Origin: Siphonodentalium dalli | Taxonomy: Eukaryota; Mollusca; Scaphopoda; Gadilida; Siphonodentaliidae | Length of the DNA: 64,000 nucleotides | Direction: 5' to 3' | Assembly (NCBI GenBank): GCA_032622095.1 | Contig: CP136066.1 | Location: 202,700,978-202,764,977 of the forward strand | Shown: positions 1-64,000 of the stretch, piece after piece | Layout: every line of letters begins with the position of its first letter | Numbering within the stretch: the stretch's first letter is position 1 | Position numbers and translations under genes: made by a program | Notes under the pieces: generated by a model | Seen by the model: the letters and a program-made list of their open reading frames with translations, nothing else | Database searches by the model: none | What the model was told of the DNA's origin: nothing

Positions 1-395
1 TCGGCTTTCGGTTAAAACGTAAACAAACAGAGAAACAAATCGATGTTTGTGTCAATCAACCGGAATATTCTATGTGTAATTTAACATTAAAGTTAGATTA
101 TTATACACCATTATGACCATAAGATGTAAGCCTTTCCGATGTATATAGCATCATGTATTGATTTGCTAGGTAAATCGAGTAAAATACACCACAAATTCCC
201 GCCACAGATCGTGGGCGTAAGTCGTGTCATAGGATTGGTATACAAGCGGTCTTGGACTAAAGACCGGCACCTCCATCCCAATATCTTAGCCGGTTTTAGT
301 ACGAGAAGACTTGGACTATCGGTGCACATGCATGTTAACAGTCACCAACAAAGTAGGAATACATTTACGAAGCGTCCGAAGAATAATAATTATGT
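1..395. other. Unique sequence, no gene recognised
   Basis: Short open frames exist here but show no recognisable domain, no start context and no repeat relation to the rest of the window. I see nothing functional in it. Confidence 0.5.
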
Positions 396-553
396 TATAA
401 ACAAAATACACCCATAGTAGCCGACAATAACAAATTTTCACCACTCGTGGAATTGTGGTTTTAACCACTCGCCAAAGGCTCGTGGTTAAAACCACAATAC
501 CACTCGTGGTGAATTTTTTTTATTCTCGGCTACTATGGGTGTATTCTATATTT
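396..553. repeat. Hairpin repeat, ACCACTCGTGG family, copy 1
   Basis: The outer arms carry AATACACCCATAGTAGCCGA on the left and its complement on the right, and the inner arms carry CCACTCGTGG, so the whole 158 bp folds as one long hairpin. Copies at 1383-1542 and 1988-2076 share the outer TATAAACAAAATACA-type ends and the CCACTCGTGG core. It is a non-autonomous foldback or MITE-like repeat; no coding capacity and no clear target duplication. Confidence 0.8.
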
Positions 554-1382
554 AAATACTGTGTAAGCTGTGCATGTGAGGTTCTCTGGAAGTCAGAACC
601 ATTCATTTAAAAAATACAATTATTTATACCATGACTCCCTATTGTACTGTGTACAAACATGCTATATAATAAATTTGTTCTGTACACCCTACTGTGTGTG
701 AACAGGAGTACGACCGTGGGTAACACGTTTCTACTGTGGGTAACACGTTTGAATGGCATTTCAGTGGTTAAGGTTTATACCCATAGTAGAACTACATCCG
801 TGTTGACCTTTCATTAACCTTCCGTGACCTCGATCAAAATGACTCTATTTTTAAAATGTAGCGCCTCGCGATGAAAACAATTTGATACTTTCGATTCAAT
901 TGAATATTATACTCACTAATGCGATAAAAACGAACAGTTAATTCCGTGGAAATCACATCCAGATCAACAAATTGAACATATATTTCAAGAAATAGACGTA
1001 AAAATCTCGAACAACAAACGGTGAATTTCAAAATGACTTTCGTGGTTTCCTGTTGACTGTACGGCGGAGAAAAAAAGTTCCCGCAATGTGTTATATTTAT
1101 ATTCATTAAATTCGTATTCCCATATATATTCGTGTTGTTTATTTATGGCGGTTTCATTACAGTTTATTGTGAATTGGATACAATGATACCATATTCGTAC
1201 AATTGAATGTTGACCTAATTCAATGTATCAATACGCCTTATCAGCTGTGATAGTGTACGTCGATGTACGGCCAAGTGTGAGGAACACAACGGGGATGATT
1301 GTGAATGGTGCGACAGAATCATCTTAATTTAAGTGGGTTTATTTCGATTTCATAGCATTTTTTGCTCCTGTACCGGTCATGG
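554..1382. other. Non-coding; repeat tail then unique sequence
   Basis: From about 620 to 770 the text (ACCATGACTCCCTATT, then ACACCCTACTGTGTGTG) is echoed at about 1547-1660 after the second hairpin copy, so hairpin plus tail is the repeat unit. The remainder up to 1382 shows no gene or repeat that I can support. Confidence 0.5.
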
Positions 1383-1542
1383 TATAAACAAAATACAAAC
1401 GTAGTGTTTCTGAATACCAAATTTACACCACTCGTGGGATTGATGATTTACCACACTCGCTAAAGCTCGTATGGTAAATCATCAATCCCACTCGTGGTGT
1501 AAATTTGGTATTCAGAAACACTACGTGTGTATTCTATATTTA
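1383..1542. repeat. Hairpin repeat, ACCACTCGTGG family, copy 2
   Basis: A near-perfect inverted repeat: AATTTACACCACTCGTGGGA on the left is answered by its complement on the right, and the ends read AAATACAAACGTAGTG and CACTACGTGTGTATT. The stem is better preserved than in copy 1. The conserved tail follows to about 1660; 1661-1987 holds nothing recognisable. Confidence 0.8.
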
Positions 1543-1987
1543 TACCATAATTGCCTATTCTATTGTGTATATAACACGTATTTTGTAAACTTCATCTTTA
1601 CACCCTACTGTGTGTATACAGATTCCTACTATGGGTAAAAAAATCTACTGTGTGTGTAAATGTACAAACGTAATTACATGTGTTAAGTTCCTATGTCACA
1701 CTCATTTATAATTGGAGATTGTTGTGATATCAATAGGATATGAGGAAAATTGCTTGCATTTCAATCAAATGAAACATTCTAGTGTTATATGAACTAGGAA
1801 ACACATGAAAGGTAATATCAAGTAACTGATGGCTCGGAAACAGGCCGACGTCATGGTGTAACTCTGTATCATTACGCGTGACGCACATTCATTACAGCTT
1901 CGTGTTTGTGTCTCTTGTTGAGGATACACATTAATATTAAACAGCGGAGTAGTTGATTTCGCGGTACAAATCAAAAATAATAATTAT

Positions 1988-2076
1988 GGCATAAATAAAA
2001 TACACCCACAATTCCACTCGTGCATGGTGAAAATTTTATACTATATATCGGCTACTATGGGTGTATTCTATGTATA
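1988..2076. repeat. Hairpin repeat, ACCACTCGTGG family, decayed copy 3
   Basis: It keeps the left end (ATAAATAAAATACACCCAC) and the right end (TCGGCTACTATGGGTGTATT) but has lost most of the central stem. It is an internally deleted copy of the family at 396-553. Confidence 0.65.
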
Positions 2077-2147
2077 TCCTCTCCATCTTATATATTTATA
2101 TTATGCACCTGGAACAGAAATAATTTCAATCGTTATGATACAGTGCG

Positions 2148-2377
2148 CACGCCTTGAAATAGTGTCTGTCATTTGCAGAATGAGGTCCCCAGAGGGTGAA
2201 TTTAGTTATGCTACCGCTAGCATCACCAAATTCACCCTCTGGGAACCTCATTCTGCCCATGTGTAAGCAGAATGAGGTCCCCAGAGGGTGATTTTGGTGA
2301 TGCTAGCGGTAGCATCACTAAATTCACCCTCTGGGGACCTCATTCTGAAAATGACAGACACCCTATTTCAAGGCTTG
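2148..2377. mobile_element. 8-bp-TSD double-hairpin MITE, copy 1
   Basis: Two consecutive near-perfect hairpins (about 2177-2257 and 2268-2347), each with arms reading CAGAATGAGGTCCCCAGAGG and complement, are enclosed by terminal repeats GCCTTGAAATAGTGTCTGTC and complement. Related copies are at 3801-4055, 48066-48167 and 57081-57515. No target duplication is visible at this copy, whose left terminus is mutated. The open frame through it is an artefact of the palindrome. Confidence 0.85.
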
Positions 2378-2565
2378 TTTGTAAGTCCTTCAGAGTCCTT
2401 TATGTATTCCCTTAAAAAGCTTAGGTTTGTTAGAAAATAGCTGAACACAATATCAACAAAAGCACCACTGCGTGTGACGTGCAATACAAATGTTATCAAA
2501 TCAAGTAATTCTAAGTCAAATTTATTAACTTATGAAACAACTTTGGACCGAACCCATATTGAACA

Positions 2566-3725
2566 AGAGCACGCCATCGGGGCGTGGCATAATTCGCCAG
2601 TTTCTGGAGTAGAGTGGGGCAAGGTTTAATCCATTTGTTTGAAACCTTTGAATTAAGACGAAATAATAACAGAAATAAAACACAATAACTGAAGTCAGTG
2701 TGAAAACAATTTGAAAAATATTTATTTTCGGCTATTTTCAGGCAAAAAAATCCTATAACTCTGGCAAAAATGTCGAATCGGACTCAAATTCGAACTTGAC
2801 CTGCAAAATCATGTAGACAGAACGAATATTTGAACTTGATCTGTATGCCAAATTTGGTTCAGTTCCCTCGATTCAATCTAAAGTTATCATCTGGAAACCG
2901 CATACCAGGTAAAATCTAAGTCGAAAAAGAGACATAACTCAGTCAAAATCATGCGAACGAAACCCATATTCGAACTTGATTTGTATTTTGGGGTGGTAAA
3001 CTAATATACCAAATTTGGTTCAGTTCATTTGATTCAATCTAAAGTTATCATTCGGAAACCAAAAGCGGACGGACGACGGACGGGCGACGGACGGACGGAT
3101 AACCCATTTACATTATACGACCGTTTTTTTTCTCAAACGGGCGTATAAAAACCCATATTGAGAAACACGCATACCAACTTTAGCTCCGATTATATAATCC
3201 AAACCAGTGTTATCGGTTTGAAACCAAACAAACTATTATCAAACCATGCAATTTCAAAAAGGAACGTAACACTTAAGTCCAATAACTCAACAACAATTAA
3301 GAGCATCGCTTTGATGTGGGCAAAAACGCCAAATTCCTTACTTAAGTTGTGTTATTAGATGTGGTAAACATGCAGCATATAACTTTGGTCCTGATCAACA
3401 AATTAAAACTGGAGTTATCGGTCGGAAACAAAAATGTTATAAAATCGGGTAAATTTTAAGTCGAAAAAGGGCCGCAACTCATGTCAAAATAATTAGACCG
3501 AACCCATATTCAAACTTGGTTTGCATGTTTGGTTAAGAAACACACATACCAGCTTTGGTTCTGATAAAATAATCAAAATATTCGGCCTTTGGTGTAAAAA
3601 CAACAAATTCCATACTAAATACTGGTTAAAATATCAAACTATATATATCAGAAAAGAAAATTGTGTCGGCTTTTGGTCTGATATATCCAGCTACTATGTC
3701 AGGCATACAATTTCCAAATGTTAAA
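2566..3725. repeat. Composite interspersed repeat (CGGGCGTATAA-bounded), then diverged units
   Basis: 2566-3150 is colinear with the reverse complement of 55425-56030: both carry GTTTCTGGAGTAGAGTGGGG, AAACCTTTGA, AAATTTGGTTCAGTTC, CAATCTAAAGTTATCATCTG and a GGACGGACGG run, and end at CGGGCGTATAA-type sequence. 3150-3725 repeats the same phrases in a more decayed form. It is a multi-copy mollusc-style repeat with no coding potential; the mode of spread is unknown. Confidence 0.75.
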
Positions 3726-3800
3726 AATTTTGGCGACAATGAATTTGGGTGGGACACCAGTCATTACCACGTTGTCATGCATGTTGCACGTCCATGTATA

Positions 3801-4055
3801 CAAGCCTTGAAATAGGGTGTCTGTCATTTGCAGAATGAGGTCCCCAGAGGGTGAATTTAGTTATGCTACCCCGCATAGCGGGCTAGCATCACCACAATCA
3901 CCCTCTGGGAACCTCATTCTGCCGAGGTGTAAGCAGAATGAGGTCCCCAGAGGGTGAATTTGGTGATGCTAGCCCGCTATGCGGGGGTAGCATCACTAAA
4001 TTCACCCTCTGGGGACCTCATTCTGCAAATGACAGACACTCTATTTCAAGGCTTG
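3801..4055. mobile_element. 8-bp-TSD double-hairpin MITE, copy 2 (complete)
   Basis: The ends are CAAGCCTTGAAATAG and its complement. The element is flanked on both sides by the 8-bp direct repeat CATGTATA (3793-3800 and 4056-4063), which is direct evidence of transposition. Inside are two hairpins (about 3831-3922 and 3935-4026) with variable loops (CCGCATAGCGGG). The 8-bp duplication fits hAT-, P- or Merlin-type transposases, but the terminal sequence does not let me choose. Confidence 0.9.
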
Positions 4056-4159
4056 CATGTATATGAGAATACAGTGTATATAGTGAGAATAACTATTATA
4101 TGAGTAGCTGCAAATTGTGTTGGTTTACGGAATTATCAAACATTTAACCAGTACGATAG

Positions 4160-4510
4160 TAATAACTGACTTTAAAGATACATAATCCGAATTAACGCTC
4201 TTAAATTTTCTTTGGCTTCGGAGGTAAAATATATTTGATTCGAGTCGAGGAACCCGCCCATCAAATTAGCAGATTACATTTCACCACCTGGAATACTTGG
4301 CTATAACCTACCAAATAATAAGTAATAACACGTTTTGGAAAAAGTTTATATAAGGGTTGACAGTGGTTATCATTATGTTTGGGTAATTAATCGATTATGA
4401 TAACTAAAGCGTCTTATGAAGTGTTGTCGCTGCTGTTGTTGTTGTTTTGTTGTTGTTGTTGTTGTTGTAATCTGATGATATATATGGGGACCATCGAATC
4501 AGATTGTGTA
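4160..4510. repeat. Decayed fragment of the AAAGGTACTC foldback family with a (TTG)n run
   Basis: TTTCTTTGGCTTCGGAGGTA, then TTTGATTCGAGTCGAGGAAC, matches 22345-22390 and 63145-63200. At 4428-4472 a TTG repeat, followed by AATCTGATGATATATATGGG, mirrors the CAACAACAAC segment at 48325-48345 and 22300-22315. No complete terminal repeat pair is visible. Confidence 0.65.
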
Positions 4511-5471
4511 CGTTTTACTGTGGGGCTAAAACCGCTCTTAACGCGCATTACTCAACTGGCTGATCAAGCCGGTCGCAATTAACGGTATATATAGGTCAAA
4601 AACCGCCACAATCAAAAGCACATCACTCATCTGAACGATCGAATAAAATCGCTCTAATTTACCGATAGCGTGCATCACTCAGTATGGACGATCATATGAA
4701 TGGCTCGTAGAAATCTACGAACACGGAGAACTTTTAAATTAGGACCCTCTAGTGATGAAAAATCTGTCCATAGCTCCGCATCCGAATGTTTTAAAATGTG
4801 CGAAACATCGCTATTAATTAACACGAAGTCACGTTTTTGTCAAATTTGTGCATGTGGATATCTTTGACCGATCAAGGTAAATGCTGCCTGGTGCATGGTC
4901 ATTACAGTGGCCGGGCACCGTCTGGCACTGTCAGGCGTGTCTCACTTATATTTATATGTCTTATATACTTAAACGCCATGAACTGGGTTGAATAAAACAT
5001 TTTAATATTTACCTCATATAATTGAATAGCCAGTGTATTCCTTAAAAAGGTTAGTATATCATGACACGAACCATTAACAATTAGTCTGCATGACTGGCCG
5101 GATAACAATTCTGCAGGTAGTTTTGTCAACAACAATTCTGAAAATAGTCAGCATTTAATATAGCATGTCCATTCTTTTCATGCTTTTGACAATGAGCCCC
5201 GGGATTTCATGTTCAGTTCGGGCGTCATTGGCGATAAGTAGTGCTTAGTATAATCGTACCATATAAACCTATATATCAAGACAAATCTCCTTCCAGGGGG
5301 AACGACTATATAATAGAAAATAGAAATTGGATATAAAAAGACCTTTTATTATATTATTATGATTTCTTGTCAAATTATATTGAATCCTTGTTCACATAAA
5401 GAGATATAATTAGCACACCTACCATTCAGTATGGTGCATCTCTGACATGTTATAGTTGTTTGGTTTCGAGA
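4511..5471. other. No gene or repeat recognised
   Basis: AT-rich sequence with only short chance open frames. Nothing in it matched other parts of the window by eye. Confidence 0.4.
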
Positions 5472-5615
5472 GGGTTTTATTTTATTTTATTTTGTATAGT
5501 TAAAACTGGAATAGACAGGGGGTAGTAACAAATTTGCAGGAAGGTTTTTATTTTATTTTATTTTGTATAGTTAAAACTGGAATAGACAGGGGGTAGTAAC
5601 AAATTTGCAGGAAGG
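5472..5615. repeat. Exact 71-bp tandem duplication
   Basis: Two adjacent copies of a 71-bp unit containing TATAGTTAAAACTGGAATAG and ending CAGGAAGG are essentially identical. The unit carries an internal TTTTA microsatellite. This is a recent slippage or unequal-exchange event. Confidence 0.9.
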
Positions 5616-5689
5616 CATGTCGGGGTGTGTGTGTGAATGGAGGCAAAAAACAACCTCATGTTTTACAACCTCAGGCAATTTTTTTACTG

Positions 5690-6420
5690 AAGACCTTTTG
5701 TGGTTATATTTGACATTTGAAACAGTTCAAAACAGTTGGAAATAACATACCTAACACCAACATTAGTTGGAAATTTCACACCAACAATAGGTTGAAAACT
5801 TGAAATTGTTCTTGTAGTTTGATTTTCCAACAATTAATTAATGGGGAATTTGATGTTTTTAGACCAACATTTCCATATTTTCCTGCTTTCGGTAAACATT
5901 TTACTGAAATGTCCATCAGCTGGAATTTTCCAACCTTAGGGCGGGTGTCAGGTTGGAAATCTCCAACACTTGGAAAGCTTGAGGCCATTCTTGGTGATAG
6001 GATTTTTACGGTTGACAGACGGAGCCAGAGGGAGGAACATAATCCACCGGGCTGATTGCAGAAATACTCTAGTCGTATAGTCTATAGTCGTATAGCTGCA
6101 GTCAAATTCACGGTGCGAGACGATTTTAAAATCTGAACATGAAAATCACAAAATCCTATATCACCCAGACTGGCCTCAAGCTTTCCAAGTGTTGGAAATT
6201 TCCAACCTGACACCCCACTAAGGTTGGAAAATTTCAAACTGATTACCATTTCAGTCAAATATTTTGACCAAATTGCAATATTAGGAAAATATTGTTTTCT
6301 TAAATTATAAATAGCTCTTTCTGACTAGCCACGGGGGAGGAACGAGCATACAAGCTTTCCAAGTGTTGGGAGAAATTACCAACCTCACCCCCCCCCCCCC
6401 ATGGCCATTCAGTTAAATGT
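5690..6420. repeat. TTGGAAATTTCCAAC interspersed repeat, both orientations
   Basis: Segments such as CAACAATAGGTTGAA, TAGACCAACATTTCCATATT and GGTGTCAGGTTGGAAAT recur inverted at 6170-6250 and 6350-6380, and again at 33740-33955 and 52280-52350. A C-run lies at about 6387. It is an old interspersed repeat with no coding signature. 6421-6759 shows nothing recognisable. Confidence 0.65.
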
Positions 6421-6759
6421 TGGCCAAAAGTAGGAAAATATGCCAAATTTTGGTCTAAAAACAACAAAAGTTCAAACTAATGTTGTGTTATGTACCTACC
6501 CCCTCCCCTTGTCACCAGGTCCCCGGAGGTAGGTGTGCGTATTTCGCAAGACGAGCACCTAAATATATATATATATCTTTATTCCTCCATATAATGAAGA
6601 GCATATATATAAACATCTATATCTATATTTGCGAATGTCTGTCTGTGTTCTATAGAAATTCACAGGGGACCATCTAGATGATGCCAAAGAGGTCTACTAT
6701 GAGTAACTTTTTACGAGAAAGATAATGGTCGGGGTTAAAATTTTCTAAAGTGACGCCGT

Positions 6760-7484
6760 TGTTGTCAGGGGCAGAAAAGGGGGAGGGGCAGAAAAAAAAA
6801 TTGTCGGCGATTGCCACGAAACTTATATATAATCATCCCCATACTATGAGGAATCTAATGGTGTGTTTTAAATATGGCAAAAGTCGCGCCGTTCGCGTCA
6901 GGGGTGCCCGGAAGGGAGAGGGGCAGAATTGTTTTCTGTCGCCGATTGCCACGAAACTTACATATAATCATCCCCATGATATGAAGAATCCAACGGTGTG
7001 GTTTAAATATGTCAAAAGTGGCGTCGTTCGAGTCAGATTTGCACGAATGGGGAGAGGGGCACCAAAATTGATAAAACTAATTTTAGCGCCGATTTCCACC
7101 AAATTGATATATATTCTTCTTCATGATACAAGGAATCTAATTGTGCGATTTAACAACGCCAAATTGTTGTCGTTTGGATAAGAGATTGGGAGGGGGTGGG
7201 CACTAAATTTGATAATAATTGGTTTAGTCGCCGATTGCCACCACACTTAAACAAAAGCATCCCCATGGTATGATGAGTCTAATGGTGTGGCTTATATCTG
7301 TCAAGTGTGGCCTCATTCGAATCAGGGGTGTATTGAAAGGGACAGGGGCACCAAAATTGATGCACAATTTTTTTGGCGCCAATTTCCACCAAATTGATAC
7401 ACGTTCTTATCCATGATACGAGGAATCTGATCGTGTGATTTAAAGACGCCATATATAGTGGTGCTGTTTAGGTGAGAGATGGGG
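6760..7484. repeat. Diverged tandem repeat, about 140 bp, five units
   Basis: Each unit contains a GGGGCA(C/G)-start, a CGCCGATT(G/T)CCAC block, a CATCCCCATGATATGA-type block and a GTGGTTTAAATATG-type block. Units begin near 6786, 6919, 7056, 7197 and 7345. Two related units lie at 12700-13010. The last unit is cut at 7485 by the left end of the foldback element. Confidence 0.75.
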
Positions 7485-8499
7485 ATGCAACTTTATTTTG
7501 TATATTAAATGATCATTGGAGCAATTAAATATGCAATTATTGGGGTCCTAACCCCTTCCGATCCCTCAAAAATTCGATTTTACAGAACGCAGTACAAAAT
7601 TTTACAAAAAATCACAATTGGGATTCTAGTCATATTTCAACAAGAAATGAAAAGGAACATTGTAATGTAAGTGAGGCATATCATTACCTATGAATATTCC
7701 AAATCTCTGGAACCATAAATATTACCTTGGCTCAAAATGGCTGCGAAAATGGCCGCCAAAATATGGAAAATGGTAAATATTGCCCCAGGGTGTCCTGCAA
7801 TCGCTTACAAGTTGTGGTTGATGTACACAATTGGCTAATCTGTTTTCTATACATCGCATACTAACATGTCTGATGCACCATGGATCATTTTTACTATTGT
7901 CACCACTGACATCACCAGAAATATTGGATTTTTCTCTCACAAACTTGACATAAATATCGGCAAAAATTCACTTTTCAGGGTTGGACCATTTGTTCAAGTA
8001 ACATGTAACTATCTTTGGATTGAAAGGTGTTTATTGTTTTGGTCTATCTTAAATGTGTCACACTACGGTGTTTATAGACTAAATTGCTCAAGATGGCTTC
8101 CAAAATGGCAACCAAATTTGTTAAAAGTTAAAGTATCCCGAACATTATTCTCTGCGTTATCCGAAAAAGGTGGCAAATTGTGACTCACTTGGTTATTGTA
8201 CGTGTTAGTTACAATGTAATTAACTGACAACTACGTTCTATTATGTTTGTCTCAGTTCCGTATGGGGCATGACAAATTCATTTTAAAGTTGCAGTATGGA
8301 ATTTTGCGGAGAACCTCTTTTGTGATTCTGGCCATATTATTGAAAGGAAATGGGCAGAACTTTGAGACGGAACTGAGATGAACCATGATATGTGGGTATT
8401 CTGACCCATTATGATAAAAATTTATCAACTGGATGCAGGGTGGAAGCCAAGATGACAGCCAGGGAGTTACTCTATGATAATAGATGAGGATAATAGGTA

Positions 8500-9106
8500 G
8501 TAGATAATACAGGGAGTTATTGTATGGTCATGAATGATGTGTGGGTATATATGGAGTGCCCTGTTGGTAACGGTGGGACGTATATTTATATATGTTGTGG
8601 ATGTGTTATCATTGGTGGTGTATGGGGAGTAGATTTATTATCATGGATGGCGTGTATGAGTATGGCAAGTATGGAACTTATGAGTGGTCGTATGTGCGGA
8701 TATTGGTATATCTGGAAGGGCACGCCATTGGTGGTGTGCATACGTATACCTGGATTGACTCCATGGTCATGGGTATGGCGAATATGTATACACGTAGTGG
8801 CTGTATGGTCCATGGTGAGGTGAATATGTATACAATGAGTGACTGTATGATCGTGAATGTAGTGAATATGTATACATACAGTGACTATATGTGTCGGTGT
8901 AGGTGTATACCCGGTGTTCAAGCATGGTGACTCGTGGCTGTATCGTCATTTGTGGTATGTACGGGTATAACCAAGTATGGCTGTATGATCAGGTGTACTA
9001 GTACATGTACGTGTATAAAGTGGGTGACTATGTTGTCATTTGTGTGGTGGTGTTTATGTACATATGGAGTGACTGGAGTAATGGGTGGGTTGTACATGTG
9101 TACCTT
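8500..9106 (+). repeat. Minisatellite, about 40 bp, left arm of the foldback
   Basis: Degenerate units built from GAATATGTATAC, AGTGACTGTATG and TCATGG alternate about every 36-41 bp. The same units in the complementary orientation fill 9192-10850. All open frames here are products of the repeat. Confidence 0.8.
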
Positions 9107-9191
9107 GGGTGGCTATCGCTTTCCACAATAACTCAATGATATGTTAATCAATAGAGAGGTCATGTCATATCGTGGAAAGCGATAGCCACCC
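9107..9191. repeat. Central 20-bp perfect hairpin of the foldback
   Basis: GGGTGGCTATCGCTTTCCAC at 9107-9126 is matched by its exact complement at 9172-9191 with a 45-base loop. It marks the switch in orientation of the minisatellite and is much better preserved than the outer arms. Confidence 0.9.
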
Positions 9192-10850
9192 ATTAGCACA
9201 CAGTCATTACATATATACATAAACACCACAGCCATTACAATATAGTGACCCACTGACTACATGTACACCTGACCCATGACCACGGGTGACCATACAGCCA
9301 CGCATCACAGTGCAGGCACACCGGGTATACTCCAAAACATGACCCATAACCATATAGTCACTCATTGTATACCCATTCATCTCACCATTGGCCACAAGGT
9401 CATCCCCTGTATACCTATTCTCCAAACGCATGGTCAAATAGTCAATCAATATATACATCAACACCACAACAATGACCATAAAGTCACTCCGGTATACATA
9501 TGCACATCACCAATGGCCATATAGCCACTCGCTTCATACACATACCCTCACCCATGTTACCTGGTATATTCCTTCACCTGACCTGTGGCCATATAGTCAC
9601 CCCGTGTGTACCTATTCAAAACATTCATACACGATCATGGTCAATCCTTGTATATATATTCACCTCAACATTGGCCATGTCAATCCCTGTATCCCTATTT
9701 GTCACACCATAGCCGAATAGCCACTCAAGATATACTAATACACACAGCCATGTCAGTATAGTCACTCCATGTATGCATATGCACCTCATCCATGGCCATA
9801 TAGCCACTCGCTATATACACATATCCCTCGCCCATGGCAATAAAGCAACACGTGTGTGTACTGGTATAACCTACACGTGATGATACCGAGACGAGTCACC
9901 AAACAAGAACACCAGGTGCATGTATACTCATACGCCTGTCACCCCCTGTATAGCTGTTCATTACATTTATGATCAGACTGTCACTACTTGTATACCTACA
10001 TGTACTCATATCACCATTAACCATACAGTCACTACCTGTATACCTATTCGACACACATAGTCATATAACCACTCGATATACATATGCAGCCCACCCTAGA
10101 CCATAGATTCACTCCAGGTATACATGTAAACCTCAGTAATGCCCATTCAGCCCTTCCAGATATACAAAAAATATACGACCACTCAAACAATCCATACTTG
10201 CATATACACCTCACACATGACAATTCAGCAATTCACTGTATAATCATACACGCCATCCATGATAATACAACTAAGCCCTATACACCCACCAATGATAATA
10301 CATCCACGAGATATATAAATATACATCCCACCCGTTACCACAAGGACACTCCCTATGTACCCACACGCTCGATAATGTCCACCCAGCTTAATCCAGGTAT
10401 TCATATTCAATCATGACCGTACAGTCATTCCATGTATACCTATACACATTACCCGTAACCATAAAATCACTACCTATTTATCCACACACCCCATCCATGA
10501 TCATACAGACAACACATGTACATCCCACCCATGACCTTACAGTCACTCCATATATACATAATCAACACATAGATGACCATGTAGCTATATCCATACACCA
10601 CACCAATGACCGGGTGCACCCGTGCTGGATATACACAATCATACACCATACAGTCACTACATGCATACCGATTCACCCCACACCTGACCATGACCTCTCC
10701 CTGTATACCTAGATGCATCTTACCATGGACAACTCACTCATAACCATATAGTCACTCATTGTATACCTACTCACATCAGTCATGACATACAATAACTCCC
10801 TGTATACCTATTCACCTCACATATGATCACAGAGTAACTCCCTGGCTACG
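9192..10850 (-). repeat. Minisatellite, about 40 bp, right arm of the foldback
   Basis: Units of the form CCATATAGTCACTC, GTATACCTATTCACC, CATGACC recur about every 36-41 bp, for example near 9472, 9513 and 9585. They are complementary to the left-arm array but extend about 2.7 times further, so copy number has drifted after the palindrome formed. Confidence 0.8.
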
Positions 10851-11796
10851 GTCTTGGCATCCACACTGTATCCTGTTGACATTTTTTTTTATCATAATGG
10901 ACCAGAATAGCCAAAGATTATGGTCCATCTCAGTTCTGTCTCAAAGTTCTGCCCACTTTCTTTCAATAAATATGGCCAAAATCACAAAAGAGGTTCTCGG
11001 CAAAATTACATACTTTAAAATGAATTTGTCATGCCCCATACGGAACTGGGACAACTGGGAATAGAACATGTAGTTGTTAGTTAATTAACTAACACGTGTA
11101 ATAACCAAGTGAGTTACAATTTGCTACCTTTTCGGATAATGCAGAGAATGTTCGGGATATATGTAAAAAATTACTATTTTACATATTTGGTTGCCATTTT
11201 GGAAGCCATCTTGAGCAATTTGGTCTATAAACACCGTAGTGTGACACATTTATGATAGACCAAAACAATAAACACCTTTCAATCCAAAGATAGTTATATT
11301 TTACGTGAAAAAATGGTCCAAACCTGAAAACTGAATTTTTGCCAATATTTATGTCAAGTTTGTGAGAGAAAAGTCCAATATTTTTGACGATGTCAGTGGT
11401 GAAAATAGTAACAATTAACCATGGTGCATCAGACATGTTAGTATTCAATGTATATAATGCAGAATAGCCAATTGTGTACATCAACACAACTTGTAAGCGA
11501 TTGCAGGACACGCAGGTGTAATATTTACCATTTTCCATATTTTGGCGGCCATATTGGCAGCCATTTTGAGCCAAAGTAAGAATTTTTGTTCCAGTAATTT
11601 GGAATAATCATAGGTAATGATATGCCTCACTTACATTACAAAGTTCTGTTCATTTATTGTTGAAATATGTGAAATTTTATACCGCATTCTGTACAATCGA
11701 ATTTTTGAGGGATCGGAAAGGGTTAGGACCCCAATAATTGCATATTTAATTGCTCCAATGATCATTTAATATACAAAACACAAAATAAAGTTGCAT

Positions 11797-12229
11797 TACT
11801 CAAACAGTTCCAAACAGCATGAATTGATCTAGAAGATATTTGTGAAAAAATGTCATATTTTCAACTTCTGGCGGTCATTTTGGTGGCCATCTTGGATGGT
11901 GAGTTTCAATTTTGGCCCATAAAAGTGTCATTATGTCTTATCTTCACGAAAATATATACATTTATATACATTTTACAAGATTTTCCAGCTATAATTTTCA
12001 TAAAAATGGCTCACTTATAGTTCTAGAAAATGGATCGGGTTGTGGGGGGGGGGGGGGGTACAAGTCTCGTTATTATCAGAAAACGACATGAATATATATT
12101 TCGTAAGTTGATCGTATCGATTTGGGGATGTATTGGTTGTAATAGTGCAACGTTCCATGGGTGTGCGCGCATACACACACGTTGGACGAATGCAGTCATG
12201 TAAATAAAAGTGATTTTTTACGTTTGAGG
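11797..12229. other. Non-coding with a long G-run
   Basis: The first part has repeat-like text (GGCGGTCATTTTGGTGGCCA). A G homopolymer lies at about 12042-12058. No gene seen. Confidence 0.4.
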
Positions 12230-12660
12230 GGTGACCCGATGACCCCCTTCTTGACTTAAAACCCCAGGAAAAGTTGCTTCTTAAGTTGTGTTTTTATAAT
12301 TAGTATATATCAAAGTACTTTGAGACCAAAAATTATGGATGTACGCGAAAGTGTAAAAAAAAAAGAGTGAAAAATCACGTTTTGGGGTTCAGCATGGGAC
12401 CCCCTTTCTTATCTGAAAACCCCAGGAAAAACCCTTTCTTAAGTTGTGTTTTCTTAATCAGTACACTTAGGAGTATCATCAAACCAAAATTCATCGATGT
12501 ACGCAGAAGTGTAAATAGAAGTGATTTTTGGCACTTTTTGGGGTTCAGCGGCCCCTAGACCCCAGGAATGCGCAACTTAAGAAATCGTTTTTTCAGAATG
12601 TTCCATTATTGGTACCAACTTTAGGGGGTCAAACCTTTTGTACGCAAAAGTGTAAATAGA
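12230..12660. repeat. Diverged tandem repeat, about 150 bp, three units
   Basis: Each unit carries GACCCC, AAACCCCAGGAAAA, CTTAAGTTGTG and GTACGC.AAAGTGTAAATAGA-type blocks. Units start near 12235, 12380 and 12530. No protein-like conservation is seen between units. Confidence 0.7.
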
Positions 12661-12699
12661 ACATATGCGGGCTCCCTAACTATTAGTGTGTGCAGCTTG

Positions 12700-13010
12700 A
12701 GTCCGAAATAGGGACGGGAGGGTCACCAAAAACTGATACAAAATATTTTTAGTACCAATTACCATCAAATTCAAACACGTTCTTCTCAAATGATACAAGA
12801 AATCAAATTGTGCTGTCTGTCTGTCTTTCTGTATGTCTGTGTGTTCTATATATAACTTCACGCGGTACAATCGAAGAGGCAAAAGCTGATACAAATATAC
12901 TTGGCACTAATTTCCAACAAATTCATACATGTTTTTATCTAATGATATACCATGAATTAAGTCACATTTGGTGTCGTTTGCGTCACGGATGGCGAGCGGA
13001 TGTGCACTAT
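12700..13010. repeat. Two decayed units related to the 6760-7484 tandem repeat
   Basis: CACCAAAAACTGATACAAAA, TACCATCAAATTCA and ATGATACAAGAAATC match the 7056-7440 units. They lie on the far side of the foldback element at 7485-11796. A short CTGT run is at 12813-12842. Confidence 0.6.
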
Positions 13011-14073
13011 CATAGATAAGATTGCTATTCGACGATATCCACATATAAGTTATATATAGTCACCCAGGCCATCTCCATATCATTTTAAGATTTGGGCATT
13101 CACATTTCACGATCCAGACAAATGGTAATCCACTTATAAGTCACTTGAACAATTATATCTTCTTAATTGTCATATTTATATGGGGATGGCAATCAGGACA
13201 TTCACACAATGAGCTATGAAAAAGAGATACATAGAAGAAGCTTAAACGTATATTTATCATTCTATTGAAGAGATACATATATTCGTGCAAACTGAGAGAC
13301 CTCGAACCGTCAGAGGATTGCATATATATATTATAACAAAATTGAGTCTGTTCCATTCAATACAGTTTCCACAAAAAAAGTTACAATTTGTCAGGATATA
13401 TTGAAGGCCTGTTCAAAAATAGTGGTCACAGTGTGCAGCCATATATAGTTTCTTCTGATATACAATAAAATGCAGTTAGTAGCACATGACTTTTCAGGAT
13501 CCTCCCAATACTGACAACTGACAAGGGGTTTAGAACAGACTCATCGACTGACATAAACAACTCAAAATCTCGCTCTGTGTCTGGCAAATGTAGCTGATAT
13601 GCACGCGCAGCAACATTTCGATGAAACTGAGAATATTTAGCCAATATATAGCACCATAAACAGAGGAGCATCTGGAAATTTCTTGAAAACATCTGTATCT
13701 ACATGGATGTATCATCGAGATCTTAGTCCAACCCACTAGATTGATTGATACATCTCAATATGTAAAACCCAATTGTCATCTTTTATTTGTGCGAACTAAT
13801 GTCTTTGTGATGTCCATGTATCATATTATAACGTCTGACGTACACGCAGTTGTAAATAAATAAATACTTCATTATTGGTGGAACGGATTAATCGCGATAA
13901 ACAGAATGACAATTGACAAGGTGGGCCACTACTTATATTCCATGACTGTAATAATCATGTTTTGTGATGCTATTTGAATATACAATTTATGAGAAAACGT
14001 ATAACACATTGAACAAGAGTGTTCTCTATTCCCAACAAATATCCACAGCATACAGACGATTTCACATCGCATT
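13011..14073. other. No gene recognised
   Basis: A minus-strand open frame at 13426-13692 shows no known domain, and neighbouring frames are broken. I see no repeat match within the window. Confidence 0.4.
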
Positions 14074-14104
14074 AACCTGGGCAACGCCGGGTAACCCTGC
14101 TAGT
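14074..14104 (-). repeat. End of an ACTAGC-type repeat
   Basis: Read on the minus strand this starts ACTAGCAGGGTTACCCGGCG and continues TTGCCCAGG, matching the ACTAGCTGGGGTACAAGGCG start of the element at 61453. The rest of the element cannot be traced here. 14105-14712 is otherwise featureless. Confidence 0.55.
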
Positions 14105-14712
14105 TACATATAAATTTAGAACATAAATACATCCTGCATGCAGGAATTTGGCTATACAATATATACACAGGGTTATATAATTTGACTGACAAAGAGATAA
14201 ATACGAACATAGTTTAGTGCATACAAGCATGTTTGTATTCACGAGTACACGCACGATTCCTTGTCGTACACGGTAGCATGCATATAGTATATACCCCCAG
14301 TCGATGTGACATGAAAGACATAGTGTTACAGTCAGAAAAAAAAACAACGGGAGACCATTACAAACCGCAATAAAAAATTGCACACCCGTCAGATATGTCA
14401 TTGTATATATATATGGCCATTGCATTCGAAAACTAATAATAATATCGAGGTTTCGAGAGTGCAATCAAATTTCCGTACTTGCACCTATACAAAAGCTTAC
14501 ACACAAAACGTTTCACAAATGCGACGGTCGCTATTTCCACTCCGCGAACCCAACAATTGACATGAAAACTTCAAACTCAAAGTCACAATGATTTATTGAA
14601 TGTACGAGCCTTTTGGGGAATGGCTTCTATTATTTTCATATTTTAATTGGCAAGCTGGGGACAATACGAAGATATCGGTTAACCTATAAAACATGTACAT
14701 ACATGTTTAGAT

Positions 14713-14912
14713 CATGCCATGCCCAACTACTCAAGCTATATATGCCCGTATAGATCATATTCCACCAGTATACAAAACATTGGACCTTTTTTATTGTTTC
14801 GGCTTTATTAGGTTCTCTGTCAAAACTTCAAAAAGTTCCAAGGTTTTGTACTGGTGGAATATGATCTTTATACGGGTGTTAGCCAGAGTAGAGATTCATG
14901 GCATGATCTAGT
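14713..14912. mobile_element. Hairpin MITE, ATCATGCCATG family
   Basis: The two halves are inverted copies: ATCATATTCCACCAGTA on the left and TACTGGTGGAATATGAT on the right, closed by ends reading ATCATGCCATG and CATGGCATGAT. The right half adds the phrase CTGTCAAAACTTCAAAAAGT, shared with copies at 44990-45120, 45338-45445 and 45753-45862. No target duplication was identified. Confidence 0.75.
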
Positions 14913-15083
14913 TTAGATTGGGCTGGGTCGAACACAAATTCGGCAAACCTGTACAGGTTTGAAAATGAGATTCTTATTATCGTTCTCGGATGTTCATTTA
15001 TAGGTCCCATTATAAAGGACGGATTTCATTTCATTTGTTTCCAAACAAAAAATAAATCCTACTTGTGCACCCCTGCATCCCAC

Positions 15084-15285
15084 CACAGGGGCCTGTAACG
15101 CGCTCCGCTGTCCGCCCCCCCCCCCCCCCTTTGCGCTGCCCATATACGCCGCTTCTATATACGCGCCTGCTTCCCGTTATAATGGTCTCTATAATACTAC
15201 CATGAAGCAGGCGCGTATATAGAAGCGGCGTATATGGGCAGCGCAAAAGCGGGGCGGACAGCGGAGCGCGTTACAGGCCCCTGTG
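15084..15285. mobile_element. GC-rich 200-bp near-perfect hairpin
   Basis: CACAGGGGCCTGTAACGCGC at the left and its complement at the right, and GCTGCCCATATACGCCGCTT and its complement inward, form a stem of about 85 bp with a short AT-rich loop. The left arm contains a C-run (about 15115-15130) absent from the right arm. It stands out by high GC and likely recent origin. No second copy is in the window. Confidence 0.8.
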
Positions 15286-15781
15286 ACCCCACTCAGTGAT
15301 TTGGACAAGCTGCAAAATTCAGTCGCCTCTCTATACGATATGTCTCAACGCTGCCGGCATGTGTGTATGCTGTTAAAATATTCACCTCCGTCAAAAAACG
15401 CCATAAACAGAAATAATAGTAAAATATTGACAGTCTTTGTTCTTATGCCAATCAGAAATATGGCATAAACAGTATGTTATTGTCAAATGTTTTTCCTTTG
15501 TTGTGTAAACAAAAGTAAAAAACGTTACATAACCTGGCTTTTGTTTAGATCCGGATATGGTAAACATATAAAGAGCGTCATTTGTTACTGTTTACCCGAT
15601 ATGGAAATATTAAGCAGCGTTTATATCATTTGTGTTGTATGTGATTAACCAATAGAATTGCGCTGTGTTATGTAAACAGAAGCAAAACTTCTGTAACACG
15701 AGCAGGTTCTTGTTTACGTACACCATCGTACGTCTTGACGACAATATACTACATTTGTATTTACGCGCTGATTATGTTTGG
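15286..15781. other. No gene recognised
   Basis: Two loosely similar stretches (around 15480-15600 and 15600-15720) share GTAAACA and GTTACATAAC-like words, but I cannot establish a repeat. Confidence 0.35.
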
Positions 15782-15848
15782 AAAATATATATAGTTTATT
15801 AGTTTTGTTCATATGATATGAACAAAACTAATAAACTATATATATTTT
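15782..15848. repeat. 67-bp perfect palindrome
   Basis: Arms of 33 bases (15782-15814 and 15816-15848) are exactly complementary around a single central G at 15815; the arm ends in TAGTTTTGTTCATAT. No flanking homology or second copy was found. It could be a minimal MITE, a regulatory palindrome or a remnant of a fold-back repair event. Confidence 0.95.
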
Positions 15849-16177
15849 AATATTCCTTCTGTTGATGGCGATTTGAACAAATATGAATATTTCTGCAACG
15901 AACGCCGCGCGTGCCTTTAACAGCATGTAAGCACTCTCATGGTGTACCAGGCTTATTCACACGACCAGACACGACCCCCCCCCCCCATAAGCTGTGTGCT
16001 TGATGTCAGATCCACTCCATACATATAATATTCATCCACTCCATACAAATAATATTCATACATATTTTGTATTGTACATATTATATTAAATAAATACTGT
16101 TGACATCAATAATTATTTTCAGCAGCATCGTTACAGGCGGAACTACGGAGTTTTTACTTCTCAAGTAGTTGATGGTG

Positions 16178-16300
16178 TCACCCCCCTACCCCCCCCCCCC
16201 CCCCCACACATATACCCCTGAATCACGCATATTAGTGTATAATACTTAACATAGAGGGGTGAATCGTGCATACAGTTAAGATTGACGATTTAATAAAATT
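16178..16300. repeat. Poly-C plus AGAGGGGTGAATCGTGC repeat, copy 1
   Basis: A CACCCCCC and poly-C tract is followed by TATACCCCTGAATCACG and AGAGGGGTGAATCGTGC. The same order occurs at 17036-17165. The two form a dispersed pair about 0.87 kb apart. The ORF at 16321-16533 between them shows no domain. Confidence 0.75.
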
Positions 16301-17035
16301 AGTATGTGCACTAATCCCAATTGGTCGATCGACACAGGGACGATGGAATAGGGGGGATTTGCGTGGGAAGATGTTTCATCATCCATTCCCAAAATAGTTG
16401 TTCTACTTTCGGTTACAAATTTAGATTGAAATCAGTTGGGAATACTATAGCCATGTCTCTAGGTCGACGTTTCTTGATTAAGGAATATCGGAACAATAAC
16501 TCACCAGATATTAAAGTACTCAAACTATTCTAGTCTAAAACTAAAATATTGCGTCATCGACTGTTTTGGGAAACGCCTTCGGCACAGATCAAACGTTTCA
16601 CATCTGGAAATCCAATACCGATAATCCAATAGCGATATCCATTTTCTCCTATATATCTGACGTCAATGATCCTATGATCATCTATATTCAGAGCCGCAGG
16701 TCGACATAGTCACGATAGGGTCCGAGTCTCACATCGCACAACGAAATTTACACAAAACATAATTTGCAGAATATGTATCAAAGTCCACGCACTGTCCATG
16801 CAGTGTTTATCTCCCTTGATGACTCGTGACTGGTGCACTCTGGTAGAGATTGAATATGACTGGTGACCTCTTCTAGAGATTGAATATAACGTCTTTCCGT
16901 TTCAAGAGAGATAACCCTACTTTTATTCTGGCGCTATGAAAAGCGCCGAATTTGGGAGTGGACTGTTTGAAGCCGTGCTCTTATATCAGAATATGCCGAG
17001 TGCCATGCAGGCCAGTGTCTTATAAGCGTTCCGCA

Positions 17036-17165
17036 GTGCCACCCACCCCACCCCCCCCCCCCACCACACACGCGAGGGTGTTAGCCCTAGGCTATACCCC
17101 ATGAATCCCGAATAACAGTTAACAGAGAGGGGTGAATCGTGCGTATACCAGTTAAAGACATATTA
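17036..17165. repeat. Poly-C plus AGAGGGGTGAATCGTGC repeat, copy 2
   Basis: It shows the same block order as 16178-16300, with an extra GAGGGTGTTAGCCCTAGG insertion. The sequence from 16301 to 17035 shows nothing recognisable. 17166-17984 is also unassigned except for a 32-base match to 43226-43261. Confidence 0.75.
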
Positions 17166-17984
17166 TCGACTTGTTCGGGTCCGTGAAATTTGTAAGTTAA
17201 AGGCCCCCTTAATTTTCGAGTCTCCGATTATTTTTTTATAGTGACTTGATATACGGTTTTAATAACAATCTATGCAATAAAATATGATTAAAATACTATA
17301 ATTCATCACTATTTGAAACATCTGTCTCAGAAGATGCCCACAGAGCAATAGAAAACTGCAGAAATCATAGTATGACTTCCCCCCCTCTGGCACCCAGAAT
17401 GCAATCGAATTAAAACTTTTTCAATGAAAGGGGAAGAACTCTATCTTTAATATATAGAGTTATTCCCCCTGCATTGAAAATAATACTGATTTTTACATCA
17501 ATCTTGATGACAAAACGCGTTGGCAACTCAACAAAAACAACATGTCCACAGTTTATTACACCGGATAAGTTTGTTCACCCTACCGGAGTGTTTCACATCA
17601 CTTAAAGAAAATTTGGAAATCTTATAATTTGCCATATCCGATATCTCATTTATCTTATCACTTGATAACTTTGTTTTTCTTTTCGCCAAGCTACCTTTGG
17701 TGAATCCTCAATGTATTTCCTGCAATGAGCTGCATGTTGATGCTTCAGTAGCTGATGACTAGCTCGGCACATAATTTACCAGGGACGGGGTTGTGTTGTT
17801 TATTGACAAAGACTTATCTATAGAATGTGAACAGCGCTAGACATCCCCGTAAATTCGATGGTTGGTGACATGTGCGTCATTGTGCGACTATCTTCGTCGT
17901 TAAATTGTGCACAAACTTTCTCAAATTACTACACCTTCCAAATACTAACCACGGGGGTAACATTTTTTTAAAGAACATTTAACA

Positions 17985-18440
17985 GTACTTGAAAACCACA
18001 TTTCAATTTTGGATGAACAGAATCCAGTGGTTGTGATGGGATATTTCAACATCCACCTGGGCAAATCTCAACACTCACCTGGGCAAATCTCAACACCCAC
18101 CTGGGCAAATCTCAATTTTACATCCACCTGGGAAAATCTCAATTTTATACTCAAATGGATCATTTAAGGTGACAGGCTGAAATGCAACTTAAAGGTGTGA
18201 AGGCAGTATTCTCTTTGAGAAAGTCTCTCCGAGAACATTCCCTAGCTGTTCTCTGTTGATTTGTGGGTTAAACTCTTTGACAAACTCATCAATCCAATTA
18301 TTCTTTACGGATGTGAGATATGGGCTTCAGATATAAATCTGAACAGATTAAACAAAATACCGTGTGAAATTACTCACATAAAGTTTTGTAAGTCTGTACT
18401 CTGAGTTAGCAAACAGGTGTCTTCTTCCGCATTTTATAAG
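17985..18440 (+). pseudogene. Decayed non-LTR retrotransposon, 5' part (LINE A)
   Basis: Around 18030-18070 the translation VVVMGYFNIHLG matches the GDFN motif of apurinic-type endonucleases of LINEs, with D changed to Y. After short repeated CACCTGGGCAAATCTCAA units and a large internal deletion, 18280-18420 reads LFDKLINPIILYGCEIW then HIKFCKSVL, typical of the region just after LINE reverse transcriptase. Stops and frameshifts are present and the catalytic RT core is missing. The element continues at 20028 after a nested block of insertions. Non-functional. Confidence 0.75.
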
Positions 18441-18468
18441 GCAAATCTCTTTATATAAGAGTGTTTAA

Positions 18469-19596
18469 CTCTTTCACTGCCATGCAGCACCACAGACATA
18501 TCTGCTACTGCCAAGCATACTACACATGTACATGTAGCATATTGCTGCTAAATACATATGGATTGGGTATTTCTCAATAACGTTTGTATCTGCCGAGCTA
18601 TTTTCATGAAACTTGGTATACGTGTAGGTATTGGTCTTGGGAATAGAAAACACACACCCAGTCCACCATTATCACGTGACCACGATCACGTGACCACAAA
18701 CAAGATGGCCACCACCCCAAAATAAAAGACAATTTCAGTACTTCTCAATAACTTTTGTATTTGTAGAGATATTTTCATGAAAGTTAACTTAAATTTGTAT
18801 GTAAGTAGGTATCAGTATTGGGAATAGAACATATGTTCTAGTCCGCAGTGTCACATTTCACGTGACCATGATCATGTGACCACAAAACAAGATGGCCGCC
18901 ATCCCGAAATATAAGATAATGTAAGTATATTGATGCTAAATACATATTGATTGGGTATTTCTCAATAACGGTTGTATCTGTAAAGGTATGTTCATGGAAC
19001 TTGGTGCACAGATATTGGACTTGCGAATTGAAAACACTTCCCAGTCTGCCAGTGTCATGCCACGAGACCGTGACCACATGATCACAAAACAAGACGGCCG
19101 CCACACCGAAATATAAGGAAAATACATTATTTCTCAATAACTGTTGTATCTGCAGAGATATTTTGACGACATTGGTATGTAAGTTGGTGTTAGTATTGAG
19201 AACCGAAAACAAGTCAGTATATTTCTGCTAAATACATATATTATTGGGTATTTCGCAATAACTTTTGTTTGTATATGCAGAGGTATATTCCTGAAACTTG
19301 GTATGCAGGTAGGTATTGGTCTCTGTGGAATGGAAAACACTTCCCATACCAGGAGGGTCACGTGACCGCGACCACTTAATCACAAAACAAGATGGCCGAC
19401 ATCCCGAAATATAAAAAAAATAAACCGGGAGTTTCTCGTTACAAAATTGATAACATCACGTACATGTTTTCACAGAATAATATAAAGTTACTTCCCATGG
19501 ATTGATGTTACGGGACGAAGGTGTCAGGATTCGACTCAAGTCGCGATCGGCAGTGTATGGGTAATTCGACTCAAGTCGCGATCGGCAGTGAAAGAG
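18469..19596. mobile_element. TTAA-flanked 1.13-kb element carrying an internal satellite (piggyBac-like ends)
   Basis: Terminal repeats CTCTTTCACTGCC and GGCAGTGAAAGAG are flanked on both sides by TTAA (18465-18468 and 19597-19600), the target duplication of piggyBac-type transposons. The interior is mostly a diverged tandem array of about 180-bp units (from about 18570, 18741, 18955, 19130 and 19247) with TTTCTCAATAAC, TTTTCATGAAACTTGG, CACGTGACC and AACAAGATGGCCGCC blocks. Near the right end the 27-base ATTCGACTCAAGTCG block occurs twice, 35 bp apart (19529 and 19564). No transposase. Inserted in LINE A sequence. Confidence 0.85.
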
Positions 19597-19639
19597 TTAA
19601 AGCCTGGCGCATGCATGATAAAAACAGTTAAAATGTGTA

Positions 19640-20020
19640 TATACAGTTAAAAACAGCTCCGGAGTTACTTATTCTTTTTCTTGTCAGTGGTGAATGCTGG
19701 GTGGCTGGCCGGCAGCTTGTCCAACTCCACTCTGAAACTATTTGTGTCAAATTCTGGTGTGCATGTTACCTGGGAGAGTTTGTTCCACTGTCTGGTGGTG
19801 CGTGGAAAAACGACTAGTGGTATACGTCGATCCCAGTGGTGCTTTGATATAATTTGTGTTTGCGCCGTGTCATTTCATCGCCTTGCCTGATGTACGAGTC
19901 TGGATTGATGTCGACCACTCTATCCTTAATTTTCCTGAGCATCATGAGGCGGTCTTTCGCTCTTCTGTGATGGGGAGATTCCCAATGCAGGTCCCCTAGC
20001 ATGTCTGTCAGACAAGGCAG
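19640..20020 (-). pseudogene. LINE 3' end (L2/CR1/jockey-like), antisense
   Basis: Read on the minus strand, MLGDLHWESPHHRRAKDRL leads into MLRKIKDRVVDI and, after a stop and a frameshift, SFFHA, RTTRQWNKLS and TNSFRVELDKL. This is the characteristic C-terminal tail of L2/CR1/jockey-clade reverse transcriptase ORFs (RR...RL..LYKI, SFF.RT...WN.LP). Only the tail is present, so it is a 5'-truncated dead copy. It lies opposite in orientation to LINE A, which surrounds it. Confidence 0.8.
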
Positions 20021-20027
20021 TTAGGGC

Positions 20028-20783
20028 CGAGCTCGGGAGAAACCCGACAGTGAACGAAGCTCTATCCAGAGCTATCAAATACACAAAGCGAATTTCTTAA
20101 TCAGATCCACATTCACTAATCTATACCGCAGCTATGTCCAGCCATCGATCTATATGTTTAGTACATATGTACGTCTTTGGTCTAGCGATGAATGTGTCAT
20201 CCCTGAACATGAATCATTGAGACTCGGCATTCCAAAATTAAATTAAATTGTTCACAATGCCTCAATTCACAAACAGATAAATGACATGAAAATCAAATTA
20301 CATAGAGATTTATAAAACTGATATTTTCAACGATGACAAAATTTATGTTCGGGCGCGAACAAGTTAAGGGCGTACCATGTAGTCAAACAACAGTACACAC
20401 AAGAACCTTATCTTAATATTGTCCAGAATATCGACACAAAGATTATGTTTTGTAAACTAAGAATTAGTAATCATAACTTGGAAATTAAAAAGGGTCGCAA
20501 TAAACAGCCAAAAGTGTCAGTTAATGAAAGAATTTGTAGGAAATGTAACATGGAGGTTGAGAATGAAGCACACTTCATTATGCGCTGCACCATATATAAG
20601 ATGCGTAAACACTTCTTTTATGAGATAGGGATGACGAGTGACAAATTTATTGGATTGAATGATGACCAAAAATTCCAATACATAATGCAAAACAACGAGC
20701 CTCGTACATGCAACATAATCTGCAACATGGTCCGGACATTTTTCAAAGAAAGGTCAAATTCTACTGATATAATTATGAAATAG
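20028..20783 (+). pseudogene. LINE A, 3' part with zinc-binding tail
   Basis: It resumes LINE A with AELGRNPTVNEALSRAIKY, then several stops. From about 20395 an open frame reads to 20783. It contains CRKCNMEVENEAHFIMRC, a C-x2-C...H-x4-C pattern of the C-terminal zinc-binding domain of non-LTR retrotransposons, preceded by CKLRISNHNLEIKKGR. The first ATG of this block is 20445. The segment is the fossil 3' end of the element whose 5' part is at 17985-18440. Confidence 0.75.
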
Positions 20784-22258
20784 TTACTATAGCACTAGTA
20801 TATATATACATGTATATATTATGTTGAATCATTGTTGATATTGTTATATATATTTGTCGGTCTCTTGTGGACGTTTTATGTCATTACACTATCTATCTAT
20901 GAATGAAATTATCATTTGATGTGATAGATATCATAAGTTCATTGACCTATCACTGCATATGATTATGTAATAATAATATGTATCAGCACATTTTATTAAA
21001 TACAACTGTGACAAATATTTATCTGAACCACAGAGCCTTCGGTGTTGATAAAAATAAATTTGCAGTGGAAGCATTGGCCTACATATTAAATCAATCTAAA
21101 ACTATAAACACACTGCCTCCTCACTCACAACGCAATAAGGGTGACTCTACTCCAAACCGTGACTTCTGCGACAGATGTGTTCGTACAACGATCAGAACAA
21201 GCCAAAGGTCACGGGTCACGTGACCAACATAAAAAAAAATCATGAAATGTCACCGTTTCCCAACGGAATACTGAACTAATTGTATAGTTTATACCCACTT
21301 TTAATTGATCTATAATACAAAGAGTATATAAATAATAGTGAAAATTGATATTTTCTCATTTTAATCCGTTTTCTTGACTAAAATATAAATTTTAAGCGAT
21401 CAGTTTCCGAAATTCCGCAGCGGTAGCCTGGAATTACCGCCTGATAAAATATTTTTCGCGACGTCGCAAGTGCACGGTGTTGTCATAATTACCTTGGATA
21501 CCCGAAAACCACGACACATGGAGATCGGAGAAACCACGAAAATGTGAGAAAGTAGTATATATTATATATATACTATAGTAATACTAATACTAGACCTTTC
21601 GTCATTTGCAAAAAAAAAATTGCTTTTATTGAAATGTGTTGTCCAAAATCAAGAGGTGATGTACTTACTGTTTTTGTGTTATTATTTGGGAATAACTGTT
21701 AATTTGGTCTCTCGTGGTATCCTACGTCGTGCCATGATCATTCATGGACTGTTGACCCTTGATTGGCCACCTTATAGTACATCGGAATTTCGCAAATGAC
21801 AATGTCTTAATGCATTGCATTAGCTTCCTCACTGTAATTGCCTGGGCGTGGCTTGTTGCGATGGGAGAGTTTATTGAATACAACATACATTTGTGCACAA
21901 CAGTTTCTGCCTGGGACTTTTACCAAAATTAAGATTAACTAAGTTGCTTAATTGTTCTTTTTTCATACAGACCCCACAGAGGGTAGGGTTATATACGGCC
22001 AATATTGCTGAAAGTGTTGTCTTCGTGTGTAGGTTTTTCAAGAGTATCTATCCTGGAAATGCCCTAACCGCCCTCTGAGATGCAGTCCTAGATATCTCAT
22101 CCTTCATTACGCACGCTCCGCGTGTATACTGGTGTAGAGATTCTTGTTTCGCCTGGGCGCCTTGGTGTTTTTTTTTGGGAGGATTAAAAGTCGAACTGCG
22201 ACCGGAGGCCGAGTCCGGTAAAAGTTGTAGTTGGGAATTTCAATTTCGTTTATTGTCG
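20784..22258. other. No gene recognised
   Basis: The first 200 bases are AT-rich, possibly the LINE A 3' tail. Open frames at 20978-21223 and 21893-22078 lack domains. Nothing else identified. Confidence 0.4.
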
Positions 22259-22735
22259 TTAAAGGTACTCAACCCGTAAAGAGGGTCCCCATCTCAACAG
22301 ATTCCAACAACAACAATCCGATCAGAGGGTCCTATATTACTATTTCTTTGGCTTTGGGGGTAAAAAATATTTGATTCGAGTCGAGGAACCCATCAAACAA
22401 AGCTCAGAGTTATTAGATATTGATTTTTCAAATTTGTTATGTTCTCGAGATGAGTACCAATAACTGCCGTAATCTGCTCTGGATGTGTACCTCAAATCTA
22501 TTCAAACAGACAAGGATGAATAACTCTAAAATCAAGTGGTAATTTTAACGCAATTTTGACTGAGTTCTGGGCCAGATAGTATTCCCGATAATGAAAAATA
22601 ATAGATTTATAAAATCGATATCTAACAAATCTGAGCTTTGATGGGTGACTTCCTCGACTCGAATCAAATATTTTTGACCCCCGAAGCCATTGAAATAGTA
22701 ATTGAGAGGAGTTTTATCGGGTTGAGTACCTTTAA
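22259..22735. mobile_element. Foldback element, AAAGGTACTCAACCCG ends
   Basis: The left end TTAAAGGTACTCAACCCG is the complement of the right end CGGGTTGAGTACCTTTAA. Further inside, TTTGATTCGAGTCGAGGAAC and GTTCCTCGACTCGAATCAAA-like arms and TTTCTTTGGCTTTGGGGG also pair. Partial copies lie at 4160-4510, 48280-48345 and 63111-63260. Non-autonomous; family unassigned. Confidence 0.8.
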
Positions 22736-22872
22736 CATTGTCAATAATGTTGATTTTTGGTTTGTGACAAGCTATACCAATTACAAATAAAAGAAATGAA
22801 AAAGATAATTTGTAATTCAACTTTTATAGACATAATATATCGTTCTGCAGCCCACTGGGGGTTGTGGTCGGA

Positions 22873-23020
22873 GACTAGTCCAACAAATTAGACGATTCGG
22901 ATTTAAGACATATTTTAATATTTGGACATTTATGTTGCCTTAATAAGGAATAAGATAATCGTAAATGTCCAAATATTAAAATATATCTTAATCCGAATAG
23001 TCTAATTTGTTGGACTAGTC
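22873..23020. mobile_element. 148-bp hairpin MITE
   Basis: GACTAGTCCAACAAATTAGA at the left pairs with its near complement at the right, and TTTGGACATTTA pairs with TAAATGTCCAAA near the loop. The trinucleotide GGA flanks both ends. A related GGACATTTACGA hairpin lies at 40375-40440. Confidence 0.75.
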
Positions 23021-24458
23021 GGAGACGGCCGAATTGGCCGCCGGTTCGTTAATTAGGTGCTGGTTGTTATTGTTATTTTTACGGAATTCTGACTTGCATG
23101 GTCATTCGCAAAACCAATATATTTTATATTCTATAATTACAATCATGGGTATATAATATATTATCTTGAGCGCGTTACCATTTCTGACTATGGTTTCTTG
23201 TAATGTATTGTTTAGTTACTCAAAAATGTGTATATATCAATGAACATATCAATGGGAACGGTGCCTAATAAATAAAACGCGCGCGGAAAGGCGCAGACGG
23301 TTGTCTCATATATGTTGGCGCGTTTCCAATGAGCCTCCACATAACCCTCAGCACATTGAGGGCAATTGAGTATTAAGTAGACATATAGAGATAACTCTTG
23401 AAAAATATACGAAGAAAATAATGTTCGCGCCACTCGTACTTGTAAATATACTGAGCGAAAATACCTACATGCAGACCTCCCCGGCCATGTACCCCCACCC
23501 CCGTGTGCGGATATCATTTGGTGCACAACTAAACTTCGCATAAATTTTCAGTATTTATGGGCAAAGATATGGAGGACAAAGAGTGGAGTTGAAGAACCCG
23601 TATACGTTTTTGTGTGTTGCAAAAAGAAAAACTGTGAAACAATTAAAACATAAACAACAAAGAAACACAAAACAAAGAAAATAAGAATAAAACAAAATCA
23701 AAACTATATAAGAAACAATTAAGAATCATGAATTTGAGCACGACAAGAAGACATTTATTCCATCGTTTGTCGCCCGATTCCCGAATAATCATTTATATAT
23801 GAGTTGTACAAGTAGATAGGCCTACATGTACCGGTACAAGATAATGGACCCCATAATGAACTTGTGGTAAAATATATTTAATATGTCTTCTGTAAAATGA
23901 GGTACTGTACCGCGTGTGAGCAATACGATTTCGGACATTTGGCATCATAAACTATAAGCTTGGACCTGGGACAAAAGATATGTTGGTCCAAGATAAAGAG
24001 TACCGGGTACTTTATTTGTCATGCTTTCTACATATATAGGCTTACCAGAAAATTTTGAGAGCGACCGTGTGCATGCATGAACATATAGGAATTTATACAT
24101 GCACGCGTGCATGCACTTTTATGAAGAACATTGAGCGTTTATATAATATCTTACATAAATGTTTGATTGTTTATTGCAAAGTCGTCAATTAAGGCGAAAC
24201 ATGCTATAACATATATACAATATTTACAATAGGTCACAAAAAACAATTGTTACACAATCATACATATATTAATATATAATATGATAAATGTATAAATATA
24301 TCGTAATATGTATTATAATATCTTATATATATTATATTATAATTTAATCCTTTATAATATCATTATCATAATATTTTGCCTGAAATAATTATTCACTGAT
24401 ATAAATAATGCACCTAATCACACGTTTTTCAATTTGGAATAATCGGCTCAGTCATATT
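23021..24458. other. No gene recognised; AT-rich right end
   Basis: The minus-strand frame at 23212-23541 has no known domain. From about 24130 the sequence becomes strongly AT-rich and may be the 3' untranslated tail of the LINE that ends at 24459. A GCATGCATG-rich palindromic patch is at 24070-24117. Confidence 0.4.
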
Positions 24459-25930
24459 TTAATTTTCTTGATGCCAATTTGATAAAAATGATAAAATTTT
24501 CAGTAATAGTTGATTTTCCAAAGATAATAGTCTTTCGAATTTTTCTTTCGTAGGATTCTCCCAGTAATATTTCGGGATATAGTCTGCTCGAATTATCTGT
24601 AGTTCTTTGCAAATAATAATAAAATGGTATTCATCACCCGTGCCATCACCGCAAATATCACAGGTTTTGTCACCATTATCCACAGATTTAGATTTCCATC
24701 TTGTATATTCGACAGGCAGTTTTATATTTGCGGTTCTAAATTTTAGCAAAATGTTTGCTAAGTGAGCCGGTAAGAAACTTAGATAGCGACCCATTCCCGG
24801 CCTCGTTTTAATACTCATATAAAAACGTGCTCTAGATGAGTTTGCATTCTGCATTTCAGTAAATAGTTCTGTTGTGTGTCGCTCAATAAGCTCTGTTTTT
24901 ATATTTCTAATTTCAGCCTTTGTTAAACCTGACTGATTTGTCCATGCTCTTTCTATGTTAAGTTCTTTCAGTGTTTTAGAAATAAAAAATAGCCATGGGC
25001 TATTGAAGGAGCCATCATAATTGTGATCCAATTCTTTAACAAGAATATATATATTTTTTTGCAAGTTCTGAGCCATCGTGTGATAGTAGTTTGGACCAGT
25101 AAGATAGTGCTCTGCACTTTATCTCAATGGACAGAGGGTGTCTGCCAAATTCACCGTAAACCATATAATTTGGTGTACTTGTTTTCAGATATCCTATAAT
25201 TTTGCAGTATTTAAGATGAAGCGATTCAATAATTTTAGTTCTTTCGTGACACCAAATTTCACTCCCATATAATAGGATGGGTACTATCATACAGTCAAAT
25301 AGTTTTAACATAATATCGATTGGAAGCTTGAGAGATCTCACTTTGTTTAGTAATCCATACATTGCTCTTGTGCCAATTGTAACTATTATTTTTTTAATTT
25401 TGGCAAAATCTTCTATTGTAAAAAAAGGTTACTCCCAAATATACAAATTCTTTAACTGTCTCGAGTTCTTGACCTCGATATCTGAACGTTGGAATTGGTT
25501 TGGGTAACTTATTACTAAATATTATGACTTTAGATTTTTTTGTATTCACTTGTATCTTCGAAGCATCTGCATAATCTGCAAATGCTTGGAGAGAACGGTG
25601 CATATTTTCTTCTGTATCAGACATTAATACTGTGTCATCTGCATAAAGAATACAAAACAATTTTATGTAACATCCCACATTTTCAATATATAGTTCATCT
25701 AAATAACTCAAATTTTGTATTGCACAATCATTCATAAAATCTTGGATGTCGTTAATGTACAAGGAAAATAAAAAAGGTGACATTATTTCCCCTTGAAAAA
25801 GTCCCACATTACTAACAAAAAAGTCTGAAATGTTGTGACTGTCTTTTACACATGTTTTTATCTTACCGTACATATTTCTAATGACATTAAGTATTTTTCC
25901 GTTGATATTGCATTGGGCTAATTTCAGCCA
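24459..25930 (-). pseudogene. 5'-truncated non-LTR retrotransposon with RT core (LINE B)
   Basis: On the minus strand three overlapping frames reconstruct the C-terminal half of a LINE ORF2. The first (to 25394) contains the RT motifs VGLFQGEIMSPFLFSLYIND and LYADDT (YADD at 25634-25645). The second (25362-25036) has LFDCMIVPILLYGSEIW. The third (25076-24459) ends in a C-x2-C...H-x4-C zinc-binding tail (CDICGDGTGDEYHFIIIC). The two frame changes lie in a 7-T and a 7-A run, so either indels in homopolymers or sequencing errors explain them. The endonuclease and the RT N-terminus are absent. Better preserved than LINE A and related to it. Confidence 0.9.
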
Positions 25931-26739
25931 TGTGGTAACTGGACGCAGTCCACCTGATCGCGCCTCTTTGTCCATGCAGATCAGAAAACTCCAGACAGAG
26001 TTATCTCCCATCGCTCCGCTGAGATACATAATATCATAGATGAAGGAAGGATAGATACGTCACTCAACGTTATTTGATCGGCCAATCGGTAACGCACTCA
26101 GATTCGGTCCGCCATTGCTAAAGGTAGTTCAACTCCGATTCTTCTAACCAAAACAGTGCTTTCTCATCGCAATAAAAAGAGGAAAATCTGGCGTCTATAA
26201 TGCAGCTGAATTAATTATACACCAACTGTCATGAATTATCAGAATCTCACGTTTCAAAGGGTGTCCGTTGGGGAGTAAGAAAGGTGAGTTTTTATGCCGT
26301 TTGAGACAATTATTGTAGTAAACAACACGACATTCTGCATTCTATTTTTGTCACTTTCACGTGGATGAAGTTATGTTATAACGACTTTCGAAATGAGATT
26401 AATTTAATAGATCTCACCAATCCTGGTTGCATTGGTAATTTGAATATCATGTATACGGGGTACCGATCCAGACTTGTTTTATGGAAGGAATATTTCAATG
26501 ACAGCTGTCAGATGTCAAGAATTTCCATGTCACTGCCAGGTGTGATCAGGTGTACTACAAATAATTTAATAAATGAATAGTTAATAAAACAATTCACAAA
26601 TTGGGCAGTTTAGATGTCCTACTCCTGGATTCTAATTGTAGTGATCATACTATTCATAGTTTGAATTGTTTCATGTCCCCTTTATGTAATAGATAACATT
26701 TGTTGATAACATATTTTTCATATACCGTAGTCTTTTGAT
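25931..26739. other. No gene recognised
   Basis: The sequence upstream of the truncated LINE B has no recognisable endonuclease part. Short frames have no domain. Confidence 0.4.
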
Positions 26740-27535
26740 CATTACTGACTGACTGACATACTGACTGACATGACATACTGACTGACTGACATGAATGACT
26801 GACATGAATGACTGACACGAATGACTGACATGAATGACTGACATACTGACTGACATGACATACTGACTTACATACTGACTGACTGACATGAATGACTGAC
26901 ATACTGACTTGACTGACATACTGACATACTGACTGACTGACATGACTAACTGACATGAATGACTGGCATGCATGACTGACATACTGACTGACATGACATA
27001 TTGACTGACATACTGACTGACATGACTAACTGACATGAATGAATGACTGACATACTGACTGACATGGATGACTGACACGAATGGCTGACTGACTGACATG
27101 ACATACTGACTGACATACTGACTGACATGACATACTGACTGACAGACTGCCATGAATGACTGACTGGTCTGACTGACTGACATGAATGACTGACATGAAT
27201 GACTGACATACTGACTGACTGGACTGACTGACATACTGACTAACTGACATGACATACTGACTGACTGACATGAATGATTGACATACTGACTGACTGACAC
27301 ACTGACTGACATGAATGACTGACACACTGACTGACATGAATGACTGACATACTGACTGACATACTGACTGACTGACATACTGACTGACATGACTGACTTA
27401 CATGACTGACAGACCTGACTGACAGACATGACTGACAGGCCTGACTGACAGACCTGACTGACATGACTGACCTGACAGACCTGACAGACATGACTGACTG
27501 ACATGACTGACATACATGACTGACATGACGGACGG
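26740..27535. repeat. Satellite of TGACTGACATAC / TGACATGAATGAC units
   Basis: About 800 bp built almost only from ACTGACAT-type words of 8-13 bases. Long open frames in all three minus frames (Met-Ser-Val-Ser and His-Val-Ser-Gln repeats) are created by the repeat and are not genes. Confidence 0.95.
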
Positions 27536-27735
27536 ACCCTGATGGATGGATCCTATCTGCCCCAGATGGATGGATGGATCATACCTGTCCCAGATGGATG
27601 GATGGATCCTACATTGTATCTGTCGCAGATGGATGGCTGGATCCTACCTGTCCCAGATGGATGCATGGATCCTATCTGTCCCAGATGGATGGATGGATCC
27701 TATCTGTCCCAGATGGATGGATGGATGGAGTGTTG
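27536..27735. repeat. 28-bp minisatellite
   Basis: Units of CAGATGGATGGATGGATCCT plus ATCTGTCC are repeated about seven times with minor changes. It directly abuts the satellite on its left and the 205-bp array on its right. Confidence 0.95.
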
Positions 27736-28560
27736 TTTTTCTTCCCCTGAGAGGTGGTAAGGCTGTGGCTGTAAGGGGAGGTTGGAGGCCACACACCCTA
27801 ACCCATTAAAACCCATTAAAACCATTAAAAGTTAACGTTACGCTTAGGTGGAGGAGTTGTAGAGGTTCGGACTTTCGTATCATCTCGATGTCAATATTTC
27901 TAAATATCAAAATATATACTAAACAATCACGTATTTTAAGTTTTGTTTTTCTTCCCCTGAGAGGCGGTAAGGCTGTGGCTGTAAGGGGAGGTTGGAGGCC
28001 ACACACCCTAACCCATTTAAACTAACCAATCAAAGTTAACGTTACGATTAGGTGGAGTAATTGTAGAGGTTCGTACTTTCGTATCATCTCGATGACAATA
28101 TTTCTAAATATCAAAATATATACTAAACAATCACGTATTTGAAGTTTTGTTTTTCTTCCCCTGAGAGGTGGTAAGGCTGTGGCTGTAAGGGGAGGTTGGA
28201 GGCCACACACCCTAACCCATTTAAACTAACCAATCAAAGTTAACGTTACGATTAGGTGGAGTAATTGTAGAGGTTCGTACTTTGTATCATCTCGATGTCA
28301 ATATTTCTAAATATCGAAAATATATATTAAACAATCACGTATTTGAGAGGTGGTAAGGCTGTGGTTGTACGGGGGGGGGGGGGGGGTATGTAACCCATTT
28401 AATCTAAGCAATCAAACTTTACGTTACGATTAGGTTCGTAGTTTCGTATCATCTCGATGTAAATATTTCTAAATATCAAAATATATACTAAACAATCTAT
28501 CTGCTATGTTATTTTTCTTCCCTGGAGAGATCGTAAGGGTTGCCTTCTGAACCTCTTGGT
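27736..28560. repeat. Tandem repeat, about 205 bp, four to five units
   Basis: Units begin at CTTCCCCTGAGAGGTGGTAA (27741, 27951, 28155, then shortened near 28334, and a decayed one near 28517). Each contains GGAGGTTGGAGGCCACACAC, a TAACCCATT block and TCGTATCATCTCGATG. The fourth copy has lost about 17 bases and gained a G-run at about 28371. Non-coding. Confidence 0.9.
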
Positions 28561-29030
28561 GTACCGACGATATTTGATGAGATTGCAAAATATAGGGGGA
28601 GGGTAAGCTTAATGAGAATAACTTATAAATATTAAATCACAAAGCATAATGCTTTGTAATAAACAAACCAAGCATACATTTTTCTACCTAACAAACCATA
28701 CCGCATCCATTTTCGATGTACGGTCTCCAAGTTATGACAATTTTTACTCCGATTCTGACGCGAAATGGCAATTTGGTGTTTTGGCTATACTTTTCAACAC
28801 CATATACTGAGCATATAGCCTTAAATATCCTTGCGTTTTGCCTAGGAGGGTGTATCCCAATGCAAATTGAACTGATTTGTGATGAATATCGTCTTTTCAA
28901 GCGATGTGTGAGGTTTATTTTCATCCTGTGTTCTGACTAAGTTTTATGATATCGGATACTTCACTATATATTTGTCTTAAACATCTTGTCTTGCAGTATA
29001 TCATTCCCACAATGAATTTCTCAAGTTAAA

Positions 29031-29534
29031 TTATATTGCATGTGTATATATGTCTTCATGTAACTTTTGTATATATATATATTGTACCATAATGGTCTCC
29101 ATATTTGGAGGAATAAACATATCTCTCTCAAGAGCCTCTGGCTCACCACCTGTCAGAGTAGAGTTTATGACCTCGTCAGTTTCATAAAATTCACTACATA
29201 TAATATCACCTGTTTCTTGAACACAATCACAAAGTTCGGACAAAATGTTTGAATTTAAGTTTTCAAATTCTAATTCAGAATCTGATTTATATAAAGGTTT
29301 ATGTATTAACTTTTCAGAATCCTGTGAATTCTGATTGAGAAATTCTGATTTTGAATTAAGACTATCACTTGAGAGTGATGCTGTTGGTTCATTACTAATT
29401 TGATTTGATTGAGATTCATTTGAAATCACATCTCTGTGTCCATTTGCCTGTGAATTATTCAGCAAGTATTGAGGATAAAACATGTTGCCAATGGATTTAA
29501 CTCTGTGAAATTTGAAATGGGCTTGTCTAGTCAT
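29031..29534 (-). CDS. Gag-position open frame of a DIRS-like element (left arm copy)
   Basis: An open frame of about 167 residues from the first ATG (MTRQAHFKFHRVKSIG...). It is rich in Ser, Asn and acidic residues and has no recognised domain. In the other arm the same frame precedes a DIRS-like reverse transcriptase, so it probably represents the Gag-like ORF or leader of that element. This copy is intact while the right-arm copy is broken by a 37-base deletion. Function unknown. Confidence 0.4.
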   Translation of the reverse strand: MTRQAHFKFHRVKSIGNMFYPQYLLNNSQANGHRDVISNESQSNQISNEPTASLSSDSLNSKSEFLNQNSQDSEKLIHKPLYKSDSELEFENLNSNILSELCDCVQETGDIICSEFYETDEVINSTLTGGEPEALERDMFIPPNMETIMVQYIYIQKLHEDIYTHAI

Positions 29535-29993
29535 CTTTGCGTGGTAAATGGACAGGCAAGTGAACACTCAGGGTGAGTTACTTTCTCTTTCTTTTCTTTA
29601 TCTTGAACACATCATTGCATTGTGCATCTGATTCTGTCTCTCTGGATTATTTTCGACTCACGCATGTTGCACACGTAACTTTCTGACCCACCAATGTTAT
29701 GGAACTGTTGCCATTATCTGTCCACTTCATGAAAGGCTGAAATGATACAGAATTTGAAGCATTTAATTTTAATTTATAAATAATTTACATAATAATGATT
29801 TATTCTCATGACACATGACAGATGCGTATGGAGATTAACATAACTTATATACAAAAATTGGTAACAAGTATATATATATACAATATGTACAAATGTATGG
29901 CGGCATTGGAGATCATGTAGTTACGATTAGAATATTATATGTACTCGAAATGTTTAATACGTATCAAATACTAAATAGTTCAGATGGTATATG

Positions 29994-30237
29994 TCAACCA
30001 GGCGGATTTTCGTCGAACCTCTTAAAAATGGTATGTATAAATTTGCATAGACGCCGTATTTGGCATGGGTTTTGTACATTGAGAAGTTCATCCATTGTTG
30101 TAATGTTTGGTCTATTCAGGTATTCTTTTGATATATGACATTTTCTCTCGCGCTCAAGCGCTTCACATTCAAATAGGTAATGGAATTCGTCTCCTAGTCT
30201 GTTATATCTACATAGCGGGCTACTGGTATACATACAG
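29994..30237 (-). pseudogene. LINE 3' tail with zinc-binding motif (left copy)
   Basis: The minus-strand translation includes PLCRYNRLGDEFHYLFECEA, the C-x-N...DEFHYLFEC pattern of the C-terminal zinc-binding region of non-LTR retrotransposons, followed by a stop at ENPPG. Only about 80 residues of the ORF are present, so it is a severely 5'-truncated copy. It lies immediately inside the inner edge of the inverted duplication. Confidence 0.75.
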
Positions 30238-30247
30238 GTTACTGGTA

Positions 30248-30836
30248 TAAAATATTTTATATTGCAGTACCACACCACTCACCAGTGCCTACATTGGCAA
30301 AGCATGTACTATTCAATTGTTATAATATAATAAATAAGGCTAATGATATTATATTTCAACGCAGCTGACCAGTACGTGTATAAATTATAATTATTGCCCA
30401 CTCAGTCTCAGTCGCAATGCCATTTATTAACATTATGCATTATGAATGTGATTATATCCTCTAAATTGAGTCTAATGATAGGGATGTTCATGAAAAATTA
30501 AAATTGTTATAATCTATTCATTTTTGTGCTTATTTTGTAGATCTCACCATGCTGGTCACAGAACCTAAAACCTTTTTCAGATTCGTCAAATATTTTTTGA
30601 GTTACGGACATTTTAGTACCCCAAAAATGGGTCGTTTTTTAAGATTTTGGAGTCCCTAATTTTGCCATATTGTCAAAATATGGTAAAAAGCAGATTTTAG
30701 GGTAAATTATTTTTAAAAATACACAATAATTTAGTTTGTTTTCACTAAATAAGTGGTTAACCTACTGGGTAGAGCACAATAGTACATTATTTCATACCTT
30801 TTTTTTCGTTCTTGATCATTAAGGTATGAAATAATG
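30248..30836. other. Spacer of the inverted duplication
   Basis: 589 bp of AT-rich sequence not present in the arms. Near its right end GTACATTATTTCATACCTT (30782-30800) pairs with its complement (30821-30839), giving a hairpin that touches the start of the right arm. No gene. Confidence 0.7.
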
Positions 30837-30846
30837 TACCAGTAAC

Positions 30847-31090
30847 CTGTATGTATACCAGTAGCCCGCTATGTAGATATAACAGACTAGGAGACGAATT
30901 CCATTACCTATTTGAATGTGAAGCGCTTGAGCGCGAGAGAAAATGTCATATATCAAAAGAATACCTGAATAGACCAAACATTACAACAATGGATGAACTT
31001 CTCAATGTACAAAACCCATGCCAAATACGGCGTCTATGCAAATTTATACATACCATTTTTAAGAGGTTCGACGAAAATCCGCCTGGTTGA
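30847..31090 (+). pseudogene. LINE 3' tail with zinc-binding motif (right copy)
   Basis: The plus-strand partner of 29994-30237; the protein sequence is the same over the compared length, including GDEFHYLFECEALE. A stop follows ENPPG. It is an inactive 5'-truncated tail. Confidence 0.75.
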
Positions 31091-31549
31091 CATATACCAT
31101 CTGAACTATTTAGTATTGGATACGTATTAAACATTTCGAGTACATATAATATTCTAATCGTAACTACATGATCTCCAATGCCGCCATACATTTGTACATA
31201 TTGTATATATATATACTTGTTACCAATTTTTGTATATAAGTTATGTTAATCTCCATACGCATCTGTCATGTGTCATGAGAATAAATCATTATTATGTAAA
31301 TTATTTATAAATTAAAATTAAATGCTTCAAATTCTGTATCATTTCAGCCTTTCATGAAGTGGACAGATAATGGCAACAGTTCCATAACATTGGTGGGTCA
31401 GAAAGTTACGTGTGCAACATGCGTGAGTCGAAAATAATCCAGAGAGACAGAATCAGATGCACAATGCAATGATGTGTTCAAGATAGAGAAAAGAAAGAGA
31501 AAGTAACCCACCCTGAGTGTTCACTTGCCTGTCCATTTACCACGCAAAG

Positions 31550-32016
31550 ATGACTAGACAAGCCCATTTCAAATTTCACAGAGTTAAATCCATTGGCAAC
31601 ATGTTTTATCCTCAATACTTGCTGAATAATAATCTCAATCAAATCAAATTAGTAATGAACCAACAGCATCACTCTCAAGTGATAGTCTTAATTCAAAATC
31701 AGAATTTCTCAATCAGAATTCACAGGATTCTGAAAAGTTAATACATAAACCTTTATATAAATCAGATTCTGAATTAGAATTTGAAAACTTAAATTCAAAC
31801 ATTTTGTCCGAACTTTGTGATTGTGTTCAAGAAACAGGTGATATTATATGTAGTGAATTTTATGAAACTGACGAGGTCATAAACTCTACTCTGACAGGTG
31901 GTGAGCCAGAGGCTCTTGAGAGAGATATGTTTATTCCTCCAAATATGGAGACCATTATGGTACAATATATATATATACAAAAGTTACATGAAGACATATA
32001 TACACATGCAATATAA
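31550..32016 (+). pseudogene. Gag-position frame, broken by a 37-base deletion (right arm copy)
   Basis: It starts like the left-arm frame (MTRQAHFKFHRVKSIG) but after LLNN a 37-base deletion shifts the frame. The original frame resumes about 31750 (ELCDCVQETGDIICSEF) and ends at 32016. The deletion postdates the duplication or was lost only from this arm. Confidence 0.6.
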
Positions 32017-32291
32017 TTTAACTTGAGAAATTCATTGTGGGAATGATATACTGCAAGACAAGATGTTTAAGACAAATATATAGTGAAGTATCCGATATCA
32101 TAAAACTTAGTCAGAACACAGGATGAAAATAAACCTCACACATCGCTTGAAAAGACGATATTCATCACAAATCAGTTCAATTTGCATTGGGATACACCCT
32201 CCTAGGCAAAACGCAAGGAATGTATCGCTATTCATGCTGTCAAGAAAGGTAAAAGTTTCAATTCCAAATATGTCAATCAGTGAATACCAAA

Positions 32292-33479
32292 ATGTGTTCC
32301 GTACCATCTGTGCAAACTCGGATGTACACTCGAGATATCTATGAAACAAGAAATTCTATACTCAGATCAGGGAAATATAATTTTGAAGAATGTCAATTAC
32401 CAGTGGAGAGCCATTTAAACATAGAAAAAATTAAAGATATGTTGTTGTATTATGAAGACAGTGAACTTTGTCAGTTACTTGAATATGGTTTTCCAATTAG
32501 CTTTGTTAAACCTCAACATATTGTAAACCAGGCAGTCAAAAATCATAAAGGCGCCCGGGAATTTCAGTCATATATGGATTCTTACATAAGCAAGGAGCTT
32601 GAATCAGGATCTATCGTTGGACCATTTCATTCTAATCCTTTCAATTGTGGTATTAATATTAACCCATTAAATACAGTGCCAAAGAACAATGTCTTGGAAA
32701 GGCGCACAATAATGGATTTAAGTTTTCCAAAGGGAAATTCTGTCAATGAAGGTGTCCCCAAAGACATGTATCTTGGGAAACATGTCAAAGTTAAGTTTCC
32801 TTCTGTGGACAACCTTGTAGAATTAATCAAGTTAAAAGGGAGGTCTTCATTACTCTTTCAAGTGGACTTATCCCGGGCTTATAGACAAATATATTTAGAC
32901 CCGGGGGACATTCACTTAGTAGCATTTAAACGGAAAGACAAAATTTATTGTGATCTTGTTTTGAGCATGGGTCTCCGATCAGCCGATTATCTATGTCAAC
33001 GTGTTACTAACGCTGTAGCTTATTCTTGCAAATCCATAGGGTGCAGCATAGTAAACTACATTGACGACCTTGCAGGGGTAGATACGCCAGAGCGGGCAGA
33101 GCAATCCTTTCAGAACTTGCGTGAGGTACTGTTTAATTGGGGCTTGACCGAGTCTATTCACAAGGCTTGTCCACCTTCCACGAAAATGGTCTTTCTAGGT
33201 ATTGGTTTTGACACGGTCGAGCTAACTCTCCAAATTACAGAAGAAAGGCTGAAAGAAATAATTGATCTAGTGAATAATTGGTTATATAAGGAGTCAGCCT
33301 TCTTAAAGGAAGTTCAATCTCTAATTGGTAAATTAAATTTTGTATCCTCTTGTGTACGGCCTGGGGTCAATACTATGAAACTTTTTCTTTGTAAGAATCT
33401 ACAATTGTTTGTAAGAAATAACAATTTATCATTCCGCCAATACTATGAACCTACGATTACAAACATAAATCACAAATAG
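32292..33479 (+). pseudogene. DIRS-like (tyrosine-recombinase) retrotransposon reverse transcriptase, 3'-truncated
   Basis: The first ATG in the frame is 32292 (the frame opens at a GTG, 32280). The product is about 395 residues. Signature blocks appear in order: NHKGAREF, GPFHSNPFN, VPKNN...RRTIMDLSFPKG, FQVDLSRAYRQIYLDPGD, LSMGLRSADYLCQRV, VNYIDDL with the catalytic YIDD (codons near 33057), then KMVFLGIGFDT and KEVQSLIGKLNFVSSCVRPG. This set is characteristic of DIRS/Ngaro RTs rather than LINE or Gypsy RTs. RNase H, methyltransferase and tyrosine recombinase, which should follow, are missing: similarity ends near 33400 and the frame stops at 33479. The RT core itself is open with no internal stop. 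Confidence 0.9.
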
Positions 33480-34339
33480 TACGTATTCTTTGTATTTACA
33501 AATATCTCCAATCACAAAGAATGTTCGAGTACTATGAAACATATTTTTTCAGTTTTCGCACCCTTAACCCGGATAATATATATATATATATGATACGCAG
33601 GGACGTGGCGACAAGGGGTCGATTCACCCCCTCGTGAAAATATTTTGTCAGCTGGAAATCTCAAGTACAACGCACAGGGACGTCGCGACAAGGGGGTTGG
33701 GTTATGTTTCTCGCTCCAAACATTTTATCAACACGTTCAACAGCTGGAAATTTGATACCTGAAACAACATGAATTGGAAATTTTACAACAACAATAGGTT
33801 GAACTTGTTCTGTTATTTTGTTTTTTCCAACAATTTATAAAGGGGTATGTTTTGTTTTAGACCAACATTTGCATATTTACCTCCTTTGGTCAAAAGTTTG
33901 GATTGAAATGGCCTATATTTATAAATTGTCAAACCTTATGGGGTGTCAGCTTGGATGTGAGGTAGCAGTATGTGTTCCTTGTAACTACTGAAATTACCCA
34001 ATTTATTGAAAGTTACAACGTTAAAGAACTTGTGTAGAATGTCTATATAGGGTGTCAAACATAAATTGTCGATTTTCACATCTTCTTATTTGTATACGGA
34101 CAAAGTCTGTCTACATTTTGATGTTCTTTCTGTTTGTGGCGGTTTTTGACGGGTGGAAATATTTTCACAGGATACCCACCGCCAAGGCCAACCATACCTT
34201 TAACGCCTGAGGGCTAACGCAATGGCGACGTCCAATAGCGTTACAGTTTGATAACCATGAGTGTGACGTCTATCCTATTTTTAGTCTATGATAATATCGT
34301 AGCGATAGCATAGGGTGCGCTGTATGGAGTTTGGCAGAT
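33480..34339. repeat. Decayed interspersed repeats
   Basis: 33600-33740 holds two copies of CAGGGACGT(G/C)GCGACAAGGG. 33740-33955 is another copy of the TTGGAAATTTCCAAC repeat of 5690-6420 (TAGACCAACATTTGCATATT). 33956-34339 shows nothing recognisable. Confidence 0.6.
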
Positions 34340-34690
34340 CAGTAGTTTCTTTTACAGAGGGGGACATGCATAGCAATCTCTTATCCGCCCCTGTTTCTAT
34401 TGTTATATCGTCATCGTCGTTCCAGTTTGGAGTTTTGTTATTTCCAGAGGGAGACAGAGCAATCTCTTTTTCCGTATTTCCTCTATTGGTATTTTTGTTC
34501 CGTTTTGATGTGTCATCAAATTCTCGTGATGTGTTGTCTATAATGGAGGGAGACAGAGCAATCTATATATAGCTCTCTTTTCCCCTACTTCCTCTATTGG
34601 TGTCTTCGTTCCGTTTTGGTCAATTCCAATTGATGTGCATGTTGTCTATAAGGGAGACAGAGCAATCTCTACCCCCCCCCCCCTATTTCC
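34340..34690. repeat. Tandem repeat of about 100 bp, four units
   Basis: Each unit carries GAGGGAGACAGAGCAATCT and a TATTTCCTCTATTGGT and TTCGTTCCGTTTTG block. The GACAGAGCAATCT-type blocks lie near 34360, 34450, 34550 and 34655. A C-run (34672-34682) interrupts the last. The open frame across it is incidental. Confidence 0.8.
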
Positions 34691-34721
34691 TTTGTTTACT
34701 ATCGAATTATGTTAGGTAGTC

Positions 34722-34850
34722 ATACAACATATTAGGCTGATCATGGAAGTGGCTATCCAGACTTTTCTTAAAACCAGTTATGTTCTCTTACAGGATCACT
34801 TCCGGTGGTAAACTATTCCATATCTCTGTTATTCGGTCCGCAAAGAAGTA
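34722..34850 (-). pseudogene. LINE C (L2/CR1-like) C-terminal tail, distal part
   Basis: The minus-strand translation FFADRITEIWNSLPPEVIL, then after a stop ENITGFKKSLDSHF, is the standard C-terminal motif of L2/CR1-like LINE ORFs (F..R....WN.LP...V....F...LD). The upstream part of the same tail lies at 35873-36050 and the two are separated by a TA-flanked element. Confidence 0.8.
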
Positions 34851-35870
34851 GGGTAATGTGGGGCATAATGAGACACATAAGCACATTAGACCCCACCATT
34901 CCACTAAAAACGATGAAAGGGCACAAATTATTAATCTGAAAGTTAGATAAATAATTCTAGTGTACATGGTATTACTCACACTTGCCTGGGAAGCACCAAT
35001 TTCTGAACACCATTACTCCCCGTCGACCTACCCAATCCGTCGCATTATGCCCCATACATGGGGTACAATGAGACACATTTGACATTACAACAACAGCATA
35101 TACCGAACTTAATAAATACAAGACCATCTGCAGTATATTTTCTTTTGTGGATTGAAAGAATGTATAAGCTTTATTTAAAGTCATAGCAGCAGACCAATGG
35201 GACATTTTATTGATTTCTATGGCGGGTAAAAATAGCACCATAAAGTTTGATTTCAGGAAAATGGCCGGGGCAGGGTTAACAATAAATATTTATCTATATC
35301 ATGTTTAACTGTTTGGGAATGATCGAATATGTTTTTTTATTTATTTTCATTTGAACTAAGGTTACGAAAAGATTTATTTTTCCAGGTTTGATTTGCAATA
35401 TGCCTAATCAGATTTTTTTCTCGTGCTGGTTGTACCCGAGTGTCGCATTATGCCCCACGACCATACAACCTGCTCCCCCCCCCCCCCCCCCCCCAATGTG
35501 AGTGAATGTGAATAACCGGTGTACATATAACTGATCAATTTACTATAGAACTTGTCTTACTTTACCAAAATACGCATGTAGCTTTGGTGGTAGTGGTAAG
35601 ATGTTTTCGTTTTTACATGTACAATACCTACCGAAAGTTAAAACAATTCAAAAATGGGGGTCACCAAATGTGGGTGCCCCTACTCCGGCGTTTCGCATTT
35701 GAGATTAAACAGACATAATGATGTTGGTCCAATTGGGATGTCCACTACTATGATTGGTCTTACTAAAAATAATAAATATGCGATTCAACTTCAGTCATGG
35801 AAAAACATATGGCCTGTTAACGACCGTCTGTCGCATTATGCCCCGCGTCGCATTATGCCCCACATTACCC
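34851..35870. mobile_element. TA-flanked 1.0-kb element, GGGTAATGTGGGGCATAATG ends
   Basis: The terminal inverted repeats begin GGGTAATGTGGGGCATAATG and end with the complement. TA flanks both sides (34849-34850 and 35871-35872), as for Tc1/mariner/pogo-type insertion. The phrase CGCATTATGCCCC recurs inside near 35041, 35446, 35831 and 35849. Excising element plus one TA joins two halves of one LINE reading frame, which proves insertion. No transposase; a C-run lies at 35476-35493. Confidence 0.9.
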
Positions 35871-35872
35871 TA

Positions 35873-36050
35873 CTTCGGAATCTCCCTATATATACAGAAC
35901 CTCACCTTTTCTGTCTAGTTTCATTTCATGCCCTCTTGTGTTAGGTTCTGATTTTGCCCTGGGTATGATTGATTCCGCTACCCCTTTATCATATTTTAAG
36001 GTCATTATTTTGTATGTCTCTATTAAGTCCCCCTCTTAATATGATTTATG
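35873..36050 (-). pseudogene. LINE C C-terminal tail, proximal part
   Basis: On the minus strand this reads RGDLIETYKI-like sequence (GDLIETYKIMTLKYDKG), then NLTQEG and a segment ending YREIPK, which runs directly in frame into YFFADRITEIW across the TA insertion site. RGDLIETYKI is typical of L2/CR1-like LINE tails. Several stops are present. Confidence 0.75.
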
Positions 36051-36634
36051 ATTTCCTTAGTCATATAGCGGTGAATATTAAAGAGCGTCCCTAAATAAAT
36101 GCTTTATTCTTATTCTAACCGTATGATTACTATATACACGTTCGCCGCGGATTTAGTTTAAATTCAGGAGTCGTGCTATTTTTCGCTCATTTTAGTTTTA
36201 AATTCGCGCACCGACGGATGCGCGAAAAATTAATTTAAATCGAGCAAGGTGTGCCTATCCGTAAAATGTTTTTTTTTTTTTTTTTTTGCAGATGAGTTTC
36301 TTTTGAAAAAAACGTATTTTGATCTACATTGTAATATCTTTTGATAATTATGAACATTTTTGTCCAGAGTGTGTGCCTTATATGGCCTACTGTCTGGTAA
36401 TTTGATTCTCAATGTTTATTGATAACTTGATACGGTAAATAAATATAATTCCACAGCGCCGTATAGCAGAAAAATGAGTTCTCCCCGAGATGATTGACAG
36501 GCTGTGTGTGTCCGTCAATGATTGTCGTTTAGAAGCAGCCAATTGTGCACGCGGGTTTGGCATGTTCTCGTTTTGTTAACCGTAAATCCTTTGTGTTCAT
36601 TTTTGAGCATATAACAATCATAAATCGTGTCATA
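36051..36634 (+). promoter_or_regulatory. Upstream region and probable 5' UTR of CREBZF
   Basis: A poly-T run lies at 36270-36287 and a partial palindrome (AATTCGCGCA...TGCGCGAAAAATT) at about 36200-36230. A CCAAT pentamer sits at 36539-36543, about 90 bases before the start codon, next to GTGCACGCG. No TATA box was found at a sensible distance. The reading frame is open upstream to 36545 but contains no earlier ATG. Promoter assignment is inference from position. Confidence 0.4.
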
Positions 36635-37999
36635 ATGTGTTCATTCCCCGGACACTTTGTGGAAGATTATGACGTAAGTAATATGGGTGTGTTGAGTCCC
36701 CCAATGGATGAAATAGGTAGCGGGAGCATTTTCGAAGATTACAGTCTTGCATCGAAAATGGGTGATATAAATAGTGGTCTGTCGCTCAATTCAGATATAT
36801 CAGATTCTAACTCTTGCCCTGAATTCCCAGACGCTGACGATGAACTCTTCAGCTATCTGAATGGCTCTTCGAATAATGATGATTCTCCTATTTGTTTGGA
36901 TACAAATCACAATGAAACTGTTCACGATCAACTTAAAGTCGATACCAGTTCAATTTCTTGTCGTCGTCGGCACAAGAAGAAGACATCTATGAAAACATGC
37001 CAAACTCATTCCAGTCGCAAAACGTCACATAATGCCCAGTTGAATTCGGTTGATGTTGTGACTACATCAACCAATGATTGTTTTTCATTTGGTAAAAAAC
37101 TAAGACCCTTAGCACCAGCTACAAATAAAGTTAAACATGCAAAAATTGAAGACACACTGGAAAATGTTTTTTTGGTTAATCATCGTACTGGGCGAGGACT
37201 CTGCATGACACAAGCAGCAATTCTCGCAAGAGAGAACAGGATAAAGAAAAAATCCGAAGCAAAGTCTTTGGGAACAAAATATGAAGAAGTATCAAATGAA
37301 AATGAAGTTTTGAAGCAAAGTCTGTCTAATGCTGATAAAGAAGTTGAAAATCTGCGGAAAGAAGTTAAGTACCTCAAAGGTATTCTAACGAATCACAGTA
37401 CCATTTCACATTTGCTAAGAAATATTGTTAACATGAAAGGATTCACATTCCATACATCACTACCATGTGACAATACACCAAATACAAATGCTAAGTCATC
37501 ATCACCATTCAATGAAATAGATCATTCAAATGAGTCCACAGATGTGAAGAATCCCACCTACCAAGCTGACATTCCACTTCACAACTGTTTGAAAAGAGCT
37601 CACAATGATACTGAACCAGTCGCAACTAAATTAAGAAAGACCAGTACAAAAATTGACTGCGTAAGCACACAGGAAAACCAAGAAACCAGTTTTGAATCTT
37701 GTGACAGTGGGATTCATGCTGATGCTTCGGAGATTGTCCAAGTCACCCAAGTTTCTGATGTCCTTGTTGCCCAAGATGCCAAAGTCTTGAACCAGTTGTC
37801 AGATGGCAGTGACACAGGGCGTAAAGGGAAGGTATGCACTGATGATAGCAGCATTCTGGAGGATGTTGATGATTCTTTTGGAGTCTGTTTGCATGTTTCC
37901 AACAAGTCCGTTTCTCTAGAGTTTTGTGCTGATTGCAATGAAAATGCATCTGCTGTTAGAGTTGACCATGCTTATACAAGGTTGTTGTCACAGCAGTAA
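36635..37999 (+). CDS. CREBZF: CREBZF / Zhangfei-like bZIP transcription factor
   Basis: A complete, intronless frame of 454 residues; human CREBZF is shorter (about 354). ATG 36635 is the first Met in frame and has A at -3. The N-terminus is acidic (EFPDADDELFSYL, near residue 70), followed by a basic cluster CRRRHKKK (109-116) that may be a nuclear signal. The basic region RGLCMTQAAILARENRIKKK lies near 187-206. The usual N-x2-AA-x2-x-R pattern has Met 191 where bZIP proteins carry Asn, and lack of this Asn is a known trait of CREBZF. A coiled-coil zipper runs to about 255, ending KEVKYLKGILTNH. The C-terminal block FGVCLHVSNKSVSLEFCADC (from residue 415) matches the conserved CREBZF tail. 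DHAY (444-447) fits the HCF-1 binding motif (D/E)HxY. By family knowledge it acts in the nucleus as a partner and repressor of other bZIP factors and binds HCF-1. Confidence 0.92.
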   Translation: MCSFPGHFVEDYDVSNMGVLSPPMDEIGSGSIFEDYSLASKMGDINSGLSLNSDISDSNSCPEFPDADDELFSYLNGSSNNDDSPICLDTNHNETVHDQLKVDTSSISCRRRHKKKTSMKTCQTHSSRKTSHNAQLNSVDVVTTSTNDCFSFGKKLRPLAPATNKVKHAKIEDTLENVFLVNHRTGRGLCMTQAAILARENRIKKKSEAKSLGTKYEEVSNENEVLKQSLSNADKEVENLRKEVKYLKGILTNHSTISHLLRNIVNMKGFTFHTSLPCDNTPNTNAKSSSPFNEIDHSNESTDVKNPTYQADIPLHNCLKRAHNDTEPVATKLRKTSTKIDCVSTQENQETSFESCDSGIHADASEIVQVTQVSDVLVAQDAKVLNQLSDGSDTGRKGKVCTDDSSILEDVDDSFGVCLHVSNKSVSLEFCADCNENASAVRVDHAYTRLLSQQ

Positions 38000-39383
38000 T
38001 TTTAATGGTGTAGGGGGGGGGACTTAAATTGCATCACAACCTTGTTTAAAATAGTACATATTCTTTGGTAATCTTCACTTTGACATACTAGTACCCGGTT
38101 TTGAAAAGGCCACAAAAATTAATAACTGTGTTTGGGGTCACTTGACATAAAAAAATTAGGGTAGGAAGGGATTAACTTTTTTTTTTAGCGAGTTAACTTA
38201 CCATCCAGATTTGGCCTTGATCTTGTCATATACTTGGGTGTGGAATATTAGTACAGGGGCAAATTTCCTTTAAATTAAATAATAGGTGTCAAGTCAAAAA
38301 ATGACAGGCTATCTGCCCAGTGAAGGCATTTGGTATAACACCAAGTTCAGATGCTAATGCCAACAAATATAGAATGTTATGAATGGTGGGTGTTCCCCCA
38401 AATGGTGGGTATTTCCCTAAATGGTGATGTCAACTACTGTTTAAAAAATCTTGCAATAAACCTGTTAAACAGAGACTATTATTGATTGCGTAATTGTTTA
38501 ATATTTTGGCGCATGTGTCAACGACTTCGGCATAGATCAAAGTGGGGTATTAATGATAACAGTGTCAAACTTTTTTTTTTTTTTTTGAATATTTTTTTTA
38601 GGATCCTGATATGCATATCATATATATTATACAGTGTCAAACCTAGTGACTCATTTTCCACTACCTGGATTAAAATAGTCGATGTATGCCGGTGAATCTT
38701 AAGTGCATATACCGGTATACAACGTGCGAATCCATAGCGAATGGCCAATATGCCATGTTTATTTACTAGGCCTGCGCAGCAAGCCATGATCGGTGAAACG
38801 GTTTGCGCAAAATATCACACGGATGACACATGCTTTTTGCTGACTGGTGAAAAAAGTGACTCACATGTTTTTCTTAGACTCCGTTGGGTGACCCCAAACA
38901 CAAATTGTTTTTTTAGGCCTTAGTCTGGTAAACGATGTTGACATTGGGCATTGTAATGAGTGTATTAGGATAATTTTATATGTACATGTAGTAGAATATT
39001 TCGTTTCAGTCTTTAGACATACATGTACCACTTTTCATAATAAGACATTTAATAAGATAGAACTTATGATGACGAAATTTTGTACAGTTGATAGTTTAAT
39101 ATCTCATATTTTGGAATTTCATTTTAGCTGATTACATGTATATAATATTGACATGTAGACTACCATCGTTTCACTTACATTCTTGACAGTTAAAATTTAC
39201 GGTGTGTTCATGTATATTCTATGTCTTTGATGTCAGCCTTTGTTTGTGGACATTATTAACTTAAATCTAAAACATGAAATAAAAGTATGGAATACTTTAT
39301 TTTCAAAAAGGGATTTAAATTACCAGATGTCTGAATGTAATGTATTTTTTGGGGGACTTTTTTATATAGTATGCAAGTACTAT
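38000..39383 (+). other. 3' flank of CREBZF
   Basis: Polyadenylation-type AATAAA hexamers occur at 38455-38460 and 39280-39285; either could end the transcript. A G-run follows the stop at 38013 and a poly-T run is at 38572. Short frames here have no domain. No repeat was recognised. Confidence 0.4.
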
Positions 39384-39476
39384 TACTCTCAGGTGCCTAC
39401 TGATAGTGTCAGATGATTATTACTTTACTTATTTCTATTAATAGGCCATCACGATTAATAGGCACCTGAGAGTACT
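39384..39476. repeat. Short imperfect hairpin
   Basis: TACTCTCAGGTGCCTA on the left is complementary to TAGGCACCTGAGAGTA on the right, with an AT-rich loop of about 55 bases. It may be a small MITE; no second copy was found. Confidence 0.7.
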
Positions 39477-39626
39477 TCAATCCTTTTTTGTACACTACAG
39501 TACGTAGAGCTGATTCAGCCTGATTGCACAAGTACCTGTCATCAACTGATACAGTTTTGTAAATGACGATACCCAGTATATATTTTCACAAAAATATAAA
39601 ATCCTGGATTTTCTGTGTACATACTG

Positions 39627-39862
39627 GTATTCTCTTATATATGCGAGGCGACCTATGGTCGACTCGCATATATAAGAGAATGCATTGGCCTAAAAAAAAT
39701 TCTTTAACAATTTTTCTAATATTTTTCTACATTCTTTGACAATTTTATCAGTTTTAATTTGTGTTAAGCCAATGCATTCTCTTATATATGCGAGGCGACC
39801 TATGGTCGACTCGCATATATAAGAGAATGCATTGGCACAGGGCCGTTCTGTTGGGTAAAGGG
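39627..39862. mobile_element. piggyBac-like double-hairpin MITE, 5'-truncated copy
   Basis: It ends TGTTGGGTAAAGGG followed by TTAA (39863-39866), as in the complete copies at 56619 and 62536. It retains the second 69-bp hairpin (39768-39836) and most of the first (about 39627-39689), built on CTCTTATATATGCGAGGCGA. The left terminus CCCTTTACCCAACA is missing. Confidence 0.85.
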
Positions 39863-39866
39863 TTAA

Positions 39867-40374
39867 CTTGTTATATAGTGGTATTGTACAGAAAGTTCTG
39901 GTCATAATTCTATTTCTGCAGAATGCAGTCAAACTAATCTACCAATGTAGGCTGACATCACCTTCAGTTTTGAATCAATTTATTAGAAAATCTACTTTGC
40001 TTTGCAGCGCTGCAAAAAAGCTGTCATGAAGGCTCGGCCTAGGTTAAATGCTCATCTGAAAAGATAGGTCAAGTATAAAGATCAATAAATGGTCTGTGTC
40101 TTATTTTTATATCTTACTTATTAACAGTTGACATCAAGTGACCTCAGGTGTGTGTTGCTTTAATAGACATATGTTTGATCCGGCCACCTTGACTCCAGCA
40201 GGGGGACAACGTGGCAAAAAGTCCTTGATTTGGGTGAATGGGGTCGTGTCCATCTTTGAATTTAAAACTCCACCGCTTTACCTAAAACCAGAATAAATTC
40301 CCATCTATTGGGTTTAATAATATGTATTTGCACCAAAGTCGTTCAAATTGGATTTTATTTGGAAATAACTTATT
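39867..40374. other. No gene recognised
   Basis: A 35-base segment at 40008-40042 is bounded by a good acceptor (CTTTGCTTTGCAG) and a GT, but is too short to support an exon. Confidence 0.3.
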
Positions 40375-40660
40375 TTATATTGGGACATTTACGACTGTTC
40401 TTCCCTCAAAGATGAGGGGACTCGTAAATGTCCAAATATTAATTTAAAATACCCCTTATCCAATCAGGGGTCGATTTAATTTTTCTTATTTGTATAGCAT
40501 TTTGCAACACTGGTAGATTTTGTAAAGCATTCCCTACCAATACATTTTTTTCAATGTAAATTGCTTTGCAAAAATTGGAAATTGCATTGCAAATTGGGAT
40601 GCGAATCCAGTTAAATTGAGCCCTGTGTCCGATTAGTCTAATTTGGTGTCTGTCGATAAA
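40375..40660. repeat. Repeat related to the 22873 hairpin
   Basis: TTGGGACATTTACGACTGTT pairs with CTCGTAAATGTCCAAATATT around a small loop (40379-40440). CCGATTAGTCTAATTTGGT near 40630 echoes the ends of the 22873-23020 element. It looks like a decayed longer relative of that MITE. Confidence 0.5.
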
Positions 40661-41590
40661 CAAATTACATTTTAATTAAAATTAAAACAAAAAAACTTTT
40701 CGCATTTATATTCATAGTGGAATTTTTTTTAAATTTCATAGGCGACTCTGGCCATGTTGGAAATTAAAATTCTAACACATTTCCACCCCAAGTTATTATT
40801 CCATGTTACTGTTATTTTTCCAAATATCTCGCCATGTGGGCCTACTGTTATTCCACGCTGTGAAATTTGGAGCGTGGAATTTGGCACCCAAGAGTTGAAG
40901 TGCAGATATACTTTTATTTTTTTATTTATTTCTATAATATAAAAACACTAAAGAATTAATTGAATGATAACCTGAGCTGACTTGATGTCTGAAACTGTTT
41001 TTTCTTTCAGCTTCTCAGCAACACACCCTTCTTCAATACCAGGGCTCGAAATGTTCTGAAAATTATACTTGTGACAGAGTACAGTCTCACATAAATTAGC
41101 TCATTGTGTTGTATCATTTGTGATGCCTAAGAATGAATATATTCCATATATGTAGGTTTCCAGAAAGAACAAAACAACAAAAACCAAATTAATATTAATT
41201 TCCACCGCCCCTTACTTAAAAAATATAGGTTGATAAATATACATCCATCACTCAAAAATATTTTGGGAGAAGAGTGGAAGAAATTATTTGAAAATTTATT
41301 CCACTCAAACTCATTGTTGGAACTCTTTTGCGATTCAGAAGCATAACATTAATTAACACTCGTTACTAATTGGATTCTGGGTTTCATTCAATAATAGATT
41401 AACATATTTAAAGTGGGAAAAAATTGGCATTTATAGAAGTGATTGAAGTTATGGTTTTAAATGCACGGGCCAACAAAAAGAAGTGGATAATCTAACAAGT
41501 AACAATAAATAATATAATTGTATTTGCACTGGCAAATTTGAAGTAATATCCTAGTTTGGAATGCAGGAAGTCTACAAATTATGTTAACAG
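40661..41590 (+). other. Mostly unassigned; weak exon-like segment at 41011
   Basis: At 41011 a strong acceptor (ACTGTTTTTTCTTTCAG) is followed by a 60-base open segment before GTGACA. The segment would read LLSNTPFFNTRARNV. The donor is weak and no family is recognised, so this is a low-confidence exon candidate. The rest is featureless. Confidence 0.2.
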
Positions 41591-42160
41591 CAGTCCTTCC
41601 CAGGAGACAGGAGTGATTCCTCTCGCACTAACATATGCACTTGTTTTAATTCATGGGTGCTAAAATTCACACTTGTCCCTCTTGTCAAAATGTTGATGTC
41701 CACTAATCGTAGATTCAATATTGAACTACAGTAATGCCCTAATTAATCGACTCCTTTAACCACAGCAGAATTATGGGTAACTTTTCAGGATTTAGTCGGA
41801 AATATGGCTTGTTGCCATTCATCGGAAAGCTCTCGGGTAGAGCTTTCCGATGAATGGCAACAAGCCATATTTCCAACTAAATCATGAAAAGTTACCCATA
41901 ATTCTGCTGTGGTTAAAGGAGTCGATTAATTAGGGCATTACTTTATTTGAAGGTATCTTTAGAACCTCTCCCATCTCAATTAAATTATGGGCATTTGAAA
42001 GTGTCTGGACATACATGTACATGTAGGTCTATCCCACAATGACATTTTGTTTTTTTAAAAACCAATATACGACTATTACGGGCTCAATTACACCCGTCTT
42101 ATGAATTGCTAGTGGAATTAAGTGCTCTCACTCACTGTGTTTTCCTCGTGGGAAGGACTG
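41591..42160. mobile_element. CAGTCCTTCCCA-ended element containing a nested MITE
   Basis: The left end CAGTCCTTCCCA and the right end TGGGAAGGACTG (42149-42160) are inverted repeats. An inner part recurs inverted at 44505-44672 (GGAGTGATT, TCTCGCA, TTTTAGCACCC, CTTGTCAAA). The palindrome at 41729-41943 lies inside it. No target duplication is clear. Confidence 0.7.
41729..41943. mobile_element. TA-flanked palindromic MITE, CAGTAATGCCCTAA family, copy 1
   Basis: One near-perfect hairpin of about 215 bp: CAGTAATGCCCTAATTAATC on the left and its complement on the right, with GGCTTGTTGCCATTCATCGG paired around the loop. TA precedes the left end; the right terminal G is mutated. Copies at 44394 and 56303 show CAGT ends and TA, consistent with Tc1/mariner-type mobilisation. 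Confidence 0.9.
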
Positions 42161-42223
42161 AATCTGTTATACATGTACTAACATATTCCATACACTCAAA
42201 TGCCATCTTATTTTCTCTTTCAG

Positions 42224-42299
42224 AGGCTGTTCATAGCAACTACTATGGCTAGAGAAGCGATATCTAGTCATTGTTTTCATGCTTTTATTAGCATCCATG
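42224..42299 (+). CDS. Possible coding exon
   Basis: A polypyrimidine acceptor (TATTTTCTCTTTCAG) precedes and GTAAGA follows a 76-base segment that is open in one frame (RLFIATTMAREAISSHC...). Both splice sites are better than chance. No protein family is recognised, and no partner exons are certain. It could equally be a 5' UTR exon or noise. Confidence 0.25.
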
Positions 42300-44393
42300 G
42301 TAAGAAACCATTATTGATGTTATTCACCCATTCTTCGATTTGTTTAGAGTACATTCAGGTTTGTTCCATGAGTAATGACAGATCTTGCACATCCTGAATC
42401 CTACTGTTAAAGTTCGGTTCAACTATAATAGTTGAATATAGAAATTTTGTGTTAATGAATTCGATAGCTGGTATAAATCGGAATCATATTTTACCAAAAA
42501 ATATTTAAACCATGTCACACATCTATTAGATCATGTAATGGAATAACAAGTTAACGAAATGACTGGTTCATTATGGCACATAATAATAAAGTCAATTGTA
42601 ATTCATTTAGCCTAAGTATTGTTATGAAAGTTCTGAGATGTGCCACCCTGTTAAATTGTTAATGTCATTTAAAAAGACACCTTTCTGCAATTATTAAATA
42701 CAATAAATTTGGCAAAATGTTGCAAAATCATATTTTGTTGTACTGGTCTATTGTTAACTGCAATTTGGTTGTGCATGGGATGGGCACAGGATGCGCATTC
42801 CCATAGTTTTTGGCAAGAATAGATGAATGGTGGTTTTGGCATTGTCAAACTTACTATAATAGTTAATTATAACTGTCCAGTTGAATTTTGGATATGCCAG
42901 AACTGAATGAAGCTACCAGGTATGTGTTGTCTGCATTGCCTCTAAAACAACTCCTGAATATACATGGTCTCAGAAACTGATGGTAGTTAATTTGAAGCTT
43001 TCCATACTAACTTACTCATATTTTAATTCGCGCCATATTATTTTCCCTCAGTTTTAAACTAAGTTGACTCAATGAACTCGCATTCCTTGATGCACGAATT
43101 CAATGCTGACAAAACATTCTGTGAAAATGGCATGGCATGTGACGTGCAGTTTATTTATGACCATGAATGATACACAATATAAATAATATAGTGCACAGAG
43201 TTAACTTGATGTGTTAAGTGATGTTAAAGTGATGTGAAACACTCCGGTAGGGTGATCAAATAGAAATGGAGAATATCTTGCTCAAAGTAGTTATTTTTAC
43301 AATTATCCTACCCAAATTTACAACACACTGTCATTCTTATATATTAATTAAATGCAGTGACTCTTTGTGGCGAAATCGTTTTTGTTAGTTTATCACCAAT
43401 AGTTGCGTCCCGAATCAAGAAGTAAATATTTACAATTGACTGAATTGAGCGTAGTTCGGACAATGTTTTCTATGGAGTGGTACAGTCGATTTTCTTGAAA
43501 TTTTTGGTGATGTTAGTAGAATGCTACATTCCTCCAGTTGGCATAGCTCCTGAATACTAACTGATCAGTTTCATGCACCCGAACAAGTCCATAATATGCC
43601 TTTAATTATTTAGCTCTGAAGATGTAGATAATTCTACTCCACTTGGTCCTATAATAATTATAAAGTTTTGATAGTTACATTTTGTATATGTATCACTGAC
43701 ATGACATCATACTAAATAGGGCTGCAGCGACCGTTGATAAGCTGCCAAATCATAGATTACAAGTATATCAACTAATACACAAACCCCTTAACTTTTTCCT
43801 TTTGTTCACTGAATTCTTTCAGTCATAATACAGAGTCGTGTTTTGAATCTGGTGACTTCATCTCTCTCCATCGTTGAAAAAACGAAAACAGTTGGTTCGC
43901 GTCACTCAATTAGAAATCCTATTCTTGCAATTGACACTTTGGTTGCTGGCGATGCCATGTGAATTCATCCGTGATATAACCTTTGTCCCAATTGAGCATT
44001 GACACAGAAGACGCATCGCTCACGTCGCTGTCTGATTAGGCCTTAAGGAACATACAGGGGTGATTTTTGTCTCAAAATTTATAAGCATACGGTGCGCTTA
44101 TTTGGGTCACGAGAGTAAATGCATGCTTTTAGAGACATATTAAATGCTTAATTCACTACTTCAAGCTGATAATTTATGACTCAGCCACTACACCCATTTG
44201 AAGAATGCACTATTAAACTATTATTGTCTAATTTGTCAAAATTTTCGACATTGGCTTTGCGCTTTCGTAAAACACAACATGTAAACTACGCAAAACTGTA
44301 AACAAACAGCCGTTCATATTCGTCTTGACCAAATCACCAATAAACAAACGAGAATGATTTCGTCAATGAGAGTCACTTTATTTAATTTATATA
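42300..44393. other. No gene recognised
   Basis: 2.1 kb of AT-rich sequence. 43226-43261 matches the complement of 17565-17600 (CACTCCGGTAGGGTGA). TAGGGCTGCAGCGA at about 43720 resembles a hAT terminus, but no matching right end was found. Confidence 0.4.
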
Positions 44394-44672
44394 CAGTAAT
44401 GCTCTAAATAATCAACTCCTTAACCACAGCAGAATTATGGGTAATTTTTCAGGATTTAGTCGGAAATATGGCTTGTTGCCATTCATCGGAAAGCTCTCAA
44501 TTTTACTGAGATGGGAAATGTTCTAAATATACCTTCAATATAGAATCGGTGATTACAGTGGCTATAAACAATTTGACAAGAGGGACGAGTGCCAATTTTA
44601 GCACCCCGTTAATTAAATATTGCGAGTGATACAATTGCGAGAGCAATCACTCCCATCACTTGGGAAGGACTG
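44394..44672. mobile_element. Half copy of the CAGTAATGCCC MITE fused to CAGTCCTTCCCA element sequence
   Basis: The left half of the palindrome (CAGTAATGCTCTAAATAATC to GAAAGCTCTC) is intact and preceded by TA. At the loop it switches to sequence that is the inverted counterpart of 41591-41720 and 41944-41985, ending TGGGAAGGACTG at 44672. The right half of the palindrome is gone. Confidence 0.75.
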
Positions 44673-44932
44673 ACTGCAAAATCCATTACAATGTGTCAGT
44701 AATGAAGACATAATTGTTACTCAAAAATAATAACATTGACACCGATTCACATTGGTGATCTTGACATCAGATTGAATCTCAAATAATCGCAGGGCCCTAC
44801 TTGCAAGTGTAGACGATCATATTGGTATTGATAAGGAGGTCATTTACATCAATTCAATCACACTTGTATATTTAGCTACATGTATAGTTATGGTCTGGAA
44901 AGTTTGTAATTAACTCCCAACAAGTTTCTTGA
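44673..44932. other. No feature recognised
   Basis: Unique AT-rich sequence without a domain or a repeat match. Confidence 0.4.
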
Positions 44933-45181
44933 TCAGCATGATTGCTCAACACCTTTTCAGGTTTTACAATTCTTATCTTAACTGGTGGGTGGGTCTGTCA
45001 AGAAACTTGGAAAATGCCATGAATCTCTGCTCTGGCTAACGCCATTAGAGATCGTATTCCACCAGTACAAAACCTGGGAACTTTTGGAAGTTTTGACAGG
45101 GAACCTTATAAAGTCTAAAAAAAATACCAGTTAAGATAAGAATTGTAAAATCTGTAAAGGTGTTGAGAAGTCATGCTGATT
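44933..45181. mobile_element. ATCATGCCATG-family element with ATCAGCATGA ends
   Basis: Arms 44933-44987 and 45127-45181 pair (ATCAGCATGATTGCTCAACA and complement; TTTTACAATTCTTATCTTAA and complement). Inside lies one half of the 14713-type hairpin (ATGCCATGAATCTCTGCTCT to TTTTGACAGGGAACCTTATA). This shows an older foldback containing, or recombined with, the hairpin family. Confidence 0.65.
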
Positions 45182-45337
45182 TTATAATTTGTATCCAAAG
45201 GAATTAAGTTTATTAACATCATAATTTAGTGGGTATAAAATAAAATTTTATACGAAGAATGGATGTTCTATTGATGCAAAATATTTGATGCGGTCTAAAT
45301 TAAAAGTGTGTTTGTTTGTCCACTCCCTAACTGATCT

Positions 45338-45862
45338 AGATAATGCCATATGAATTTCTACTCTGACTAACGCCTGTAGAGATCATATTCCACCTGTACA
45401 AAACCTTGGAACTTTTTGAAATTTTGATAGGGAACCTTATTTTTATAATGTAGAAAAAATAACATGGGGAATATGTGTATTAATGGTTATCTGTTCCTTA
45501 ATATTGTACTTCGCTATATGCGAAGGTCCCAACTTGAAATTTCATGCTTTTTTGTGAGCCGATATCGCAATAAACATGGAATTAATTACCCAGGAAAAAC
45601 TCCATAAATGTAAGAAACGCAAGGAAAAATCGCTGACAAAGTCTCTTAAATCATGAAATTTCGAGTTGGGACGTTCACCTACAGTGAATTATATTATTAA
45701 GAAACAGATATTATATAACAAAGAAATATATTCCTGTGTTATTTTTTCGATTTTATAAGGTTCCCTGTCAAAACTTCAAAAAGTTCCCAGGTTTTATACT
45801 GGTGGAATATGATCTCTGCGGGCATTAGCCATAGTAGAGATTCATGGCATGCTCTATACCTA
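45338..45862. mobile_element. Foldback within a foldback, ATCATGCCATG family
   Basis: The outer arms 45338-45445 and 45753-45862 are inverted copies of the 14713-type half (CATATTCCACC, GGAACTTTTTGAAATTTTGA). Between them 45488-45715 is itself an inverted repeat: CTGTTCCTTAATAT pairs with ATTATTAAGAAACAG, and CCCAACTTGAAATTTCATG with CATGAAATTTCGAGTTGGG. The central element probably inserted into the loop of the outer one. Confidence 0.7.
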
Positions 45863-46766
45863 ACCAAGAAAAAGCCCCTACTGGAAACATTTAGTCAGCC
45901 TCACAAAGAAGAAATGTTATTTTCATAAAATTGTTCAGTCGAAGATACTAACTTCTAATAGTTCAAAAATAGATGTCATATTCATCAAAGTCATCAGTTT
46001 CTATGAAGAAATGTATAAATTAATACTATTATAAATTGAGTTGTAAAAATATCAATATTTATCAAATATCCTTAATTGGATTATATCAGACTGGGTGGAG
46101 GTACTCAGTCAGTATTAGTGTTCAATGTGCATGACAAATTCTAATTTCATATCAAAATGGTCATGTATTGATTGGAATGAGATGTCCCTTAATTCAGATC
46201 AAGCTTGAAAATTCATCCCGATTTTAGCCCATGTACATGTATGTGCTCTTGTCAAAGCTGAAGAAAGTTCAAAATATTTACAACTACCTAGCTACCCAAA
46301 TTTTTACATTAGGTAACCGTAGGCAGCCCTCTTAATTCAGATTGTTTGGCCACGGCAATCCGATACGGCAACCCTTTGCCATGGCCAGTTTGCTTCAGCA
46401 AATGGCTTTGGCATTGCTGATTGCTGAGCCTATTATGAGGGCTGGGTAGGGAATGGGCAAACATAAATTTTACAAATAGCGGCCTACCCGGTATATACAT
46501 GTAGCATATCTGATTTTGATGGCAGATTGGCTACATGTCTAATCAGAAAATCTTGTTTCTGTTTTCATTATGTATAAAATGTTTTGAACGGTCACATGAT
46601 GTGATATTGGGTTCTCTTGTGTGTTGATATTGGGTTTTCTTGTCAGTGTATATTATTGTTTTGATTAAGGTGGAACTGTATCTCTGTAGCCAATTAATTG
46701 GACAGGAAGATGAACGTTCTGCCCTGATATTTTGTCTGTGTTTCGATCCTGTATATCCGTAATTAT
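45863..46766. other. No gene recognised; possible small repeat at 46314-46450
   Basis: ACCGTAGGCAGCCCTCTTAA (46317) and a later TTATGAGGGCTGGGTAGG are loosely inverted, suggesting a decayed short repeat. The rest is featureless. Confidence 0.35.
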
Positions 46767-47184
46767 CCCTTTCATGACTGGACCATAGGTCGGCATGTCA
46801 TATATAAGAGAATGTATTGGCCTAACAAATTTATATTATTTTTTATAATTGTTAAAGAATGTAAGAAAATGTGAAAAAAATGTTAAAGAATGTAAGAAAT
46901 AATGATAAAAAGATGACAAAAAATTCTTAAAGAATGTAAGAAAAAATTGTAAAAATTGATAAAGAATAAGAATTTTTTTTTTTAAATGATAAAAATTGTT
47001 AAAGATTGTTAGAAAAATAATAAATAAATAGTAAAAAAAAAATTGAAAATTCTTAAAGAATGTCAGAAAAATTGGTAGGCCAATGGTTTCTCTTATATAT
47101 GCGAGGCAACCTATGGTCGACTCGCATATATAAGAGAATGCATTGGCAAAGGGTTGTGCCGGCGCAGCTCCCGTCATGAAAGGG
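46767..47184. mobile_element. piggyBac-like double-hairpin MITE, diverged copy
   Basis: The ends CCCTTTCATGAC and GTCATGAAAGGG replace CCCTTTACCCAACA of the other copies, but keep the CCCTTT start. Flanking tetranucleotides TTAT and ATAA look like mutated TTAA. The second hairpin (47079-47147) with CTCTTATATATGCGAGG is well kept; the first is reduced to its right half. A long A-rich stretch separates them. Confidence 0.75.
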
Positions 47185-47238
47185 ATAAAACACTTCAAAT
47201 ACATGTTTTATTTGCAAGTTTTGATTACTTTTCTTTAG

Positions 47239-47316
47239 ATGAGTATGCAGTGGGCGGCGAGCCTTCGTTGCACCTTCCAGAAGGTTCAGAGATCACAGAG
47301 AGTTGCGGCTTCACAG
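47239..47316 (+). CDS. Possible coding exon
   Basis: A TTACTTTTCTTTAG acceptor is directly followed by ATG, and CACAG/GTTATA is a usable donor 78 bases later. In one frame it starts MSMQWAASLRCTFQKVQR, arginine-rich without acids, like a mitochondrial targeting sequence. In another it joins 42224-42299 in phase to read DEYAVGGEPSLHLPEG. Composition is clearly higher in GC than the surroundings. No family assigned. Confidence 0.3.
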
Positions 47317-47475
47317 GTTATATATAGCATCAAACAGCCAGCCACTCATTATAGCTATTATGTCAGTTGTCGGATGGAATATTAGCAGAATACAGTTTGC
47401 ATATTGTGGCTTTGAAAACTTTTTTTTTTTTTTCATTTCCAAAAACAATTTGTTATTATTTGTACAAGCCCTGTA

Positions 47476-47544
47476 CCAATGCATTCTGTTATATATGTGA
47501 GTTGACCATAGGGAGCCTCACATATATAAGAGAATTCATTATAA
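47476..47544. repeat. Solo hairpin of the piggyBac-like MITE
   Basis: CCAATGCATTCTGTTATATA, an inner GTTGACC and its partner, then TATATAAGAGAATTCATT form a decayed single hairpin of the family seen at 56768-56836. Neither terminus is present. Confidence 0.7.
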
Positions 47545-48065
47545 ACAAATCACTAGATTCTCTTTTTGGAAAATTGGGGTAGGTGCAGGGGGGTGGGGGG
47601 GGGGGGTCGGAAAAATTTTTCAGGCACGTATTCTGATTTTTTCCTTTCGACCCTTGTTGGGACCCACCCGCGTCCAAAATTCTTTCCGTTTTCAACAGTT
47701 TTTTCCCCGACCATTTTGGACACTCACCCCCCCCCCTTTTAACACTAAAACAGAGATTTGTGGGTGGGGGGGGGGGGGGAATTAAATGTAAACAGCTGTA
47801 TATGAATTTCTGTGCATACTATTTGTCATGGTGTTAATATTGACATGTAAATAGGAGCGAGTCATTTTGGGGTCATTCGGCCAAAAGAACATGGCTGCCA
47901 GCAGCAATCTTGGCTATACTGTTTGTCTGATCATCCAGGATCATCATGAAATTTTCATTTATGTTAATATTGATATTCTAAGGTGTTTTAAGCGAAACTC
48001 ATTGCAAAAACAGTCAAAAAGTCTTGCAGGAAAAAGAAATTTGAGTTGCGGAAAAAATTGTTTGT
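47545..48065. other. Non-coding with G- and C-runs
   Basis: G-runs at about 47590-47605 and 47764-47778 and a C-run at about 47727 lie in otherwise unremarkable sequence. No gene. Confidence 0.4.
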
Positions 48066-48167
48066 TGGTGAATTTGGTGATGCTAGCCCACTGTGAGGGA
48101 TAGTGTAACTAATTTCACCCTCTGGAAACCTCATTCTGCAAATGACAGGCACACTAAACTCAGGCTT
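48066..48167. mobile_element. 8-bp-TSD double-hairpin MITE, right-half fragment
   Basis: GTGAATTTGGTGATGCTAGC to CTCATTCTGCAAATGACAGG, ending CAGGCTTG. This is the second hairpin and right end of the 3801-type element, with a decayed left arm. The left half is absent. Confidence 0.75.
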
Positions 48168-48279
48168 GCTTGGTCTAGTTTATATCAGTTTGATTCACTT
48201 AAATAAGTACAAAATAAAACTTTTCAGTATTCAAGGATACAATGTATCTATTAATATTATTGGGTTGTGGCAAGGAATT

Positions 48280-48345
48280 AAAGGTACTCAATCCGATTCA
48301 ATGGTCCCCATATAATCAGATTCCAACAACAACAACATTTTTAGA
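48280..48345. repeat. Left-end fragment of the AAAGGTACTC foldback
   Basis: AAAGGTACTCAATCCGATTC followed by GGTCCCCATATAATCAGATTC and CAACAACAAC. It matches the left end of 22259-22735 and nothing beyond. 48346-48689 is featureless. Confidence 0.65.
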
Positions 48346-48689
48346 AATGCTGCTTCAGTTATCAGAATTTATTAATTCCCCAAAAATAATGCTAACCACT
48401 GTCAACTATATTTAAAATTAAGATGCTACACTTCAGATATGACTGGCACTGAACAGGCAGCATCAATTAACACAAAATGATGTTACAAAAGCCAAATATA
48501 GTCACTTCAACATGACATTATCTGGAAGGTCATTACGACTCATTAGTTAAACTAGAACCAAAGCTAGAACCAAATTGGACCCAAAAGATAAAGGCATGAT
48601 CACCATAGGCATAAAATAAATGGTATATTTTATTTATTGAAAAATATTTTTTTTTGCATTTTGCATTTTCGGCGGTAAAAGCATTTGTT

Positions 48690-50400
48690 GCCGGGTTCGT
48701 GAACCAAATAATTAAATTTGAATCACCTAATGTATTTTTGACCATCTGCCCGAGTTTCTCAGCTATGGCTTGTAGGATCTCAATGAAATTTTATATGAAT
48801 GTTAGCCACCATCCGGGCATATATCTCAACCTTTGGAATATCGTATCTGAATGAAATTTGATATGGAGATTTTCAAAGAGGGGCAAATGACATTCACTTT
48901 TTCCGTTTTCGGATATGAATGATATTTGTATGGATGTTCATCATCATGACATAGAGATATTTGTTATTTATCTGGAATGATGGTTTTTTGTCTGTTCGTG
49001 CAGACATGGGTTATCTGATCTGAATGAAATTTGGTATGGGGGTTTGCCATCACAACTGCTTTCAAAAGAGTGCACAATGATTTTGTTTTTGTTTACAATT
49101 TGCCCGAGTTATCGACCTAATAGATTGTAATTTTTTTGCAATTTTGGTCATCCAGCTTTATAACAAACTCATTACCAATATGAACCGATTTCAATAATTT
49201 TTAGGTTGCCCGGAAAACAAATTTGGTGGACTATTAAAATAGCCGGTGTCCGTTCGTGCGTGCGTCCGGAAATGGTTTCCGGATGATAACTTTAGTTTCG
49301 GTTATTAGATCAAAAGCAAATTTCATAGGTGAGTTTATCAGACCAAAATACAGGTCAAGTTTGAATATGGGTTTGCTCCGCCCATTTTTGCGAGAGTTAT
49401 GGCCCTTTTTTTACTTAGAATCTTGTAATTTTCTGGTTTCCGGATGATAACTTCAGTTTGTGTGATCATATCTGAACCAAATTTGGTATGTGAGTTTATC
49501 AGCCCTATGTACAGGTCAAGTTCGAATATGGGTATGCTCCGCCCATTTTTGCGAGAGTTGTGGCCCTTTTTGTCCGCCGACCCAATGGGTTTGGAGGACT
49601 TATAATCAGCCTGTCCGTGCGTGCGTCCGAGGTTTCCGGATGATAACTTTAGTTAGAATGAACCAAATTTATGCCCCCTTTTCGACTTAGAATTTGACCG
49701 TCTGTTAACATTTTTGGTTTCCGACCGGTAACTCCAGTTTGGATTAATTGATCTGAACCAAAGTTGGTATGTGTATTTCCCAGCTAAAGATACAGGCCAA
49801 GTTCGAATATGGGTTCCGTCCAATTATTTTTACATGAGTTACGGCCCTTTTTCGACTTAGAATTTGGCCGTCTGTTAACATTTTTGGTTTCTGACCGATA
49901 ACTCCAGTTTGGATTATTTGATCTGAACCAAAGTTGGTATGTGTCTTTCTCCCAGCAAAACACAGGTCAAGTTCGAATTCGGGTTCCGCCCGCCAATTTT
50001 CACCAGAGTTATGTCCCTTTTTTACTTAGAATTTTTGCCAATTTTAGGTTTCCGGATGATAACTTTAGTAAATGTGTACTGTATGAAATTAAATTTGGTA
50101 TGTAGGTTTACTAGCACTAGAGACAGGTTTTTATGCGCAAACAACGGCCGTATCAAGCCGACACTTAGAGGCGGACATGAGGTCTACCGACCTTTTATTC
50201 AACTTGTTTTACTTAGAAAATTTCTCACTTATTTGGTTTCCGGATGATATCTCAAGTTTGGATCCTTTAATTGCAAATACCGTTTTTATGTGGATCAGTC
50301 ATATCACGATACAGGTCAAGTTCGAATTTGAGTTTGAACCGATGATTTTTCTCAGAGTTATGGGCTTTTCGACTTAGAAAATTCAATTTTTCTTGTAATT
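48690..50400. repeat. Field of diverged tandem repeats (GAGTTATGGCCC / GACTTAGAA type)
   Basis: The phrases GGTTTCCGGATGATAACTTT, TGAACCAAATTTGGTATG, ACAGGTCAAGTTCGAATATG, GAGAGTTATGGCCCTTTTT and CGACTTAGAA recur about every 150-170 bp through at least six decayed units. 48690-49150 holds a related but older layer (ATCTGAATGAAATTTGATATG). This is the same repeat family, in the opposite orientation, as 2760-3725. Confidence 0.75.
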
Positions 50401-50709
50401 TTCTTCATTTTGTGCCAATTTGAGGTTATATTTTGACTTTAAGAGTTTTTTAAAGATTTGGTTATTTGTATGCATGTCAGTAATGAGACAATGCACAAGT
50501 GTCTTATCCATATAGTATACTTCTACAAAGCCTCCGCTCCAAATGAAGCCACCGGTTCGGGGGACACTGTGGCCGAGCGGCCTTTTATTAACCATAATTT
50601 GAATGACTGAACTTATGATGGCATCTGCATGCCCGTGTTTGAATTTGCACAATGGGGGTATACAGCACCGGCGGTGCAACCTCTTGTTCCTTTTAAAGTT
50701 ATTATCCTT
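50401..50709. other. Mixed low-similarity sequence
   Basis: It contains TGGCCGAGCGG at 50571, which looks like a tRNA A box, but no tRNA fold follows. A long minus-strand frame (50383-50679) shows no domain. Unassigned. Confidence 0.35.
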
Positions 50710-52150
50710 TTTAGCTCAGCTGAGACGAAGTCTCCGGTGGAGCTATAGTCATCACTCCCCGTCTGTCCATCCGTCCGTCAACAATTCTTTAAACTTCTCC
50801 TTTGGAACCATAAGACCGAATGGGTTCATATTTGGTGTGGATGTTCCCAAGGTGACTCACATTCAGATTTGTTCAAATGAGGTCACTGGGTCAAATAGTT
50901 GCGAAGCCAGGGCCATAACTCTTTCCCTCCATAGCAATTCTTTTAAACATCTTCTCAAATACCATCAGGCCAAATGGGTTCATATTTGGTATGAAGGATC
51001 CTTGGATGACTGGAGTTCAGATTTGTTCAAATGAGGTCACTGGGTCAAATGTGGGCGGGGCTAGGGACATAACTCCATGTATATATATATTGTGCCCCCT
51101 GGCCCTTTACTCAAGTTCACTGCTTCTGCCACCCTGGTCCAAAAAATAATATTTACTCAAATTCTTGACAGAGAATCATTAATAAGAAGCATTTACTTTG
51201 GCTCTAACTGTATGCATGGTATGCCGACACATGTCAAGTGAAATCTGACATTTTTATAAACATTCCCTGGAGATCTGCTAGAGGTCATTAATCCCCAATT
51301 ACAACAACAATCTATCATATGTATTGTTCAAATCTTTCAACAGGACATTTAACACTCCCACATCCACCACTTCACTAGAATATATTTCGCAAACTTGAAA
51401 AGTGTTCTTTGAAAGAACCACTAGCTCTATTTAGCTCATATTTAATATTGAGGCTCCTTTGGTGATCGTGATTCAGATTTGTTCAATCAGGGCCACCAGG
51501 TCAAGTAGGTGCAAGGCCAGCTACATTACTCTTTCTCTCCATAGTAATTCGTGATGTGTCTTCTATGCAAGAATCAAATGGCCTATTTTGCTTATATTTG
51601 GTATCAAATTACCTTGGGTGACAGATTTGTGAAAATGGGATCACAAAGTCGAATAAGGGCTGAGCCAGAGACATAACTATTTCACCACATAGTAATTCTT
51701 AAAATATGTTTGCAAGAGCCAAGAACTAATTGGCTTATTTAGCATGGAATGTTCTTGTTCGACTGTAACTGCAATTCAGATTTTTATAAATGGGGTCACC
51801 TGGTCAAATAGGGGCTGAGTGAAGGACAGTTTCCCTCTTATTATGCTTCCTTCACAAGGACCATCATTCAGGTCTATTTTACTGATATTTAGTATGAAGG
51901 GTTCTTTGGTGTCTGTGATTCAAATTTATTCAGATGGGGTCACCAGGTTTAATAGGGTGGGACCAGGGACATAACTGTATGTCTCTGTAGTAATTCTTAA
52001 AATGTCTTCTCAAGAGAGGTTGGACTATTTAGCTTACATATAGTATGGAGCATCCTTTAGTGACTGAGATTTAGATTTGTTAACATGAGGTCAACCTGTT
52101 AAGAAATGACGGGGCTATGGGGAGTTAACACTTTTGTGTCTAATACAATC
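50710..52150. repeat. Diverged tandem repeat, about 200-230 bp units
   Basis: The phrases CATATTTGGTATGAAGGATCC-like, GATTCAGATTTGTTCAAATG, GGTCACTGGGTCAAAT, GGCCAGGGACATAACT and CCCTCCATAGTAATTCTTAA recur in about six units of decreasing similarity. The same family continues at 61360-62510. The first unit starts at TTTAGCTCAGCTGAG near a CCGTCCATCCGTCCG-like run. No coding potential. Confidence 0.75.
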
Positions 52151-52489
52151 ATTGAAATACCAAATTCATTGAAACATCTACCTTGGAACTACCTGACTGA
52201 TTAATCTGACATACATGTATGGTGTTTTGGGTCCATGGATAATTGGGCTTCAAACATGTCTAAATGGTTTTATAAAAAGGCGCTTGTGAGATTGGAAATT
52301 TCCAACAATTGAGAAAGTTTGAGATGTCGGTTGTGAAATTCCAACCTAAGACTTGGGAGTCTGGAGTTGTGGATTTATAATTCATATTTTTTGGCTTTTT
52401 ATATGAAATAAAAATTAATTGACTGATTTGGTTGATATCTGTCCCCTGAAATTTTCGGAGGACTATTGTAATCAGCCGCGTCATCTGTC
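52151..52489. repeat. TTGGAAATTTCCAAC repeat fragment
   Basis: GATTGGAAATTTCCAACAAT and GAAATTCCAACCT at about 52290-52350 belong to the 5690-6420 family. The rest is unassigned. Confidence 0.5.
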
Positions 52490-53770
52490 TGTCCCTGTGT
52501 CCATCCCATTTCTTGTTCAGACATAACTCCAGTTCATATTATCCAATCGAAACAAAACTTGGTATGAGTAATAACTATCACATTATTGAGGTCAATTTCG
52601 ATTTTGGTCATGGCCTGATGATTTTTGGTGGAGTTATACACTTTGTTCGATTTTGAAATCTCTTCTTTTCTTTTTTTGGGGATGTTCAGATGATAAATGG
52701 AGCAAGTTGGACTGTTGGAGTCAAATTTTTGCCACCCATTTGACTTATTTGTTCTTAAAATATCCAACGTCACAAAAAGCATCCTAATTTCTGGGGACCT
52801 TTTATTAGTATTTGGAATAACTTGAACAAACGTCAACCAATTTCATTCATATTTGGTATATGCATCTTTCACAATAATTTCTCTGATCGAGTTCAAAAAC
52901 CAGATTTTCCTACTTTTTATACGCCCGTTTGAAAACATGAGTTTGGATTATTTGATGATAACTAGAGCTCAGTCATACTAAAATACAGGTCAAGTTCGAA
53001 TTTGGGTGCAGCCCGATGATTTTTGCACGAGTTACGCACCTCTAAGCTTGGTATGTGGCTCAATCATACTGAAATACAATCATACTGAAATACAAGACAA
53101 GTTTTAATTTGGATGCGGCCCAATGTTTTTTGCATGAGTTATGCACCTTTTTCAACTTGGAAAATTCAATTTTTAATATATGCCCATTTTCAGATGGTAA
53201 CTTTAGTGTCCGGGGACACAAATTTGTCCGGAGTTTTTCTCAGTCGTTTTTTGATCAATTTCCGTGAAACTTGGCACAGACATCAACCACCATGGGAACC
53301 TGTGCACCTGCGATTATGACGTCTGTCGGACTTTTTTTGGTGGAGTTATCCCCCCTTTTTCGACTTAGAAAATTTTCGCAACATGTATACTTTTGTCCGA
53401 GCTTTTATTCCTACATATTTAGGTCAATTTTTTTAAAACGTGGTACAGATATTTAGTACCATGGGAACTTGTGCACCTGCGATTATGACGTCTGTCGGAC
53501 ATTTTTTGGTGCAGTTATCCCCCTTTTTCGACTTAGAAATGTTTTTGCAACATCCATAATTTTGTCCGAGCTTTTATTCCTACATTTTTCAGTCAATGTT
53601 TTTTAATCTTGGCACTGATATTTAGTACCATGGAAACCTGTGCACCTGCGATTATGACGTCTGTACGACATTTTTTGTGTGGTGTTATTCCCCTTTTTCG
53701 CAACATGCATAATTTTGTCCAAGCTTTTATTCCTACATTTTTCGGTCAATAGGTTTAAGATTAGGGTTAT
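52490..53770. repeat. Diverged tandem repeats, including 168-bp units
   Basis: 52490-53200 carries GAGTTA, TTTCGA and ACAGGTCAAGTTCGAATTTG phrases, with the boundary TATACGCCCGTTTGAAAA at 52919. 53210-53760 holds three clearer units with GTGCACCTGCGATTATGACG (near 53303, 53469 and 53640, so about 168 bp apart) and TTTTGTCCGAGCTTTTATTC. Confidence 0.75.
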
Positions 53771-54184
53771 GGTTGTACACCTGCAATGGGAACTGTTATT
53801 TTATTATTTTAACTAAATGTTTACTGACATGTGAAACATCTTAGTATTTTTAAAACAGGGGGGTATCCGTAGTCCCATTTGGACAGTCACACCTCTAGTT
53901 GAATTAGAATTTGCAATAGTTTAGGTTACTACAATTTAGTGTCACTGCCATTGTTTGTTTGTGTAGAGTTCAGAAAGCACACCGGTCGTATTTTGCCATG
54001 CCCAGCATAGCTCGTTTGTTATACCTGAGTTCAGGGTCTGTGCTGGACCGAAATTTCCTTTTGCCAAATGAACATAATTTTTGCCAAATTCTTTTAGTTT
54101 TTGCCAATTGCTGTCACTGGTAGCATCAGTTTCTGCAAAACTGAGTCGCATTTTTCGACAATCACTGTTTGAACAACTTTTGAT
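53771..54184. other. No gene recognised
   Basis: Contains TTTGCCAAAT-type words also seen at 55310-55380. Nothing else supported. Confidence 0.35.
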
Positions 54185-55081
54185 TAGGGTTGAAATGATT
54201 AATCGACTCTGAATTTTGCCGTCGACTGGTCAGAACATAGTGTATTAGTTACATGTATAACATTTTCAATATCGATTCGGGCATAAAAGGTGTTAACTGC
54301 GCGTAAGTTATGGTAAGTATAACGTTTGGTGGCACCCGGAATTGGCAGTGTTACTAGTATAGACACACACGTTGACCCGACTATTAAATTAATTAAAAGA
54401 ATGAAATTGACAACACAATGTCTCACTCGTCGTTTGAGGTCAAAGTCATCACTGCGACATGATGGCAATGATTGACGCGGCTTTATCATTTGTCGGAGAC
54501 GGCTTTGATCTAGACACTGTATATTTCAATTGGTCTCGCACCGTCGGGTTATGATGCGACTCTGTGAAGGTCGCTTAAGATGACGTCATTGGTACTACCA
54601 TATATAAATGATACTGACATTAAGAACTGGCTATCATATTCTACAACGAAGCCTATACTATGGGGCGTATTTAGTCGTAACATTAACATTTTATAGTGAC
54701 CCCGCTCGGCACCGGTTTATTGGTGATCACGTAACTAAACGCAATCTCGAACGCTGATATCAAATTTAAAACCTGTATAAAAGATTGTGTTTCTAATCAT
54801 TATCCACCACATGTCTAATTATATAATTACATTCAGTGTGTTGGATAAATATGAAGATGTTTACTGTATTATTTCCCAAATAAATTGGTGTCTATGCAGG
54901 GAAGTGCGCTACGCAATGGACATTGCATCAGTCATCAGTGTATGCCATGTACGTAGAATTTTCCGTACCATGTTATCTTTGAAAGTTGTGATATCGGGAA
55001 CCGACTAGTCGACGCTACGCGACTTTTGGGCCTCGACTAGTCGACTTTGAAATTCACTAATCGTTTCAACTTTCAACACTA
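54185..55081. mobile_element. Non-autonomous hAT-like element, 897 bp
   Basis: The ends are TAGGGTTGAAA and TTTCAACACTA, with further inverted similarity inward (GATTAATCGACT and CTAGTCGACTTTGAAATTC). The 8-bp direct repeat CTTTTGAT flanks it exactly (54177-54184 and 55082-55089). TAGGGTTG-type ends with an 8-bp duplication are typical of hAT transposons. No transposase frame is present. A smaller inner repeat of CGACTAGTCGA lies near the right end. Confidence 0.85.
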
Positions 55082-55424
55082 CTTTTGATATTGATAGGAA
55101 AGCAGTGTCACCGAACAATAAAATTGTAGAAGGGTCGGCTGGAAGGGTTGCTTCATCAGAAAGGCACATTAAAAGACGATGATCTATGTAAATACGTACC
55201 ACAATAAATACTGGTAATCTCTCTGCCCATAGATACTAATCGTATCAGATTAATTGCATCTTGATAGAGGTATTTTTCAACTCGGCTTTCTTGAGGAATT
55301 AAAAAGTGACTTGCCAAATGCAATTATTTTTTGTCAGATGTGAATTATTTTTGTCATTGGCAAATTTGGCAAGTGGCATTGCGAACACTGCCTGAGTTAC
55401 GGCCCTTAGTTTGTCTATTTTATG
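55082..55424. other. No gene recognised
   Basis: Unique AT-rich sequence with TTTGGCAAGTGGC-like words. No repeat boundaries found. Confidence 0.35.
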
Positions 55425-56030
55425 CATTTATTATATGCCCGTTTAAAAAAATGGTTGTATTATGTAAATGGGTTGTCCGTCCGTCCGTCCACTTTTGGTT
55501 CCGGATGATAACTTGAGATTGAATCGAGTGAACTGAACCAAATTTGGTATGTTAGTTTACCACACCAAAATACAGATCAAGTTCGAATATGGGTTTCGTC
55601 CGCATGATTTTGACTGAGTTATGTCCCTTCTTCGACTTAGATTTGACCTGATTTGCGGTTTCCAGATGATAACTTTAGATTGAATCAAGTAAACTTAACA
55701 AAATTTGGTATAGTAGTTTACCACCCCAAAATACAGATCAAGTTCGAACTTGTTTGGATTGGATGGAATAATTTTTTATGTGGTTATTTCTCACTGGTAA
55801 CAAGGCATAATAATTTCAACTTTAACATGTTTATTTTTTTAGGTTTCTGATTGATAAAAAAAATTTGGTATGTTAATTTTTCAGTCAAAAATACCACACT
55901 TGAATTAATTGTGTTTTATTATTATTTCGTCTTAAGTCAAAGGTTTCAAACAAATGAATTAAACCTTGCCCCACTCTACTCCAGAAACGGGCGTATTATG
56001 CCACGCCCCAACAGCCTGCTCATGTTTTTC
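55425..56030. repeat. Composite interspersed repeat, inverted relative to 2566-3150
   Basis: It starts at the ATATGCCCGTTTAAAA boundary with a GTCCGTCCGTCCGTCC run. It includes TGAACCAAATTTGGTATGTT twice and ends with TTGCCCCACTCTACTCCAG. It is colinear with the complement of the 2566 copy, including the order of all blocks, so it is a defined element rather than random satellite debris. Confidence 0.8.
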
Positions 56031-56302
56031 TTTGGCCTGGTGTAGTTCAAGCGTGCATATGCTGACAGACAAGCATTTATTATGAATGGCTGGTTGTTTA
56101 GTTGCTTTGACCCAGTCAGTGACTGAAATGGCAAATATGTTCAAATCGAATCCTAGTTTATCCAAAATATGAACGTTTATTTAAAGCTTTGAGAGTTGAT
56201 ATATTGTACTTTTGTTGGTATTATCCATAACATTTCCTTCATTATTGGTTCATGAAGTTATATTATGATGTTTATAATAATAGTGCTTTTTTCTCACAAG
56301 TA

Positions 56303-56494
56303 CAGTAATGCCCTAAATAATCGACTCCTTAATCATAGAAGAATTATGGGTAACCTTTCAGGATTTAGTCAGAAATATGGCTTGTTGCCATTCATCCGAA
56401 AGCTCTCAGCAACAAGCCATATTTCCGACTAAATCCTGAAAAGTTACCCATAATTCTGCTGTGGTTAAGGAGTCGATTATTTAGGGCATTACTG
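56303..56494. mobile_element. TA-flanked palindromic MITE, CAGTAATGCCCTAA family, copy 2 (complete)
   Basis: CAGTAATGCCCTAAATAATC on the left and its exact complement on the right, with TA at 56301-56302 and 56495-56496. The 192 bp are one nearly continuous hairpin with the loop around GAAAGCTCTCA. CAGT ends and TA duplication fit Tc1/mariner-like transposition. Confidence 0.92.
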
Positions 56495-56618
56495 TACATA
56501 ATTGAATTTTTGTTGCTTGTATGGATATCTCTTGATTCATTAAATATCAAGAACTCTAAACTTTGTGTTTGTTAATTATTGCAGGACATGATTGTTAGAT
56601 TAACCCTTTCTGAATTAA

Positions 56619-57010
56619 CCCTTTACCCAACAAACCGGCCAAAACCGGCCAAATAAAGCTGCAACAGCCTAAATTATCTTCGGTCTGTCTCAATAAAACC
56701 ATACAAATATGGATATCATTGGAACCGGCTCATTTACCACATTGTGATGGTTATAGTTATGCCCTGTGCCAATGCATTCTCTTATATATGCGAGTCGACC
56801 ATAGGTCGCCTCGCATATATAAGAGAATGCATTGGCCTAAAAAAAATCTTTTTTTAACACTTTTTACCATTTTTTCTTAAATTCTTTAACAATTTTATAA
56901 TTTTTAATGTGTTAAGCCAATGCATTCTCTTATATATGCGAGGCGACCTATGGTCGACTCGCATATATAAGAGAATGCATTGGCACAGGGCCCTTCTGTT
57001 GGGTAAAGGG
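56619..57010. mobile_element. piggyBac-like double-hairpin MITE, complete copy 1
   Basis: CCCTTTACCCAACA at the left and TGTTGGGTAAAGGG at the right are perfect 14-bp inverted repeats flanked by TTAA (56615-56618 and 57011-57014). Two 69-bp near-perfect hairpins (56768-56836 and 56916-56984) share GCCAATGCATTCTCTTATAT arms and differ at the centre (GTCGACCATAGGTCG and GGCGACCTATGGTCG). The spacer is AT-rich. No coding capacity. TTAA and a CCCTTT start indicate piggyBac-type mobilisation. Confidence 0.93.
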
Positions 57011-57080
57011 TTAAACACTCATTGACGAGTAGTAATCCCTCAGGAAATGTTCATATAATAAGTTCAACAGACAACCACGT

Positions 57081-57515
57081 CAAGCCTGCAAATAGCGTGT
57101 CTGTCATTTGCAGAATGAGGTCCCCAGAGGGTGAATTTAGTGACGCTATCCCGCAAAGCGGACTAGCATCACTAAATTCACCCTCTGGGGACCTCATTCT
57201 GCTTAGGCCATCAACTGCTATGGTAGACCTAGGATCAGAATGAAGTTCCCAGTTGAAGTTGGTGATGTTCACCCATTGGGCACTTCGATTATGGATTTTA
57301 TCTTCTGCAAATTAGGGGATAAACTAAGGGAAAAAGTAACTAACACCAATGTTAATTTCATACAATAGATACTTCCCAGAAGATGAGGCCTAAGCAGAAT
57401 GAGGTCTCCAGATGGTGAATTTGGTGATGCTAGCCCGCTATGCGGGATAGCATCACTAAATTCACCCTCTGGGGACCTCATTCTGCAAATGACAGACACG
57501 CTATTTTCAGGCTTG
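57081..57515. mobile_element. 8-bp-TSD double-hairpin MITE, copy 4 (complete, with insertion)
   Basis: The ends CAAGCCTGCAAATAG and CTATTTTCAGGCTTG are flanked by the 8-bp direct repeat AACCACGT (57073-57080 and 57516-57523). Hairpin 1 is 57111-57202 and hairpin 2 is about 57393-57486. Between them about 190 extra bases lie compared with the 3801 copy. Part of that insert (CAGAATGAAGTTCCCAGTTG) looks like a third, degenerate arm. Confidence 0.92.
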
Positions 57516-57713
57516 AACCACGTTTATTGAACTTTTTATCTGAACATTTCCCGCCAATGAATAGGAATAGAAATCATCCTGGCCTTTCAATTATCTGTTG
57601 TTTATATTTCCTGAACATCCCTCCAGATGAATAATAGACCATTCCAATGTATACTTTTATAACTGAATGGGAGAATACATTTAGTATAGAAGGGTTAACA
57701 GGGACATATTAGT

Positions 57714-58274
57714 TTAAAGATGGATTATCTCTTATAACAATTTTTAAATAGTTTCATGGGTATAAAATAATAATTATGAATTTAAGACCCCTGTCCTGAA
57801 ACGCTTCTATCAGTTGGTGTTGATTTTATTTCGAATATTTTATTATAAAATGAGATGATTTAATGGGACACTTTATTGTTCTATTTTTAGAACAGACCAT
57901 TCAGGCGATACCATTTATGTAGTGGTAAAGATCATTATGGTGTTCCCATAAATATGCTCCGAACGTCAAATTACCCAGATTGATTTGTATTGTTTATTCC
58001 ATAGTTATAAATGATAATAAGTGTTAATGAGTCTAATTAACATTTATTTGTGACAAAATTACACGATCAAATTTATGGTCTCTGTTAACAGTAACCACTA
58101 TTGTTTGTTAGCTAAACAATCACAAGTTTTTAGACCAGAAAATGTTTTAAATATAATCAATATTAATCGATAGAAGCATTTCCGGACAGGGGTCTTCGAA
58201 TCATATCTAGTATTTTATACTCTGGTAACTACATGTATATAGCGTATGTTTACAAAGAGATAGACCATCTTTAA
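57714..58274. repeat. Foldback repeat, TTTAAAGATGG ends
   Basis: The left arm 57714-57850 and right arm 58135-58274 pair imperfectly: TTAAAGATGGATTATCTCTT with AAGAGATAGACCATCTTTAA, and AAGACCCCTGTCCTGAAACG with its near complement. The 280-bp middle is not symmetrical. Likely an old non-autonomous DNA element. Confidence 0.75.
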
Positions 58275-58482
58275 GGTAAATTGAGTAAACCAACATCGAG
58301 AGGATTAATGTCAGTCCACTCAAATTAATGGATGTGGCTAGACCGTGTGCTAGACATATCATACCTTGATTGTTTCGTACCATTAAGACTAATCACTGAT
58401 CGGCAACCCTTCGCTATAACAACGTACTGAACAAACCTCATACTTCAGACTTTATACTGGTATATTTAAAAGATATCTAATG

Positions 58483-58584
58483 AGTCACAATTCTATACAA
58501 AATTTATTAACCGAGTGCACTAAATAGCGCGGCTCAAATAGAATTTAGTGCATAAGGTTAGTAAAATGTTTATAGAATTGTGAC
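58483..58584. repeat. 102-bp imperfect hairpin
   Basis: GTCACAATTCTATACAAAAT pairs with the complement at the right end, and GTGCACTAAAT with ATTTAGTGCA near the loop (AGCGCGGCTC). A small MITE or decayed palindrome. Confidence 0.75.
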
Positions 58585-58699
58585 GAATTTGAGATTCATT
58601 TTTTCACCTAATCCCATTTGGCAAGTAAAAATGGTTTCGGTTAAAAAAAAAAAATACTGATTTCCTTATCACAACCAAAGAGGAAATAAAGACACCTTC

Positions 58700-61110
58700 A
58701 AGAAAAAAAAGTTTCATTTTCAATGTGTCTTTTCATGTTGACATAATTGTTCAACCACCCTTTAGTCCAGTGCATTTATGGTTTTACCCAGAACTAATTG
58801 CAACAGAATTTTTTTTTGCTGGAATTGGTACATATACCCTCCGTAAACAACATACTAAAAATCGGCAAAAATCGGAAAAAGGGAAATTAGTGAATTTCGT
58901 GGAAAATAAATTGGGAAAATTTGGTCAAATCATCAATATATGGATTTTCATGAATGTATATACAAAATTCAAATTTACAAGTTCTACAAATATCATGCCT
59001 ATTTTGTCGACCACATTTTCCTGAATCCAGAACTGGAAACCATTCCCAGATTCCTTAAGTATTTTTCGAGTTGTGTGCTTTCAAAAACGCGAGTTTACCT
59101 GATTTTGGAGCCTTAATTTCGCAGAATGAGCCAAATGCCGTATTATATGGTTAATTATTTAAAAAACTAGTGCCAAATTAATGACCTTTTCATTGTTTTA
59201 GCAATTTCCTCACTAGATTAAACACAAAATAGGATTAATATGTGCATCTATGAATAAGGAGAATAAAATATTCTCAAACAAAATGTGTGTTCCATTGTAT
59301 GGACTTAGCCAAATTTGCCTTGCCACAGAACTTGTGTGATGAAATGCCATATTTGAGGTCATGTAACTCAATAAATTAATATCCATATGCTCTGCTTTTC
59401 TCATAATATCTTGAGAATACTAGATTGAAGAAATTGTGAAGTAATTTCCAAATACATTGGTGAATAAAATAAAATTATGGTCCTATGAACTCTTAGTCTA
59501 GCCTCTTTTCCGAAAATGCTATTGTGGGGCATTTTTGTCAATTTTAAAAGGATTTTAGGCATATTAAGAATAATTAACGAAAGTTTATTGTGTAAAATTA
59601 TGTGATCTGTCCTCTTAAATCATTTTTTTGTTGAGAAAATAGCATTTCAATGGTTATACCAATGAATGTCACTGGATTTCACTCATCATTATGGAAACTT
59701 ACTCCAAATTTGAACGGCAGAACAATGGGGTAGGGGAAAGCATATCAACAAAAACTTCAAAATTATGCATCTTGAAGCATAAAACTTTATATTAACAGCT
59801 TCTGCTTACATTGTTCTTTCATGCATAATTTCATATTTCCTTTGTTTATGTTTATTGACAGAGCTATAATATTTGTTGTCATAATTTGGCAGTGAAATGT
59901 CAAATTGGCATTTTGAGATTGTTTTTATACAACATAACCATAAAGTTCTAAATCAACGTCCGATAACGTATTAAGCAGTTTTATAATGCAACAGGAATGT
60001 ACACAAACTGGAAGAAAACAACATTGTGTCTGAAATGGCTGTAATTTGGTGATAAGATTGCATTTTGTGATTTTTCCTACCCCTATACCAACGTTAAAAT
60101 TTGGAGTCAGTTTCCTGAAAAATGAAAGAAATCTAGTGACATACTATGGCATAACCAATGTAAGGCTAATTTGTTATCACTTACGTGTTGTGGGAGGAAA
60201 GTTCAAATAATTTTACACATTAAAACACCCATTGTTTTTTGTTTTTATGGCCCAAATCCTTTTAGAATGGACAAAAATGCCTCAAACTGGCATCTTTGGA
60301 AACAAGCTAAGACTAAGTATTCAAAGGGCCATAAGTTGATTTTCTTAAATAATGTCCTGTTAATACCTTTACAATTTGTTCAATCCAACATACTTAAAAG
60401 GTTATAAGAAACGCATGGCATATTGGTATTAAATTATTGAGTTACATGACCTCAAATATTGCATTTCATCACACACGTTCAGTGTCAGAGGCAAAATTGG
60501 CTAAGTCCATACAATGGAACACACATTTTGTTTGAGAATATAATCTTCTTCTTAATTATAGATGCACATATTAATCATATTTTGTGTTTAATCTAGTGAG
60601 GAAATTACTAAAACAGTGAAAAATCCCTTCAGTTTGCTCTAGTTTATTTTAATAATTAATCATTAATAAGGCATTTTGGCTCATTCTTCGAAAGTGAGGC
60701 CCCGAAAATGGGCCGAAATCAGGTAAACTTGCATTTTTGAAGGCACACAACTCGAAAAATACGTAATGAATCTGGGACTGGTTTTCAGTACTGGGTTCAG
60801 GAAACTGAGGACGACACAATACACATCCTTTTTGTAGGATTTGTGAATTTTATTGTTTTTATAAACATCCATGAAAATCCATAAATTATTGATGATTTGA
60901 CCAAATTTCCCCAAATTTATTTCACGAAATTCACCAATTTCCCTTTTTCCGATTTTTGCCGATTTTTAGTATGTTGTTTATGGAGGGTTTATGTACTTAC
61001 TCCAGCAAAAAAAAATTCTGTTGCAATTATTTCCGGGTTTGGCATTTTTTCTCATAAATGCACTGGACTACTTATCATCCATGTTTATTTCAAAGTCAAC
61101 ACTATATAAC
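58700..61110. mobile_element. Second large foldback element, 2.4 kb, diverged arms
   Basis: The left arm 58700-59745 and right arm 60075-61110 are inverted copies over their whole length. Examples are TTGCAACAGAATTTTTTTTT against its complement at 61006-61028, the CGGCAAAAATCGGAAAAAGG block against 60940-60965, the TTACATGACCTC block near 60440 against 59355, and TTTTAAAAGGATTTTAGGC against 60255. A middle of about 330 bp separates them. Divergence is visibly greater than in the 28.8-kb duplication. No transposase, no TSD identified. Confidence 0.8.
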
Positions 61111-61207
61111 CCAAATTGAATTTCATAATTATATGCTAATTAACATAATAATAAGGCTAATTATGTGATAAATCTTAATGCAGGACAAACCTGAGGCTGT
61201 GGGTTGG

Positions 61208-61269
61208 AGTTGTAACGTCCATTGAAATCACTGTAGATATAGAAAGTTATTTCAATGGACGTTACAACT
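61208..61269. repeat. 21-bp perfect-arm hairpin
   Basis: AGTTGTAACGTCCATTGAAAT (positions 61208-61228, one base over shown as its first 20 plus T) is exactly complementary to 61249-61269, with a 20-base loop. Isolated; no second copy seen. Confidence 0.9.
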
Positions 61270-61359
61270 ATTTGAACCCCTCTGGATGGCCGCCATTTTG
61301 GATTGGGGTGGGGTATTTGAAAATAGTGTCTTGTGGGCTACCCTACAATACCCTTATCG

Positions 61360-62510
61360 AGGCCACGGACATAACACAACTCTTTCCCTCTATAGTAATT
61401 CGTGAAACGTCTATGGCAAGAACCATTAGGGCCTGTTTAGCTTATATATAATACTAGCTGGGGTACAAGGCGTTGCTCGGGTGACAAATGTGTAATTTAT
61501 TAGTGGCCCTTAAAGTCATTTTAAATAATTATTAGCCATCTGGGGTAAACACTGGCTATTGCATGACTACGGATAAAGTTATATCTATTTTAAGTTGATA
61601 ACAAACGCTCTTTATTGCTAATTATTAGTCCCAATTTATATCGGTTGAGGTAAACAGAACCTATCCCATGACAGTCCCCGTGTCATTTTACTTTTGTGCA
61701 CCAATTTTCCCCACGTATCGTCTGGGCTGATGATAAACGCTCTGTATTGATCATATAATTATTACCCCCCCCCCCCCCCTTAAGCCATCTGAGGTCAAAT
61801 ACGCCTATCACTTGACATTCCCCTGACCAGTTGATCCATCTGTACCAATTTTCCTACATTTTATCTCATGACGCACTACGGGTCAAATTTCACCGACCAG
61901 ATTAAAACGATTTTGGGTATATAATTGATTATTTAGTTAAATTAATTATCAGTGCCCTTTAAGACATCTATATAGTAAGATTCCGCAGGTCAAATTACTC
62001 ATATGTACACATTTTCCAGCTCCCACGATCCAACCGTTTGGTGGCCTTTATCCAAAATATATATAAAATAATTAGTAGTGCCCTTTTAAGACATATGCGG
62101 TGAACGGGACCTATCTAATAACGACCCGAGTTAACACAGCCGTCTGGTCGCCTATAAGTTTATTAGTATAGATAAATAATAATCCTTTGGTCACTGCGAT
62201 TCAGATTTGTATAAAGTAAAGTCACGGGTCATATTGGGGCGAGGCCACGGACATAACTCTTTCCCTCAATACTAATTCTTGAAACGTCTTCTTCACAAGA
62301 ACCATCTGGCCCATTTAGCTTATATTTGGTATTCAGATTTGAATTCAGGTTTTGTTCAAATGGGATCATTCGAACGCCAAGTCAAATGGTGGCGGTGACA
62401 TGGAAATCAATATTTCCCTCCATAGTATTTCTTAAAACGTCTTCTTGACGAGCATCATATGCTGAAATCCCTATACATAATGCATATATTTATATATTCA
62501 CTCTGAAGTA
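61360..62510. repeat. Diverged tandem repeat, same family as 50710-52150
   Basis: GGCCACGGACATAACTCTTT, CCCTC.ATAGTAATTC and GATTCAGATTTG blocks occur at 61360-61450 and again at 62185-62480. The gap between is filled by the ACTAGC-type element. Confidence 0.7.
61453..62172 (+). mobile_element. ACTAGC...TTAGTATAGAT element inserted in tandem repeat
   Basis: It starts ACTAGCTGGGGTACAAGGCG and ends TTATTAGTATAGAT. It interrupts a unit of the 50710-type repeat between CTTATATATAAT and AATAATCCTTTGG, with ATAAT-like bases on both sides as a possible target duplication. Inside are about five diverged units with CCCTTTAAGACAT and TAATTATTAG-type blocks. The same start signature is on the minus strand at 14074-14104. 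Class not assigned. Confidence 0.65.
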
Positions 62511-62535
62511 TTTCATTGCTGGCATGTAGCTTTAA

Positions 62536-62919
62536 CCCTTTACCCAACAAACCGGCCAAATAAAGCTTCAGCAGCCTAAAATATCTTCGGTCTGTCTCAA
62601 TAGAACCATACAAATATGGATATCATTGGAACCGGCTCCTTGACCACATTGTGATGGTTACAGTTATGCCCTGTGCCAATGCATTCTCTTATATATGCGA
62701 GTCGACCATAGGTCGCCTCGCATATATAAGAGAATGCATTGGCCTAAAAAAAAAATCTTTTTTTAACACTTTTTACCATTTTTTCTTACATTCTTTAACA
62801 ATTTTATAATTTTTAATGTGTTAAGCCAATGCATTCTCTTATATATGCGAGGCGACCTATGGTCGACTCGCATATATAAGAGAATGCATTGGCACAGGGC
62901 CCTTCTGTTGGGTAAAGGG
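62536..62919. mobile_element. piggyBac-like double-hairpin MITE, complete copy 2
   Basis: CCCTTTACCCAACA and TGTTGGGTAAAGGG ends with TTAA at 62532-62535 and 62920-62923. Hairpins lie at 62675-62743 and 62825-62893, with the same central differences as copy 1, so the two hairpins are distinct, conserved modules. Nearly identical to 56619-57010, implying recent spread. Confidence 0.93.
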
Positions 62920-63110
62920 TTAAAATCAGCCAAATCAATAGCTACACAGTTGGGCTGCATGAACCGGCATAATATCAACATGAGCGCACAACCTATTGAT
63001 GCATATGTGCAGTGTTACATCATTCTGCATTATTCTGAGAAACCGAACTCCATATTCATTTGAAAATTTGCTAGATCAATTCAGAATGAATTCTAACTGA
63101 CAAAACACTT

Positions 63111-63260
63111 AAAGGTACTCAATCCGATCAGAGGGTCCTATATTACTATTTCTTTGGCTTTGGGGGTAAAACATATTTGATTCGAGTCGAGGAACCCACC
63201 CATCAAAGCTCAAGAGTGATTAGATATCGATTTTTGAAATCTATTAATTTTCGGATATTT
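63111..63260. repeat. Left half of the AAAGGTACTC foldback
   Basis: AAAGGTACTCAATCCGATCA, then TTTCTTTGGCTTTGGGGG and ATTCGAGTCGAGGAACCC, match 22261-22420 closely. The right end is not found; 63261-63369 keeps only a few related words (AACTCTAAAATCAAGTGGT). Confidence 0.7.
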
Positions 63261-63369
63261 AGCCCACAAGTTGGCAGAACACGTGATCAAAACGGACAAA
63301 TTGCGGGTGTAAGATGGATAACTCTAAAATCAAGTGGTTATTATTGAAAAATGTTAGATTAACATGGTG

Positions 63370-64000
63370 TCAAGGGTTAAACTAAAGTAGCGAGGGGACT
63401 AAACTTTGTCTTGTAGCTTGAACGCAATGATCAACGGAGTTTCTTATCACTATCGACACGGGCCGGGGCACGTATCATATTCCGGAGCCTTTATTCAGCG
63501 TCGGACGGGACTGCGCGGCCCATGCATAAACACCCCCGTGTACGCGGTATCGCCAAACCCGAGAATTGCAGTTTTGATAAATGAACATATCTTCCCTCAG
63601 ATGAAGCTATATATCTCCCAGTTAAATGGTGATATCCGCTATTCCAAACATAATTTCGCGAAGCAGAATGTCCCCTCAATGGGATAGCGACCATAGCTTG
63701 CTCTCTCGCGCCGATAAAATTAATAAAAATTCCGACTCATTTCCGATTTTATCACAAAATGTAGACACTTTATGACGTTAGGTACATGTAGTTCGTTTGA
63801 AACATAATTATCAGTCATAAATGGCGGATAATGCGTGTATCAATAGAAAAATATATGTTTAATTAACCATAAAATTGTCTAGCCTGCAGAGCGGTTCGCA
63901 AAAATTATATATGCGTCGAAGTGTGGGGGTACCCACCATAATTTTGGGTATCAACGCCGCAGATTGAGATGTCACCAAACGCAGATCTAGGATGTCAAAG
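63370..64000. other. Unique, GC-richer sequence at the window edge
   Basis: 63400-63560 is clearly richer in G+C and CpG than its surroundings and matches no repeat in the window. Open frames on both strands (63406-63687 plus, 63491-63694 minus) show no domain. It could be the promoter or first exon of a gene beyond the window, but nothing proves it. Confidence 0.3.

Follow-up and report, generated by a model that had tools for sequence, protein, structure and literature searches.

The inverted structure at positions 7485 to 12682 of the 64,000-nt stretch of Siphonodentalium dalli DNA analysed here (the window) is a truncated copy of a foldback family that is dispersed in hundreds of copies through the genome. 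The family is probably a non-autonomous foldback DNA transposon that originated once, is moved by a transposase supplied in trans, and has had its tips replaced on both sides together. Long inverted arms, internal tandem repeats and dispersed copies place it structurally among the foldback elements.

Organization of the window copy

Self-comparison of the window confirmed the inverted structure, with positions 7485-8558 matching the complement of 11796-10753 at 84% identity over 1098 aligned bases and the three outermost ungapped blocks of the arms being 91-95% complementary. Positions 7485 and 11796, given in a preliminary description as the extent of the element, proved to be the limits of the window's inverted repeat and not those of the element. 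Alignment with another copy, L009 (C1:16196748-16202743), was continuous over 5265 columns at 91.7% identity; the right arm extends to 12682, and the left arm breaks off at 7485, short of about 0.84 kb. On this alignment the window holds a subfamily A copy of 5198 bp out of about 6.0 kb (7485-12682) with a truncated left arm, rather than the intact element first described. Its right end, at 12682, reads ...CCCTAACTA.

From left to right, the copy begins with the unique part of the left arm, or beta arm (7485-8440, plus strand), which lacks its outer 0.84 kb or so and is adjoined at 7484 by unrelated repeat-rich sequence. There follow a short left minisatellite array of approximately 42-bp units (8500-9105, minus strand) and, beyond a central hairpin (9106-9192), a right array of similar units (9193-10880, plus strand). 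The section of the right arm, or alpha arm, that finds its complement in the left arm of this copy lies at 10886-11796 (minus strand, by self-comparison). Alignment with L009 assigns 11797-12682 (minus strand) to the outer right arm and the subfamily A tip, which ends TAGTTAGGGAGCCC when read from the right; this section is unpaired in the window copy because its left counterpart has been lost. A motif search located ACACTTTTGCGTAC, the first of the repeated subterminal motifs of the tip, at 12640-12653 and a repeat copy, ACACTTTCGCGTAC, about 300 bp further inward at 12341-12354, both on the minus strand.

The two arrays face opposite ways and differ in length, the right being far longer than the left: searching with a 31-base unit pattern at up to 11 mismatches, without a shuffled control, gave six unit matches at 8536-9049 and, on the opposite strand, 20 at 9197-10786. 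Where they meet, 9106-9130 pairs with 9168-9192 around a 37-base loop, 24 of the 25 positions being paired and the first 21 unbroken. Folded as single-stranded DNA, the 121 bases around this hairpin gave z = -7.5, and none of 200 shuffled sequences folded as well. One or both halves of the exact 13-bp core of the hairpin were present in 12 of 20 other copies, and both halves in five. The foldback layout of inverted arms, opposite-facing arrays and central hairpin was thus borne out.

Imperfect tandem repeats with spacings of about 135 and 289 bp occupy 6712-7485, extending as far as the truncated left arm, and may be a trace of its deletion. The word AANATGGC, which resembles the YY1 site, occurs 12 times in the element, between 7734 and 12003, against 0.9 expected (at most four in any of 30 simulated sequences), 12 to 14 times in three other copies, and 20 times in the rest of the window against 10.5 expected. 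Searching positions 6500-13500 against Rfam at gathering thresholds gave no match.

Copies, ends and target sites

The sequence ATGCAACTTTATTTTG was found exactly at 763 forward and 785 reverse places in the 2.23-Gb genome, compared with 7 and 7 for a reversed control. Among the first 100 places listed, 72 belonged to 36 pairs with the correct facing and spacings below 12 kb, and these pairs accounted for every case of neighbours at such a distance. The spacings of these listed pairs had a median of 4.3 kb; 30 of the 36 fell at 3.98-4.42 kb, clustering around 4.0 and around 4.3 kb, and the remaining six were longer. The preliminary suggestion of a foldback family, shown here to have many genomic copies, was supported. 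From the 36 listed pairs, 20 copies (L009-L028) were fetched, mostly from the start of C1 and with several odd-sized ones included. The solitary copy in the window would also permit an isolated inverted segmental duplication or an artefactual join in the assembly. This reading is refuted by the 20 dispersed copies, which repeat both the layout and the degree of divergence between arms, and we give it practically no credence.

ATGCAACTTTATTTTG itself had been put forward as the terminus of the element and was ruled out as such, since the inverted repeat continues outward beyond it in all 20 fetched copies. It is internal arm sequence; its distance to the true ends, measured in one copy of each of three subfamilies, is 841 bp in A, 398 bp in B and 397 bp in C. 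True ends were obtained from three wider regions, giving element lengths of 5996 bp (L009), 4843 bp (L010) and 5127 bp (L011, with ends placed at TAGTGGGG), and have the form 5'-TAGT...ACTA-3'.

The fetched copies comprised 11 of subfamily A, the type in the window, six of B and three of C. Sequence shared by A and B starts 635 bp inward of the end in A and 191 bp inward in B, and C joins A about 745 bp from the end of A and 301 bp from its own. The three tips all start with TAGT, reading TAGTTAGGGAGCCC, TAGTCCGGGAGCTAATA (one end having GGC for GGG) and TAGTGGGGGG. Outside the shared arm, comparison of the tips with each other, and with a second foldback in the window (58763-61070), yielded nothing better than E 0.12. 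Tip A was found at 330 and 342 places on the two strands, with 0 and 2 for its control. The 86 such places listed on C1 included 17 facing pairs, with spacings of 5.4-6.2 kb in 13 and of 1.95, 4.6, 6.8 and 7.0 kb in the other four, as well as two same-strand pairs within 15 kb. The stretch C1:10683785-10690037 and the tip A ends at C1 46675039, 56959856 and 81969795 have no exact ATGCAACTTTATTTTG within 7 kb, and the tip A ends at C1:162367674-162370025, just 1.95 kb apart, lie beyond the listed ATGCAACTTTATTTTG places. The three copies of subfamily C are approximately 98-99.6% identical in the same arm, which suggests that this subfamily is young.

Flanking sequence was compared in the eight of the 20 fetched copies for which both ends were available, the other 12 having one or both ends beyond the fetched stretch or off the end pattern. 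The three bases outside the TAGT ends were equal on both sides in six of the eight (cgt, cta, att, tta, ata and ttt) and unequal in L009 (A, agt/tac) and L019 (B, tta/gaa). Since each match is expected about once in 64 trials under even base use, six equal triplets in eight are far beyond chance. The six are all from B or C, and L009 was the only A copy in the test, so the target duplications looked for on the strength of the preliminary description were recovered for B and C and did not appear in the one A copy tested. Tc1/mariner elements duplicate the dinucleotide TA, and every end examined here starts with TA; a TA target duplication was nevertheless dropped as an interpretation, given the equality of the three bases outside TAGT in six of eight copies, which favours TA being part of the element. 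The two flanks of L011 match a repeat in the window to either side of a single point, at 57713-57788 (86%) and 57799-58124 (71%), and a further copy of it in L034. Both of these relatives of the target lack the element, and in place of the CTA of the filled copy they have CCC or TCC. These relatives are diverged and therefore show an uninterrupted site, not its exact letters.

Outside an insert in L013, no reading frame in the 21 copies (20 fetched and that of the window) exceeded 189 aa. Nine of the longest, from eight of the 21 copies, matched no Pfam family; no transposase was seen in the copies read and no transposase domain in the frames tested, as had been remarked for the window. Long-spaced pairs were considered as autonomous forms and rejected; they contain bases matching none of L009, L010 and L011 (5266 in L013, 536 in L019, 765 in L020, 1541 in L026 and 713 in L028), which were taken as insertions. 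Inverted ends, together with a complementary piece in the interior, give the 5.3-kb stretch at 3483-8748 of L013, a subfamily B copy, a layout that can be called DIRS-like by inference only; the four longest of its seven ORFs (at least 90 aa, stop to stop) matched no Pfam family.

History of the arms

Every arm was nearer to an arm of some other copy than to its own partner, in all 20 fetched copies and in the window. In a tree of the inner arms (38 arms, 19 copies) the 19 alpha arms formed one clade, with support of 1.0, that spans A, B and C; the inner arms fall into two old clades, alpha and beta, common to all three subfamilies. Since the alpha clade crosses the subfamilies, the foldback probably formed once, its arms diverging before the subfamilies arose. 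The outer arms, judged from their sequences, tend to group by subfamily. In their tree (37 arms) both C arms came together (0.998), as did both A arms (0.683), and alpha formed no clade; the two arms of B, among which those of L024 are affected by a deletion in this region, also formed none, and the alpha and beta arms of C were still apart (0.758 and 0.895). Both trees leave out L019 and L026, which carry an insertion in one arm, and the outer tree also leaves out the left arm of the window copy. In a separate tree of outer arms, a copy's own two arms were nearest neighbours for three A copies, L012 (0.451), L027 (0.857) and L028 (0.877), which hints at more recent arm-to-arm copying.

Identity between the two arms of a copy followed the same division. 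Inner arms were 79-88% alike and outer arms about 96%, with values of 0.962 outer and 0.878 inner in A (10 of 11 copies), 0.967 and 0.793 in B (four of six) and 0.957 and 0.874 in C (all three), L019, L024 and L026 being omitted. In A and C the drop starts near ATGCAACTTTATTTTG and is gradual, without a sharp breakpoint; in B it lies about 400 bp further inward and is steeper. Its position is much alike among copies of one subfamily.

The discordance between inner and outer trees is best explained by joint replacement of both tips through copying from arm to arm, the copying step itself being one that we infer. Under this model the foldback would have arisen once and its arms then drifted apart. 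A transposase from elsewhere would act on the tips and move the element in trans by cut and paste, whole elements being copied as units so that inner arms are not homogenised. Occasionally the outer 0.4-1 kb of one arm would be replaced, either through recombination with a different element or because a new tip is copied in, and the change would be passed to the other arm by gene conversion between arms or by snap-back repair. The outcome would be a new subfamily with new tips at both ends. Points against this model are the two copies with unequal flanks, the divergence of the relatives of the L011 target, the same-strand pairs of tip A places, the support of 0.683 for A, the lack of a B clade and the separation of the C arms in the outer tree, and the gradual change of identity in A and C.

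Another route to the same pattern, which we consider unlikely, is that an old immobile core was bracketed by the long tips of another transposon, separately for A, B and C, and then became mobile as one unit. Such capture would agree with the subfamily-specific tips, whose best match to one another beyond the shared arm is no stronger than E 0.12, and with the youth of both outer sides relative to the core. The homogenised tract of B, however, runs about 400 bp past ATGCAACTTTATTTTG into the arm common to A and C, and because this boundary between young and old sequence does not coincide with that between tip and shared arm, conversion within homologous arms fits better than bracketing insertions.

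Selection on transposase-binding sites might also keep outer arms alike without any copying. In tip A of L009, occurrences of a motif resembling TTTACACTTTYGCGTAC lie 27, 168 and 322 bp in from the left end, with three counterparts near the right end; at up to four mismatches the motif is absent from B and has one weak match in C, outside the C tips. The transposase of the Drosophila element Galileo is described as binding repeated sites in its long arms (PMC3688188), and by analogy the repeated tip A motifs may be binding sites. The gradual drop in A and C is also compatible with such selection. The tract that is alike, however, extends evenly over 100-base windows for 0.4-0.9 kb, identity in B drops within about 100-200 bp, and in the separate outer-arm tree the alpha arms of subfamily A are intermingled with its beta arms, all of which make this explanation very improbable beside joint tip replacement by copying between arms.

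It is an open question why certain transposons keep inverted arms of such great length. A tentative answer, to which we give somewhat less than even weight, is that foldbacks survive by changing their tips as a matched pair, one old core here having passed through at least three sets of tips and perhaps more than one transposase. If so, the long arms would be what allows a new tip for transposase recognition, once acquired at one end, to be copied to the other. The difference between the two inner arms serves as an internal record of which part of an arm was copied across, and when relative to the subfamily splits, and since a single genome holds hundreds of copies, the trading of tips by long arms is directly testable.

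Relation to known elements and other features of the window

Foldback (FB) elements of Drosophila and TU elements of sea urchins likewise have arms made of unique sequence and tandem repeats, together with longer target duplications and highly variable arrays, whereas 30 of the 36 listed spacings in the present family lie at 3.98-4.42 kb in two size classes. Mutator superfamily elements duplicate about 8-11 bp of target and PIF/Harbinger elements usually insert at TWA; the duplication here is 3 bp, and tta is the only TWA triplet among the six. A 3-bp duplication argues against both Mutator and the P superfamily, to which Galileo, with duplications of 7 bp, belongs. In published surveys, MuDR/IS256 is given a duplication of 4-10 bp, Zator one of 3 bp and AcademX one of 3-4 bp (PMC10045372), and 3 bp is listed for PIF/Harbinger and for EnSpm/CACTA, the latter with 5'-CAC...GTG-3' ends (PMC12730594). 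The length therefore fits PIF/Harbinger and EnSpm/CACTA, whose respective target and ends differ from those found here (TAGT...ACTA in place of CAC...GTG), and it fits Zator and AcademX, which were compared by duplication length alone.

Among described foldbacks, Galileo is reported to include copies whose two arms are of one subfamily and whose interior is of a different one, an exchange proposed there as a source of subfamilies, and to have 7-bp target duplications and arms that are 98-100% alike within a copy (PMC3573991). It resembles the present family in that its arms are long and internally repetitive, most of its copies are defective, and both subfamilies and mixed copies occur, and differs from it in that the family here has a 3-bp duplication, TAGT ends and inner arms just 79-88% alike. 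Tetris of Drosophila virilis is a non-autonomous foldback with tandem repeats in its arms and tips common to another element, represented by three structurally complete copies and no autonomous one; its repeats of about 220 bp and its duplications of 8-10 bp, for which Mutator was suggested (PMC4079207), set it apart from the roughly 42-bp units and 3-bp duplications found here, the transposase-free foldback form with tandem repeats inside the arms being common to both. Tm1 of root-knot nematodes also has a foldback structure and is assigned to Mutator in the title of the study (PMC3169594), an assignment that the 3-bp duplication found here does not fit. No foldback with 3-bp duplications was found in the open-licence literature searched, which does not prove that none exists. 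The family is new and its kind is known, and the principle of tip exchange is not wholly new given the mixed copies of Galileo.

The second foldback, at 58763-61070, is unrelated to the first and has arms of about 980 bp that are 80% alike, ends reading TAGTCCAGTGC and ctt on both flanks; it suggests a wider group of TAGT-ended foldbacks with a common type of transposase. A small palindrome at 22873-23020 carries GACTAGTCC at both ends and is flanked by gga left and right; were TAGTCC its end instead, the 3-bp flanks would be gac and gtc, which are unequal. Inverted repeats of 1.4 kb, 97% alike, lie at 28810-32238 and 32253-33479 and adjoin a reverse-transcriptase ORF (Pfam RVT_1, 1e-11), and look like a separate retroelement arrangement. 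Finally, an open frame of 488 codons at 36533-37999 has a weak bZIP match, below the Pfam cut-off.

Follow-up and report, generated by a model that had tools for sequence, protein, structure and literature searches.

The window analysed here is a 64-kb stretch of DNA (C6 202700978-202764977) from a genome of 2.23 Gb in nine contigs. It contains a left-truncated copy of a dispersed, nearly palindromic element, whose parts and immediate surroundings are arranged as follows (positions are those of the window).

6712..7484, + strand: left flank, a diverged tandem array of ~135-148-bp units
7485..12682, + strand: the window's copy of the element, left-truncated, 97.5% identical to positions 853-6097 of another copy (locus L063)
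7485..8459, + strand: left inner arm, beginning inside the element at family position ~879; array boundary approximate
8460..9105, + strand: left array, its degenerate units repeating about every 42 bp; boundaries approximate
9106..9192, no strand: central hairpin, a 21-bp perfect stem (9106-9126 / 9172-9192) with a 45-bp loop
9193..10850, - strand: right array, the left array's unit in opposite orientation; boundaries approximate
10851..11796, - strand: right inner arm; array boundary approximate
11797..12682, - strand: right outer arm (outer TIR), whose left counterpart is absent in the window copy
12639..12661, + strand: outermost subterminal motif TGTACGCAAAAGTGTAAATAGAA, also at 12498-12520 and 12340-12362
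12662..12682, - strand: true right end, CATATGCGGGCTCCCTAACTA
12683..12685, no strand: TTA, presumed right half of a 3-bp target duplication whose left half is lost
12710..12812, + strand: right-side unit of the left-flank array, 77% identical to 7338-7435

Comparison of the window with itself recovered an inverted pair, 7485-8558 and 10753-11796, with 84% identity over 1098 columns, in agreement with the inverted arms of the original prediction. The opposite-facing arrays, described there as built of about 40-bp units, were also recovered, with 42 bp as the top autocorrelation period in both. The perfect hairpin expected between them is present, its stem being 21 bp long rather than 20 bp, and equally good folding was obtained in 0/200 shuffles. 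The sequence ATGCAACTTTATTTTG does lie at the arm edges (7485-7500, with its complement at 11781-11796 and zero mismatches), but it does not have the role of element end that it had been given, since in other copies the homology goes on outward at both edges and ends about 0.88 kb further out.

Several other repeats and frames share the window. The element had been taken for the largest single structure present, yet by arm length it is exceeded by an inverted repeat at 28810-30247 / 30837-32238, with 1.44-kb arms that are 97% identical. A reverse-transcriptase frame at 32253-33479 (RVT_1), with named relatives from Mytilus, adjoins this repeat, and the two perhaps form a DIRS-like element. A third long inverted repeat occupies 58763-59716 / 60092-61070 (arms 80% identical). 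One repeat family consists of short MITE-like palindromes at 2148-2377, 3798-4058, 48067-48172 and 57081-57515, and a second palindromic family, with a core of ~61-69 bp, lies at 39629-39843, 46781-47153, 56761-57014 and 62532-62924. A 488-codon frame at 36533-37999 (+) has a weak bZIP match and resembles animal CREB/ATF bZIP proteins; broken reverse-transcriptase frames cover 24459-26059 (-), with RVT_1 in 25397-26059, and a low-complexity ACTG/ACATG array of ~190 4-bp units spans 26744-27537. The bZIP frame and the Mytilus relatives of the reverse transcriptase point to an animal source, perhaps a mollusc. Rfam and ARAGORN found nothing on the 64-kb window, and the left arm had no match in a phage collection. 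Single occurrences of ATGCAACTTTATTTTG in each of 52 viral-contig stretches were judged to be chance, the element matching none of them at E 1e-3.

A genome search with the left arm gave 4158 candidates, of which 40 were scored; one of these is the window itself, and the other 39 scored matches are 95-98% identical. We retrieved 20 stretches, which account for 21 of these 39 matches, and every one (20/20) contains the element, whole or in large part, with main blocks 93-99% identical. The element extends to the window's 11796-side ATGCAACTTTATTTTG boundary in 15/20 stretches, and in those 15 conservation persists directly beyond ATGCAACTTTATTTTG, the sequences on the two sides matching each other in inverted orientation. 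An outer-arm counterpart lies to the left of the element at all 20 loci, ending ~886-890 bp out, while on the right the homology ends at 886-889 of the window flank in most copies and sooner in L064 and L077. The element terminates in TAGTTRGGGAGCCCGCATATG and the complement of this sequence, the left end being present at 20/20 loci and the right one at 15/20, with the terminal consensus TAGTTRGGG. The element is therefore about 6.1 kb long, opens with TAGTTRGGGAGCCCGCATATG and is a near-palindrome throughout, ordered from the outside in as outer TIR, inner arm, opposed ~42-bp arrays and central 21-bp hairpin. This revises the anatomy first proposed, in that the real ends are TAGTTRGGGAGCCCGC and the window copy has lost its left outer arm, for which reason the internal ATGCAACTTTATTTTG was mistaken for a terminus. 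The missing arm may have been removed by a deletion running from the flanking array into the element.

The exact 21-base end occurs 946 times genome-wide (458 forward and 488 reverse), against 0 + 0 for a backwards control. Among the first 100 ends listed, all on C1, 35 adjacent facing pairs lie within 15 kb of each other, 21 of them at a spacing of 5.7-6.2 kb, with extremes of 1.17 and 10.9 kb. Together, the end counts and the pair spacing suggest hundreds of copies at least; the original prediction, which was to fall if no further copy with the same ends existed in the genome, stands in this respect.

Target duplications, whose presence the original prediction had left to be established, were found at the outer ends. 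Among the 20 fetched loci, 14 of the 15 both-ended copies are flanked by an exact 3-bp duplication and 0/15 by one of 4-10 bp; L062, L064, L067, L071 and L077, with no recognisable right end, were left out of this count. As a control, mispaired flanks of these first 15 copies agree at 3 bp in 8.6%. The remaining 18 matches were fetched as short end pieces, and both ends were visible in 13, the pairs L085, L087, L095, L109 and L115 being set aside with one or both ends absent. An exact 3-bp duplication was detected in 11/13 by script and in 12/13 by reading, the difference being L107, which counts as exact once a 2-bp insertion in the end motif is allowed for on visual inspection. In total, 26/28 both-ended copies carry an exact, AT-rich 3-bp duplication, the two with unequal 3-bp flanks being L069 and L091/L092. 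Three empty sites, uninterrupted relatives of target sites, point in the same direction: the joined flanks of L079 match L063 1970-2175 at 82%, clean over the junction, and those of L073 and L080 match window 13541-13743 (84%) and L062 7446-7664 (85%), respectively, matches that likewise run across the junction but have a gap of 1-2 bp close to it.

Long inverted repeats are known to trap assemblers, but an assembly or inverted-duplication artefact, produced by a hairpin read or by one local rearrangement, has practically no probability here, as the same arrangement is seen on each of the nine contigs sampled, with differing flanks and 3-bp duplications, the window arms are only 84% identical, and the target duplications and empty sites of other copies oppose an assembly join as the origin of the structure, the second outcome by which the original prediction was to fall. 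It is also very improbable that the stretch 7485-11796 (4.3 kb), with ATGCAACTTTATTTTG at its ends, constitutes the mobile unit. Exactly such a layout is visible in the window, and L073 has a junction inside this 16-bp sequence as well; however, the sequence outside the 16-mer is conserved across the 15 copies compared, the left outer arm is present at 20/20 loci, and the target duplications sit at the outer ends. The window junction (7485) is a truncation and that of L073 (~3947, oriented) a head-to-tail partial duplication; their shared position may reflect chance or a fragile spot.

To describe the family as a whole, we used 14 full copies of 5.63-6.15 kb that can be aligned end to end, which are pairwise 95.6-99.3% identical and lie 1.0-2.9% from the majority sequence. 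Arrays and hairpin loop are inherited with few changes, the loop being conserved in all 14. A profile of the repeat unit, for which these same array units served as the training set, was run on L063 at a threshold of 8 bits. It scored 28 units in the right array and, within the 539 bp supplied of the left array, 6, the two arrays being in opposed orientation; at that threshold it scored none on the opposite strand of the arrays and none in 1 kb of unique arm.

The two arms of the element have distinct histories along their length. In a tree, all 14 left arms form one group, separate from all 14 right arms, and in the inner part left arms of different copies are more alike than the two arms of one copy. 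Majority left and right sequences differ at 13/960 columns outside and at 96/935 over the next 960 positions, so that the arms diverge by 1.4% over the outer 0.96 kb and by ~10% over the inner kilobase. The first 900 bp contain a single fixed left-right difference and positions 900-1900 contain 58; a further 76 at 1900-2000, a stretch in which the array starts and the alignment is loose, were set aside. Since the same arm differences are found in all 14 full copies, whole copies appear to have multiplied from an already asymmetric ancestor, in which the outer arms had become alike beforehand.

The likeness of the outer arms might instead have been kept by selection for transposase recognition, an explanation we consider unlikely. 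The outer 0.96 kb does carry a 23-bp subterminal motif three times per arm (in L063, at spacings of 141-155 bp and with 0-3 mismatches, the copy nearest the terminus lying ~21 bp from it). Against selection, left-left identity is 0.981, 0.981 and 0.966 in three outer stretches versus 0.976 and 0.974 in inner ones, and arm divergence rises fairly sharply near 960 bp. As the outer arm varies between copies about as much as the inner, arm-to-arm conversion is favoured, and the outer 0.96 kb was probably made alike by conversion before amplification.

The longest stop-free frame in the 14 full copies is 160 codons. The original prediction had looked to a full-length relative with a transposase; we sought one among five Harbinger loci and the copies of unusual length on C1, and found none. 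The odd-length C1 pairs L122 and L123, considered as possible autonomous copies, are deleted derivatives, L122 measuring 1.17 kb end to end with its CAA/CAA duplication retained, as read from the letters. The 8.9 kb seen of the 10.9-kb pair (L124) matches the element until an unrelated stretch begins at 4622, and has no frame >153 codons. Middle pieces of three shorter pairs (L125-L127) are ordinary family sequence. Within such sequence, L127 has a 232-codon stop-free stretch; the 42-bp unit keeps frame, so this stretch is possibly array-borne.

PIF/Harbinger duplications are typically 3-bp TWA, those of Academ are 3-4 bp, and CACTA/EnSpm elements end in CACTA or CACTG, unlike the TAGTTRGGG termini seen here, which set the element apart from that group. 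A Harbinger/PHIS transposase, whose genes are abundant here and whose duplications are short and often 3 bp, is a conceivable partner, although we would not favour it. A search with PF13359 yielded 150 scored among 910 candidates, many with open frames >400 codons, and the middle base of the element's duplications is A or T in 26/26. However, only 7/26 duplications read TAA or TTA, the form typical of Harbinger, and the TAGTTRGGGAGCCCGC ends are absent from the five multi-copy Harbinger loci read, of 150 listed. Two 3-mismatch matches to the 14-base end motif in Harbinger loci (L119, L120) and G-run matches in another such locus (L118) were judged to be chance. A model for ISAzo13/Zator (PF07592) gave no match, but the controls were likewise silent.

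Duplications of 4-10 bp, which would place the element with Mutator (MULE) foldbacks, are seen in 0/15 copies versus 14/15 at 3 bp, and 7-bp duplications as in the P superfamily (Galileo) likewise in 0/15. Mutator duplications are given as 4-10 bp, those of Zator as 3 bp and those of the PHIS group as 0-4 bp in the available portion of one survey (PMC10045372), so that Zator and PHIS remain candidates. Enzymes of the Harbinger-related (PHIS), Zator or Academ kind would fit an AT-rich target of 3 bp better than those of Mutator or P. The present element has inverted repeats making up most of its length, internal tandem repeats, dispersed copies and target duplications, and is, as predicted, a foldback-type non-autonomous DNA transposon, outside Mutator and P by duplication length.

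Known foldbacks share parts of this architecture. TU of sea urchin and FB of Drosophila have modular inverted repeats with tandem arrays, as here when compared by description, and longer target duplications than the 3 bp found here. Both are named in a study of Tetris, the accessible text of which states that most foldbacks seem to be members of Mutator, with exceptions such as Galileo (P) (PMC4079207). The Mutator-type foldbacks Tm1 and Muta1, as far as their available descriptions go, also have long inverted repeats, but duplications in that group are 4-10 bp (PMC10045372, portion available) rather than 3 bp.

Closest in layout, judging from the parts of the sources at hand, are Tetris of Drosophila virilis (PMC4079207) and Galileo (PMC3573991, PMC3688188). 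Like the present element, Tetris is non-autonomous and has long TIRs that comprise three domains, an outer flanking one, one of tandem repeats and an inner one, and the accessible text reports that its authors found no autonomous copy (PMC4079207). It differs in its 8-10 bp duplications and ~220-bp repeats (here 3 bp and ~42-bp units) and in that only three structurally complete copies of it were found (PMC4079207; here 946 exact ends); in the present element, moreover, the arrays reach a central hairpin. Galileo, of the P superfamily, similarly has long, internally repetitive TIRs and transposase-less, TIR-only copies; by description, its duplications are 7 bp and its TIRs reach ~1.25 kb in D. 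mojavensis, compared with 3 bp and ~2-kb arms plus arrays here (available parts of PMC3573991 and PMC3688188). According to the same texts, the tandem repeats of Galileo bind the THAP domain (PMC3573991, PMC3688188), and extra binding sites are documented in its long repetitive TIRs (PMC3688188). A literature search, with Repbase and Dfam outside its scope, turned up no element recognisable as the 6.1-kb one.

Taken together, we conclude with a probability of roughly 0.88 that the structure in the window is a copy, truncated on the left, of a foldback-type DNA transposon of ~6.1 kb that has no transposase frame in the copies read and likely moves by cut-and-paste through an outside transposase recognising its TAGTTRGGGAGCCCGC ends. 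The lack of a transposase gene in the copies read, the 946 ends and the 3-bp duplications together suggest that it spread by means of a borrowed transposase. Read most simply, the hairpin marks the seam left when a half-element was duplicated in inverted orientation, an event that would also explain why the transposase gene is absent. After this single duplication, the arms would have diverged, conversion would then have reset the outer ~0.96 kb, and one asymmetric palindrome would subsequently have been amplified in trans. The transposase from elsewhere would bind the ends, excise the element and insert it with a 3-bp stagger, and the repeated subterminal motifs, perhaps also the arrays, are predicted to be extra transposase-binding sites. 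More tentatively, this foldback family may have originated within a superfamily that makes 3-bp duplications and is distinct from Mutator and P, and it may spread as a frozen asymmetric 6-kb palindrome, with its outer 0.96 kb reset by arm conversion, its inner arms and arrays drifting, and its arrays and subterminal motifs acting as a reservoir of sites for the transposase.

If a young and abundant family makes 3-bp duplications, giant palindromes of this layout must also arise in another lineage and still be moving there at high copy number. The differences between its left and right arms provide a built-in record of TIR homogenisation, and inversions, deletions and palindrome stability can be studied on the 6-kb palindromes that it supplies by the hundred.
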